NCBI GenBank assembly: GCA_019055375.1
Contig: JAHQIW010004397.1
Span: 51,949-115,948 of the forward strand
Source of the DNA: Parelaphostrongylus tenuis
Taxonomy: Eukaryota; Nematoda; Chromadorea; Rhabditida; Metastrongylidae
Reading direction: 5' to 3'
Length of the DNA: 64,000 nt
Below are positions 1 through 64,000 of this stretch, piece by piece (the first letter of the stretch is position 1; each line of letters begins with the position of its first letter). The translations under genes and the position numbers were made by a program. A model generated the notes under the pieces. It had not been told where the DNA came from. It did no database searches and worked only from the letters and a program-made list of their open reading frames with translations.

Positions 1-3000
1 GTTTTAGAACAAGCTTTGTTCTATCGTTTTGTGGCCACAGGCATTTTTTCACTTTGATGTGCCAAATAAATTCTGTTCAATAGCTCGAGCTAAAGGAGCA
101 CGAGCCTGAATACAAAAGCATATGGAGTGTAAAAGAGATTTTGTAGAATCAGGTATACATTTTATTCATGGAATTTCTTGGAAAGAATATATTCCAAGTC
201 TTAATAACAAGAACCTCACTGCACATTGAAAACGCGCCTGAATTCTTATCAGTCCACAGCCACCTACACACTTTAACTACCAACAATGTGCGCTTTCTCT
301 GTGATTCGAACTCATATACCAAAATGCAGAGAGAGGGTTTTTTTCTTTGAAAAACACACCCACGTTGCTGAAATTGTCGATTTGCGCTATCGAATGATCA
401 CTAAGAAACTATGTTTTGCGGAAAATACGTCTGTGTGAGATGCAATGCCACTTTTCTGCTACTGCTACGAAAGAGTCTTTCTAGAAAACGAATGTACTTT
501 GTAGGATGCCTAGAATTACTATCAAATAATCACTAACAAACCAGGGAACTACTCTGCCCAGTAAAATATACGTGCGAGAATGCGAATGGCGTCTTCAACC
601 TTATTTTACTGTTATCGATCGATACAGCGTCATAAGAAGGTCTCATTGAGGATAACCAAGTACATTTTTGTTTTTTTGCAATGAATTCTGTCTTTGACTG
701 ATCACCAACAGCTTAGGGGGATATCGTGTTTAGCACAAAGATCTCTTCAACGAACCATTTTTGATAAGGGTTCTTCGTTCTACACTACGTTCTTCGACGA
801 TCTGGTAAAGCTAATATTCGGTAAAAAAAGCTGATTGACTGATGAATTTCGTCTCTTTCCGTGTATTGAATATCTTCATCAAAATCAACGAAAAAAACTA
901 TCCCTTTCTTCGCTTGTGTAGCTCAAACTCTCCTCGTAAACTCCATCTTTCAAAATTAAGTCCAGATGTTATAGCTCTTGCCTTATGCATCACAATGGCC
1001 CTTAAATAGGATGTGATTGTCGCAAGCGGTCATGCTGTCATCAGGCATTGTACGGAGGTAAATGTGAATGTTCACCTCAGTCTTCTTGCGTGCTTACGAT
1101 GCTCTTAGTTGATCACACTCTCTTCTACTTCATCTTAACACTACGAACTGATTAACTCGTTACTGCTGGCATGTACTTGACTCTTTCTCGTTGTTTTTCT
1201 ATTGATATATTTGATGTAATTTTACTGCTATAAAGGTATGTGGTCCTAACCACATAGATCTAACGTCTGGTACAGCAGTTTGGAAGGAGGAAAGATTAAC
1301 AAGCAGTTAATACGTTTTGAAGAACGGGACATGCTTAAGCACTTCCCATGCATTGCTACTAGCGATTGCCGTTCGGCAGAAACAAGGCATTTGGAAGTTG
1401 ATTGTTACAAGACGGAAAAGATGTTCATCTTAAGAGCGTTCATACTTTTTATGATATCGATTTCGTACTTCGCAGTGCAACGTGATAAACGCAACTTCTA
1501 GGCTTTCTTAAGCTAATTTCGAAAAACCAAGTCACATTCTTACTTCCACTGCATTGCGCTGTATCATGCCATTTTTGCCGCCATCGCTATCTCCCATAAT
1601 ACGCAAGCCGGAAACGCAGCACTGGTGCGATGCGCGAAGAAACACTACTTGATCAATGACATCGTGATTCTGAAACTAAATATCGACGACAAAATTGGGA
1701 ACGTTTAAGCGATTTATGCACTTAATGTTATACACCTCGTTATGGTAGAATGGTCTTGTTCCGTTTCGGCGAGGAAGGTGCGTACTAACGTTTGCGTTTC
1801 ACTCAACCTAGCTTGTTAACTGCGTGCCGCAAGTTTGTCATAATTACAAGAACATCTAGCAAGTCAAAAAATCGGCTCACATCCGTAAGTTGACAGAAGT
1901 CAGAAAGTCGGTTGAGAAAAGTTTTTGTTTCCACAGAAGAGCAGCTTGACAAAGATTTAAAAGGGCTCTTATTAGGTGCCAACACGCTCAAAAGCTGGCA
2001 TACGCTGTGATCAGTCAATCTAAGGGATTATCATTGGGGATCTTCTCTTCTTCTCGTGTCAGCACGGGCATCTAGGACTACTACTTTGGTGATCCTTTGA
2101 ATAGTCTTCAATTTTTTCTTCGTTTATTCCATTTATTTTGGCTATAACCCGTCTTCATACTATGCAATTTCAGCAATTCGTTGACTCCATTTACTCGCAT
2201 CAATCACCCACGAAGACGACAAGCCTTTTAATAAGGAATTCAGCCTCTTTTTAGGGATTTTTGTCTTCCTCATTAATTCATTTGTGTTTATGATTGAATT
2301 CACATCTATAAAAGCTTACAAATACAATTCATTTCATATGAATTCTCTTCTGCTGCTCGTGTTTATACCTTTATTCCGTTGTAAGATAATCTTTACAAAT
2401 TGTACAAGGTTGTAAATGTTGAAAACTGTTGCTAACACATCATTTAGCCTTATTCAATGACTAATTCACTCCAATGTTAGGTTAGGATGAGAGATGTAGC
2501 TACTTGTGTGCCGAGACACGAGCAAAATTTAGAGCCTGAGATCGCTTTGATAACCCTTTCCATTACCTTATGTGTTACCCGATTATTATGGAGGTCCTCG
2601 CTTTGCTTTCTTTCAACTTTCTTTTAACCAATTTTTTGTAAATATTAAAGGTTTGTGCAGTTTTTCGATCTTCATAATAAATTATGAAACACTGTCTTAG
2701 TTGCTGTAGTGCCGTCGGCTGCTGTTTGACCCATGATTTCTTCGAAAGTTCCAAATGTGGCCAATGATGTTGTACTTCTTTCACTCCACTCCTCGTTCAT
2801 GATGTTCTTCATTTCGTTAAACGCACCTAGTATACGAAAGGAGTGTTTTTTGTATTCACAGAACCATCAAGCTCAATTTTTTCACTTTCGCACCATAGAT
2901 TCTACTAACACTAGGTCTTTACCTTATTTATGCGTGGTCCAAACCTTTATTTCTCTCCATTCAAATCATGGAGCATCGTCTTTGCTTCAACGGCAGTTTT

Positions 3001-3580
3001 CGGAAAGGTGATGGTGCCAACTGCAAAACGAAGGTTTCATAGGATTCTCTCAGTGCGTGTTTCTTTTCATCCAAATAAAACGAATTTCTTTACCCACTGC
3101 AGTGGGACGGTGAATAACACTGACGATATAGTCGCCTTGTTGAATCCTTTTTGGGCATGGTGAGGGACCGATGGAAAAGCTATATGTCTTTGCTGCAAAA
3201 CTGACAAAAGTCGGTTGATGCTCATTATCAGATGAAGCTACACTTCCTTCATCGCTTTAAAGCGTCTTCTCACAATCAGTAAAGGTGAGAAAAAGGGACA
3301 TAAGATATCCTCAACAGACTTTACTGATTCGTGAGATAGTCGGGATGTGATCCTTATAACAGAATCTCTTCAGGAATCGAGTTTGCTCAGTTGGCTGTGC
3401 CTCAACCATGATCTTTGATATGGACGAAAAGGACAAATACGGTGGAAAACTTGCTGAGTATACTAAATAAGTTGTTTAATGATAGTTGCAAGGATCTCTA
3501 TCACCCCTGGGGTAACATGACTGTGCAGGAAGTCCTCCATCACTGCGCAATCTTTCGAAACTATAGATATGACGTCATAT
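1..3580. other. Gene-free AT-rich stretch
   Basis: I see no supportable gene here. Reading frames on both strands are short, lack domain signatures and have no convincing splice framework. At about 378-475 there is a degenerate member of the ~150-bp dispersed unit described at 32590-33000: it has the 'gctatcgaatga' core followed by the 'ctgctac' box. The rest looks like unique intergenic DNA. Confidence 0.5.
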
Positions 3581-3586
3581 ATAATG

Positions 3587-3608
3587 ATATATATATATAT
3601 ATATATAA
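3587..3608. repeat. (TA)n microsatellite
   Basis: About eleven TA dinucleotides in a row are visible. Short frames reading through it give only Tyr-Ile runs. Confidence 0.9.
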
Positions 3609-4559
3609 AAGATTGCATGCACCATCTCGAGATAATCGATGCTGATCTTAACACGCTTTGGAGCTGTTCCTCTTTTTAGGTTTTAATCGTGATTCCAACT
3701 TAGAAGGCTAAAATCATGAATTTCATCAGTAAAACTTCGGAGTTTGAGACGAAGGTTTTGGAACGGAAAAGTTTGCTCAGAACTTTTTGTTACAAATTCG
3801 CTATCATAACGAGACGAAATAATGACTCCATCTTCACTCAATAACGAGGATAACTAAACACTCTAGTTGCAGGCAAGACGGCGGTAGGTCCTCAATTTAG
3901 ATCTTGTTTATCCTGCTTTTAATGACTTTTCTTTTTCTATATCGACTAAGTCCTATTGCAGAGAGACTGTCGAAAAGCTACTAAAAGTTTAGCTAGAAAT
4001 CTGTGCCCCCACAAAAAACCACAAAAAGACCAGTTTAGCATTTTCGTTACACTTGCTTTTGAAGAAATTCATTATACATTGTTTACAATCAGACGTTTAG
4101 GTTAGTACAAACGCACTGCAAGGTTAATGTATTCGTGTTATTATTGAGCTGAATATATCTACGTCATGACATACGTTTAGCTTGCATATCTATCTATAGC
4201 TATAAAGTGGACCCTTAACTCCTCTGCCGATACTCTTCTTGTCAACAGTTGAGAATTAGTTTGATAATATGCACTGCTGATGTAGGTTGCTTCGCTGAAG
4301 AGACTTCTTCCGTGTTCCCACCTTTTCATTATGATTTCATATGGGGAAGGCCATTTTCACACGGTCTGGAAACAAATGTTGGCTCAAATAATAATTATGA
4401 GATATGTTTAAATTTAAGAGTGCCCCTAAAAAACACTCAAAACAAGAGGCACGATATTTCAAAATTACCATCCAAAAGCAATAGAGTGTCAAACACTGCC
4501 GTTCTAGTGTTTTATTTCACTTAACGGCAATTGTGTAAATCGTTCGCCGTCACCTGCTC

Positions 4560-4695
4560 GTTATAGGAGGACGTGGAGGCTCCGAGAGGATCGACCATAG
4601 GCGACAGGCCTGCCCTGTTGACGAGGCTGTAAGCTCAAAAAACACGTCTATCGGGATATACAAGAGCCCATAACAGACCATATTGAAAGTGGGTT
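4560..4695 (+). repeat. Half copy of foldback family FB1
   Basis: This stretch has the same order of motifs as the right arm of the foldback elements at 46028-46142 and 63243-63372: a 'gacgaggctgtaag' segment, then 'aacacgt', 'atcggg' and 'acaagagcccata'. No matching left arm is seen, so it is a solo or decayed arm. Confidence 0.5.
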
Positions 4696-4792
4696 CTACT
4701 GACTATGAAATACACAGAAAATCCCTACCGAATTACGATGTGCAGGAAGAGATAAGAAGTTACGGGAACTGAAGAGCAAAAACCGTCAATAT

Positions 4793-4836
4793 CTTTAGAA
4801 TACCTTATAAAATCTTTAGAATACCTTATAAAATCG
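4793..4836. repeat. Two-copy 22-bp tandem duplication
   Basis: The segment 'atctttagaataccttata' occurs twice back to back. It is a small tandem duplication with no evident function. Confidence 0.85.
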
Positions 4837-5164
4837 ACATAAGTAGGCAGGCAGAATGTGTTTACATGACCGACAGTCGCACGAACCTATTAATGTATCG
4901 AGTCGGAATTTTCATTTTGATTGCTGTCAATTTTTGCTCCCAAAGGTGGGGTGCGTTGCTAAGAATGAGAGTAAGATGGGATTAACGGTCTTAAGAACTT
5001 AAAAACACTGCTAACTGCAAATTCAGCAAATTCAGTCAGCTGCCAAATAGGTATTGTCAAAGATTTTTCATGAGGTTCTGGAGCACAGTTTTTCGAACGC
5101 TTATAAAAGCACTGGCAGTGTCCTGTAAAATTGAGCATAGTTCACGAAGTTAATACATAAGTTT

Positions 5165-5397
5165 TACTCACCTAACGTTTCGACTCATTCCAATACTTCA
5201 AAGGCGATGATTCGATAATTTGCCTACAATCGCTCGTCGTCGCTGTGGTCTTCGACTTCCAACGGTTAGGAGAAGATTCGACTCGTTTAGGCAATGAGGA
5301 CGAAGATCACAAGGAGACGGAATGATTGTGGGCAATCGGCTCGAATAATTTCAAAGAAGATGAAAGTATCGGAATGTTAGGGAACAACGTTTATTTT
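5165..5397. repeat. Foldback (long hairpin) repeat FB2
   Basis: Two arms of roughly 100 bp are imperfect inverted copies. The left arm (about 5170-5275) and the reverse complement of the right arm (about 5300-5395) share the order 'cctaac', 'attcga', 'ttgcc.acaatc' and 'tcttcg'. The structure resembles a decayed foldback or MITE-type element. No target-site duplication could be assigned. Confidence 0.5.
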
Positions 5398-5786
5398 CAC
5401 TAGGTGGGGGCAAAAGAAAAACAGAGCTCATTTGCTATAGAAGAACTTTTCCTAGGACAATTATTAAACATTCGAAAGCTGAGGCATGTGGTTACAGCCC
5501 CACGTGGCCGGTTTTCAAAAAAAAACCTTTTTTTCGACGGTGTGGATAAGCGCACCGGTCACCAGTTCGGCCCACGAACAGGCCAATCAAAGACCAATTT
5601 TTTGCGACGAAAGATTTGTGATAGCTCTGGCAGCGAGAAACTCTGATCGATACAGGATTTTGTAAAAAGAAATAGGATCCCGGGAAGTAGCAACTCACTA
5701 ACATTCATTAAACATATACAAAAAAATCTGACGTAGGAAATGTCAGAGTTGTGTTAGACAACTGACGATCCTTTAGAGCGTAAGCG

Positions 5787-5930
5787 GGCGTTTGCAGTGG
5801 TTGCAGTGATTGCAGAGGTTGCAAGTGCTCTTCAGTACACGATCAGAGATTCTATCTCACGTTGTAATTACACTAACGCTCCATCCCTCTAAATTATGGA
5901 AAGTGTGTGTGTGTGTCTGTGTGTGTGTAT
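5787..5930. repeat. Short tandem repeats (TTGCAGNGG-like and GT)
   Basis: A 9-bp unit close to 'ttgcagtgg' occurs about four times at 5790-5827. A (GT)n run, interrupted once by 'ct', occupies about 5906-5929. Both are simple repeats. Confidence 0.8.
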
Positions 5931-6390
5931 TGACGAATCTCCTTCTCGGCACATATTTGATCCAAAGAAAAACGCTCTAGTACTTTTCACCTTCGTTGAC
6001 ATCTAACAACAACCAAAGTGTGACCACGCAAAAATTCCTTGGGTTTCAGCCTGGAAGTTCAAAATTATATGTATATCTCAAACATATCTCCTTATATCGC
6101 AAAAAGAAGCGTAGATCAACTATCAACGAGTTGCATAATTTTCTCTTTAGAAAACAGAACTATCTAAATGTGTCTTACCTATAAAACACAACGTTGTATA
6201 GCTCATTACATAACCAGCAGAAACTATGCTGAATATCCGAGATCCACGCTAGCGTTATAAAAGTGAGCAACGATTGCTATGGTCACCCGATACGCCAGAT
6301 TAAACAGTGCAAGGTTTAGTCACAATAACAACACTACTGGTTCAATCGCAATTTGTTTATTGTACCGCTTCTTGCGGTGGTATGATCCTG

Positions 6391-6517
6391 TAATATACCC
6401 AATAATGTGGAGTGCTATGCAAAAACATTTGTGTCAACCGGGATTCGAACCCAGATTTCACTCTTTCCGGGAGCGTATGCTAACCATTGCACCACCGACG
6501 CATTATTGGGTATATTA
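6391..6517 (-). mobile_element. tRNA-like core flanked by perfect 17-bp inverted repeats (element A)
   Basis: The ends are exact inverted copies: 'taatatacccaataatg' at 6391-6407 and its complement at 6501-6517. Between them, on the minus strand, is a tRNA-shaped sequence (6431-6501). It has an A-box-like 'TGGTGCAATGG', a B-box-like 'GGTTCGAATCC', and a five-T run at 6425-6421 just past the tRNA-like 3' end, as expected for RNA polymerase III termination. The size and inverted ends resemble a MITE. No transposase is present, and no clear target-site duplication could be fixed. Confidence 0.6.
6431..6501 (-). tRNA. tRNA-like sequence inside element A (probable pseudo-tRNA)
   Basis: It folds as a cloverleaf: acceptor GCGTCGG against TTGACAC with one mismatch, D stem GTGC/GCAT, anticodon stem CGCTC/GAGTG, and T arm CTGGG-TTCGAAT-CCCGG. 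The anticodon loop is CCGGAAA, which gives a nominal GGA. Position 33 is C instead of the near-invariant T, and there is no long variable arm as real tRNA-Ser would have. I therefore read it as a tRNA-derived element core rather than a working tRNA gene. Confidence 0.45.
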
Positions 6518-6519
6518 CT

Positions 6520-7930
6520 GGTTCAAGTTGTAAGTCGAGAAAAACATGTAAGCACTATAGAATTCTGTCGATGTGACGATTCTCAGGCTTCCAGCATAGG
6601 ATAGTATTGATCTTTATGTGCACCTTCAGCAGTGGCCACAATGTCATGCCATATCGAGAAAAAACAGTTCTGTGAGCTAAAACAGACATGGATAACATAA
6701 AAACTATAAATCCTTTTTACTCACAATTATATTCCGATATAGTATGAATGTGTTTAGGTTTAGAACAAAACCAAGAATGCTGCATATTTATTTGAAGTGG
6801 CAGTAATTCCAGATTGAACATATTGGAACATAGTGAACATAGTGGAGCAGCGAAAATAATCAACACATACTATTTTCTATGACAGGAGCGAGAAAACTTC
6901 CACAATTCCAAGAGAACATGATTCTTTGAGAGGTCACGTGAAACCCAAAAAAAACGCATTGGTCCCTTAGGCCACCTTCGCTAAATTGGTGGTGAATTTC
7001 GTTGACTGCAATGAAGTTATTTATAATCTAGAAACTTTTGACTACATTCTGAAAAGCCTGCCAATCCACTACGACAGATTTTCGAACGATCTTTTCCTCA
7101 AACAAATATTTCTCCTACTTTATTGCTAAATATTTATATTCTATGAAAGAAAACAAGCGAGCGAGCTGGAATTTGCCAAAACTCATGCACTGACGCTCTT
7201 CAATAGATTGCTTACTCTTGTGACCTCTGCATTTTAATTAAAAATTTCCTTATAACTTTGGATTTTTTACCTTTGAAAGTTTTTGTGTCAAACATTTGGA
7301 TTCAAGATAAGAATAACCTGACTTACCACGTCATGGGTTTTATAATATATGATTATAAGGCGCTGAAAATTGACACTAGTAGATCGGACGGTTACTTAGT
7401 CGAAGACGTCGCTGCAGTTATGAAGAAATCCACATTGAGCAAAGAAAACTCTAGCTAATAAAAGCACTAGTGACTGACTACAGATCATGAAGACTAGGAA
7501 ATTTTAGGAGTAAGTCAGTTTTTGCGGAAACACCACCTATCTTCTGTCCTGGCCTTTTCAACCTAAAAAAACGCATGTTAGCGTCAGAACAATGTTGTCC
7601 TGGTTCTTCTTGAGCAAAATACAGTCTCGGTATCGATGCATTATCCAGTAGCCAGCACAAACGAATTTGTGGCCAACATATTTCCATTGTACTGAGACAT
7701 CGACCTCGATGGATGATATTAAATTTCCAACGGTTCCGACTGAAACACAACGTAATCAGACAGGAATGACAGAGAAATACGTAATGAAGATATTCTACGT
7801 TTACTGACTTGGAAGGCATAGATCAATCTACGATTCATAACGATGACGAAAAATTCAAAATCGCTGTCTCCTCAATGGTTTTGAGTGGTATGCAAGACTT
7901 CGACATTGTAGCATACGAGGAGTGATAGCA
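6520..7930. other. Gene-free stretch
   Basis: Only short frames occur here. A 113-codon open frame on the minus strand (7819-7478) has several Trp and Cys residues but no recognisable domain, start context or splice framework. I do not call it a gene. Confidence 0.4.
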
Positions 7931-7935
7931 AAACA

Positions 7936-8010
7936 GACTTCAGTGGTGCAGTTGGTTAGGCACGCACCCCCGGAAAAGGTGAAATGCAGGTCTGATTCCC
8001 GCCTGATGTC
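7936..8010 (+). ncRNA. tRNA-derived sequence (pseudo-tRNA C)
   Basis: The ends GACTTCAG and CTGATGTC can pair as an extended acceptor stem. Inside are an A-box-like 'TGGTGCAGTTGG' and a B-box-like 'GGTCTGATTCC'. The anticodon-loop region 'CCCGGAAAA' resembles those of the cores at 6431-6501 and 30191-30262, so the three probably share ancestry. No flanking inverted repeats or T-run terminator are evident. It is most likely a dead tRNA-derived copy. Confidence 0.4.
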
Positions 8011-8059
8011 AAAATCTTACATACCACCCAACATCATTGGATATTCCTGTAACATCTTA

Positions 8060-10540
8060 CTACCGCTAAGAGCGGGTAAATAAAAAATCTTCTGTTCGGC
8101 CATAATCGGTGATTCTTTTCTATGTCAAAGTAAAGAAGGAGTACGTAGAAGCTAAGTGAACATAAAAAAACCAGAAGAAACAATGTTCATAAGAGAAAAG
8201 CGTGTGCAGTATGGATCTCTAGAAAAGCCACTCATCAATTGGTAAAGCAGAAACGTTTGCTTATTTTTGAACTCAGTATTACCTTCAACGTTTATTGCCC
8301 ACTCAAACATGGCAAAATTTTCCAAGTCCCCATAAATCATATGAATCAGCTTACAAAATATATCCAATCCATTCGAGGCTAACCCGGGCTACAAATTATA
8401 TCGTCGAAGACTATCTCGCCCTTGTGATCTAAAGAGATGCACATCGTAGGCTAAATACTATTATGCACGTCGTACAATGAGCAGGATTGACGAAATATGG
8501 GAAGTAGTGGTGAGAACGACAAGAGAGACCATATCAGGATTCAACGCACGTTTGAAAATGGTAGCCAAATTGACGACACTTCTGTCTTCCACGTCGAGTG
8601 ACAACTGTTGTAACTCCATACTATCCATAAGGCTCAGAGTAGCAACAGTCGGTAATCGTTATTGTTTGTGGTGAAATCACCATCAGTGAACGACTGTATC
8701 AAAATGAAGGCACAAACAAAGAATGTGCTGGAGTAGCCACAACCCAAGAAGATGAGTTATCCAATTATAGATATGCCTCACTTTGATTGACAGAATCACC
8801 TGAAACACAGTGAACATCTGAATTTTTTCATAAAAAAAACATCCATAAATCGTAAAGCCTGATTTTGTTGGATGGCTAGACCTATTTTCGTTCTTAGTTA
8901 ATCAACGAGAGCAACGCTTACCTTTTTATACCCCATGGCTGAGGCCACTGGAATATTTTCTAGCACATCACAGTCTTTTGTCAATAACCCGATAAGCAAA
9001 CAAAAAAAAAACTGTGTAAAACAATAGCGCGGAAGAAATTATGGCATGACACATAGAAACCAAGCTTAGTTTTAGAGTTGGGAATTCTCCAACTATCAAA
9101 TGAGTACAAAAAACAGACGAAACACGCTTCTTCTTCGGTGCGGCTTTTTTCTTAAAAAAATAGGAAAGTTCAAGTCATCTATGGGCGTTTTTCCGCTAAG
9201 TAAGCTCTATAGAAGTTCCTGTTGTGTGATTCCCTGATTGAGCTTTATGTTGATAGAAGTGTAAACGTAGTTTAGAATGTGCACCACCACAAAAACAAGC
9301 CTATGTATTCTGTATTATAATATATTCATGCTGTACTAAATTCATATAGTCAAGCAGAAAATGTAGCCGGTCAAACAGTGCCTGCATGTGTAAATTATCT
9401 TTTGTATGGTACAATACACTGAGAAGACTCTCACGGAATCAGAGTGTAGAGAAAAACTTCCTTCTCTAGACTACCGAATGACTGCTAAAAGTTCAGTTGA
9501 AATTTGTTTAGCATAAGACGCCTTTGAAAAATCGTATACTAAAATGGTGCACGCCGTCGCCAAAGAATCAAGCTCAACAATTTGGGAAAACTGGAGACGT
9601 AGTTGGAAGTTTGAAACGAAGGGTAAGTGTAAGTATGGCAACCACAATTCTCTATGATGAATAAACCAGCGTAAGCGTGCATTCAATATGTGCTGAAAAA
9701 CATGTAGAGTGACTGAAGATGGCTCTCTGGTAATTTTTGCAGTTTAGTGCTTTCTCGCATCCTTTACGTGGAACGAACCCAAGATTAAATTAGAATTGAA
9801 ATGGAATTCTTTCTAAAGTGTTTCGACATTAGCATTTGCTGCCAAACTCGCAAGGCACCCGACATCTTATTCGCGGTCGTATGCGCCCTTCAAGTTCTTC
9901 TAAAATCATGGATGCTGTCTTCCTTATATAGTCTACGAGTACGAGCTTCTTAATGAGTAAGCTGTACCAATGTCTGCTTCTACAATAATTGACAGTATCC
10001 TTCATTCTTATCACGTGTATAGTTCGCTGGAAGCACAAAAAGCATAGAAAAGTATAGAGCAAATTTCGTAGTATCTTAGTCGATCAATCGAACTCATTTG
10101 TTCGGTTAGAATTTGAACATCTTCGCCATCTTCAGAACCGGTGACTCGAATCAACTGTGCACTATCGTTTGTCCTAGTTGTGATCTTCGTTTTCGCTGAT
10201 ATCTTTCGAATCAAATTTTCTTCAATGGGACATCGCTCCAACAGAATACTCGGAGATGTTCGTATAATCTCATAGTCATTTTTCAATCAAAGTTCTTTCA
10301 AATACACCTTTCATTGAATCAAATAACTTTTCTCAATTCTTGAGTAAGTTGTAAATGACATCGAAGAAGAATTTTGGTAAGTAAAATTGCAAAAATTTTC
10401 TGAAATCTAGCAAAATTTTATTCATATTTGCTAATTTGTAGTTTCAATTTGGTAATTTGAAGTGGTATTTTGACAGCGAAGTGTCAGGAAAGCAAAGCGG
10501 GTAAAGTGAAATTTCTAATACCTTCTATATAAGCTAATGC
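8060..10540. other. Gene-free stretch
   Basis: No supportable gene. Two adjoining minus-strand open frames (10286-10011 and 10062-9829) are long for this AT-rich background but show no recognised domain. Low-scoring pieces resembling the ~150-bp dispersed unit occur near 9080-9180 and 9455-9540. Confidence 0.4.
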
Positions 10541-10558
10541 AAAGCATTCTGATCACTT

Positions 10559-10980
10559 TTGCAACACGAGGTCGAACGTTATTATGCAGCACAATCACCT
10601 TGTCGTATCTTACGGTCCATTCCGATCGTCTTATATGCAATTTATGGTTTGCTTTGGTTACTTGTTGATGATAAAGTACTACGTTATCCGTTTCACCAAA
10701 TTCTAAGAGCTCGTAGTAGAGAACGCCTATCTGATCCTACCAAATGCACATCTAATCTTCCTTCCATAAGCATTCCGCTTTGCAGTCGATTTTGCTGGTT
10801 GTGCAGGGTCGCTCCATAATCGTTTGCGTTTTGGATTGTCAATATGTAAATCGATCTCTTGTCTCCGTTCACCATGCAATGCAAAAAGTCTTCCTTTCCA
10901 TCGACGGTGGGCTTTTTAAAATTGAGCACGAAAAGTAAAGCTCCTTGCAAATGGCGTTTTTCGGGCTCGAAAGTAGTCAT
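10559..10980 (-). pseudogene. Mariner transposase remnant, middle part
   Basis: Read on the minus strand, this segment follows the order of the mariner catalytic core. A 'DFLHCMVNGDK' block corresponds to the usual FLHRIVTGDEKW region around the first catalytic Asp. It is followed by a degraded linker, a 'LLEFGETDNVVLYHQQ' block and then 'YDKVIVLHNNVRPR', which corresponds to the HDNARPH block with the second catalytic Asp. Here that Asp is Asn (LHNN). The frame shifts near 10693. The sequence loses similarity before the third catalytic Asp and no terminal inverted repeat was found, so this is a dead fragment of what is normally a ~340-residue protein. Confidence 0.7.
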
Positions 10981-10989
10981 TTTTCAAAG

Positions 10990-12185
10990 TCTTATAGAAG
11001 CCATAGAAAACGTAAATTGCATGACAATTTTAACGCACTTTCAAGCAAAAAAAACCTTAAATATCTTTAGTTTTACTATTGTTACAGTAAGAAACAACTA
11101 AAATGCGGAATTATGTCTGTGCACCTAGAGGGTGTTCTTTAAAAATAGCCAAAATGTAACAAAACACAACTAAACCTGTACTTGTTATTATCATTGGCCT
11201 TGAAGTCAATTCTGACAAAGTCTTCGGATTTATTACTTCTCACAACATCCGTAGCAATGCGTTATGTTGTCTCACGTCTGTTAGACCTACATACCTACCT
11301 CCAGATTTAGAAGGCACAACTTCTAGAGAAAATTAAGGAAACAAAGAAAGCGTTAATTCAAATTTTCATGGCTAAATCATTGCTCAGTGATACAAATGTA
11401 TTTCTTTTGGCCGACGTTTTAGTTCACTAATGGTCAACAACTTTAAATCAAAATTTATTTCATCATTAAAACAACTGATAGATACAAGAGTCTTCACACA
11501 AAGACCTACTGATACTTCTAATAGCTCTGTCGGTTTTTATCGACCAACATTCTTGAAAATGCATACATAAACGCCGTATAGAGAAGCTTCCGCAAAAAAC
11601 TATGTCAGAAATTCAGAAAATCGTAGTGTCACTAACTACTGGCAAACACTTCCTGCATTTAGAAAGTTGAAAACTCAACGGGGTGACCTTACAGAGAATC
11701 GTATTCTAGTTCTAAATCGGTGTTTCCCACTAGCTATGAAGAAATTCGTGCAGCGTTGCTAATCTTGGACTAATACTCTTTGAGAATTTGTAAAAATATA
11801 AGAAGTCAACCATCGTGTTGCTACCAGCTTTTGAGAATCTCCAATTTGTGGTCCATCTACAGTCAGTTCAAAGCAGAGCTCGTCCTTATGGTTCAGAAAG
11901 AGCACTCCTACTGTTTCAAAAAAGGACTGCTCGATGCTCTTGAAATTCAACCACAACCGATTAGATATGATGGAAGAAGAAAAAAGGTGAAGTGCATTAT
12001 TATGTCGAAAAGTGACTAGGGCTAATAATTATCGCTCAGAAACATAACAAATTTATGTTTGGATGTTCGTTGGTGCAGCATAAACGAAGGATGGTTAGCA
12101 GAAAGGACGGACAAAACTAAAAACTGCAGTTAGAGAAGGACTGCAAAACTAAAAAGGCTTTTTTTTCCTTTTTCAACTATTCAAC
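10990..12185. other. Gene-free stretch
   Basis: Unique AT-rich DNA. Two overlapping opposite frames at 11759-12019 are mirror shadows of each other without domain signal. I see nothing to annotate. Confidence 0.4.
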
Positions 12186-12189
12186 AATA

Positions 12190-13190
12190 TCATGAGCCTG
12201 AAAGGTAGCTCAAGCTAATGTCCTCTGCGCGTGTACATAACAGGATTCCCTAGCAGGTGAAACACTTAAAACATGAGAGATTACAAGAAATTTGATAGCT
12301 CATTTCCTGACTATTACACCGTCAGAGGGGCGCATGTGGCTCAGTGGCTAGAGGTGCTCTGCGTCGCACACAAGGTCGATGGTTTGACCTAGAGCTCATG
12401 CTCGCCAAATCAGCCATCAGTCTGGAGTCGTTAAATTGCTACTAAAACTTGTCGAAAGGTAGAGCAGATTGATTTGATACAGTGGTAGTTCATCGTGAGT
12501 CATTGTGCAGATCACGTAAGCATTTTATCACCACAGACGAAGTTGAAAGTTGAAGACGAATGCTTGGCTCCTCCCTCACGGATTGGTCAACGTCGAGAGC
12601 TTTGTCCATTCATTCTGTCAGCTCTTTAGAGTGGGTGAATTCTCTTCTTTCTTGGCAGCCCATGGAATCTTTTGGAATGGAAGATAAGGTTATGAAAAAT
12701 GTAACAACAAAAACTCCACAATTGGGCAAAAGTTAAGGCAACTTTACAGCAACAAACTAAATGAACTAATAGCGAAAATGCAGGTATAACTGAAGAAGAA
12801 TATAAGCTAAGCGAAATGAGACATGGGAAGCTGGTTGACTCCTCCATGTTAGAAATCTGTGCTGCTTTTGGAGGGAGACCTTATCCTTCAATCCTAGAAG
12901 CCTCACCCGCGCTCACAGTTGTCATACCAAACCAACAAATTGCATAATCATCTAAGAAGGGACGAATATTTTGCTTGTTCGAAAGCCATCAGACGGTTGT
13001 AATTATGTGAGACGGAAATGACTTCAAATGACTGTGAAAATTAATGAGGCATGGTAATCAGCACCTGTTCTACTTGATGAGCTGACAACATGCTCTTCAA
13101 TGGCCGTCGACGTTTCGAACGTTCTTTTTTCAACACTTAGAAAAGTCAAGGCATTCATTCATTTTGGCCAAACATCTTCATAACAGGTCA
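12190..13190 (+). repeat. Old copy of dispersed repeat R, interrupted by a SINE
   Basis: The order of recognisable blocks matches 34375-35085: an 'aaggtagctcaagctaatg' start, then 'gactcctcc', 'tgctttttggaggg', 'cgcgctcac', 'gctcttcaatg' and 'tcaaggcattcattc' near the end. It is clearly diverged from that copy. A SINE sits inside it, at a point where the 34-kb paralogue is uninterrupted. Confidence 0.65.
12329..12616 (+). mobile_element. tRNA-derived SINE (copy 1, old and diverged)
   Basis: The head contains 'GCGCATGTGGCTCAGTGG' (A-box-like), and the body ends with 'gtcgagagctttgtccatt', a decayed form of the family tail. The B box is mutated (GGTTTGACC). The repeat around it continues on both sides, and the 34-kb paralogue lacks the insertion, so this is a genuine insertion. 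A short 'gtcag' at each side may be part of the target duplication. Confidence 0.75.
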
Positions 13191-13217
13191 GGTGAAACTT
13201 AATGTAAATGTCGAATC

Positions 13218-13420
13218 GCATAGTGAACAATTCTACAAAGGAGGTCAGCAGCCAAGTGTTCAGTGTTAATCAGCATGGAGCTGGCCAGCCCTACCAACAA
13301 TCTGTGGAAATAAATCATCGTAGGGTCAAAGGATCGCCAGCTTATCTATCCTCATTATTGCTAGAAAGTCCACTCCTACGTTCGCAAAGCAGACGAAATC
13401 CACGAGCAAAGGACTAATGC
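13218..13420 (+). pseudogene. Outermost piece of the arm, possibly BEL/Pao gag-pol junction
   Basis: An open frame of about 65 codons runs here. Its counterpart in the other arm (23593-23394, minus strand) directly abuts the zinc-knuckle part of a broken BEL/Pao gag. I see no motif inside this piece itself, so its membership in the gag rests on position. It carries the only substitutions between the arms. Confidence 0.3.
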
Positions 13421-14180
13421 GAAAATACAAAGAAAACGCTAAAAGTACTTTTACCCGCACAACAAAACGTAGATATACGTCGTATCAATTGAATTATAAA
13501 TTCGATATGTAGTCAGCTTCTGATGAAATTCAATATTGTTTTGATTGTCTGTCAGTTAATGGCGAGACCACCAGCACGGATCCTTACACTAATGGAGTGC
13601 TGCGTTTGGCTCGCACAAAAAAGTTGATATGAGGTGAGCCCATGAGCGATAATGGCACACCTATCCCAGCAAACTTTTTGGGACTTTGACATAAATATAA
13701 ATCTTTTCCAGAGCTGCCGTGCCACCGTCTCACGTTGGGCGGACGTGTTTGTAAGTAAAGTCATTCTTCTGCATATGCAGATAGCAGTGAGTTTGAACTG
13801 ACGGAATGGGCCGCACGTACGGCACCAGCTTGAAGCATTTCAACACCATGGAAGACAGTTGCGTGAGAGAGGAACGATTGGCAACTATATTGAAGCATGC
13901 ACTGCTACAGAAGATGAGCCATCCAAGTAGCCACGTAAGTAGCCTGTTTGAGTCCAATAGGCGCTTACTTGGATTGGAATTTAGTTCGAAGTTTATAGAT
14001 AAAGTGCTCTCTTGAACGGATTCATAACAATCTTGCACGTGTTCACATGAAAAATTCATGCTTCATTTATTCCCGAGTACATACTGGGCTGCGAGAGAGT
14101 GACAGTTTTTCCGTAACATATTTGGAGCCATAAATTACTAGTTACTTGTCGTTGTCCTCTAAATACTAGGCCTTCTTATA

Positions 14181-15016
14181 AGTTTTGGTACTAGAAGAAC
14201 AAACACCAAATTTATTAGTCAGAAGTAGTCACAATTGCTTACCAAATTTTTCCAAATATGTGCCGTCAACCTGAATACGCTTCCTTTGGCACCCAATCTT
14301 GTCCACACTTGCCTTATCATGGTCGCTTAACGAAGCCTTTATCACAGTGTGCCATATTACGAGTACGAATTGAGACGCGATGCACAGATCGCCTTTCATC
14401 AGCAGTGAAAGTGCTCCAACATTTGTGTCCAAGCGAACAGCGTTTTGTTTCTTTGTTGGGCTTCGCGTCGGCATCACTAATTTGAGGAACCAGCTGCGCT
14501 TCGGAAGTCCACGCAAAATTTACTGAGAACCCGTCATTGAAAGAACTGAAGGAAAACTCACTAGGATTTGTCATCTAGCCGGAGAGATAATTATTGCCAT
14601 GAGATACTGTGAGAAGCTGAGTCACTGCTGTAAGTGGGCCCTGTCACATCGAGGTCGTCACAATCACATCCTGTTTCAAGACAACGGAAGACAGTATGTC
14701 GTCAAATTGACAAAGACGAAGATGACCGAACTAAGCTGAAAGTGGGTGGATTATCCGCCGTATAGTCCTGAGATATTTCCCTCTGACTCATCGGGTCGTT
14801 CGAGCACTTTCGGAGCACGAAAAAGTTTTGAAAGATCAATCATTTGAGGCAGAGACTGGCAACTTTTATTGAACTCATTTACGACGAGTTTTATGAGAGT
14901 GACATTAGCCAGTTGTCTGATTGATGGCGGAAATGTGTTGAAGCTGATGGCGCATACTTGATTAGCATTTTTGAACTAGTCAATAAATTTGGTGTTTTTG
15001 CTCTAGTGCCGAAACT
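14181..15016 (+). mobile_element. Internally rearranged mariner element (left arm)
   Basis: The ends are inverted copies of about 35 bp. The left end runs from 'agttttggtactag' to 'caccaaatttatt' (14181-14216) and the right end is its imperfect complement (14981-15016). The right half encodes the C-terminal half of a mariner transposase. The 836-bp length is well under the ~1.3 kb of a full mariner, so about a third is missing or replaced. The left half reads best on the opposite strand, where a short 'VDGTYLE' near the left end looks like a second mariner C-terminus. This suggests two 3' ends joined head to head. Confidence 0.75.
14584..14970 (+). pseudogene. Mariner transposase C-terminal half with D34D spacing
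   Basis: The frame opens with 'GEIIIAMRYCEKL', matching the mariner region before the second catalytic Asp. 'LFQDN' then carries that Asp (codon at 14680) and 'YSPEIFPSD' the third (codon at 14785). Exactly 34 codons separate them, which is the mariner D34D signature. An in-frame TGA at 14737 lies between them. A frameshift follows, after which the C-terminus resumes ('LATFIELIYDEFYESDI', 'WRKCVEADGAYL'). The N-terminal DNA-binding half is absent. It is inactive, and its mirror copy in the right arm carries the same stop. Confidence 0.8.
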
Positions 15017-16144
15017 AACGAGAAGATTAAATATATTCTCAGAAAGAAGATTCCGAGCTTTGATATTGTTTTCATAACTTGCCGCGATCTTGTTATTAGG
15101 TTTGTGTTATCTAATCAACGAGTTTCAGTCGGAACAATACTCGAAATACCAGAGGAAAGGGAGGGGGAGGGGCTTCAGCAAAAGATTGATAACGAGATTT
15201 TGTCACGAAAAGGATAGACACTAATAATGAGGTGTGGTGAAATCGTATCGTAACGTGTCTCGTTATTGAGATAATATAGTACTTAAAAGGCCGAATGACT
15301 TGATATTACATGACAACACGTCACGTATGCCGTACTACTTGCTTATATGACTGGTATTACGCTGGTTGTGGACAAATTTTTTTTTTATATAATTCGAACA
15401 TTCCAAGTCATCACTTCCTTGAGAACAAAGCATAAACCGTTCTCTTCCAGGCCCTTTAGTTGTCATTCAGTAGCTTGAATCTCTGCGATTCAAATCGCTT
15501 TTTGTATTGCGAAGAATCATCCATAATATGCTCTTGGAGTGAGATTAAATTTGATGATTTACACAGATTTCCCACAATGTTGCTGTGAAAAAACCTTGCT
15601 TTGCCGTTTTATGACTTTATATTTTTATTTTTCTTTCATTAGAAAGAATGCTATGAAATATATGCTTAGGTCTTGAAATGCTAAACGTCGTCCTCTCTTT
15701 GCTTTTTCAGCAGTATATGGAAATCTTTTCACAAACTAAACTTATTTTGTGGTAGTCCGAATAATATAGGCGAACAACTATTAGAAAATGTGAAAAGACC
15801 ATCTGGAATCTTAGCCGAGAAAGAATTGCTCGGCAAATGAGAAGCGTGGCCTTTTACGTTGCTACAGCGCTTTTACGGAGCTTTCTAAAAAAACAGCTGT
15901 GGTGCTGCAATCTTCAAGAATTGAATCTGGGCTTTTGATTGACTACTCAAATCCAAAAGGAGGAGCAAAAAAAGAATTCGTCACTAAACGATTGAGAAAT
16001 GAATGGACATAAAATAATCGTACAGTTTTACCTTCCTAGAATCGTGATGGTGTTATTAGAGCTTCACCACATTGCACCTATTGAATACGACAATGCCAAA
16101 ATGACAGAGCTAATTTATTAATTCATAGTCTATCTTCTTTACAG

Positions 16145-16321
16145 GCTTTCTCTGCGCTGAAATGTCACATAGTCCACGATGCCGTGGGCTGCCCTCTGTT
16201 TATGGACCACCACAGATGTGAAGGCACCCAGTTAAACGATCAGAAGTCTTCCCAGCACTCGATGACGCAGGCGGCAAGCTATAGGCAATATTTGTTGATT
16301 TATACGTATAATATCAAGACA
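16145..16321 (+). CDS. Candidate exon of unknown function (left arm)
   Basis: A good nematode-style 3' splice site (cttctttacag, ending at 16144) precedes an open frame of about 59 codons. The frame is rich in Cys and His early on (the run 'GCPLFMDHHRCEG' is visible) and continues into the inserted SINE. I recognise no domain, and no upstream exon or donor can be tied to it. It may be a relic exon cut by the SINE, or chance. An identical copy lies on the minus strand at 20490-20666. Confidence 0.22.
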
Positions 16322-16637
16322 AGAGCGCATGTGGCGCAGTTGTCAGAGGTGCTCTGCGTCGCACACGAGGTCACTGGTTCGATCTCGCGCTCATGGCTCA
16401 CCAAGCCATCCATCCCTCCGCGGTCGGTAAATTGGTACCAGACAGGTCTCAGACTTGTCTGGGAGGATAAGCAGCACTGACTCGGTTGAGCGGGAGGCCA
16501 CCGCGAGTCACTGTAAAGACCAGATATGCATTCAATCACCTCAAACGAAACTAAAAATTGAGTTTGTATGCATGGCGCTTCCCTCAGGAATTGATCAACG
16601 CCGAGAGCTTTATCCTTTATCCTTTAATATCAAGACA
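16309..16637 (+). mobile_element. tRNA-derived SINE with 13-bp target-site duplications (copy 2)
   Basis: The body is 16322-16624. It starts with a tRNA-like head with A box 'TGGCGCAGTTG' and B box 'GGTTCGATCTC', is followed by a ~200-bp tRNA-unrelated body, and ends in a short tandem tail of TTTATCC units. The 13-bp 'taatatcaagaca' is repeated exactly at 16309-16321 and 16625-16637, which is direct evidence of LINE-style retroposition. The arm of the inverted repeat ends inside the tail at 16617, so the 3' duplication exists only here and not in the mirror copy. Confidence 0.9.
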
Positions 16638-16759
16638 CTTTTACACAGTACAGCGAGCTGTAACGTATTATCGCCATTCAATTGCATATTTGCCACCAGC
16701 ATGAAGGGTAATGCTCTCTATGTACATGATAAAGTTTAACTTTTGCTGAGAATTTCGTT

Positions 16760-17064
16760 TTATTCATGAACATCGCATATCAGTGATCGAACAAATCTCC
16801 TAGCAATTTCGGAGAACGCCATGCCAAGAATTCCGCGTAGCGCTGGATGACCGATTGCCGGAAAATTCGGTAAGGTCAGCCCCGCGCTGGGTAATACTAA
16901 TACTCTCCAATCACTTTCCTCCTTCTCTGCCTCACGAACAACTGCCTATATTCTTCCACTCGGCTGTTCGTTGTAAACCCTCAAAATAGAAATGGCTGAA
17001 GCCTTCCTCGAGATGGACACGACAGTTGTGAGAACTCTGTAATTCGAACTTGGGTAATCAAACC
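16760..17064 (-). pseudogene. Retrocopy candidate of a trans-spliced mRNA, carrying an SL1-like 5' end
   Basis: On the minus strand the segment begins at 17064 with a 22-nt sequence that matches nematode spliced leader 1 at 19 of 22 positions (it starts GGTTTGATTACCCAAG; SL1 has A at position 6). The sequence after it is not that of an SL RNA gene. Instead a single reading frame runs for about 100 codons to a TAA at 16760-16762, overlapping an AATAAA. It is interrupted only by one TAG (16946-16948). The last 60 codons look coding-like, with a Pro/Gly-rich 'LPNFPAIGHPALRGIL' stretch, but I do not recognise the protein. Because SL1 is added in trans to RNA, its presence in DNA implies reverse transcription of a mature mRNA. 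No poly(A) tract or target duplication is visible. Confidence 0.5.
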
Positions 17065-17189
17065 TTTATAGCAGCAGTTACAGCACAAATAAGCAGTGGC
17101 ATAAATCAGCAATAAGTTCGAAACAGTAATGTGCGTACAGCCAAAATTATATACAAAACCATGATTGATCAGTGAGATCGACTCTTTTT

Positions 17190-17632
17190 AGAACCTCCCA
17201 GTAAACATTCAATATAACTCCAAAAAAAGATTGTCTAAAGCCTGTCTAAAAAATTTCAAAAAAAGAATGTTTTAGCCTAAAAGAGGTTGGTACGCCAGGG
17301 CCATACACCGGTGTTTCGGAGGTTTCGGCCTACTCGTCAGTGACCCCCGCCCCGAATTATGCCATGCATTGTAGCAAGGAGGGAGGCGTATGTGGTGATG
17401 GCATAATGTACAATGACACTGGTCCATCACTACTATTCAATCCATGGATTTCGGCGGGTAGACCAAAATTAATCCATAAAATCGACTGCTTTTAAAATCT
17501 TGTGATAAACATTGAAAATAATTCCAAAAAAGAATGATTTTAGCCTAAACGAGGTTGGTACGTCAGGGCCATTTTTCGGAATTATTTTAAATGTTTATCA
17601 CGGGGCTTTGAAAACAGTCGGTCTTATGAATG
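17190..17632. repeat. Direct and inverted small repeats (hairpin family)
   Basis: A ~90-bp block ending 'gaggttggtacg.cagggccat' occurs at about 17200-17303 and again at 17490-17573. The second occurrence is one side of a hairpin: 17478-17528 pairs with 17576-17632 over about 48 bp ('gataaacatt' against 'aatgtttatc'). The unit looks like a small non-autonomous repeat present twice. Confidence 0.6.
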
Positions 17633-17685
17633 TCTAAAGAATGCTATGAAAAACCATGATTATTCAGCAAGATCTCTGACATTGA

Positions 17686-18232
17686 CTCAATACACCAGTT
17701 TGTACGGAAAGTGCAACTACGAACACAAATGTCAAATAAGTTCAGGCCGACATTTCGCTGCACGACACAAATACGGCATTCAAATTAACATGAATATTCA
17801 GCTCATGTCTTAGGGATGAGAAAGGTCACGGGCATTCAACTATCAAGTGGCAGATATAGGCTTATCAATACTACATCTAGCAAGTTATAGACCTGACATG
17901 GATTATAGAGTAGCTAAGCTTGATGACGTGCAAGAACTCAACCTAAATCGGAGAACGTCAAATAGGACAATTTAGGATAAATAGGAAATTCATACGGAAG
18001 ATAAGAGAAGCGTGTTGGTAGTGTGAGCACTCGATGGTCGACTCTCGCCGTCAACGGTCCCTACCGAGGCGACCGGTGCAGAGTCGATCGTTCGATTGGT
18101 TGGTCACGCCAAACGTAGTCTACCCTCGACACATCCATCTGCACATCTCGGATCGTTCATTACTAGCTTGTCGTCTTTCTTTGAGTACGTATTCAGTTGC
18201 TTGGTTCTTGTACTGGTCAGCGTAGTGTTGAA
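17686..18232 (-). repeat. BEL/Pao-type LTR remnant (putative 3' LTR)
   Basis: About 550 bp match 25739-26290 in the same orientation, including the block 'gtgttggtagtgtgagcac' (near 18011 and 26069). The other copy stands directly upstream of a minus-strand BEL/Pao gag. This one is therefore placed as the 3' LTR of the same element, or as a solo or second copy. The outermost TGTTGAA end is lost here. Confidence 0.6.
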
Positions 18233-18335
18233 CTTGTTAATGCCTATCGAGTTATGCCTATCGAGAGTTAGTTTGTGTCAATTAAAAAAATACGTCTTCT
18301 GTTTTTTACCGACGACAAAGCATGTCGCTTTAAAG

Positions 18336-18958
18336 AATTAACATGATGAACAACCTACCTCCAATACTAAGCAGGAGGAAACGAGCGGCTTGGAGAACAT
18401 TCAAGAGCATCGAAGACGTAGTGAAGTGGACAAAGAACATCCGACCCCGTTCCCACCTTTTCGACTCGACGATTATCCCTACCCTGAAGTACGCAGCAGA
18501 AATCTGATCGCTACGTAAGGAAGAGAAAGTTCATTTGGCGTTATTGAATACGCAGTCGAGAGGTCAATGTTAGAAGTATTTCTTATCTCGTATTAAGAGA
18601 AACCCGAAGTTCCGACCTACATAACGATCGAAAATCAAGGACGCCCTTCTTCACGCCAAGATAATGAAAATAAGGTGGATGGGACACGTGATGCGCTTCA
18701 ACGACTACCGATATACGAGAGTCGTTACCGACTGGATTCCTCGGGACATCAATCGCTCTACAGAAAGGCCACCGACCTGTTGATTCGATTTCTTCACGAA
18801 AGCTGTGGAAGAAAGATATGATGCCCAGCGAATCCCGATAGCGAGGAAGAATCACTGGGGTACTTTTGCACGCGATAGGGGAAAAATGAAAGTGTTGCTG
18901 GTACCCGCTCGAGTCACTCGGCGATCGACGGGACGACAGGTGATACAGGTGACGTATG
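18336..18958 (+). pseudogene. RTE-type LINE fragment, 3' end of the polymerase ORF
   Basis: The translation aligns with the second half of the copy at 42946-43970. The shared motifs are 'TKNIR', 'HLFDSTIIP', 'KIRWMGHVMRFND', 'VVTDWIPRDI' and 'EERYDAQRIP', in the same order. The catalytic palm of the reverse transcriptase is missing because the fragment starts after it. Several stops and frameshifts are visible (a TGA after 'KYAAEI', and a break near 18540-18600). It is a 5'-truncated, dead copy, as is usual for LINEs. Confidence 0.85.
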
Positions 18959-19257
18959 TGAGAAAATATTGAGATCTTATGGATAGTGGAGAAATTCTAA
19001 GCGTGGAGGGATAATCGTGCTAAAGTGAAAATCTCGAAAGATTGATATTATGCAAAGTATTAATCAGAAATATGTCTCTAAAAAAGTATTTTTTGTTTTT
19101 TTCCCCTTCTCACCCACTTATAAGAAACGTGTTTTTATTTCTCTTCAACGTTTCAGTAATTCTTTGACAGCTTAAATTTAGAGAATTTGATAACTCACGC
19201 TTTCACCAACTTTCGGTAGCACCAATTTGAACGATTTCAATGATGAAGTTAAAAAGA

Positions 19258-19531
19258 TCTCTCGGAGGTGATCAATTCCTTAGGAATGCGCTATGCATTC
19301 GTTTTCAATTTTAAACTTGGATGGGGTAATTGGACGCATATTTGGCCCTTGCAATGACTCACAATGGTCTCTCGCTGTGCCAGGTGAGTATTGCTTGCTC
19401 TCCCAGACAAATTTGGTGCCAGGTTGGTAGCAGTGAAAAGATGGATCGCTTGATGAGCCATGAGCTCGAGATCGAACGTTCGTCCATGTGTGCGACGCAG
19501 AGAACTTTCAGCTTTTGCGCCACAAGTGCGC
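19258..19531 (-). mobile_element. tRNA-derived SINE (old copy, spacer)
   Basis: Reverse-strand copy of the family: the tail end ('ctctcggaggtgatcaattcc') is at 19259-19280 and the tRNA-like head ends with 'gcgccacaagtgcgc' near 19516-19531. It is more diverged than the arm copies and has lost the TTTATCC tail. Confidence 0.75.
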
Positions 19532-19695
19532 TAATTTCAATGATATGCTTGGTTTTTCAAAAAAAGAACGTTACATTTCGTTGTCACGGCTTGAAGAATA
19601 TTGAGTTTTGCACTCAACGTCGTGTTGATCGCGCGGCGCAATTTACACGTGGTGCGCGATGTGCACCGACTGTCAAACGCAATATTCTTATGGCT

Positions 19696-20055
19696 CTAAC
19701 AACACACTAAAAAGTTTTTCTTCAAAACCAAGCGTATAATTAAAATTTTTAACATTTGCGTTACCAAATCGATATGAAAAAAAATAAATAAAAGCTGTGT
19801 CCAGGGATAAGTACTCATATGAGTAACATAGTGACTGTGATGCTTATCGCGGCGCACGTAGAGTCGAGCTCTACCCCAGCACTCTCCGTCAGTCAACAAA
19901 AAGGCTTTATGGAACGCCACAGCTAGGCTGTTCTCGAGATCGCAGGGAAGGATTCTCGGCCAGTCTCCTACGTCATTTAGGAAGACTGCGAAAAGCGAAT
20001 TCAATGCTAGAAACACTGGAATCCGCACCATGAAAAAGTTGCGACGACGGGTCAT
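19696..20055 (-). CDS. Open frame of 119 codons with hydrophobic N-terminus, unknown
   Basis: The frame starts MTRRRNFFMVRIPVFLALNS. A basic stretch is followed by a hydrophobic stretch, as in a secretory signal peptide. A moderately charged part with two Cys comes next, and then a second hydrophobic tail encoded by AT-rich DNA. Composition changes at about codon 75, so only the first part may be an exon. I recognise no family, see no paired splice sites, and cannot exclude a chance frame in this repeat-rich spacer. Confidence 0.22.
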   Translation of the reverse strand: MTRRRNFFMVRIPVFLALNSLFAVFLNDVGDWPRILPCDLENSLAVAFHKAFLLTDGECWGRARLYVRRDKHHSHYVTHMSTYPWTQLLFIFFHIDLVTQMLKILIIRLVLKKNFLVCC

Positions 20056-20193
20056 GCAAACAAGTAAACGAATAAATTGATGTGCGACAAATTTTTATTC
20101 TTGCTGCTACAGTTCGCTAAGAACCTTTTTTCAAAGATAAACATGCCATTGGAAATTTCGAGGTTTCAGCTAATGACAGGGTAAAAAGAATAG

Positions 20194-20489
20194 AAGGATA
20201 AAGCTCTCGGCGTTGATCAATTCCTGAGGGAAGCGCCATGCATACAAACTCAATTTTTAGTTTCGTTTGAGGTGATTGAATGCATATCTGGTCTTTACAG
20301 TGACTCGCGGTGGCCTCCCGCTCAACCGAGTCAGTGCTGCTTATCCTCCCAGACAAGTCTGAGACCTGTCTGGTACCAATTTACCGACCGCGGAGGGATG
20401 GATGGCTTGGTGAGCCATGAGCGCGAGATCGAACCAGTGACCTCGTGTGCGACGCAGAGCACCTCTGACAACTGCGCCACATGCGCTCT
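20194..20489 (-). mobile_element. tRNA-derived SINE (right-arm copy, tail truncated)
   Basis: Identical to 16322-16617 on the opposite strand. The 5' target-site sequence is kept at 20490-20502. The tail stops after 'tatcctt' at the arm boundary, and no matching 3' duplication follows. It is a copy produced by the inverted duplication, not an independent insertion. Confidence 0.92.
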
Positions 20490-20666
20490 TGTCTTGATAT
20501 TATACGTATAAATCAACAAATATTGCCTATAGCTTGCCGCCTGCGTCATCGAGTGCTGGGAAGACTTCTGATCGTTTAACTGGGTGCCTTCACATCTGTG
20601 GTGGTCCATAAACAGAGGGCAGCCCACGGCATCGTGGACTATGTGACATTTCAGCGCAGAGAAAGC
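20490..20666 (-). CDS. Mirror copy of the candidate exon at 16145
   Basis: Sequence-identical to 16145-16321, with the same upstream 'cttctttacag' acceptor-like site on the minus strand. The same doubts apply: no recognised domain, no partner exon. Confidence 0.22.
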
Positions 20667-21794
20667 CTGTAAAGAAGATAGACTATGAATTAATAAATTA
20701 GCTCTGTCATTTTGGCATTGTCGTATTCAATAGGTGCAATGTGGTGAAGCTCTAATAACACCATCACGATTCTAGGAAGGTAAAACTGTACGATTATTTT
20801 ATGTCCATTCATTTCTCAATCGTTTAGTGACGAATTCTTTTTTTGCTCCTCCTTTTGGATTTGAGTAGTCAATCAAAAGCCCAGATTCAATTCTTGAAGA
20901 TTGCAGCACCACAGCTGTTTTTTTAGAAAGCTCCGTAAAAGCGCTGTAGCAACGTAAAAGGCCACGCTTCTCATTTGCCGAGCAATTCTTTCTCGGCTAA
21001 GATTCCAGATGGTCTTTTCACATTTTCTAATAGTTGTTCGCCTATATTATTCGGACTACCACAAAATAAGTTTAGTTTGTGAAAAGATTTCCATATACTG
21101 CTGAAAAAGCAAAGAGAGGACGACGTTTAGCATTTCAAGACCTAAGCATATATTTCATAGCATTCTTTCTAATGAAAGAAAAATAAAAATATAAAGTCAT
21201 AAAACGGCAAAGCAAGGTTTTTTCACAGCAACATTGTGGGAAATCTGTGTAAATCATCAAATTTAATCTCACTCCAAGAGCATATTATGGATGATTCTTC
21301 GCAATACAAAAAGCGATTTGAATCGCAGAGATTCAAGCTACTGAATGACAACTAAAGGGCCTGGAAGAGAACGGTTTATGCTTTGTTCTCAAGGAAGTGA
21401 TGACTTGGAATGTTCGAATTATATAAAAAAAAAATTTGTCCACAACCAGCGTAATACCAGTCATATAAGCAAGTAGTACGGCATACGTGACGTGTTGTCA
21501 TGTAATATCAAGTCATTCGGCCTTTTAAGTACTATATTATCTCAATAACGAGACACGTTACGATACGATTTCACCACACCTCATTATTAGTGTCTATCCT
21601 TTTCGTGACAAAATCTCGTTATCAATCTTTTGCTGAAGCCCCTCCCCCTCCCTTTCCTCTGGTATTTCGAGTATTGTTCCGACTGAAACTCGTTGATTAG
21701 ATAACACAAACCTAATAACAAGATCGCGGCAAGTTATGAAAACAATATCAAAGCTCGGAATCTTCTTTCTGAGAATATATTTAATCTTCTCGTT

Positions 21795-22630
21795 AGTTTC
21801 GGCACTAGAGCAAAAACACCAAATTTATTGACTAGTTCAAAAATGCTAATCAAGTATGCGCCATCAGCTTCAACACATTTCCGCCATCAATCAGACAACT
21901 GGCTAATGTCACTCTCATAAAACTCGTCGTAAATGAGTTCAATAAAAGTTGCCAGTCTCTGCCTCAAATGATTGATCTTTCAAAACTTTTTCGTGCTCCG
22001 AAAGTGCTCGAACGACCCGATGAGTCAGAGGGAAATATCTCAGGACTATACGGCGGATAATCCACCCACTTTCAGCTTAGTTCGGTCATCTTCGTCTTTG
22101 TCAATTTGACGACATACTGTCTTCCGTTGTCTTGAAACAGGATGTGATTGTGACGACCTCGATGTGACAGGGCCCACTTACAGCAGTGACTCAGCTTCTC
22201 ACAGTATCTCATGGCAATAATTATCTCTCCGGCTAGATGACAAATCCTAGTGAGTTTTCCTTCAGTTCTTTCAATGACGGGTTCTCAGTAAATTTTGCGT
22301 GGACTTCCGAAGCGCAGCTGGTTCCTCAAATTAGTGATGCCGACGCGAAGCCCAACAAAGAAACAAAACGCTGTTCGCTTGGACACAAATGTTGGAGCAC
22401 TTTCACTGCTGATGAAAGGCGATCTGTGCATCGCGTCTCAATTCGTACTCGTAATATGGCACACTGTGATAAAGGCTTCGTTAAGCGACCATGATAAGGC
22501 AAGTGTGGACAAGATTGGGTGCCAAAGGAAGCGTATTCAGGTTGACGGCACATATTTGGAAAAATTTGGTAAGCAATTGTGACTACTTCTGACTAATAAA
22601 TTTGGTGTTTGTTCTTCTAGTACCAAAACT
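21795..22630 (-). mobile_element. Internally rearranged mariner element (right arm)
   Basis: Exact mirror of 14181-15016, including both terminal inverted repeats. The transposase half with the D34D pair lies on the minus strand at 22227-21841, with the same internal TGA. Two independent mariner insertions could not share all of these lesions, so the element was present before the inverted duplication. Confidence 0.8.
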
Positions 22631-23593
22631 TATAAGAAGGCCTAGTATTTAGAGGACAACGACAAGTAACTAGTAATTTATGGCTCCAAATATGTTACGG
22701 AAAAACTGTCACTCTCTCGCAGCCCAGTATGTACTCGGGAATAAATGAAGCATGAATTTTTCATGTGAACACGTGCAAGATTGTTATGAATCCGTTCAAG
22801 AGAGCACTTTATCTATAAACTTCGAACTAAATTCCAATCCAAGTAAGCGCCTATTGGACTCAAACAGGCTACTTACGTGGCTACTTGGATGGCTCATCTT
22901 CTGTAGCAGTGCATGCTTCAATATAGTTGCCAATCGTTCCTCTCTCACGCAACTGTCTTCCATGGTGTTGAAATGCTTCAAGCTGGTGCCGTACGTGCGG
23001 CCCATTCCGTCAGTTCAAACTCACTGCTATCTGCATATGCAGAAGAATGACTTTACTTACAAACACGTCCGCCCAACGTGAGACGGTGGCACGGCAGCTC
23101 TGGAAAAGATTTATATTTATGTCAAAGTCCCAAAAAGTTTGCTGGGATAGGTGTGCCATTATCGCTCATGGGCTCACCTCATATCAACTTTTTTGTGCGA
23201 GCCAAACGCAGCACTCCATTAGTGTAAGGATCCGTGCTGGTGGTCTCGCCATTAACTGACAGACAATCAAAACAATATTGAATTTCATCAGAAGCTGACT
23301 ACATATCGAATTTATAATTCAATTGATACGACGTATATCTACGTTTTGTTGTGCGGGTAAAAGTACTTTTAGCGTTTTCTTTGTATTTTCGCATTAGTCC
23401 TTTGCTCGTGGATTTCGTCTGCTTTGCGAACGTAGGAGTGGACTTTCTAGCAATAATAAGGATAGATAAGCTGGCGATCCTTTGACCCTACGATGATTTA
23501 TTTCCACAGATTGTTGGTAGGGCTGGCCAGCTCCATGCTGATTAACACTGAACACCTGGTTGCTGACCTCCTTTGTAGAATTGTTCACTATGC

Positions 23594-24794
23594 AGATCTG
23601 TCGCATAGGCGGCAAAACCCTCCTTTGCAGTCTATCGTTTTGTGCTGTCTTGATCCACAGATTTAGCTGAGATTATGAGTTCTCAGAACTGTAGTCTTTC
23701 TTCTTGAGACCGTAATTTCTGGCAGTCAGTTGGTGAGTGTTTTGTCGTATCACAATAGAAATATGGCTGGTCTTCGCTTGTGAACGGTTTCGGATGGATT
23801 GTTTGAACCAGGTGATGCTTTTGGTTCCGCAGATTTTTCGCTTCTCGTCTCTGGCCGACGTCTCGATCCATTTTTGCTTCGATTTGGAGTTCTATAGATA
23901 TGTACTGCATTATCCTCTTCAAGAGCTCGTTCATAATAAGCAATGCATCGCCTCGTCGTTAATTGGTTGGGTCCAGTGTGTGACTTTCAACACTTTCTGA
24001 GAAAATCCTGAGGATTTGCTGATGCAAGTACATGCTGTCGACCGGCTCTCCTTTTTGACGTAGCTGGTCCACCATTGTAAAGATTCACACAGTAATTCTT
24101 GGTCTTCTAATCGTTCACTCCTTGTTTGAGCCTTGTGCAGCAGGTGCAGTAGTTGACCCGATTAAATCTCATTGTTGTTGTACTTACCCCTCAGTTGAGC
24201 CATAACCAACTGATATTGCCTTCACAAAATTTTCATATTGCTCCACGAACGTTGTTGCTTTAATTTCCAGAGCGCTTAGTAAACAGGTCATTTGAAATAG
24301 TCCTCCATATAGCGTGAATGAAGTGTTTGATCAAACGCGGTCCAAAATGCGTCCTATTTCCAAATTTCTTCGCTGAATTTTGGTATAGGGACGGGTGGTA
24401 GAATTGTGGTTGGACTTTCACCGTTTGAATTTTTGCCGGCTTGTTATTGTATCGCTTTATACATGCTTTCAAAAGATTCAGGTACTCTGACGTATCTTCT
24501 TTTATTGAGAATGCTTCTTCCGCATAAGTATCGAGCTCCTCATCCTCTCTTGACGACTTTTGCTCTGAATTGTCGAAGGCTTCGATGTACTCATTTAGTG
24601 ATAGTTTGACTGCATTGATCTTCCTTTCAACAGACTGAACTGCATCTTTGCAACGTTGACCCTGACAATTTCTTGCTTCATCATTGGCTTGTTGAGAACA
24701 TTTAAAATGTCGTTTCTAAAGTTTTCTGCCGTCTTTTCCAACCTGTTAGACGACCGAGCAAGTTTCTTTCGGTGACGCGTAGTTCACCGGACAT
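23594..24794 (-). pseudogene. BEL/Pao retrotransposon gag, broken by frameshifts and stops
   Basis: On the minus strand a start (ATG at 24794-24792, MSGELRVTERN) leads into a gag-like frame with charged, helix-type composition. The central part (about 24430-24170) has the BEL/Pao gag pattern of the DUF1759 family: 'PIPKFSEEIWK', a stop, 'DAFWTAFDQTLHSRYMEDYF', then a stop and a frameshift. Near 23760-23690 is a Cys-His box ('FYCDTTKHSPTDC'), and at about 23655-23597 a second ('CGSRQHKTIDC' to 'FCRLC'). The order of conserved region followed by zinc knuckles fits BEL/Pao. The frame changes several times, and protease, reverse transcriptase and integrase are not seen downstream; there the inverted-repeat arm takes over. 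Confidence 0.75.
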
Positions 24795-24814
24795 AGTTTG
24801 TTTAGCGTTGATGC

Positions 24815-24990
24815 TACAGAAAGGGAACAGTTGGATTGGTGGGATAGAATAGAATAGAAGGGAGTATGACGAGGCCACTAGAGTAGAAGGCAATAGAAAA
24901 GTATAGAATGGAATGGATGAAATAGATTAGAGTAGAGTCGAATTTGGTAGGATAGAACAGAACAGAATACAGGGATTTTGATAGTGCTGA
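24815..24990. repeat. Degenerate AGAAT/TAGAG pentamer tract
   Basis: Purine-rich 5-bp units such as 'agaat', 'agaag' and 'tagag' follow each other with errors. The tract lies in the leader between the minisatellite and the gag start of the BEL/Pao element. Confidence 0.75.
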
Positions 24991-25028
24991 CGTACGTGGG
25001 CAGAGGATTTGTGGACTTTCGCGCGCTT

Positions 25029-25610
25029 GAGAAACGAATGGAGTGCCGATGGGACCGTTAAAGAGGTCTTGCTGTGTTTGGGAAAAGATTACACTGCCAA
25101 CAGGGCCGCTGGAAAGATTTTCGGTGCTTGGGAAAAGAACAGACTGCCGGTGGGGCCGTCAAAGAGATTTTTCCGTGCTTGGGAAACGAATGGAGTGTTG
25201 ATGGGGACGTTGAGGAGATTTTCCTTGATTTGGGAAAACGAGTGGAGCGCCGGTGGGGCCATTGAGGAAATTTTCCCGGGTTTGCGGAAACGAGTGGAGT
25301 GCCAATGGGGCCGTTGAGGAGGTTTTCCTTGAATTGGGGAAACGACTAGAGTGCCGATGGAGACGTTGAAGAGTTTTTTTCCGTGCTTGGGAAACGAATG
25401 GAATGCAGATGGGGCACCTGGGGAGATTTTCCCTGGTTTGGGGAAACGATTTTCCCTGGTTTGGGGAAACGACTGGAGTGCCGATGGGGCCGTGGTAAAG
25501 GTTTTTCCATGTTTGGCAAACGAATAGAGTGCCGATGAAGACGTTGAAGAGGTTTTCCCTGGTTTGGGAAACGAATGGAGTGCCGATAGTGCCATTGAAT
25601 AAGGTAGTTC
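25029..25610. repeat. Minisatellite of 51-52-bp units in the BEL/Pao leader
   Basis: About eleven units follow each other. Each begins near 'gccgatggggccgttga', passes through 'ggttttcc', and closes with 'gggaaacgaatggagt'. Unit lengths are 51 or 52 bp, with one 23-bp internal duplication at about 25427-25470. Because most units are 51 bp, a minus-strand frame stays open for 168 codons and gives a 'SFPKPGK' repeat. This is probably not a protein. Confidence 0.9.
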
Positions 25611-25719
25611 AAGGCGCAGATGAATGACGTGCGTACCTGTTTAGTGAGTCGCTGCCCTTTTGATGTTCCACGCGGTCATGTAATTACCTAGTCTGGTCAA
25701 TCCTCCAGCCTGAGCTATT

Positions 25720-26301
25720 TGTTGAACTGGGTTCAGTCTCGACTCAATACACCAGCTTGTACAATCCATGCAACTGAAAATACAAATGTCAAGCAAGTTT
25801 AGGCCTGACGTTTCGCTGCACTACACAGATACGGCTTCCAAAGTAACATGATCAGGCAGTTCACGTCTTAGGGATGAGAACGGTCACGGACTCAACTATC
25901 AGATATCAGATATAGGCTTATCTATACTGCATCTAGCAAATTGTGACCTGATATGGATTAGAGAGTGTCTAAGCTTGATGACGTATTGTGAAGGCGAGAA
26001 CTTGACTCAAATGATAGGATGAGAAAGAGGACAACTTGGGCTGAATAGAAAATTAAGACGGAAGATAAGAGAAGCGTGTTGGTAGTGTGAGCACTCGATG
26101 GTCGACTCTCGCCGTCGACGGTCCCTACCGAGGCGACCGGTGCCGAGTAGATTTCTCGATTGTTTGGTCACGCCAAACGTAATCATTCCTCGACATATCC
26201 ACATGTACATCTCGGAAAGTTCATTACTAGCCATTGGCCTTTCTTTGAGTACGTATGCAATTGCTTGGTTCATGTACTAGTCGACGCATAAGTATTCAAC
26301 G
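25720..26301 (-). repeat. BEL/Pao LTR (5' LTR of the minus-strand element)
   Basis: The outer ends form a short inverted pair, 'tgttgaac' at 25720 and 'attcaacg' ending at 26301, as LTRs do. The ~580-bp body recurs at 17686-18232 in the same direction. The gag reading frame begins about 0.9 kb downstream on the minus strand. I could not fix the primer-binding site or a 5-bp target duplication. Confidence 0.65.
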
Positions 26302-26525
26302 TGTTATTTTCTGTCGAGTTATTGAGGTCAAGAAGTCGTGTGATGAATCAAATAGAGACTATGCGATAGGATATTCTCTTTTTCAGTAACTTACGTTCGA
26401 TTCAGCGGTGGCCCCCGCTTTATCAGAGCCACACGCTCTACTAGTCGATGCTACTTTATAACAGAGGTGGGGAGATGTGTTTCTGGAGATAATACGTCAT
26501 CGTGAATATCACCATTTTAATATCT

Positions 26526-26562
26526 GGCATGTATATGCGTATATATATATATACATACCATT
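26526..26562. repeat. Short AT/GTATATGC microsatellite
   Basis: A purine-pyrimidine alternating run (gtatatgcgtatatatatatata) is seen. Confidence 0.8.
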
Positions 26563-26704
26563 TCTTAAGATTGCTTTGAACTAATGAGGAAGTGATTCGA
26601 CTTCCCCACACTTTCAGTAGAGCTGTTAGTAGCCGAAAAATTAAAATGACGGTTGCTTCGCCATCGGCTTCTTTTGTTCTTAAGATGGCTAAAGAACAAT
26701 GACA

Positions 26705-26977
26705 CAAAACTTTTATTTGGCTAAAATTTCAACATCTGCTTCTTCTACAAACCCAATAAGTCAAGTCGATTGTCCACAGCTGTTCGCCCTCATTACCCTT
26801 AGCCTTAGTCCACGTTGGCGCTCGAATTTATTGTTGCCGCTTCTTTATTTGCTTTTCAACAGGTTTCAGCTTTACCACTGATTTTTTCCACATTAGACTG
26901 CTCGATCTGATTCGGGCTTTTTCGTGTGTTCCATCGCTATCATCTCCTAGAATCATCACCGAAGCTCTCGAACTCAT
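26705..26977 (-). pseudogene. Small coding-like remnant with poly(A) signal, unknown protein
   Basis: On the minus strand an ATG at 26977 opens a 49-codon frame (MSSRASVMILGDDSDGTHEK at its start; Ser/Arg/Lys-rich later). It ends at a TAA (26830-26828). The same frame then continues for 32 codons to a TGA (26731-26729), followed by an AATAAA (26717-26712). The amino-acid composition is protein-like, unlike the Ile/Tyr-rich frames around it. A possible donor ('gtaaag') lies inside. It could be the last exon of a gene with a readthrough error, or a processed remnant. I do not recognise it. Confidence 0.3.
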
Positions 26978-26999
26978 AGCACCCGTTAGTGAAAATCGA

Positions 27000-28390
27000 T
27001 TGGTTTTTCGTTACCTTCTCTATCTCGGTAACAGCAGCTAGACAAAACATTGATGTAAAATGCCTATTCAATTTAGAGATGGCTGGAGTTTACAATTTTG
27101 AATTCCTGCCAAACGGCCTCTTTGTGGTCAGCAAATTTTTGGCGAACTGCATAAAGAGGTAAAAATCATATCTCTGTGGGTACTCCTAAAAACCAACATA
27201 ACGGTGTGAGACTTGATAAAAATTGATGTTTTTTACAGAACTTTACTGACCTTAGTTGGTCGAGCACAAGACAGGCATCCAATTTTTGTGATGACCAGCT
27301 ACGAATCTACATAAATGCGAAAAATATCCATTCCATTCTTATGTGGTGTGGTAATTGATCTGTGTACATCTGTAATACGGTACTAAACATTTCTTCCTCT
27401 TTGAGTGAAAACACCGTTGTTTTTCTACTAATTCAATTGCAGATAAACTGTGCTTGCCACGGACGTCATTCCTTTTCATCTTAATTCAGATTTATACCAA
27501 ACAAAAGATGTTCGGCTATGTTTTCTATAAGAGTATCGATGCTGAGCTCTACCATAGCTTCGTAATTTCATTCGGCCAGCGTAATGCACACCAAAACCTT
27601 TTGTGAGACACATTTCAAGAAATTTTACTCACGAACCCCACTTGTGTTTAGTCTCATTCATATCTTTTCATAGCCCTATTTGAAAGGGTTATGGTTAATG
27701 TTTTCAAAGATAGATTCACAGATCAGCCTGTGCTGTTTTCCAAGAGTGTAGGAGATATCAATATCCCTTTGGAGACACGTGCTATTCAACGTAGCACGCT
27801 ACGCAACGTCGCGTCTCACCAGCTACTGCAGTGTCGTTGTTGTGTCTTCAAACAAGATAGGCTGCATCTGGAAGTGCGACCGATGTGTAGACGCTGCCTG
27901 TCTGCGATTCGCACGAGCGACCAACGCGACGCCGCGCACATAGGACTTATTAATCTGAATAACTTTTTTTTTCTACATGATAGATTGATTCTTCACTACT
28001 AATGTGCTCACTTGCAAGTAATCACTACGGTTCAATCGTTGCGCAGTAACTCATACAGCCGGCTCGTATTTCCCACACCGGCTGATCAATATATTCGCTC
28101 AATAAGAGACAACTTCTGTTTCTTAACACGACGAGGAGCATGTGGGCGTTTCGTCCCACATCGCTTCACGTCGGATCTCCTTACATACTGTTATGGCGGC
28201 GTTGTTCCCCGTGAAAAAGGCGGCGAGTCTCGTGAAAAGGCAGGCTCCAGACAGAATCGTGGATGCGGGAGACGAACCCAGATGGTTTTGAGAGAGCATT
28301 TTCATCATGTGATGATGGAATTTAATTGAAAATTTTCTACAGAGATATTCTCAGCAAAGAGAATATCGATATCTTCCATATTTTATCTAC
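27000..28390. other. Gene-free stretch with a GC-richer block
   Basis: Between about 27690 and 28320 the sequence is more GC-rich and holds two long plus-strand open frames (27691-28002 and 28012-28329). They are Cys- and Arg-rich, with no domain that I recognise and no splice framework. I treat them as unsupported. Confidence 0.35.
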
Positions 28391-28398
28391 ATTTCATG

Positions 28399-29010
28399 TG
28401 TTTCAACGGCAAGACTACATCACTAAATGATAACAATGGAAATGAGTATGATAGTGATAATGATTATGCTCTCGATAATGCTACTAATTACGAAAGAGAT
28501 GGTAATTGCCACCCTTTTTTGCGGCTTGTGACCTCTGATAAGGGCACTTGCACAGTGCATTCCATTCAATGCATAGACATTGCATTGACGAACAGTCGAA
28601 CTTGTAACTGGTAAAATGAAGCATACTTTCATTCGATAATGATTGTGATAATATTAATGATAGTGACAATGATAATGTTAGTGAAAGTGATAATGATAAT
28701 TACAGTGATAACGATAGAGAAAGTGGTAGTGATGATGATGACAGTGATAATAGTGACAGTGATAGTGATGTTAGTGGCATGAATGATAGTGAAAGTGACT
28801 AGTGATAACGAAATGGTGATAATGATAGTGATAGTGATAACAATGATAATGATGATAGTGATAGTGATAGTGATAGTGATAGTGATGATAACATTGATAA
28901 TGATGATGGTGATGATGATGGTAGTGGTAATGATAGCAATAGCGACAATGATAGTGGTAGTGATAATGACAGTAATGGTGATAGCGACAGTGACAGCTTT
29001 CCAGTAAGTC
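28399..29010. repeat. GATAGT/GATAAT-type low-complexity tract
   Basis: The core (about 28640-28995) is an imperfect hexamer array of 'gatagt', 'gataat' and 'gacagt'. Plus-strand frames encode Ser-Asp-Asn runs and minus-strand frames encode Ile-Thr runs. A looser forerunner of the same pattern occurs at 28425-28500. The strongly asymmetric strand composition is striking. Confidence 0.9.
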
Positions 29011-30149
29011 GTTGTCCATACCCACGGCGTGCTCTCCTCTGCTTTTGTTGTAACTCTCAGTTTTGTCACGGTCCCTATCACCTACCGAGACGGTTGAGTG
29101 GAATGAAAGCACTTGTTGCAAGAGAGCTCAGGCACAATGACAGTTTCGCATAGAGACGCATAGGCCACGGCTAACGAGCCCACAAACGCGACTACACGAC
29201 GCCCCCTGCTTATCAACGGTGGGCGCCAGACTGTTAAATCGGTTGCTCCGACACGATGATTTTCTCCAGCAGCTATCTAAAACATAAACTACTTTACCAG
29301 TAAGGCTCTTTAGCAAAATACAGACATCAACTCTCACCTTTCAAACATTTTTTGCTCATATAGTTCTCGTGCACTCTTGAAATTTTTGACCTGACGGAAA
29401 CCAATAAAACAGTCAATATTACCTAAAAATTGATTTATATGGAAATTAAAGTACGCGGTCTTATCAATTCAATTTTCTAACTTCTACTTATCTGTCTCAT
29501 TTTCCATCGTCGAATGATAACACTCTATCGTGTATTATTGATGGTAATTTTCTCCAACATCTCAAAAAGAAGTCGTCTCATTATTAAAACCGTTCGATGA
29601 GTGAAATGCAAAAGTCAACTTTTACCTTATCATTTTTGTTCATCTTGCGATGAATCAGGACGACGGGGTGGTCTTTACTTTGTTCAGCAATGGGTGGACA
29701 TTGATTTCACCACCCTCATCCTAGGGCGATATTCTTGTGAAGAGCAGAAATGATTCTGGATCAAAAATAGATTCGCTCAATTTCAAATTGACTTACACTT
29801 CCATCTTCATTTGCGAATTTGGAGCCTTTGTCTGTAAGCGCAGCGGTGAACTTTGTGCCTGCTGCAAATATCACAATCTGTTGAAAAATATTTTCATTCA
29901 AAGCAACCCATTTCAACAAAAGAGAAAGCACCAGATACACCTTCAAATCAAGGAGATCAATGGGCTCATTCAAGGGAACGAAAGGTGTTCTCCAATCACC
30001 ATTACTTGCAATTCTATTCTAATAGGCAGGCCTACTTTTGTGGATCAGCAATATCACCTTCAACATTTAATTCAAAAATATGGTAAGATAAAAGTAGTGT
30101 TTTCGAAATTGTAAAATTATCACTGCTTTTTTCGCAGTGTTATTATATT

Positions 30150-30304
30150 ACATATATAAATAAGAGAATTGAGTGGTGGACAAAAACACGGCCTCAGGCG
30201 GGAATCGAACTCACGCTTCATCCTATCCGGAGACGCGTGCTCTACCACTACACCACTGAGGCACATTTGCCCGAACCACTCAATATTCTCTTAGTTATAT
30301 AAGT
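30150..30304 (-). mobile_element. tRNA-like core between ~29-bp inverted repeats (element B, copy 1)
   Basis: The right end 'accactcaatattctcttag...tatataagt' (30275-30304) is the inverted partner of the left end (30153-30177), with a 2-bp gap. Between them, on the minus strand, lies a tRNA-shaped sequence (30191-30262) with 7-bp acceptor GCCTCAG/CTGAGGC, A-box-like 'TGGTGTAGTGG' and B-box-like 'GTTCGATTCC'. A five-T run follows about 4 nt after its 3' end (30187-30183). The architecture is that of element A at 6391-6517, but the inverted ends are unrelated. Confidence 0.65.
30191..30262 (-). tRNA. tRNA-like sequence inside element B1 (probable pseudo-tRNA)
   Basis: The cloverleaf is good: perfect acceptor, D stem GTGT/GCAC, anticodon stem CGTCT/GGATG with wobbles, and a T stem with one mismatch. 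The anticodon loop CCGGATA again has C at position 33 and a nominal GGA anticodon. A true tRNA-Ser would have a long variable arm, which is missing. Confidence 0.45.
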
Positions 30305-32589
30305 AGAGTCTATTGAAGACTAGGCTACCGGTTAAATCAAAAACCACACTCGGTAACGCCCGTGTGTATGCGGCAATTGTTTTCGCCTTTCAATTTGCTG
30401 CTCACAGGCATTTCGCACGGTACCGAATATTGAATGCTAACAAACGTTGGAACCGAAAAGTTATCCGATTCATCAAAGCGAAGCATTACAACAAACTGGA
30501 CAATTTTTGTTCAAGATTCCCATAGGATTTGTGATTGGAACACGAAGCATGAAAAGTCGTGCGAGCTATTGATGTGAACGAAGCTCAAGTGTTCGTAAAG
30601 CAGCTATATCTGTTCAGCTATTTTCAGATCAAGTATTATTACGTAACTTATTGCCGTGTCAAATCTTTCAAAGAAAAAGCACTATGAAGTGCCACTCCAC
30701 AAACAATGAGAGCCTCATAAACTGCGATATGCTTCGTTTTTTGCAATACCCACGTAGAGGAGAAATGTAACCCGAGGAAACCAAAACAGTCTTGTAGGAG
30801 ACATTTCGAGCTGATGTAGTGAGACGCTGGTTGCACGGCAGCCAAATCTAGTTCGTTCTAGGTTGAATCAATTCTACATCCTCTGTGTGCACGCTAACCA
30901 ACTCATCATTAGAAGCTCCTCTATGAACATACTTTCAAGCAAACGTTTGGCACTTCTAGGATCAACACAGCACGTGACGGCTATTCATTTATCAAGACCA
31001 TGAGCAAATGTACCAAGTTTTCAACAACTCAAGGCGATTTCCTGGTCATAGAAGTGATGAGAGTGTTCGAACATCATAGATTTATAGCACACGGAATGCT
31101 TTAAGGCGTTAAAGATGCAATCAACTTCTAGTAAAAAAATCCAGATTTCTCAAAGAATGGTTGGATTTGAAGCTACTGTGAATACGAACTAAGAATCAGA
31201 ATTAGGAACAGACTATTGGAGATAAATAAGTAGGCATCAGTACGTTCTGCTAGATGATATACTACGTATTATACAACTACCTTAGCTTTGAAAATATGAT
31301 GCTCATGGGGAAATAAAGTCTAGAAATTGAGAAAATTAAAATTGAATATTAGTGAAATAAAAGAAGTTGCTAGTTTTTGACTGCGTGAGGCTGTATTGGT
31401 TACACGGCCAAATAAATGTGCACGGTTGAGAATTTGTTGCTAGGAATCTTTGACCCTCCACCTTTCTGTGTAATACTAATTCAGTTGACGAAAATTTGAA
31501 CAAGAGGAATTGCCATTTACATCAGAAGGAAATTTGAAAGCGGATACAAAGGCAGGGCCCAACAAAAGCTATGACTGAGAGGAGGAAGTTTTTCATAATA
31601 GCATAGCATGCAATTTTGAATTTTGGTTGCTAAAAATGCACAATCTGCGAATTTTTCAATGTAGTGCAGTCTCATACCTATACGTCGATTTGAGCCAAAT
31701 TTAGAAACGAGGCATTTTTTCTAAGCCAATTAACGGCTCAGTAAATATCACTCCATGAAATAGTTCTATAAAGCAATAAGAACCGCTGGACAAAAGTCTG
31801 TTAATTTAAATACACTTCTCAACATATTGACATAGGCGTCATTAGTACTAGATAGATAAGCTAATCAGATTTGTGATACTGTGACCGCGAATTTCAAGAG
31901 AAATGACTGTGATCGCTTAGAACATAGTTGTCATCGTGCCATACCTAACTGGATCTGAGTTGGGAATTTGCTACTTACAGGCGGAACATTGATGGAGACT
32001 ATTTCTTGTTTCTCCTTGAGCACGGTTTCACCTCAATCATTGGTTAACGTCAAATTCGCATCATGCACTGACGACTTAAGAGTAAACTACTTTGTTCACA
32101 CGGGGATCGGTGCATTTCCGTTATCCGGCCCCTGTTTTGAGCTCTCGAAAATAATGTTCTTTTTTTAGTTCTTTTCAAGTCTGGCAATCATTGATAGCCG
32201 AAAACAGAAGAATTTGAATGGCCTGTTATACTTCCATAACGGCTTTATTACTGCGCTGTAAAGCGAGAAAAATTTATGTTTCTCATTCAAATATTTCTCT
32301 TTGAACAAAGATTTCACATCGAACCTTTAGTGACCTTCGACATCTTAAATGTCGGCAATCATCATTTTTGAAAAGGATATCTCATGTTTTGTCGCAATCG
32401 AAAGGAGCTTAATTTCTCAAATTTGCCACTGGAAAAGTCCTATAGTTTGCTAGCAATGTTACGATATCCTTTTCACATACCGGCAAAATGAGGTGACTTG
32501 GTGCCAATGTCGCGCTGCGTGAAACTTAACATTCCTTTGGCTTTTGCAGTTGAATAGAAAAAATTTTTCCAATGACCGATAAGATCAAT

Positions 32590-33000
32590 TGAGCCGCGGA
32601 GTTTAAGCTATCAAATAGTTGGTGACAATGTAGATGAAACGTTTTGTTTAACGAGAAATGTTTGATTGAGGAACACAATTTCATTTTTGCTGTTACAACA
32701 GAAGAAATTTGAGTGATTAAATAATCAATAACAGAATATTACTATTGGAATCACCGAGATTTAAGCTATCGAATGAATACTGAATGCCTGAAGGAAAAGC
32801 TTCGTTTAGCGCAAATATTTGAACGGGAAACACAATTTTTCTGCAGCTACAGAGCAACAATAAAGCGATTTGGAAATAGGAAATATCATTCAGAAGATTT
32901 TGATTGAAGCTATTAAATGATTACTAAAACCTAGGAGAAAAAAGTGAATATTGGGTCTTTCCTAAGCTGTCGAAGAGAAATTCTTTGAATGTAGAACTTG
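32590..33000 (+). repeat. Array of ~150-bp dispersed units (RU150), copy 1
   Basis: Three units start at about 32603, 32760 and 32904 (spacing 157 and 143 bp). Each begins 'ttaagctatcgaatg', passes through 'ggaaaagcttcgtttagcg' and 'gaaacacaattt', and ends 'ctgcagctacagagcaacaa'. Single units of the same family lie in either orientation throughout the window (for example 378-475, 35120-35215, 36110-36255, 51370-51500, 63745-63870). A minus-oriented unit lies just upstream at about 32255-32330. Confidence 0.7.
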
Positions 33001-33639
33001 AATTGAAAATATACCTATCACTGAGGGGAGGATCACTATCATGTCACGTCCACCGTAGGAGTTTCGTTCCTACAATCCGATAGGGGAGAAGGAGCATGAA
33101 GCTGCTCACACCAACTCCTGGTCCTTCAGCCCACCATGGCAAATGCATTCTCAAGAAAAAAAAAACTTATAGAAAAGTTCTGAACAATCTTTCCCGTTGA
33201 TCAGACGAAGAGAAATACTAGCTAGCCCTACCTGCTAACAAGAACGTAGGGAATATAACCGAATGTTTGGTGAATTCCAAAAGGTGCACATAAGGGAACC
33301 CTCGTTCCAAAAAAGCTCAACACTCCCTTAAATGAGTAAGTCAGCCGACTCAAAGAAAAACTAAACATCAACAACTGCAATCAACTATTTTGAGACGTCG
33401 CTCAAATCAATACATCCTAACAGAATTTCAAGCCTCTCGTAAGGTCAGTTATGGCACTTCTAGAAAGTTAAACTTGTTTTTCGCCTCACAACCTCATCAC
33501 TGAGAGAGGTGCCTTTCGCCCTGACTATTTTTAGACCTCGCTTAAATTTAATCAAGACCTCGTGAAAAGCCCAAAATATGCCGTCGGGATGTTTTAATAT
33601 GAGCGAGGACTCAAACTAGTCGGTTGCAAGTGTTGATAT

Positions 33640-33860
33640 AATACATAAGCATACATATATATGTAAACTTATGCATATATACATACACATATATGTATAT
33701 ATGCACATTCATATATGCACGTACATAGATACATACATATATGCACACAAATATCTCTATATGCATACACATATACATATGTATATATATGCACATACAA
33801 GTATGTGCGTATATGCGCATGCATATATCTACATATATATATATGTACATTAAAAAATAC
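33640..33860. repeat. ATATGC/ATACAC-type microsatellite
   Basis: Alternating purine-pyrimidine DNA built from 'atatatgcac', 'atacacat' and similar units. Frames on both strands give Tyr-Ile-His-Met runs of no significance. Confidence 0.9.
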
Positions 33861-33862
33861 AT

Positions 33863-34167
33863 AGAGCGCATGTGGCGCAGTGGTTAGAGGTGCCCTGCGT
33901 CGCACACGAGGTCAATGGTTCGATCTCGCGCTCATGGCTCACCAAGCCATCCATCCCTCCGGGGTCGGTAAATTGGTACCAGACAGGTCTCAGACTTGTC
34001 TGGGAGGATAAGCAGCACTGACTCGGTTCAGCGGGAGGCCTCCGCGAGTCATTGTAATGGCCAGATATGCATTCAATCACCTCAAACGAAGTTAAAAATT
34101 GAAGTCGAATGCATGGCGCATCCCTCAGGGATTGATCAACGCCGAGAGCTTTATCCTTTATCCTTTA
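33863..34167 (+). mobile_element. tRNA-derived SINE (copy 5, in duplication copy 1 only)
   Basis: It has an intact head with A box 'TGGCGCAGTGG' and B box 'GGTTCGATCTC', a full body, and a tail of two TTTATCC units. The paralogous site in copy 2 (about 41853-41875) is empty, so this copy inserted after the duplication or was lost from copy 2. An 11-bp 'tatatgtacat' stands on both sides (33840-33850 and 34168-34178) as a possible target duplication, but the surrounding microsatellite makes this ambiguous. Confidence 0.9.
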
Positions 34168-34168
34168 T

Positions 34169-34192
34169 ATATGTACATATATGTACATGTAC

Positions 34193-34254
<62 letters not shown>
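34169..34254. repeat. (TA)n microsatellite next to the SINE
   Basis: A long near-pure TA run follows the SINE tail. Confidence 0.9.
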
Positions 34255-34257
<3 letters not shown>

Positions 34258-34374
34258 TTCATGTGCGGGTAGCGGGAAAGTACCGACAAAATCGTCACAG
34301 CAATAGCCATCAAAATGGATTGAATTAGGCTCTTTGCGACCGCTCGAGTCCACTTTTGAAAAAAGTTTAACACC

Positions 34375-35085
34375 ATCATGCTCCAGAAAGGTAGCTCAAG
34401 CTAATGCTTTCTACTATTGTGCACGAGGGGCTCCTCAATAGGTGAATCACTCAAAATATGAGGAAGTGAAAGAAATTTGCTAAATTATTTCTTGACTACT
34501 ACTCTATCAGTCCTTCGAAATGGAACATTTCGATGTGTCCTTGCAGCGCACGGGATTTTTTGGGGTTTAAGATGTGGTTAAAAGAAATATGGCAACAAAA
34601 CAGCGCAATCGTATAAATATCAAATCATCTTTCTAGCAACAAGCTAAATGTAAATAAATACTTAGATGCATAACTAAAAATCGAAAGAGCATAAAAGCAA
34701 ATGAGAAGGAACTTGAGCTGGACGGAATACCTTTTGAAGAGCTGATTGACTCCTCCTTGTGAGCCACATTTGCTGTTTTTGGAGGGCTACCTTGCCCTTT
34801 AATTCGAAGAGGCATACTCGCGCTCACCTTGTCACACTGAACGACTAAAACAGCCTATTCGACAAAGGAGTGAAATATTCGCTGGTTTTTGTGCATACAA
34901 GGAGCTGGAATATGTGAAACGGCTATGAAATCACGTAATAATGCAGATAAGCAATTGATGGTTATCAGTACCTGTATCTTGACAAGAGGCTCTTCAATGA
35001 CAGCCGCCATCTCATCGGTTTTCTTTTTTAGAGCCTAGAAGACTCAAGGCATTCAATCTTTTCAGCCAAACACTATCAAACTTTT
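34375..35085 (+). repeat. Dispersed repeat R (best copy)
   Basis: It is shared with 12190-13190 (diverged, SINE-interrupted) and, for its first ~250 bp, with 42015-42264 in duplication copy 2. No coding capacity is seen. Confidence 0.6.
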
Positions 35086-35089
35086 GAGA

Positions 35090-36750
35090 AAACCAATAAT
35101 GGATCAACTTCAAATCACCAAGACTTGATTTGTCGAATCGATAATAAAAGCTTGAAGGAAAGGTTTCATCCGGCGAGAAATGTCTGAATGAGAAAACCAA
35201 TTTACTTCTTGCCTTTACTCTTTTCTTCTTTTTGTTATTTTTGCTATTGCTATACAGTATTGAAGCTATCTTGAAAACAAATAAATTATTAAGAATTTTT
35301 TGATTCACAGCCGTGAATGACTACGAAAACATTGTAGAACTAGATGAAGCGTCTTTCCCAAATCGTCGCAGTAGGCTGCAGGTAACGGAGAAAGAGCAAT
35401 GTTCTCGTTGAGAGCACGATCTACAATAGCTACGTGAAACGTCATGAGGAGCAAATGACACAATTTACAAAGGCGTAATACCTATTGGGCATCTCCAGCG
35501 ATTCCCACTCTTAGGGGAAGAAATGTCATTTAAATTTTTGCTGCTACAGCACAACAAAAAGGCAAATTTGAACAAAATGTGGACTATTAATAGTCGCTTT
35601 TTATTTTATCGATTGATCACTGAGATTTCGAGAAAAGTAGAAAGCGCATTTTTCCGAAGGACCTGAACCGGGTGGAGATAACGGAAAAGAACTCCACAAA
35701 ATGATGAACGTGTGCTCTTTCTACACTGACCCAGACTATATACTCCAATTGCCTCCACATAAATTTTCATTAGAGGTGTTAATTGTGGAAGATATGATAT
35801 CAACCTATGTTCACGCAAGACAGGACGTACAAATGCGCAATAGAGGTTGAAAGTTTGTCTATTTTATAACAAGTACGTGGTATTACTGTTGACGAATGAA
35901 GGATTTTAAGAGAAGCAGTCACACGTTATATCAAAAACCTTCATGAAAGGATCATTTGTGATATTTTATTCCTTGTGCAATGATAAGATGCCTTTGGTGT
36001 GTGAACTTAGCCTATGATTACCAATAAAGCAGCTGCGATGTTCAAACGGCGTGGTGACAATTTAGGCGTGATATGCAATCATTGCTTTTGCAGTAAGCTA
36101 TGAAATCCTTTCGAAAGAACGTATCGAAATTCGACATTTGGGCTATCGACTAAACACTGAAATTTTGGCAAAGTACGCGTCATGGCTGAGCAAATAAAGC
36201 AAAGTGAGTATGGAACACAATTTGTTGTTGCTGCTACAACGGAATAAAAAGCTTTTTTCAAAAATCAAACATATTGTAGAATCGCAGTGATTGGAGCTTT
36301 CAGATGATTGCCAAGTGTCTAAGTGACATGTTTTGTATGGCGAGAAAAAGCTTTAAACCCTGGTGTAGCTCTGCTGGTAATTGCTGCAAATTCATGTGAG
36401 CTTCGAGATATTGTGCAATCCTGCGCGTACTGATGTATACTTAGCGATCTGACAAAAATAGGTGCTTTCCATGAACGCAATCACACCTTCATAGAATTTC
36501 ATCGTCATTCAAAATATACCACACCTAAGTAAGCTGAAGGGCGTGTTGCGAGAAACAGCCTTCGTTGATTTTAGCCCAGGCCATTAAATTAAGAAAATTC
36601 GCTTTCCTAGTTTACTACAGCTGTACAGCGAAGAAGCCAATAGGTCACCAAAAGTTCAGTCTTCCACAATTCCAAGGGAAAGCTTTTTTTCTGTTCTCAG
36701 CGAGTAGAAACTTAAAAGAGTTTACTTTTGTGGCATCATTTAATGGCTCA
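35090..36750. other. Gene-free stretch with single RU150 units
   Basis: At least three degenerate RU150 units in plus orientation are seen (about 35120-35215, 36110-36255 and 36290-36400). I see no gene. Confidence 0.5.
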
Positions 36751-36756
36751 TTAGCG

Positions 36757-37440
36757 AGCTGGAAACCGCCTTTTGATGAATCTAATTAGAATATGGAGTT
36801 CTCCTTTAAGACACAAGGATAAGATATGAGGAACAAGTTAAAAACAAAAAGAAAAACATTATCACAGCAAAAGTAGGCACAAAAAGAACTGGAATTGCTA
36901 GTTTTGATAATTAGTGCTCCCTACTTTAATAAAATAAAATCAAGGAAATTTCAGATATGTGAACCACCGGACTGTGAAAAATCTCGATAGTCATTGATAA
37001 AAAAAATTGATTACCCGTTGATCAGGGTGATGGATTGCGATTCCATCCGGTCGTTCACGTTTTCTTAGCTAGATGCCTGATGAGTCTTGATGGAACCACG
37101 AGAGTAGCTGATTCAAGTGACGCCGCACCGCCTGTCGATCGAAGCGCGTATTTAGGACTATCACGGCGGGACCCACCGTCTGACATGCGCGAACGTGTTG
37201 ACTTCGTGTCGAGAAAAGTTACGCACTTTTGTTGATAGCCTCCTCACAAAAATGATTAGAAAAAACCATAGAAAGCCATTGGAGCAACTGAGTGTCATTT
37301 AGGCCATCTAAAATGTTTAAAAGTAACAATGTGGAAATAGCATAAAATAGAAATGACACATTTTCACCCGCAAATAAATTGCAAGCTGAAAATTTCAATA
37401 AATTAGTTTGTCAAAATTGTTTGGCAAGATATCTAACGGA
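36757..37440 (+). repeat. Left ~680-bp inverted repeat flanking duplication copy 2
   Basis: It is the reverse complement of 42268-42943 with perhaps 88-90% identity. Shared landmarks include 'ccttttgatgaat' near the outer end, 'gattgcgattccatccggtc' in the middle and 'ttggcaagatatc' at the inner end. The middle (37040-37210) is markedly GC-richer and is distantly similar to 50830-51000. No coding frame is convincing. Confidence 0.88.
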
Positions 37441-37884
37441 AACTCACCACTCTCATCCTTGGGCGATATTCTTGTGAAGAACAGAAATGATTTTGGATCA
37501 AAAATAGATCCGACTCAATTTCAAATTGACTTACACTTCCATCTGCATTTGTGAATTTGGAGCCTTTGTCTGCAAGCGCAGCCGTGAACTTTGTGCCAGC
37601 TGCAAACATCACAATCTGTTACAAAATATTTTCATTCAAAGCAACTCATTTTGACAAAGATCGAAACAAAAGGTAGTCTTTCAAAACAAGGAGATCAGGC
37701 TAATTCAAGGGAACGGAAAAAGTTTTCTCCAGTCACCATTACTTGCAATTCTATTTTAATAGGCAGGCTTACTTTTGTGGATCAGCAGTATCACCTTCAA
37801 CTTTTAATCCAAAAGTATGGTGAAAAAAGTAGAGTCTTTGAAATTATAGTATTTTAACTGCTTTTTTCGCAGTGTTATTATATT

Positions 37885-38039
37885 ACTTATATAACTAAGA
37901 GAATTGAGTGGTGGACAGAAACACGACCTCAGGCGGGAATCGAACTCACGCTTCATCCTATCCGGAGACGCGTGCTCTACCACTACACCACTGAGGCACA
38001 TTTGCCCGACCCACTCAATATTCTCTTAGTTATATAAGT
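37885..38039 (-). mobile_element. tRNA-like core between inverted repeats (element B, copy 2)
   Basis: Paralogue of 30150-30304, duplicated with block D. Its inverted ends match better than in copy 1 ('acttatataactaagagaa' at 37885-37903 against the right end at 38010-38039), which suggests they were once perfect. The tRNA-like core is 37926-37997 on the minus strand. Confidence 0.65.
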
Positions 38040-40319
38040 AGAGTCTATTGTAGACTAGGCTACTGGTTAAATCAAAAACCACACTCGGTAACGCCCGTGT
38101 GTATGCGGCAATTGTTTTCGCCTTTCAACTTGCTGCTCACAGGCATTTCACACGGTACCGAATATTGAATGCTAACAAACATTGGAACCGAAAAGTCATC
38201 CGATTTATCGAAGCGAAGAATTACAACAGCTTGGACAATTTTCGTTCAAGATTCCCATAGGATTTGTGATTGGAACACGAAGAATGAAAAGTCGTGCGAG
38301 CTATTGAAGTGGACGAAGCTCAAGTGTTCGTAAAGCAGCTATATCTCTTCAGCTATATTCAGATCAAGTATTATTACGTCACTTATTGCCGTGTCATGTT
38401 TAATCTTTCAAAGAAAAAGCAATATGAAGTGCGACTCCACAAACAATGAGAGCTCTTTTTATTTCACCTCCTAATCTGCGATATGCTTCGCTTTTTGCAA
38501 TACCCACGTAGAAGAGAAATGTAACCTGAGGAAACCAAAACAGTCTTGTAGGAGACATTTCAAATTGATGTGATGAGACGCTGGTTGCACGGCAGCCAAA
38601 TCTAGTTCGTTCTAGGGGGAATCAATTCTACAACTTCTCTGTGCACGCTAACTAACGCATCATTAGAAGCGATTCTATGAACATACTTTCAAGCAAGCGT
38701 TTGGCACTTCTAGGATCAACACAGCAGGTGACGGCTATTCAATTATCAAGACCATTAGCAAATGTGCCAAGTTTTCAACAACTCAAGGCGATTTCCTGGT
38801 CATAGAAGTGATGAGAGTGTTCGAACATCATAGATTTATAGCACACGGATTGCTTTAAGGCGTTAAAGATGCAATCAACGTTTAGTGAAAAACTCCAGAT
38901 TTCTCAAAGAATGGTCGGATTTGAAGCTACTGTGAATACGAACTAAGAATCAGAATTACGAAAAGACTATTGGAGATGAATAAGTAGGCATCAGTACGTT
39001 CTGCTAGATGATATACTGCATATTATACAACTACCTTAGCTTTGAAAATATGATGCTCATGGGGAAATAAAGTTGAGAAGTTGAGAAAATTAAAATTAAA
39101 TTTTAGTGAAATAAAAGAAGTTGCTTGTTTTTTGTGTGAGGCTGTATTGGTTACACGGCCAAATAAATGTGCACGGTTGAGAATTTGTTGCTAGGAATCT
39201 TTGGCCCTCCATCTTTCTGTGTAATACTAATTCAGTTGACGAAAATTTGAACAAGAGGAATTGCCATTTACATCAGAAGGAAATTTAAAAGCGGATACAA
39301 AAGCGGGGCCCAACAAAAGCTATGACTGAGAGGAGGAAGTTTTTCATAATAGCATAGCATGCAATTTTGAATTTTGGTTGCTAAAAATGCACAATCTGCG
39401 AATTTTTCAATGTAGTGCAGTCTCATACCTATACGTCGATTTGAGCCAAATTTAGAAACGAGGCATTTTTTCTAAGCCAATTAACGGCTCAGTAAATATC
39501 ACTCCATGAAATAGTTCTATAAAGCAATAAGAACCGCTGGACAAAAGTCTGTTAATTTAAATACACTTCTCAACATATTGACGTAGGCGTCATTAGTACT
39601 AGATAGATAAGCTAATCAGATTTGTGATACTGTGACCGCGAATTTCAAGAGAAATGACTGTGATCGCTTAGAACATAGTTGTCATCGTGCCATACCTAAC
39701 TGGATCTGAGTTGGGAATTTGCTACTTACAGGCGGAACATTGATGGAGACCATTTCTTGTTTCTCACTGAGCACGGTCTCACCTCAATTATTGGTAACGT
39801 CAAATTCGCATCATTCACTGACGACTTGAGAGTAAACTACTTTGTTCACACGGGGATCGGTGCATTTCCATTATCCGGCCCCTGTTTTGAACTTTCGAAA
39901 ATAATGTTCTTTTTTCAGTTCTTTTCAAGTCTTGGCCTGTTATACTTCCATAACGGCTTCATTACTGCGCTGTAAAGCGAGAAAAATTTATGTTTCTCAT
40001 TCAAATATTTCTCGTTGAACAAAGACTTCCCATCGAACCTTTAGTGACCTTCGACATCTTAAAAGTCGGTAATCCCATTTTTTAAAAGGATATCTCATGC
40101 TTTGTCGCAATCGAAAGGAGCTTTATTTCTCAAATTTGCCACTGGAAAAGTCCTATAGTTTGCTAGCAATGTTAAGATATCCTATTCACATACCGACAAA
40201 ATGAGGTGACTTGGTGCCAACGTCGCGCTGCGTGAAACTTAACATTCTTTTGGCTTTTGCAGTTGAATAGAAAAAATTTTTCCAGTGACCGATAGGATCA
40301 ATTGAGCGGCGGAGTTTAA

Positions 40320-40640
40320 GTTGTCAAATAGTTGGTGACAATGTAAATGAAACGTTTTGTTTAACGAGAAATGTTTGATCTTTTGCTGTTACAACTTAAG
40401 AAATTTGAGTGATTAAATAATCAATAATAGAATATTACTATTGGAATCACCGAGATTTAAGCTATCAAATGAATACTGAATGCCTGAAGGAAAAGCATCG
40501 TTCAGCGGAAATATTCGAATGAGAAACACAATTTTTCTGCAGCTACAGAGCAACAATAAAGCGATTTGGAAATAGGAAATATCATTCAGAAGATTTTGAT
40601 TCAAGCTATTAAATGATTACTAAAACCTAGGAGAAAAAAG
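40320..40640 (+). repeat. RU150 array in duplication copy 2
   Basis: Counterpart of 32590-33000, with the first unit shortened by a ~30-bp deletion. Confidence 0.65.
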
Positions 40641-41214
40641 TGAAAATTGGGTCTTTCCTAAGCTGTCGAAGAGAAATTCTTTCAATGTAGAACTTGAATT
40701 GAAAATATACCTATTACTGAGGGAAGGGTCACTATCATGCCACGTCCGCCATAGAAGTTTCGTTCCTACAATCTGATAGCGGAGAAGGAGCATGAAGCTG
40801 CTCACACCAACTCTTGGTCCTTCAGCCCACCATGGCAAATGCATTCTCAAGAAAAAAAAAACTCATAGAAAAGTTCTGAACAATCTTTCCCGCAGGACAG
40901 ACGAAGAGAATACTAGCTTGCCCTACCTGCTAACAAGAACGTAGGAAATATAACCGAATGTTTGGTGAATTCCATAAAGTGCATATAGGGGAACCCTCAT
41001 TCCAAAAAAAGCTCAACGCTCCCTGAAATGAGTAAGTCAGCCGACTCAAAGAAAAACTAAACATCAACAAGTGCAAACAGCTATTTTGAGACGTCGCTCA
41101 AATCAATACATCCTAGCAGAATTTCAAGCCCTTCCTAAGGTCAGTTATGGCACTTCTAGAAAGTTAGACTTGTTTTTCACCTCACAACCTCATCACTGAG
41201 CGCGGTGTCTTTCG

Positions 41215-41540
41215 CTTCAGTCAGTTCTTTGCAAGGGGATATACCCTTACGTGTAAGAGGATCGACGCCGAATTATTTATACTCTACGCATGGTGAAAGG
41301 GTAACTATGGCGTTCTTTCAGTGTGATTGACTGTCGATTGCCGTTTGCTAAACTGACGGCTTTACGCCAGTATGTGTTCATGTACACATATATGCATGTA
41401 TATATACGTATATATTGTACATTTGCACGCGTCTATATATTCATGCCGATGTATATATACACATTCACATACATACATACGTATGAGTACATGCATACAC
41501 ATATATACGTATGCAAGTGCATATAACTTTCAACTGACTA
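41215..41540. repeat. Segment present only in duplication copy 2
   Basis: Copy 1 passes directly from 'gtgcctttcgccctgac' to 'tatttttagacctcgc' (about 33509-33535), while copy 2 has ~325 extra bp here. The second half (41380-41520) is an 'atacat'-type microsatellite. No element ends were recognised. Confidence 0.7.
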
Positions 41541-41639
41541 TTTATAGACTTGGCTCAAATTCAATAAAGACCTCTTGAAAAGCCCAAAATATGACGTCAG
41601 GAGTTTTAATTTGAGCGAGGACTCAAACTAGTAGATTGC

Positions 41640-41896
41640 AAGTGTTGACATAATATATAAACATGTATGTATATATACACATATGCATATATACATACAC
41701 ATATATGTATATATGTACATTCATATATGCACGTACATTGACACGTGCATATATGCACATAAATATATGTATATATATACACATATACACATGTATATAT
41801 ATGCTCAAACAAGTATGTGCGTATATGCATGCATATATCTACATATATATATGTACATATGTGTACGTGTATATATATATATATACATATATATAG
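41640..41896. repeat. ATATGC/ATACAC-type microsatellite (copy 2)
   Basis: Counterpart of 33640-33860, running on into a short TA run at the site that corresponds to the SINE insertion in copy 1. Confidence 0.9.
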
Positions 41897-42267
41897 AATT
41901 TCGTGTGAGGGTAGCGGGAAAGTACCGACAAAATCGTCAAAGAAAAGCCATCAAAATGGATTGAATTAGCTCTTCGCGACCGCTCGAGTCCACTTTTGAA
42001 AAAAGTTCAACACCATCATGCTCCAGAAAGGTAGCTCAAGCTTATGTCCTCTACTGATTATGCACGAGGGGTCTCCTCAATAGGTGAATCACTCAAAATA
42101 TGGGAAACTGAAAGAAATTTGCTAGATTATTTCTTGACTACTACTCTATGTGGCCTTCGAAATGGGACATTTCGATGTGTCCTTGCAGCGCACGGGATTT
42201 TTTGGGGTTTAAGATGTGGTTAAAAGAAATATGGCAACAAAATTGTACAATCGGATAAATATCAGTA

Positions 42268-42943
42268 TTCGTTCGATATCTTGCCAAACAATTTTTACAA
42301 ACTAATTTATTGAAATTTTTGGCTTGCAATTGAAAATGTGTCATTTCTATTTCATGCTATTTCCACATTGTTACTTTCAAACATTTTAGACTACCTAAAT
42401 GACACTCAGTTGCTTTCCAGTGGCTTTCTATGAGTTTTTTCTAATCATTTTAGTGAGGAGGCTATCACCGAGAGTGCGTTAACTTTTCTCGACACGAAGT
42501 CAACACGTTCGCGCTTGTCAGCCGGTGGGTCCCGCCGTGATAGTCCTAAATACGCGCTTCGATCGACAGGCGGAGCGTCGTCACTTTAATCAGTTACTCT
42601 CGTGGCTCCATCAAGACTCACCAGGCATCTAGCTAAGAAACGTGAACGACCGGATGGAATCGCAATCCATCACCCTGATCAACGGGTGATCAAATTTTTT
42701 TTTGATCAATGACTGCCGATTTTTCAAACAGTCCGGTGGTTCACATATCTGAAATTTCCTTGATTTTATTTCATTAAAATAGGGAGCGCTAATTATTAAA
42801 ACTAGATTTTCCGTTCTTTCGCTTACCTTTGTTGTGATAATGTTTTTCTTTTTGTTTTTATCTTGTTCCTCATATCTTATCCCTGTGCCTCAAAGGAAAA
42901 CTCCATTTTCCAATCAAATTCATCAAAAGACGGTTTCTAGCGA
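42268..42943 (-). repeat. Right ~680-bp inverted repeat flanking duplication copy 2
   Basis: Inverted partner of 36757-37440. Its outer end lies immediately next to the truncated 5' end of the RTE copy (42946). This hints that the RTE fragment and the inverted repeat were joined by one rearrangement or insertion. Confidence 0.88.
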
Positions 42944-42945
42944 CC

Positions 42946-43970
42946 ATGTGTGAGCTCTGTAAAGATTTCACGACCAAAATATCTCCATTCTACAACAATA
43001 TCACCATTGACGTAAGAAGAGTTGTTCGACGAGGCGATACAATTTCGCCAAAACTATTCACTGCCACCCTACAAAACGTCATGCGAACATTAAAATTGGA
43101 CGATATGGGAGTGAAAATTGACGGTCGACAATTAAACCATCTTCGCTTTGCTGACGATATCGATCTCATAACACCAAACATCAGTCAAGCGGAACAAATG
43201 TTGATGGATTTCGATAACGCCTGTGGAAAGATTGGTCTTCAACTAAGTCTAACAAAAACAATGTTCATGAGGAACGGATGGGTTTCGAATGCCCCAATCA
43301 CGCTCGATGGAATGACAATCTCCGAATGCTCCAGTTACGTCTATCTAAGTCGTGAAATCAACATAATGAACGACCTATAGCTCCAGAGTTGAGCAGGAAG
43401 AAACGAGCTTCTTCGGGAACGTTTAAGAGCTTCGGAGAGGCAGTGAAGAGGACAAAGAACATCCGACTCCGTGCCCACCTTTTCGACTCGACAATTATCC
43501 CTGCCCTCACGTATGCAGCAGGAACCTGGTCGCTACGTAAGCAGGATGAAAGATCACTTGGCGTTATCGAACGCGCAGTCGAAAAGTCGGTGCTAGGAGT
43601 ATCCCGTATCTCGCGAATGAGAGAAAGGATCCGAAGATCCGACCTACGTCAGCGATCGAAAATCAGAGGCGCCTTTCTACACGCCAGGATATCGAAAATA
43701 AGGTGGACCGGACACGTAATGCACTTCAACGACAACCGATGGACGAGAGCCGTTACCGACTGGATTCCTTGAAACGTCAAGCGCTCTAAAGGAAGACCAC
43801 TGACCCGTTGGTCCGATTTCTTAACGAAAACGATAGAAGAAAGATATGATGCTCAGCGAATCCCTAGAGCAAGGAAGACCCACTGGGCTACTGTTGCACG
43901 CGATAGGGAAAAATGGAAGAGTTGCTGGTACCCGCTCGAGTCACTCGACGATCAACAGGACGACAGGTGA
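42946..43970 (+). pseudogene. RTE-type LINE reverse transcriptase, 5'-truncated and broken
   Basis: The first frame (42946-43377) holds the palm of a non-LTR reverse transcriptase: 'RRGDTISPKLF' (the block before the catalytic pair), then 'LRFADDIDLI' with the FADD catalytic box at about residues 68-71, then 'GLQLSLTKT'. A 2-bp TA insertion before the stop at 43378 shifts the frame. The thumb/connector region resumes at about 43389 ('RTKNIRLRAHLFDSTIIPAL', 'KIRWTGHVMHFND') and meets a TGA at 43770. The same frame then continues to the natural-looking end at 43968-43970. The endonuclease domain is absent. Compared with the copy at 18336-18958 it is better preserved. It cannot make an active protein. 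Confidence 0.9.
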
Positions 43971-43974
43971 TAGA

Positions 43975-45835
43975 GGTGAATGTACATAAAATATGGTGCC
44001 GCACATTTTCTATATTTTAGCCAGTAAAAGCTCTGCAAAATTATTAATGTGCAATGCAATTGTACTTTCGTGCAAGTGTCGCATAATCTATAATTGTATA
44101 GTGCTTGCGTTGTATACGATTATGGGCATTGTGGAAGTAAGGTAATCTGATACCAGGTTTTATGGTCCAGAATTTCTTAGAATCATTATAAACTCATAGC
44201 GATGACGTCTGTGAAGTTAATTATCAATGAACAGGCCTTATGATGAGAACAATACGCGGCAGATAGTCGAAGATTGCACTCCGAGTGAACGAGGGTATTT
44301 TTGTGAGAAATATTTCGAAATCTCGTGCAGACACGTTGGTCGCACGGCCATCAAATCTATTCCATTGTAATAACAATCTATTTTCAGACCCTCAAGATGA
44401 AGACACTTAATTTGTAAATGAAGCCACCTCCATGCCCATACAGCGATCTATTGCTTGGCAGTTCCAGAACCAACACAACATAAGACAGCCCTTTCATACA
44501 CTAAATTGACTCGTAAAGGTGCCGACTTTCAAGAACTCAACATGATTTTCTGATCATGAAAGAGGTGAAGTAGTTCAAACCTTATAGATTCATAGGAAAC
44601 GTATTCGTCTATCGCTTTTGAGTCAACCAACTTTATATAAAACATTCCTCCACAAGATTCTTCAAGTTCGAATAACTGTATATTTTGAAAACTGGAAACA
44701 GAGTCAGATCTCTTAGGAATTTGAGCTAAGAATCAGAACCATAGCCATTCACTATCGAATTCGTTGAGCATAAGCACCACTCTATTCTGTTAGATAAAAT
44801 TCTACATATTGTACAATTACTTCAGTATTTATGTGAAATTGCTTTTCGTTGCAAAAATGTGAGGATGTAAAAAACAGTAGAATTTAATCAACGCAGAATA
44901 GTTAAGATGCACATTGGCGATACTCTAAGGTTCGACTGCATATTTACTCACATTAGTGCGTGTGGTAAGAAGTGTCTTGGGGGAACAGAAACTCACCAGT
45001 TCACAATATGCCTACGAAAAAAGTGATCTATTCGAAGAACGTTTTCTATAAAGGGGAAATCAAACACTCACAGTGAAGGTCCACCATTCCTTCCAGTGTA
45101 CTGCCGTGTTGCTGGATTATGTGAACCCTTTTGTGCCCACCGCTTCTCTCTGAAACATCAACTCAATTGGCATAAACTGAAAAGCAATAACATGACAGCC
45201 GTGGGAGAAGAAACTGAAAACGGTGTCAAGAGGGGTGCTGTAACACGTGTTGTACTCATTGTACAAATGAGAGTGGTATTTTGGAGAGTATCACAATAGC
45301 TGATTAGGCAAATTTCGACTGTAGTCCTCAAAAATGTGTGCGCTTGAAATTCTTCTTAGGCTGCAGCTTACTACCTTTATGCCGCTTTCTCTCAAGAGTT
45401 CCAACACTAGGAAAACATTGATCGAATTTCAATGGTAAGTTTATTATAATAGCATGTGTCAGCGCTTCTGTGATATATTAATACACGTTCTGACAAAGAA
45501 ATAATAGTTTTATGAGCCCAAAAATAATCAAAGATTCCATTCCTTCAGAATAATATATCTAAAATTGGAAAGCAGAAGTAATGTGGTCTATGAACAGACT
45601 CAAATTAACGCATGCCTCTTCCTTTCCTTTTCTCTCTTAACTGATATTAGTTGAGCAATTTACTGAAGACGGCTTACTGTGTTGTTTTTATGACTACGGC
45701 AAATTTCATCCGATGTCCTTTGCACGTTGGAAACTTTTCAAACTATTCTCTACTTACTTGATAATTTTCTCATATTAGAACCAGTGGTTATTCACACTAA
45801 CGCTGCGCATTGCAATGAAAATGAATGTCAAGTAA
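43975..45835. other. Gene-free stretch
   Basis: Unique AT-rich DNA follows the RTE fragment. It may include LINE 3' untranslated sequence for an unknown distance, since the two RTE copies lose similarity soon after their stop codons. No gene is seen. Confidence 0.4.
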
Positions 45836-45840
45836 TCAAA

Positions 45841-46142
45841 AATTTCAATAGATACTTTCATTATTATTTGAGCCAACTTGTCATGTGGTTTGGTAAGGGC
45901 TCTTGTACAGCCGGATACACGTGTTTCGTCCTTAAAGACTCGTCAGCCGAGTAGTCTTCGATGACTCTCTATAAGGAGTGTGAGGTTCCCGAGAGAACTG
46001 ACTATGAAAAGATCGAAAGACGACGAGTTCTGCCCGGCCGACGAGTCTGTAAGGACGAAACACGTGTATCCGGCTGTACAAGAGCCCATACCACACCACA
46101 TGACAAGTTGGCTCACATAAGAATGAAAGGATTTACTGAAAT
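45841..46142. mobile_element. Foldback element FB1 (115-bp inverted arms)
   Basis: The left arm (45841-45955) and right arm (46028-46142) are inverted copies at close to 90% identity. They share 'gagccaacttgtcatgtggt', 'acagccggatacacgtgttt' and 'gactcgtc'. The loop is about 70 bp. Frames read through both arms give nearly the same peptide in opposite directions, which is a by-product of the symmetry. No transposase is present. Confidence 0.85.
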
Positions 46143-46149
46143 TTGAGCG

Positions 46150-47200
46150 TGGTCTAAACGAAGCACTCGAAATAAAGGTATAATCAGAATTAAATACTAT
46201 ATTAAAATTTGCCTTCATCTCTCTGTTAAGATAAACTAGATATGAATCTGATTTTGCTGTGCATGAATTGCAAGCGTTAATCAACGAGAGTTGGCTGCTT
46301 TCGTGGGTCCCACACTACCCGTCTGGAAAAAGCAAAACATTCACCTCACGTAAATCTAAATACTGAATCATTCAAGGAGGCTTAGAGTTTTAAGTTCACT
46401 CAGCAGCTCCCATCATACGTTCGGTTTATCAAATTCGTCAACTATTGCGCTTATCAAATTGGCAGGAATAGTGACTAGCTTGTTGATTTCAATCTTAGTA
46501 TTGATCCAAAGTTCTCAGTAAATGTAAGAAAAACGCATCTATCAGAACTACCACCACTGTCTCAAACTGCACCCATCTATAAGCAGCATTCAATAGGAGC
46601 AAAACATTCATTGTGCATTGCTCATTTGCTATTCCATTTCAGCACATCTTTCACGTAATTAGAAGGTTATTAGTAATGTATTTTTTGGAGATTCATCATA
46701 GCATACACACATATATGTATATATATATGTATGTATGTATGTATGCAGACATATTTATGTAAGCGTGAAATGCCAATAGTAGGATGCAATCATGAGGCCG
46801 TTCCATAGTGTCGATATTATCTATTAATCAACAGTTATTAAAACTGCAAAATCATTTAGTTTAACTTCGCATTTTCTTGCGAACATTTTGGCGTACAACT
46901 TATCTACATGTGTTTTAAGATGTAGCTGTCGCGGGAACAAATTCGCATGCTACTCATGTACTAATGGCGCTTAGGAAAAATGCTAATGAGGCGAGACGCA
47001 AGACTAACCCTTTGAGGACTATGAGAGTCATGTTGATACTCACCAAGCGACGTCAAATTTCACTCAGCTGCTGTAATAGCAGCTTCGCATCTCGTAGGAA
47101 AGCTGAAAGTAAGATACGCATGCACATACATGTAGAGCGCTTGTCTGACTGCCACGCAAGGAGCGACACCAAGCCGCTTGCCTGTCAAGGCTTGTCCGCA
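46150..47200. other. Gene-free stretch with a small microsatellite
   Basis: An 'atatgtatgt' run lies at about 46702-46745. The remainder shows nothing that I can support. Confidence 0.45.
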
Positions 47201-47205
47201 GAGGG

Positions 47206-47414
47206 TTAATGGAGCTTTCTGTGGGCAGCCCGAGGCCGACTGATCCTATCGACAACTCGCTCAAGCTTTTTACATTGCAAATGGCTTTCTCGTCGCCCTT
47301 TCGGCAGCCGCATCATCGCTTCAAGCTCCATTATTTTCGATCGCCGCTCCATTAGCATTCCTATCTGCGTGCCATTTGTGCGTAAATAGTGAGCAAAATC
47401 GTTCCGAAGACGGT
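47206..47414 (-). CDS. Candidate terminal exon, charged helical protein, unknown
   Basis: A minus-strand frame of 69 codons ends in TAA (47208-47206). It has strongly protein-like composition, rich in Arg, Lys, Glu, Leu and Met, as in a coiled or helical segment (the run 'MLMERRSKIMELEAMMRLPK' is visible). The block is GC-richer than its surroundings. There is no start codon at the upstream side. A weak acceptor ('atgag', ending at 47415) could open the exon in the right phase, but it lacks the usual nematode TTTTCAG. I do not recognise the family and cannot place other exons. Confidence 0.3.
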
Positions 47415-47449
47415 CTCATCTTGAGGCAATGACGAACAACCGGTATGGC

Positions 47450-50400
47450 AAAATATTAGCAAGAAAATGTGCAGTTGAATTATACCAAAACCATACAACT
47501 TTAACTACTTCTGGTTGATAAAATATTGTTTTTTGCTTCAGTGGCAAACTTATGAATCAAATTAATACATGTGAGATAAAGACGTAATGAGGTCTGGTAA
47601 ATTCTCCCAATAATATTGGTCTTTTGCCTCAAATTGAACTGTCAGAAAAGAATTCGCTGAATTACCAGGCGAACTAATTGTTGCGAGCTGCATTTAGCGT
47701 AACATTATTTGATCTACTGCCTTCCAACACTGATATAATGTGCAAATATTCGTACAAGAAGACTGATTGGCAGGCAAAAATCCTGCTTCAGGGTGGAGAT
47801 GTTACCACATTCCACCCTTCCCGATGGCACCTGCCACATTACTCCACCAGGTCCAGCGATTTCCAGTCACTCTTCCTGATATAAACTACCGAAGCTGCCA
47901 GCAACTAACTCTCAAAGGATCCGGTTTGATTAAAACATTTTCGTTGTGAACTCAGTTGTTTTAAAGCGATGTAAACTGCTGAAGAAGAGTGCATATACTT
48001 CAGTTCATCTGTTTCAGGATATTTGATTATGTGTCATTGGTGTTATGTAACCCAACTGACTTATTCTACTGTAACCAAATATTCAAAACGAAAATGACCT
48101 AATGATTCACCTGGCGCTGCGCTCCAATCATTCTAAATACGACTGAACTAGAAACTCGCGATTAACACCTAGATGAGAGACAATCAACGGAATAACTCAC
48201 ACAGTGAACTGGCGCTCCACTCAATCTCTTTATTCGCGCTGTATCTGATCAGTCTCACAAATTTTTTTCTCACTGTACAGATTCCAGCACTTCAGCGTTC
48301 AGATCTTATTTCGCCTCCTTCTAAATGTCGCAAATACAAGATGAGCACGTCTTCCTGTGGTCTCGAGGATAATCTGCTGAGGCAAAAATAGTGCTTTCGT
48401 TGTTGACTGCCTCAAAGCGCACAAGTTGTGCGTATCAGTCCTACTCCGCGCCGCTACAGACATCACGGATACTCGTTCACGGTGCCCTTTCCATTTTGCA
48501 CGTCAGGTGAGGCAAATTTGATATGTGCTGTACTGGTAAATTCTGAAAGAATTATTATGCTTTGAAGGGGACCTGATAGAACATATAGATGCATATACAT
48601 CTAATGCGTATTTTAGGCAATGCTCACTGAATAATTCTAGCTCTGAACATCGTGCGTACCTAGCAGTTATCATACCGAATGGTATATTCTCTTTGAGTCT
48701 GATAAGGTGGTTCCGTATGAAACTTCTTATCACAACGACAGCTGTAGCTCAAGAACAAGGCTCACGAGTTCACTAAACGAGTTTTAAATAGAGAGCAACT
48801 TTACTAAGAACTGATTGGAACTATAGAAATGTTGATCGCAAAGCTACAAATTGTCGCAGGTGTGTAAGAGCGAAAAGAAAATCAGTTATCATTTGTAGCC
48901 AATCCCTATTTCCAGCTTCAACTTCAAAGAATTAGCTACACCAAACAAGAAGGTATATCCGAAATTTCGCAGGTAATGAAATCAAAAGGTAAATTGATCT
49001 CACTATCGGTACCGCGCTCTTTTTCAACTGACACGCAGCGTGGTCGACCATCTGACGGGATGCGTTCGAACGACAATTTTGTAGTTTAAGTTGAAAATAA
49101 AATTATTATCGCCGTTAAAGGTTGTTTGGTAATCAGCGAAGGCTGAAATACGACTAATCAGATAGTAATGAGGTAGTAGGAACAACAGGGGGGGGAGCTT
49201 TTTAGGGAACAGAACAAAACAATCAATTGGTTTCAAAAAATAATGTAGCACGCTGCCTAGAATATAGCACATTTCAGCTTCTACATCATCCGTGAGCGGT
49301 TGGCTGATTTTCTTTCCCACGTCTGGTTTTGATTTCGGCTTAACATCATCTCCGAATCAACTAATAGGAAACCCAGTCGAGGGTCCATCGTCGAAACCCA
49401 TTCCTTGGAAGCGACATCATGAAGACCTGTAGACGCTTTGCAAGGTTACGTCAGGAAACCAAGAAATATAACATGCACGACCAGCAAACCATTTAAAGTA
49501 TGTGCTAGGGTCCACAACACTAGTGAAGACGGACCATATAAGTATCTAGGTAAGTAAGAAAATGCCTGGAAGACTTTATTCTACGATGCTGATGTACACT
49601 GCAAATAGTTTTTTGAAGTACAAATGTTGTTCTGAGAGAGCTGCTGATTATAGATTTTGTAAGAAAAATTAAATAAGAATAGTATGAGTAAGATTTATCA
49701 AGCAAGTACCAGAATCATATCTCGGGGCTCACTTATTACCGTGAACCGATACCGAAGCGCGGAGCGGACATCGCTGACCAAATGGCTCTGTCGGCATTGA
49801 AAGGGCTTACAGACCAAAGGAATATCCTAGTTCGTTAAATTCGGTAGTGACTTCGCAAGTAATTTTTTAAACCTTCACTGCCCTTATAGCAGCATAATGA
49901 CACGTAATTATATATCCAGGGAAGCTGAGTGACGTAAAATGCTTCAAATTTCAAGCGGAAGTTCGCCTTTCACCTATATCTGAGCATATGCTGCCACTGC
50001 ACTACCAAAGCTACCGCTCGTTGCCACTCTTTTTCTATAGAGAGTATCAAAACTGTCTGTAATCAATCTTTGACAGGCCTCAGATATTTGACATCCTTGA
50101 GATAGAAATGATTCCTTCGAACTGAAGAATTACAGCCGGAACTCTAAGTGCTTCAAGAGATCTTAGTATGATGGTTTGAAACATTATGTGGTTTGGAATA
50201 AAAGAGTGTTCTACTCATGCATTCAAAATATTTTCCAATCAACACTGACATTACATGGCAAGTCCTTGATAACGCTCATTAATTTCTCTAAGTTTCAAAA
50301 TACTGTGCGATCCAGCGATGCATTGGCATAAGTAGCGTTACGATTTGACAAAATTATGTGCATTTCCATTAATCCACACAACTCCGCAAATTTCTATAGT

Positions 50401-50820
50401 TGTTCAAATTATCTCACATCGAAACAAACTAGAGAGCCTGTCGTGAGAAAAAAATCTGGGCTTCGGCTCACACCATCAAATGGAAGAAAATTCACTGTTC
50501 ATTGATAGTATTACAATATGGTCACGAAGTCATTACGTCACCAGAAATCCAGGCTCTCACAATCTGCGACGAAAACTTATTTTTCTCTCAATAAAACCCG
50601 TGATAAAAAAAAGAATTCTTTTGGAAACAAAAAAATGTCATAAAAAGCAAGAGAATGATTTAAAAAATGCAAAAAAACAAAGGATAAAACAAGCACAAGA
50701 GGAAGCGAAAACCGTTAGTTCTAAGGCTGTTCTATCTTGTTAGAGCGAAACCAAGAAAATTAGAAATGTTTAGACAAAACGACTGCGTAGAGATCGAAAT
50801 CATCGCTTGAAAACTGACTT
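47450..50820. other. Gene-free stretch
   Basis: Unique AT-rich DNA. Open frames at 47678-47884 and 49024-49320 show no domain or splice context. Nothing else is supported. Confidence 0.35.
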
Positions 50821-50829
50821 ACCAATCGA

Positions 50830-51000
50830 TCCGGGTGAGCAGCCGGTGAACCGACGGAAGACAAGGCTTCTTTCATGAAGTGCCTGGTGGGCTTCGAAAG
50901 AGCTGCCGGCGCAGCGGACGGGTGACGCGTATCGATCGAAACGCGCCTTCGGCCTATCGCGACCGCACCCATCGGCAGGCACGAATGCACGTGGTAGATC
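50830..51000. repeat. GC-rich block related to the middle of the 680-bp inverted repeats
   Basis: The strand shown shares, in order, 'gtgcctggtgggcttcga', 'tcgatcgaaacgcg', 'cctatcgcg..cgcaccca' and 'gcacgaatgcacgtg' with 37070-37200. Similarity is low (roughly two thirds) but collinear. It is probably an older member of the same family. Confidence 0.45.
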
Positions 51001-51029
51001 AAAAGTCTGACTATCTATGATCTTCGGCA

Positions 51030-52020
51030 TGATTAAAAGAATGCAAAATTTCTCACAAACTGTCCTTTTCTCTCTTCAGAACTTCACCAGGTAGGTACAT
51101 CCTTGTCCTCAAAGCTCGATGGCTTACGTTTCGGCAGCAACGCCTACGTCATAGCCAAGACGTATATGTCATACCATAACTAATTACTCGTTTAATATTT
51201 CGTGACCCAACAAAATACCAATTGAAGACAAATCAGCAGTATAGTCACTCCGGAAAACTTTACCTTATTAGCCCCTACGGGACGACGTGTACCAAATGAG
51301 GTACACGATCATTTGAAGGCCTTTCTCGCTGCATAAAAGTCTTCTCCTAGACGATTGCTAAATGTGAACCTAAATTTTAGCTATTCCAGAGATTGTTCAG
51401 TTTTAAAGAAAGACTTTTTGTTACGTTGCCGCAGCGGAAATAAAATCATGTTTCACACTCAAATTTCCTCATTTGCTCAGCTGGCGCTTTGACATGGCTC
51501 TTCTCTAAAGTGTCATTGTTCGTTAAATAGCCAAAATTCCAAGGATTTTGAAGATGTATTGTAAAGTTATCGTATAACGTTGCAAATTACATTTCACGTC
51601 TAAAATCCTATTCCGCCGCTCGGACGTCATAGGTGATTAATGGTAATTATAGGTGAAGTTTATACGTCATTGGTATCTTCTCGTTACGTAAAGACTGGAT
51701 TACCAGGAACAAACCTTGTACAAAGGCTTTTTTTTTGCAAAGAGTAACTACATCTCTTGAAATCCTCCATTTTCAGCGGTAATACCACGTCCTTGTAAAA
51801 ATTAAGCAAATTTTGAAGTTTTATTGTGCATTTGTATAGCCTGTCTTGCGCGAACGTAGCTTGAAAGCACATCTCCTGTCAATTAAACATTTTTAATAGA
51901 GGTCTATGTGGAGGTAATTCTGAAGTGTAGCTCGAGTAAGTGTAAGAAGAGCGCTCGTTCATCAGGAAAAGCATATCATCGTGCGGAGAATTTTCCGTTC
52001 AGAATCATGTCATTAAATCA
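51030..52020. other. Gene-free stretch
   Basis: A minus-oriented RU150-like unit is visible at about 51370-51500 ('gttgccgcagcggaaataaaat', 'caaatttcctcatttgctcagc'). No gene is seen. Confidence 0.4.
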
Positions 52021-52030
52021 ATCAAAAAAA

Positions 52031-52330
52031 GGAGCGCATGTGGCGCAGTGGTCAGGTGTGCTTTGCGTCACACACGAGGTCAATGGTTCGACTCGCACCC
52101 ATGGTTCACCAGGTCATCTATCCTTCCGGGGTCTGTTAATTCGTATCAGACTGGTCTCAGACTTGTCTGGGAGAATAAGCAGCACTGAGGCGGTTTAGCG
52201 GGAGGCCGCCGCGAGCAATGGCAAAAACCAGATAGGCATACAGTCATCTCAAACAGAGTTATAAACAAATTGACGACAAATGCATAACGCATCCCTCAGA
52301 GATTGATCAACGCCGAAAGCTTTATTTTTT
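52031..52330 (+). mobile_element. tRNA-derived SINE (copy 6)
   Basis: The head 'GAGCGCATGTGGCGCAGTGG' is intact, and the B box is slightly changed (GGTTCGACTCG). The body is collinear with 33863-34167 up to 'gatcaacgccgaaagcttta', after which the tail has decayed to 'tttttt'. Confidence 0.85.
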
Positions 52331-52339
52331 AGCCTCTGT

Positions 52340-55300
52340 GTTGCCTAAGGATTTCTTCGAAACAGAGAACAAGCCAATAATTGGAGAGCAAGAATTATGC
52401 TCCACTTATATCGCGCTGCACATTGATCAATCTCGTCTACGATCCACCTCCACTCACGCACCCTAGCCGACAAACATCGCGCATAGTTTTCAAGTTAAGA
52501 TCTATTTTCCCTACTACAGTGCTGCAAAGCGAACTTTAAAAATATGACCACAGTCATAGGATTGCTAAAACTTATGCTAATGAATTACTACTGAAAATCT
52601 AAGGTAAGAGCATTATCCTGCGAAAAATGCCCTGTTGGAACAGAAGTCTATTTTTTGTTCCACAATATACTACAGTGGTCTTTTCAGAAAACGAAAATTG
52701 CTTTGGAGTCGCTACAACTTGCTCTATCGAATTGTTACTACCAGATGCAAAAGAAAAGCTGTCCTGCGAAATATAAACGTTACAATGCACAATATGTGCG
52801 AAGTGCACAAATCAATATTTAGTGCTATAGCGCTGTAAGAAGGTATTTCTGTAAAGCGCTTTTTTTGTTGAAATCACCTTGAGCTTTTGAATTGCTTACG
52901 TAAGTCTATGGGCAAATTATTGTTCATCAAAATTATTTGTCTGATACATAAACAGTTATCCATCTGAGAATTTCTATGGTGAGAGTCTTTTCTGCTCAGT
53001 TGAGCTCTTGCCCCAATTCAGTATATTCAAATATAGGCAGGGTTATCAGGGCAAGAGTCAATGACGTGGTCTATCAAGGAGCAAGATAATAGCAGGCTCT
53101 TACCGCGGATGCAAGCCTTTTCGATCAGCATATATCGGCATTCATAATGGACGAGGTTCTCAAGCAGCGGCTTAAGCGGCACGTGAAATGTGCGAAGATC
53201 GTTTTAGAAAATGAATGCGAGGGAACGAATTGCACTGGAGAAGTGCTGAAATCTGCAGCGTAAATCGTGATGACTGCTCTTTTGTAGTACTGCTCTTTTG
53301 TGGTACTTACAATTCTTTAGTGTTAACGCCTCTAAAGCGATAAGCTCCGGATTTTAGAGAGCTATGGATAGGACTTGTTTCCATATATACCAATGCCTAT
53401 CAAAAGATTACTTGATTGCTTCAATATCGTTGACAACGGTTTATAGTTCTTATACCTCTTTTATATGCCAGTGATTGATTTTTCGACCACTTTGAAGCAA
53501 AGCTCAGCGCCTGAACATATCTCGTTCTAATGGTAATTCTATCAAATCCTTGAGACTTGAAGTAATCGTACTTCTCGTCCTGGACTACGACGGGTTTTTC
53601 TATTACGAATATGGTCACACTGAAGCTACTTCTGTAGCTTATACGAGGCGTATTTTTCTAGCTCGTGGCATATGAATTCAAAATGTCAAGCTTGTGGGCT
53701 AGTTCTGACACTGCTTGCCGAATAACCATACGTGGTGAAGCGTAAAGCACAGGAATTTACCAAAAACGCGTATATGGCGGGCAGCTGCAAGTACATAAGG
53801 CCTCCAATAGGCACGCTGATACGGAAGGTCCGAGTCTTGTAGATAGCTCAGATGGGAGAGAAAATGCTAAACATATGGTCCTTGCTAAGGTGATTCTGGA
53901 ATACTTTTCAACCACTTCGACTTATTATGTTATATGATTTCAAGCTGTCCATCATTTGAGGAATAAGCTTCAGCAGTTGCACTGCACAATGCAAGCTCAC
54001 AAACCGAAGTTTTACTTTCGTCGGTTCAAAACTATGAGAAATCTAGGAGTTCTTGATACACAAACGGCTGCCGGGAACAACGAAAAGGCTGACTCCACAT
54101 TTTTATATACCTTTGTTTTGACCAAATTTTCTGACTTCTAAGATAATTCATGTGCTCGTCCAGTTAGGATTGATTTTAGCGCCTCGCTTGCATCTGGACC
54201 TCTCTCTTACGCAAAACCACATTACGAAAGCCACCAACAGCAAGGCGCTAATGAACGTTGAGGTACGGAGTTATTAACTCGTTCTGGTTGCTTATATCTG
54301 ACAAATCTAATCACAATGCTATCTAATCTCTAAGAAAATTATCGGCGACATTTGCTAGCGCTACATCACAGAGATGATCGCTTTCATTTTACTCATTTTT
54401 CATTTCCAAGTCCTATCAAGACAGCAGTCAAGTGGAAAGATAATTATGCTCATAAGCTACAGCATCACAAGCAAATACATAAGTAACATAAAAAAATGCT
54501 ATTCAACAGCTAGGAATTTTTTCCCCTTCGGAAGGGCGCGATTTTCTCGCTGAAATTTTGGAATTTCTATTCTCAATTTGAGCGTTATTTTTACGGGGAA
54601 ACCTTCACAGAAGTGTCTTCTGTGATAGTCAAGCTTCATGATGATAAGCTTTCTCAATATAATTTGAAAGTTTTCAAAACATAGGCACACATATGTTTGT
54701 TTATAGCGATACATTTAGAACATAAGAGAACACTGCGGCCGAGCAAACAATATCTGGCAAGTGTGATACACATATTTTTGGCGCACCAAGACGACTTTTT
54801 AGAAATCGGGCGTAGTATCAAATTTCTTTTCTGTAAGTTATCGAATGGCTACTGGAGGTCTTGTGGGAAAATGGTGTCTAGCAAAAAGGTTCACCGAAAA
54901 ATCGTGTACTGAAATGGTATACGTCGTCCTCAGATGTATTCTGTATCGAAGGACACACGGAGTGACAGAATGATTTTCTATTTTAAAATCTTTGCAACTT
55001 AATATACCTTTCGCGAGAAATAAACCTAAAATAAGGCAGTATATTATAAGCTACACTTGGGACTTAATAGAACCAGCAGCGTTTGCCGCCGGCCTTTCAA
55101 GCCATTCGAGGCCCGCATAAATTGATTTCATCAGCAACATTTGCGATATGGAAGGCATAACTTCTTGTATTATCCCTTTAAGTTTAATCACAATCTTTAA
55201 TTCGAAAGCAAACTGTGGTGTCAAGGCTTGCGTACCTTAAATTTAATTCAAAAGTACCATATTCTTAATAGGTAGGCAATTTTATCAATCTTTGGTCCCC

Positions 55301-57160
55301 AATAATTGACTATTGTCTTTTAGTCAACGGCAAATGAACCGTGATAGCTCGACAACGGGCAAGCTTCCTATCCTGCATAGATCACAAAAGAAAGCGTGTG
55401 GAGAGTACGACACGACTGAGCCAGATGGGCAAAAAAAGTTTTAAGTGTGAAATTGTCATGTCACTCCGATATATCATTATTACAAAGCCCTTCAGTCTAT
55501 TTTGACTTTACTTTTGTAGTTGTCCCACTCCATACCTACAATTCATTGTCAGGGCCAGAATGCTGAGATACTAGCAAAATTTGATTTGAGGTCATTAGGA
55601 GCCAGCGATTACCTTTTACGAGGTTCACCAAGTTATAAGGTTCAGTGTTTAATTATTGCGTGTAGTAACTAAGAGTTGCCATGAAATTTCGATGAAATTT
55701 AACTATTGATTATCAGAGGAAGTAGTAGATGTTGATCATTTCAGGAAGTGCGAATTGTTGATTACAATTACAAATTTTCTGCGCGAAGGATAAATTGTTC
55801 ACCGATGCTGTTGTTGCAAAAGTGAAATGCCTGTGCTCGGTATTGAATGCATAATTGTCAACTGTCAAATAAATGTTTTGAGTAAACGTTCTACATGATC
55901 AGTAAAGTGTAAAATGAGAGTCAGCAGCATGTCTTTCAATGAATAGCTACAGACATTATTATATGTATACCATTCGTAGTCTTACTCTGCTTACATACTA
56001 ATATCACCTGCACACAGAACAATATCTAGAAGTCTTGTACTCTAGAATACGTGTTCTTGGATTACCTTACGCCAAGCAGGTTTTATAAATAAACAGCAAG
56101 AGGATGAACGTGTGCTCTTTTCGCAATAATGTCACAAGTCCATTATCAAAATCAATGTGAGACGTAATCTTAACTTTCGTTCCTTCATCTCATTAACTCG
56201 CACGCAATTTTGGTATTAAACCGCTTTTTCTCCAACTTTCAAATGACTAATGAAGTCGTTGCTTCACCGCACTGATATGGTCCTTTTGAGAACCAGTTCC
56301 ACTGTTGAAATCTCTTTCACTCCAACTATCGAATGACTCCTTAAGTACAGAGCCAGCGTACTCACGGAGTACAAACGTACGCAAAGGATTAAATATGTTC
56401 GACGAACTATCACCATCATCTCCGCGTGTACACTATGTGAGACATGATGCAGATCCATCGTGTACTACATTTGCCCTCAAAGCTGAATGTAAAGTTCGTA
56501 AAAGGATTTCTTTTCGGATAACCTCTAACACAAATGACCGTGATCAGTCCAAAATGTTGCAATCAATCAACTCACAGTTAAGCATTTCCAGCACAAATCT
56601 GTGGTGGATTGGAAGTTGTGAGGCAATTTCTTGAACACAATGCGCTCACTAATTTAGCATATGCAGCCCATCTCGCAACGTTTGCGTACTTTATAGAGTT
56701 AGTGCTGGATAGGGCATTCAAAGGAGTACAAAAAATCGTTAGACTTCTGGAGCGCAATGTATTCCAAAATGTCCACTCAATATGTTCAATGAGTTTGCTG
56801 AACTCCAAAATCTATAAAGTGCAACAATGAAAGTTCTATAAATGATGTGTGTAATAAATGAAATAGGAAAGCACAATAAAAAAAACAATCTGTACACCAG
56901 AACTGGATACGGCAGTATCGTCTTCTCAGAATTGAATTACAAAAAACAGAAAAGACGATGTGAATCAACGTTCTGTGGAAGACGATTCGGTATTTTTCCA
57001 CTACGCGCACCCATATTCCAAAAAAAAACGTATTTTCTGCTCTTTTTAGATCTTCTAATAGTCATTCTATACCACAAATCCCGAACATTTGAACGGTGTA
57101 CATTGTTTTTTGATTGGTCTATATATTATTCCATAACAGTAAAAAATAAGATTTTACTTC
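52340..57160. other. Gene-free stretch
   Basis: No supportable gene. RU150-like fragments may lie near 54520-54650 and 56220-56340. Opposite-strand open frames at 56578-56830 overlap each other and have no domain signal. Confidence 0.35.
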
Positions 57161-57169
57161 ACACCCATT

Positions 57170-58640
57170 CAGAGTTTTACTTCATTATACTACATTTTTC
57201 GCTGAGCAAAGCTTTTCCTTTGGAAATTCACTTATTATTTGATAACACAAATTTCGACAAATTTAATAGTGTTTTTGATTTTCCAAAAATCTGTTTGTTG
57301 CGCCACAATACTGAGATTAAAATTGCATTTCACATGCGGCGCGTACCATGTGACTATACGTGGATGAATTTCACACATCGGCATCACGAGAACTCCTTTC
57401 AACAACCAGTCGATATCTGAAATCATGAAGAACTCAATAATGTGCTTGCTTTTTGGAAAGGAATCTCTTAAAGCGCTGTATCAGCAGGAATAAAATTTTG
57501 CTGCACATTTAAGACCTTTCTCTGGACACAGTTTTTATCTCATGCTTTCAGCAAACATTCGATAGCGCAATTCTCAGCGATTTGAATGATATGCTTTGTT
57601 GCTTACACTGTTCAACTTTTCGAAATTCAAATAAGAAAGAGTAAAATATGCTGAGTACTTCCCTCTGTCCGCACCCATATTCAAAGAATAACGTTTTTGT
57701 TTGCTCTTCCTAGCCATTTCAGTAGCCATTTGATCACTTAAATGTCGAAAATTTTACCGGTGTATTTATTTGTAAATAACCTTTATAATATTCAATAACA
57801 ATAGAAATAGAGTTTGGTCCCACGTTGTGCAAAGTTTTTACTTGAGGAATTCAGTAGTTATTTGATAGCACAAATTTTAGAGGATTTAATAGTGCTGCTG
57901 GCTTTCCGAATAACTTTTTATTGCGTTGCAACACTAAAATTAATATTGAGCTTCATGTGCAGCTCGCAGATCCCGCATGGCTATATGAATGGATTTCGCA
58001 CTAAATACGCATGAATATTCACATCAAACCATCGCCTTTCGATAACCAGTCGATAGCTAAAATACTGAGCATTCCAATAGTGTAGATGTGTTCTAGAAAG
58101 AAATTTCTTGGAACACTGTAACAGTAAGAAAAATTGTGTTGCATATTCAAGTTCCTTGCGCAGGGCATGGCTTTTTCCTCAGACTTTCAACAACCATTGG
58201 ACAGCACAATTTGCACCGATTTCGATAACATGCTTGTTTCTACGAAACACCCATTGGCGCGTTCTTACAACTAGAAGAATACTGGATTTGGTACTCGGCG
58301 CATAGCAAGCCAAACGTGAATCGCTGCGCGATCCACACGGTGCCGAGTGCGAAACTAATTCTTCTTCTACCCGTAACAACGCAACAAAAAGTCCTTATTA
58401 GAACCCAGTTATACCGTTGAAATTGTTAGGATTTAAGCTATCGAAGGATTACTGAAACTTTGAATGAGAAGTTGTGTTTATCGCAAGATGGTTGAGTGTG
58501 GAGTAAAATTTTATTTCTACTATTACAGCATAATATAATAGCCACTTGCGGCGTAGAATAAACCGTTCAAATTCTTGACATTGAAGCTATCAAGTCATTA
58601 CTAAAAATCAAAAATTCTTTGGAAGGTACGTTTCTCCAAC
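57170..58640. repeat. Inverted array of RU150 units around a hairpin centre
   Basis: Minus-oriented units lie at about 57170-57330, 57470-57600, 57825-57965 and 58115-58235, and plus-oriented units at about 58385-58540 and 58555-58620. The switch point (58255-58385) is itself an imperfect hairpin: 'agaagaatactggatttggt' against the complement of 'actaattcttcttc', with 'actcggc' paired to 'gccgagt'. The array therefore looks like an old palindrome centred near 58318. A 192-codon frame at 56842-57420 partly runs through it and is not considered a gene. Confidence 0.6.
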
Positions 58641-58649
58641 ATGTTGCGG

Positions 58650-61600
58650 GTAGGGGTAGAATGCCCTACGTTGTGCCGAAACTTTTGAAAAGGAAATTAT
58701 TTCAACGGGGATCGAAAATCAATAGCAAATAGTACAATTGTGTCATAAATTCTATTGCCACATGTTGCAGATATGTAAGAAAAAAAGGAACCGCTTTAAA
58801 CATAGCCATTGGGAGCAGGTATATCAAGAAGCTCAGACTGACAACGAAGCGCTCAATCATTTAAGCTTCCATCCAGATTGTTATTTTCTCATTATGAGAG
58901 GACAAGATATACCGAGTCTCCAATTTTCTCGTAGTTTGCTTCATTACTGTATTAAAAATAATGAAGTCGGGAGCAAATGGACAGGATTATGGATAAACAT
59001 ACCGGTTTCCCAAAGGATATCTATAGATAGATGATTTTTTTCTTCCACAATTACATAACAGAGAGCAGCATATTAGGAAAATTGAGCAAATTATCTCAAC
59101 AACAAATCTTTACAACGACCATTCTGCAGCAACGTAATGACCGTGAAGAATTCCCACGATCAATAGTCGCTTCGAACAAACTTTTCGTCGAAAATTCCTA
59201 ATTTTCAACCACGTTGTTCTTGTTGTGCAAATTCCATGTTGGGTAAAAAACCTTGAGCATATTGATATGATAATGACTAAAACCGATAGCAGATGCTTTA
59301 TGCTTCATATTCAAATGAATCACTTGCCGTTTGATCCATGTGAGGTGGACTCGGAGGAACACCCGGTGGAGGATAATTTGCAGGTTCTTCTTAAGTCGAA
59401 AGTTCTAAAAAGAGCCTATTTACATTTTTTCAAAGAAGGAAAGCAACAAGTACTATTTGCATCGTTGCATTCCTAGCAAGCCAGCACATGTGTTTAAACG
59501 ATAATACACTGCCGCAAGGAGGATTGCATGAATTTTTTGCCATCTTAAGTGGAAACTACGCTATGATTCAGCCGATCCTGCTTTGCACATTGACCTGAAA
59601 ATAAGCTGACATCCTTCGAGTTCTTAGTTTCTTAATCATATTGCACCATGAATCTTGTCTAAGAGTGTTGCTATCTCATAACGATTCGCTCGCTCAAGCG
59701 TCACACAAAAAAACCAGCTTTGTCTTTTTCCAATTTAGGAGCAGAAAAGATACAAAAACAGAAAAAATGACAGGTTACAAAAATTACATATCTAAATAGT
59801 ACGACCAAGCTTGTGCTCTATTTGTGCAAAACGTCCTTGATTTGATCCGATTATTAGGGTCCAAAGCAAACTTGCTAGGAGTAATTTTACGCCAGTTTAT
59901 CAGAAATTTTTCCCATTTCCAGCTTTATATCGAACCTTACATGCACTTCATACGACTTAATCAGACCAACCGCAATACTAATCTTACGAAAACTGGAACA
60001 CTCTCTTTTAGCTTATGTGCCACAGGTATGCTGGATTATTTCAACTTAAGGAATGGGTTACAAGCTCAGTGAAGGTTTTGATCATAAAAAATTGTTGATT
60101 GGTCGATTAGTTGCATCGTTTCGATCATAGAAAAGCTTGCAGCCAGAAATGTAGAAGTCCTTATTCGCTGGGACGGTAGGTTTGAAAATATACTTCTCAA
60201 ATGCACTGCGACTTAACAATCAATAGCATTCCACCTTGACTGAAACATCTGAGAAGCAATGATCTGTCTTCTATGAGTAAATTATTAACAAACTCTACCA
60301 CTCCCAATCACCCTGAGTTGTCTACGAGATTGTAGGAACAGCAAACGCTCAACATTTTTGGCAATGACACCCTTATGTACAATGCCCTCTCTACTAAAAA
60401 TAACATTGTGGGGTCTGAACCAAGAGGAACGGGTGCATACTCTATAGCGTTTACTTGATGTATTTTGCAAATGAAAGAAGATAGCGAATTAGGAAGTGAC
60501 GTATGGAACGATGTGAAAACAAAAGAGTTCTAGTGATTGCAGCCCACATTGATAGTGAATATTCCAAGAACCAAACGTTCATATCTTTATGAATCTTTCG
60601 TTTGCTGTGGAAATGGTCTAGACCGCTTCAAGCATAGCAGCATTGTGTCCCCCTTCAGCTACGCTCTCTTGATACGACTAAGTGCTAAACATCCGCTTAA
60701 CTACTTCATCATCTTAGATGACTTTGTCACCTAGAACAAAAGCGAAACAAACAGTGTAATGCAAAAATAGTTACGGTTTATGCATTCTTGACGTTTACCG
60801 CTTGATAGTGGAGTATATTCTCAATTAATTATGTTATGCATCATTATTGCACATTTGGTTCTATGCTTTTCTGTTATTGTCGTATAACTTGCTGCTATTT
60901 TACATATGTTTCAAACAGTGAAAGGGGTGTTAGACAGAAAGCAAATTTAGTCAGTATTCTTAATCGAATTTAAAATTGGTTGCAAAGCAGAGACAGCTCG
61001 CAACATCAATCGCATTTGTTATAGGAGCTGCTAACTGACGTAAAGTGCACTGGTGATTCAAGGAGCATCAAAAGAAAAACCCAGTAAAGAGATCATCACA
61101 AAAATAAAACTTAAAATTTCCAGATTACACGAGATATTCTTGTGAAAGTTAACGTCGACCATTGCGTGGCCGTTCACCTGTCGTTAAAGTGAGATAAAGT
61201 TGATCGTGGTTATAGACAGCCAAAAAAGAGCATTTGTTAGTCTCATAATGATATAACATGTTTTGAGCCGTATGTATGGTCTGATAAGCGTCAGACAGAG
61301 CCTGTTTCGTCCTCCACGACTAATCAGTAGCATAGTCTCCTTCACTTCAACCGATTCCTTGAAGCTATACTCCTCTATAAAGAAACCGAGGCCGCATAAT
61401 CTATCACCACAAGTCAGGTGACAGAACCTCTTGACACAGCAGTGATTAGCAGTTGAGCTTACGGCTGGTAAAATGAATCATGCCTCTTCACTCGACAGCA
61501 TTTGCAGACGCAGCTTAGGAGTAATAGTAGTGTGATCATGACATAACATGTTTTGAGATGTATGTGAGGTGTGATAAGGACTGAACAGACGCCAGTAAAA

Positions 61601-62980
61601 AAGAGCATTCACTTTTGTATCAATTTATCATATTTAATGTGGGATGTGTCGCTGTAACTGCGACAATCATTCCAACAGAAGCTGCGAATTCAGATAGAAG
61701 GGTTATGAAATTCCGATAACAGCAAGTCAGTATTCCATGGAAACCTTACAATAACATGTAAACAAAGATATTTAAAATTTCCAATTCGATGAATTTCACC
61801 GACACGACGACTGAAAATTATCTCCACGTTCATTGTTTGACAAAGGTCGTCTAGAATCACTGAAGAAGCATCCAATCGTTCACCCATCGTAACAAACTCA
61901 TAGCTTCATTTAGAATTCTTGATCGATTAGTTTGACTTGTTATCGAATACTAGACTGATAATGCGTGACAGAACGTGTTTGGTTATCACTTATCCTCCCA
62001 CCAATATTGATAGCCTACTCAGTTCATTTGTCAATGTAGGCCGCTAAGAAGTGTTGGTTGCGTGTAAGTTTACATTAGCTAATTTTTCTTTTTCAATCGC
62101 CTTCAAAGAAGTGCTTGTAATCGAATATTATTTAGAGCGAAACGTAGCCGCATTTGTGCGGGTAACGCTACGAATCAGGCACAAAAGCAGTCAAATCAGC
62201 GTCACGCTCCGCCACACTGCCATCTTCTTCGAGAAAAAAGAATAGGAAAAGGAAAAAAACTGCCGTAAATCGAGGAAAGCAAAACAGTGAAGAAAACGTG
62301 GTTGCGAAACTCTTCACATAAGTGAGTGTGCACACAAGATTTCTAAAATGCTCCATTTCTTTGAATTCGTAGATTGCACCCGGAAAAATTGACGCACCGA
62401 AAAGCTTACTTGATATGGGAATTCGCTAGCGTTGTAGACAGTATTGATCGGATTTCACTCCTGCTGTGATTATTCGCTTCTGCTTGTTTTAAAAAGATGC
62501 AAAAGATATTACCAAAGAAGAAATTTTTTCGTCTCTTCCTTCTGTGTGAATAATATTTTGCGGTCCAGTACTGTTCATTGATTACTTATACGCAGTCCTA
62601 TGCAACCATATTTTAATAGCTTGATGTAAAAATGTAAGCCACAGATACGCAGATATAGATCGTTTAGAAGAGAATTTAACACATTATAGAGTCAAGGCTA
62701 ACTTTGTTCTCGACAACATAAGTGCGTGTCACGTATGCGTCTTAGCATAAGTATCGGCAGAAATCGGATGAGTTTCATCTAAGCCATGAAAGTTCCTACA
62801 TATCTTTAGTACACGGACGATTTATAGTCGACTGTTGACACGTCAGGACCGCGCCGATCATTTGTCTTGCAGGCGGCGCGGTCGCCGGTGATTCACTGAC
62901 CAAAGTTACAGAAATGAATAGTGTATAATTGCAGAGTGTGGATAAAAAAGCTAATGATCAAAGGACAATAGAACAAAGCC
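58650..62980. other. Gene-free stretch
   Basis: Plus-strand frames at 58738-59034, 59225-59476 and 59824-60072 are open for 80-98 codons. They have somewhat protein-like composition but no recognised domain, shared splice phase or signal. A ~50-bp direct repeat beginning 'ataacatgttttgag' occurs at 61254 and 61546. Nothing else is supported. Confidence 0.35.
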
Positions 62981-62987
62981 TGATAAT

Positions 62988-63372
62988 TATTATTTGAGTG
63001 AATATGTTATGTGGTCTATTTAAGAGCCCTTGTACAACGCGATACGAGTGTTTCGGCCTTTGCAGCCTCGTCAGTCGGGCAAGCCCTTCGTCTTTCACCA
63101 ATCTTCTCGGGTGCTCCATCCACATACAGAGAGCAGGCAACGACGTATGAATTACACGTGCCGTCAAATGAAATAAATCGTTAGATCGGCAGTGTTAGGC
63201 TGTCGATTGCTCTTGACTAGTTAAGACCGCTTTCAAATTTCACCCGGAGGATTGGATAAAGACGAAGGATCTATCCGACTAACGAGGCTGTTAAGGCCGA
63301 AACAAGTGTATCGGGTATACATGAGTCCATAATCAGGCCAAGTGACATGTTGGCTGAGAAGATAATTGTCAG
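62988..63372. mobile_element. Foldback element FB1 (second, more diverged copy)
   Basis: The left arm (62988-63112) and right arm (63243-63372) are inverted copies at about 75%. They share 'gtgtttcggcct', 'cctcgtcagtcgg' and 'ccttcgtctt'. The arms align with those at 45841-46142, but the loop differs. Confidence 0.75.
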
Positions 63373-63744
63373 ATGTGTTGAAATTTGGGTGTGGTCACAG
63401 AAAACACTCGAAACGAACGATAGAAGAAAGTCTAGTCTTGGACTCCATAAAAGCTCCAACGGTATTTGTATATTTGACAGCAACAAATGAATATTCGATC
63501 ACATTTGCTGGACAACAATTTTTCATCGGAGTGCTAGTGATAATTCAAAAGCCTAAATTTCTGGTATGAGCAGAGCATGGTCGCTTTTTTTACCAAAAAA
63601 TTTCAAAACATTTGAAAATCCAAAATGAAATTATATTTTACGCAGAGACGCCTTTACTTCCTTATCTTGCTCATATTTGGCTGGACAAAACTCCTGCCTT
63701 AGACTCCTAGCACTTTTACAAAAGTACAAGTAGTGTAAATCTCG

Positions 63745-63870
63745 AAAAGCTCAGAGATGTGTTTCTTATCTCAAAAGCTGCTTTGACAGCGCTGTAGGAG
63801 AAGGAAAAGATTTGTTCTTCAGACCTCGCCGCACAGAGCTCCTTATTTTAACTATTAGTAATCACTGGAT
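63745..63870 (-). repeat. RU150 unit, minus orientation
   Basis: 'gacagcgctgtagg' is followed by 'gaaaagatttg' and, at the far end, 'attagtaatcactggatagcg', which is the reverse complement of the family start ('cgctatc.a.tgattact'). Confidence 0.55.
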
Positions 63871-64000
63871 AGCGTAAGATTCAAGCATTTCAAATCTGCG
63901 CTTAGTTTCTAAAAAGACCATTACTTTGCAGGCCAGCATGGAAAATAAGACTGATTCACATGCGTGACGACGTGTTTTTTGACCATTTCACGAGCTGGCG

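What the first reader, a model, noticed from the sequence alone, without database searches (positions are those of the whole stretch)
13218..23593. 3400-bp inverted repeat with essentially identical arms around a 3.6-kb spacer
Arms at 13218-16617 and 20194-23593 obey a constant coordinate sum of 36811 with no indel. The only substitutions I found (13251, 13256, 13352) lie in the outermost 135 bp, and even a homopolymer of ten Ts is conserved. Clustering of differences at the outer edge is what arm-to-arm gene conversion would leave, as in palindromes maintained by conversion. Transcripts across the unit could form long dsRNA. An assembly error joining two haplotypes or a chimeric read is the main alternative.
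Basis: seen in the sequence. Interest (0 to 1): 0.8.

Follow-up and report, generated by a model that had tools for sequence, protein, structure and literature searches.

The report
Copied patch making an inverted repeat
A worm chromosome carries a 3.4-kb mirror-image repeat because one stretch of DNA was recently copied backwards into a decayed transposon-like relic nearby, with the copying apparently jumping between two scattered short repeats; it looks like a DNA-repair scar, not a working element.

Summary
The inverted repeat is real in the sequence: arms 13218-16617 / 20194-23593, no indel, three substitutions (13251, 13255, 13353), all in the outer 136 bp. The window lies in an assembly of 481.5 Mb, 5105 contigs, with nematode affinity. 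Genome comparison explains the anatomy. Two paralogous loci (about 85%) align straight through the left arm's outer edge and lack the SINE at its inner end, so the left arm is the original. The right arm is a reversed copy inside a decayed BEL/Pao-like gag: four gag relatives match the window only to 23593-23603. The outer part of the 'spacer' (18272-20193) is a 99.4% copy of DNA 66 kb upstream, which ends in its own, different SINE. The two copied pieces meet in 38 bp shared by the two SINEs: a SINE-to-SINE template switch. The three arm differences are derived in the copy, next to its new junction. Best reading: a patch made by template-switching repair, not a functional palindrome. Arm-to-arm conversion is possible but not required. 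A new example of a known kind; no reads were available to exclude misassembly.

The parts
13218..16617 (+). Left arm A+S: original copy (A 13218-16321 plus SINE S up to its first tail unit)
   Evidence: Paralogous loci C762 and C3312 align through 13217/13218 without a break. In one search full-length A matches are the two arms and these two loci (85%, 84%); only 40 of 8567 candidates were scored, so weaker copies may exist
16322..16624 (+). SINE S (tRNA-derived by eye) with tail (TATCCTT)2, flanked by the perfect 13-bp target-site duplication TAATATCAAGACA at 16309-16321 and 16625-16637
   Evidence: both paralogues have the empty site with one target copy
16638..18258 (.). Inner part of the spacer, native: flank, then LTR-like repeat copy R1a (17038-17179 and 17645-18258), interrupted by an insertion at about 17180-17644
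   Evidence: 16625-17179 and 17650-18255 collinear with C762/C3312; R1 family copies
18259..18271 (.). Junction J3 between R1a and copied piece Y; short local duplication GCCTATCGAG beside it
18272..20193 (+). Copied piece Y: 99.4% (12 mismatches of 1922, no gaps) to C2884:2344-4265, 66 kb upstream on the same contig
20194..20231 (-). 38 bp identical in SINE S, in right-arm SINE S' and in the donor's SINE_b: the template-switch tract J2
   Evidence: first S'/SINE_b mismatch at 20232; SINE_b/Y edge in the donor identical to this junction
20194..23593 (-). Right arm S'A': reversed copy of 13218-16617; has the 5' target duplication (20490-20502) but not the 3' one; carries the three derived bases (23458, 23556, 23560)
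23593..23594 (.). Junction J1: right arm joined inside a retroelement gag
   Evidence: homology of four fetched gag relatives to window 22600-25740 ends at 23593, 23593, 23593 and 23603, while relatives continue alike among themselves in the two pairs compared
23594..24758 (-). Decayed BEL/Pao-like gag relic (stops, frameshifts), cut off at J1
   Evidence: 16 of 48 matches are gag copies (67-81%) within q3-1165; weak DUF1759 match, E 0.15, below cut-off; zinc-knuckle-like motifs read by eye, BEL/Pao pattern recalled
25629..26379 (.). LTR-like repeat copy R1b beside the gag relic
   Evidence: 11 of 48 matches run from q2148-2152 to q2769-2786 (window 25741-26379); L030 extends it to 25629

Best explanation
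The inverted repeat is a repair scar. A decayed BEL/Pao-like relic on the minus strand was cut in its gag (23593/23594), and a 5.3-kb patch (18272-23593) now lies behind the cut. The patch is copied from two places: A+S, a few kb away, copied in reverse, and Y, 66 kb away on the contig. The copies meet in the 38 bp shared by SINE S and the donor's SINE_b, so a replicating end switched template there. Shown here: which arm is the original; that the right inner edge equals the donor's SINE_b/Y edge; that the right outer edge is a break in gag; that the three arm differences are derived on the copy beside that break. Inferred: break-induced or microhomology-mediated replicative repair as the process, error-prone synthesis near J1, that the relic lost its middle in the same event, and whether Y and A' came in one event or two.
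For: Paralogues C762 and C3312 align through 13217/13218 and lack SINE S. Compared with window 10000-27000, neither has a match (80 bp or more) to 18259-20186 or 23594-25740, and each has one copy of A in the 18 kb fetched. SINE S has both target duplications on the left, only the 5' one on the right. The right inner junction is identical to the SINE_b/Y edge at C2884:4265/4266; the right arm's SINE equals S and differs from SINE_b at 16 of 295 positions, the first at 20232. Four of four fetched gag relatives match the window to 23593-23603 and no further, but match each other beyond in the two pairs compared. Of three arm differences, C762 has the left-arm base at 3 of 3 and C3312 at 2 of 2, with a gap at the third. 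Close published parallel: Alu-Alu chimeric junctions with 47, 34 and 14 bp identity in human inverted rearrangements attributed to BIR/MMBIR (PMC4352052, passages).
Against: Y and the arms differ in divergence (12/1922 against 0/3264 in the interior, p 6.6e-6), which does not fit one event without later homogenisation. J1 shows no more junction homology than chance (p 0.34). A false assembly join at a high-copy SINE cannot be excluded without reads. R1a and R1b are 17% diverged (96 of 569) and differ in their left ends, so they may not be the two LTRs of one element. The outgroups are two loci of the same genome, 94% alike, not another species.
Confidence: 0.72

Rival explanations
1. Homogenised arms (compatible with the patch origin; it concerns only why the interior is identical): the arms are as old as Y (about 0.6%), and arm-to-arm gene conversion has kept their interior identical but does not reach the outer 136 bp.
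For: 0 differences in 3264 bp where about 20 are expected at Y's divergence. In the same window the older inverted pair 36758-37444/42264-42941 is more diverged in its outer 240 bp (32/236 against 26/435, p 0.0014), and the 4.8-kb duplication is more diverged within 600 bp of its ends (78/956 against 170/3293, p 0.0007). Conversion between inverted repeats in Caenorhabditis is proposed in PMC1803023 (abstract and Discussion read).
Against: The older inverted pair is 8.6% diverged overall (58/671), so conversion did not keep it alike; its outer part could instead be a separate RTE copy, as two RTE copies in the window differ by 17% (106/616). All three edge differences are on one arm. A younger second copying step explains the same numbers.
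Confidence: 0.3
2. Merged consensus (also only about the interior): the arms' identity is partly an assembly or polishing effect; reads from both arms were merged, and only differences near the unique outer flank were kept.
For: All three differences lie within 136 bp of unique flank, about a short-read length; no reads could be examined.
Against: No differences remain near the inner edges, which also have unique flank; the three bases are ordinary transitions with the paralogue base on the left.
Confidence: 0.2
3. Inversion of the spacer with staggered breaks, leaving a duplicated arm at both ends, as at Drosophila inversion breakpoints.
For: Gives the same arm-spacer-arm shape; PMC5080602 (passages) describes a one-sided case, inversion O8. 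It was my working model until.
Against: Paralogues have left flank, A and spacer start in the present order and orientation; the outer spacer has a separate donor 66 kb away.
Confidence: 0.03
4. False assembly join through the high-copy SINE or between haplotypes; the inverted repeat does not exist in the animal.
For: One junction lies in a high-copy SINE, a classical misjoin point (36 of 43 matches are SINE copies at 91-95%); no reads.
Against: The outer junction J1 is in a gag, and A is not found in the four gag relatives fetched; C762 matches the window collinearly on both sides of the patch; a SINE misjoin alone would continue from A' into the left flank's complement, not into gag.
Confidence: 0.12

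Closest known systems
BIR/MMBIR (FoSTeS) complex rearrangements with Alu-Alu chimeric junctions, e.g. DUP-TRP/INV-DUP at human PLP1 (PMC4352052, passages)
   Same: Inverted copy with a switch between copies of a short retroelement in a few dozen identical bases; other junctions with little or no homology; raised point mutation stated for such junctions
   Different: Here a kb-scale patch inside a retroelement relic of a nematode-like genome; mechanism inferred from sequence only
Templated insertions at breaks (PMC8421209 and PMC5120786, passages)
   Same: Filler copied from nearby and more distant DNA, one piece reversed, at the site of a deletion
   Different: The yeast insertions mentioned in PMC8421209 are short and copied from within 100 bp, and 80% of its analysed tumour junctions used 2-12 bp; here pieces of 3.4 and 1.9 kb and a 38-bp switch tract
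Long near-perfect inverted repeats of Caenorhabditis (PMC1803023, abstract and Discussion)
   Same: Nematode, arms of kb length and over 99% identity (2207-bp arms, 99.7%, 126-bp spacer at F44E5.4)
   Different: Those involve paralogous gene pairs conserved between species; here no gene was recognised, the spacer is 3.6 kb and one arm is a recent insertion
Fold-back inverted duplications with a disomic spacer (PMC3907307, abstract and outline)
   Same: Arm, unique spacer, reversed arm, with short inverted sequences at the spacer edge
   Different: Here part of the spacer comes from another place and the reversed copy is interstitial

Membership tests
Templated insertion by replicative template switching (BIR/MMBIR) | Inserted DNA is a copy with donors still in place | tested here: met
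   Left arm with native flanks; Y donor at C2884:2344-4265
Templated insertion by replicative template switching (BIR/MMBIR) | At least one change of template at shared sequence | tested here: met
   38 bp shared by S and SINE_b at 20194-20231
Templated insertion by replicative template switching (BIR/MMBIR) | Break or deletion at the receiving site | tested here: met
   gag relic cut at 23593/23594, its continuation not there; R1a ends at 18258
Templated insertion by replicative template switching (BIR/MMBIR) | Single event | tested here: inconclusive
   Y and arm divergences differ
Templated insertion by replicative template switching (BIR/MMBIR) | Microhomology at the remaining junctions | tested here: inconclusive
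   J1 p 0.34; J3 not tested statistically
Palindrome maintained by arm-to-arm gene conversion | Arms more alike than their age allows | tested here: inconclusive
   0/3264 against 12/1922 in Y, but the ages of the two copies may differ
Palindrome maintained by arm-to-arm gene conversion | Old structure shared with relatives | tested here: inconclusive
   Two paralogous loci of the same genome have no second arm in the 18 kb fetched of each; no other species could be compared
Staggered-break inversion | Spacer inverted relative to the outgroup | tested here: not met
   Left flank, A and spacer start have the same order and orientation in C762 and C3312
BEL/Pao LTR element (the receiving relic) | BEL gag (DUF1759) and flanking LTRs | tested here: inconclusive
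   DUF1759 E 0.15, below cut-off; LTR-like repeats with common ends; R1a/R1b left ends differ
tRNA-derived SINE (S, SINE_b) | tRNA-like head, short tail repeats, target-site duplications, high copy number | tested here: met
   13-bp duplication and empty sites for S; 36 listed copies at 91-95%. Of the six window copies tested, S (13 bp) and the 19.3-kb copy (11 bp) have a duplication, the 33.8-kb copy only an AT-rich match, the right-arm, 12.3-kb and 52-kb copies none. The tRNA origin is read by eye; ARAGORN and Rfam did not call it

The most novel reading that the evidence does not exclude
High-copy SINEs in this genome act as landing pads for template switching during repair and repeatedly create long inverted duplications (an older pair exactly flanks a 4.8-kb duplicated segment in the same window), and conversion then keeps the interior of young arms identical while their edges drift.
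Probability: 0.12. Interest if true: 0.55.

Novelty: new member of a known kind. Interest (0 to 1): 0.33.

Why it matters
Donors, receiving site and a within-genome outgroup are all still readable here, so a kb-scale template-switch repair product in an animal genome can be reconstructed, including which arm is the copy and where its new bases fell. It shows how a near-perfect inverted repeat can arise with no selected function, a useful caution for reading palindromes, and it gives a test of conversion against youth (12/1922 against 0/3264). It is not a new system.

Tried and rejected
Inversion with staggered breaks: my first model, rested on the SINE target duplications and on reading a gag zinc knuckle through 23593/23594. 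The paralogues showed that the left outer edge is native, and gag relatives end at J1, so that gag-continuity reading was wrong.

Recombination between two gag copies to explain the edge mismatches: dropped, because the left flank aligns with the paralogues and not with gag.

Orientation of the spacer from an in-window paralogue (36158-36272): dropped, because that stretch is a dispersed repeat. The inner-junction homology (p 0.036) was tested under the old model and is superseded by the SINE_b edge.

Protein routes to identify the gag: one search was run in the wrong frame, one search found nothing among 113 candidates, Pfam gave only DUF1759 at E 0.15. Pfam on 94 open frames of the window at E 0.01 gave three families, one frame each: RVT_1, DUF7802, DUF6602. 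The frame holding DUF7802 was not located in the 30 frames scanned singly. 94 of the 101 frames that passed the filter were given; seven were left out by hand.

Polarising the Y differences: rows from minus-strand loci (L014-L016, L007-L010) were not turned and are not used. From the remaining rows I read, by eye, 5 of 7 sites as derived in the donor copy and 2 in the window copy; the other 5 of the 12 sites were not polarised.

Not done: structure prediction, RNA folding, counts of SINE-SINE inverted structures genome-wide, any comparison with another species' DNA.
Full report
WHAT IS THERE. The inverted repeat is as reported: arms 13218-16617 and 20194-23593, constant sum 36811, no indel, spacer 3576 bp. 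Three positions differ: 13251, 13255, 13353. The other 3264 inner positions are identical, and the ten-T run is conserved.

WHERE IT COMES FROM. The window is C2884:51949-115948 of an assembly of 481.5 Mb in 5105 contigs. The species was not identified.

THE INNER EDGE IS A SINE. Both arms end inwards in the tail of a SINE (S; tRNA-derived by eye). On the left, S (16322-16624) is flanked by a perfect 13-bp target duplication, TAATATCAAGACA. On the right only the 5' copy exists, so the right inner edge is not an original insertion edge of S. The SINE is high-copy: 36 of the 43 matches are SINE copies at 91-95%.

THE LEFT ARM IS THE ORIGINAL. Searching the genome with the arm listed, besides the two arms, two full-length relatives without the SINE: C762:117450-120590 (85%) and C3312:36915-40005 (84%). 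All other matches were the SINE part, apart from one of 46 bp; only 40 of 8567 candidates were scored, so weaker copies of A may exist. C762 is collinear with window 5903-17179, 17650-18255 and then 25772-29720 at about 80-91%, with gaps. C3312 was compared with window 10000-27000 and shows the same order; it is 94% like C762 over 15 kb. Both align without a break through 13217/13218 and show the empty site of S with one copy of its target. In one search neither has a match to 18259-20186 or 23594-25740. So the left flank, A and the inner spacer are ancestral, and the right arm is an addition.

THE RIGHT OUTER EDGE IS A BREAK IN A DECAYED RETROELEMENT. 23594-24758 (minus strand) is a decayed BEL/Pao-like gag (weak DUF1759, E 0.15; 16 of 48 matches are gag copies at 67-81%, 40 of 111 candidates scored). 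Four of these loci were fetched: homology to the window ends at 23593, 23593, 23593 and 23603, although the query ran on into A' to 22600, while in the two pairs compared they remain alike to one another beyond that point. R1b (to 26379) beside it and R1a (to 18258) are copies of an LTR-like repeat; 11 of 48 matches share its ends. R1a and R1b are 17% diverged (96 of 569) and differ at their left ends, so I do not insist that they are the pair of one element.

THE OUTER SPACER IS COPIED TOO. 18272-20193 (Y) matches C2884:2344-4265 on the same contig with 12 mismatches in 1922 bp and no gap. There Y is followed directly by a different SINE copy, SINE_b. The sequence at the Y/SINE edge is the same at both places. 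The right arm's SINE agrees with S throughout and differs from SINE_b at 16 of 295 positions, the first at 20232. The change from one donor to the other therefore lies in the 38 bp 20194-20231 that S and SINE_b share. That C2884:2344-4265 is the donor and the window the copy is inferred from the window's mixed edges; divergence alone does not say so (of 7 sites polarised by eye, 5 are derived in the C2884:2344-4265 copy and 2 in the window).

MECHANISM. A 5.3-kb patch, A' + S' + Y, lies in the retroelement relic. A repair end that copied A and S in reverse from a few kb away switched, in the shared SINE tail, to the SINE_b locus and copied Y (or the same in the other direction). This is what break-induced or microhomology-mediated replication is thought to do. 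Human inverted rearrangements with Alu-Alu chimeras of 47, 34 and 14 bp identity are a close published parallel, and increased point mutation at such junctions is stated there (PMC4352052, passages). The process is inferred; the edges and the polarity of the arms are shown.

THE THREE DIFFERENCES. At 13251 and 13255 both paralogues have the left-arm base; at 13353 C762 has it and C3312 is gapped. All three are thus derived on the right arm, within 136 bp of J1. Error-prone synthesis beside the junction, or an edge that conversion does not reach, would both give this. Under uniform placement the clustering has probability 6.4e-5; at Y's divergence three or more in 136 bp has probability 0.054.

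CONVERSION OR YOUTH. If the arms were as old as Y, about 20 differences are expected in their interior; none is seen (Fisher p 6.6e-6 against Y). Either A' is younger than Y, or conversion or consensus merging has homogenised the arms. In the same window the older inverted pair is more diverged at its outer end and the 4.8-kb duplication within 600 bp of its ends, which fits conversion, but the outer end of the pair could be a separate RTE copy and the pair has drifted to 8.6%. I leave this open; the confidences of these two rivals overlap with the main reading and are not meant to add up to one.

IS IT AN ARTEFACT? One junction is in a high-copy SINE, where assemblers go wrong, and I have no reads. 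Against it: at J1 the four gag relatives do not share A, a SINE misjoin alone would lead from A' into the complement of the left flank, and C762 matches both sides of the patch in order. I put artefact at about 0.12.

PRIOR ART. Papers seen: PMC1803023 (abstract, Discussion), PMC5080602, PMC4352052, PMC5120786, PMC8421209 (passages), PMC3907307 (abstract and outline). Library searches were made; judged by title and start of abstract, none of the papers they listed describes a SINE-to-SINE switch of this kind in a nematode. These searches are far from exhaustive.

Noticed in passing
36758-37444 and 42264-42941: A second, older inverted pair (58 mismatches of 671) whose inner edges coincide with the ends of a 4.8-kb segmental duplication (29707-34622 copied at 37444-42264; 206 of 3749 in the main block); the right arm continues into an RTE reverse-transcriptase frame. 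Its outer 240 bp are more diverged than the rest.
   Followed up: partly
29707-34622 / 37444-42264: Divergence between the two copies is lowest in the middle (1 of 200 near 31.7 kb) and on average higher within 600 bp of the ends, though not evenly (13 of 200, then 31 of 195 at the left end); conversion would leave this, but selection in the middle was not tested.
   Followed up: partly
25017-25605: A tandem array of about 51-52-bp units between the gag relic and R1b; a related array lies at C2884:40.9-42.2 kb on the other strand.
   Followed up: no
17180-17644: An insertion of about 465 bp absent from both paralogues, with internal inverted and direct repeats (17472-17631 palindromic) and related copies elsewhere in the genome (17253-17572, 84%); looks like a MITE.
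   Followed up: no
45840-46144: Short-spacer hairpin, 133-nt arms 86% complementary with 39 nt between.
   Followed up: no
6429-6502, 30190-30262, 37925-37997: Three tRNA-Ser(GGA) genes on the minus strand, two of them in the duplicated segment.
   Followed up: no
28635-28993: Degenerate GATAGT/GATAAT hexamer array of about 360 bp.
   Followed up: no
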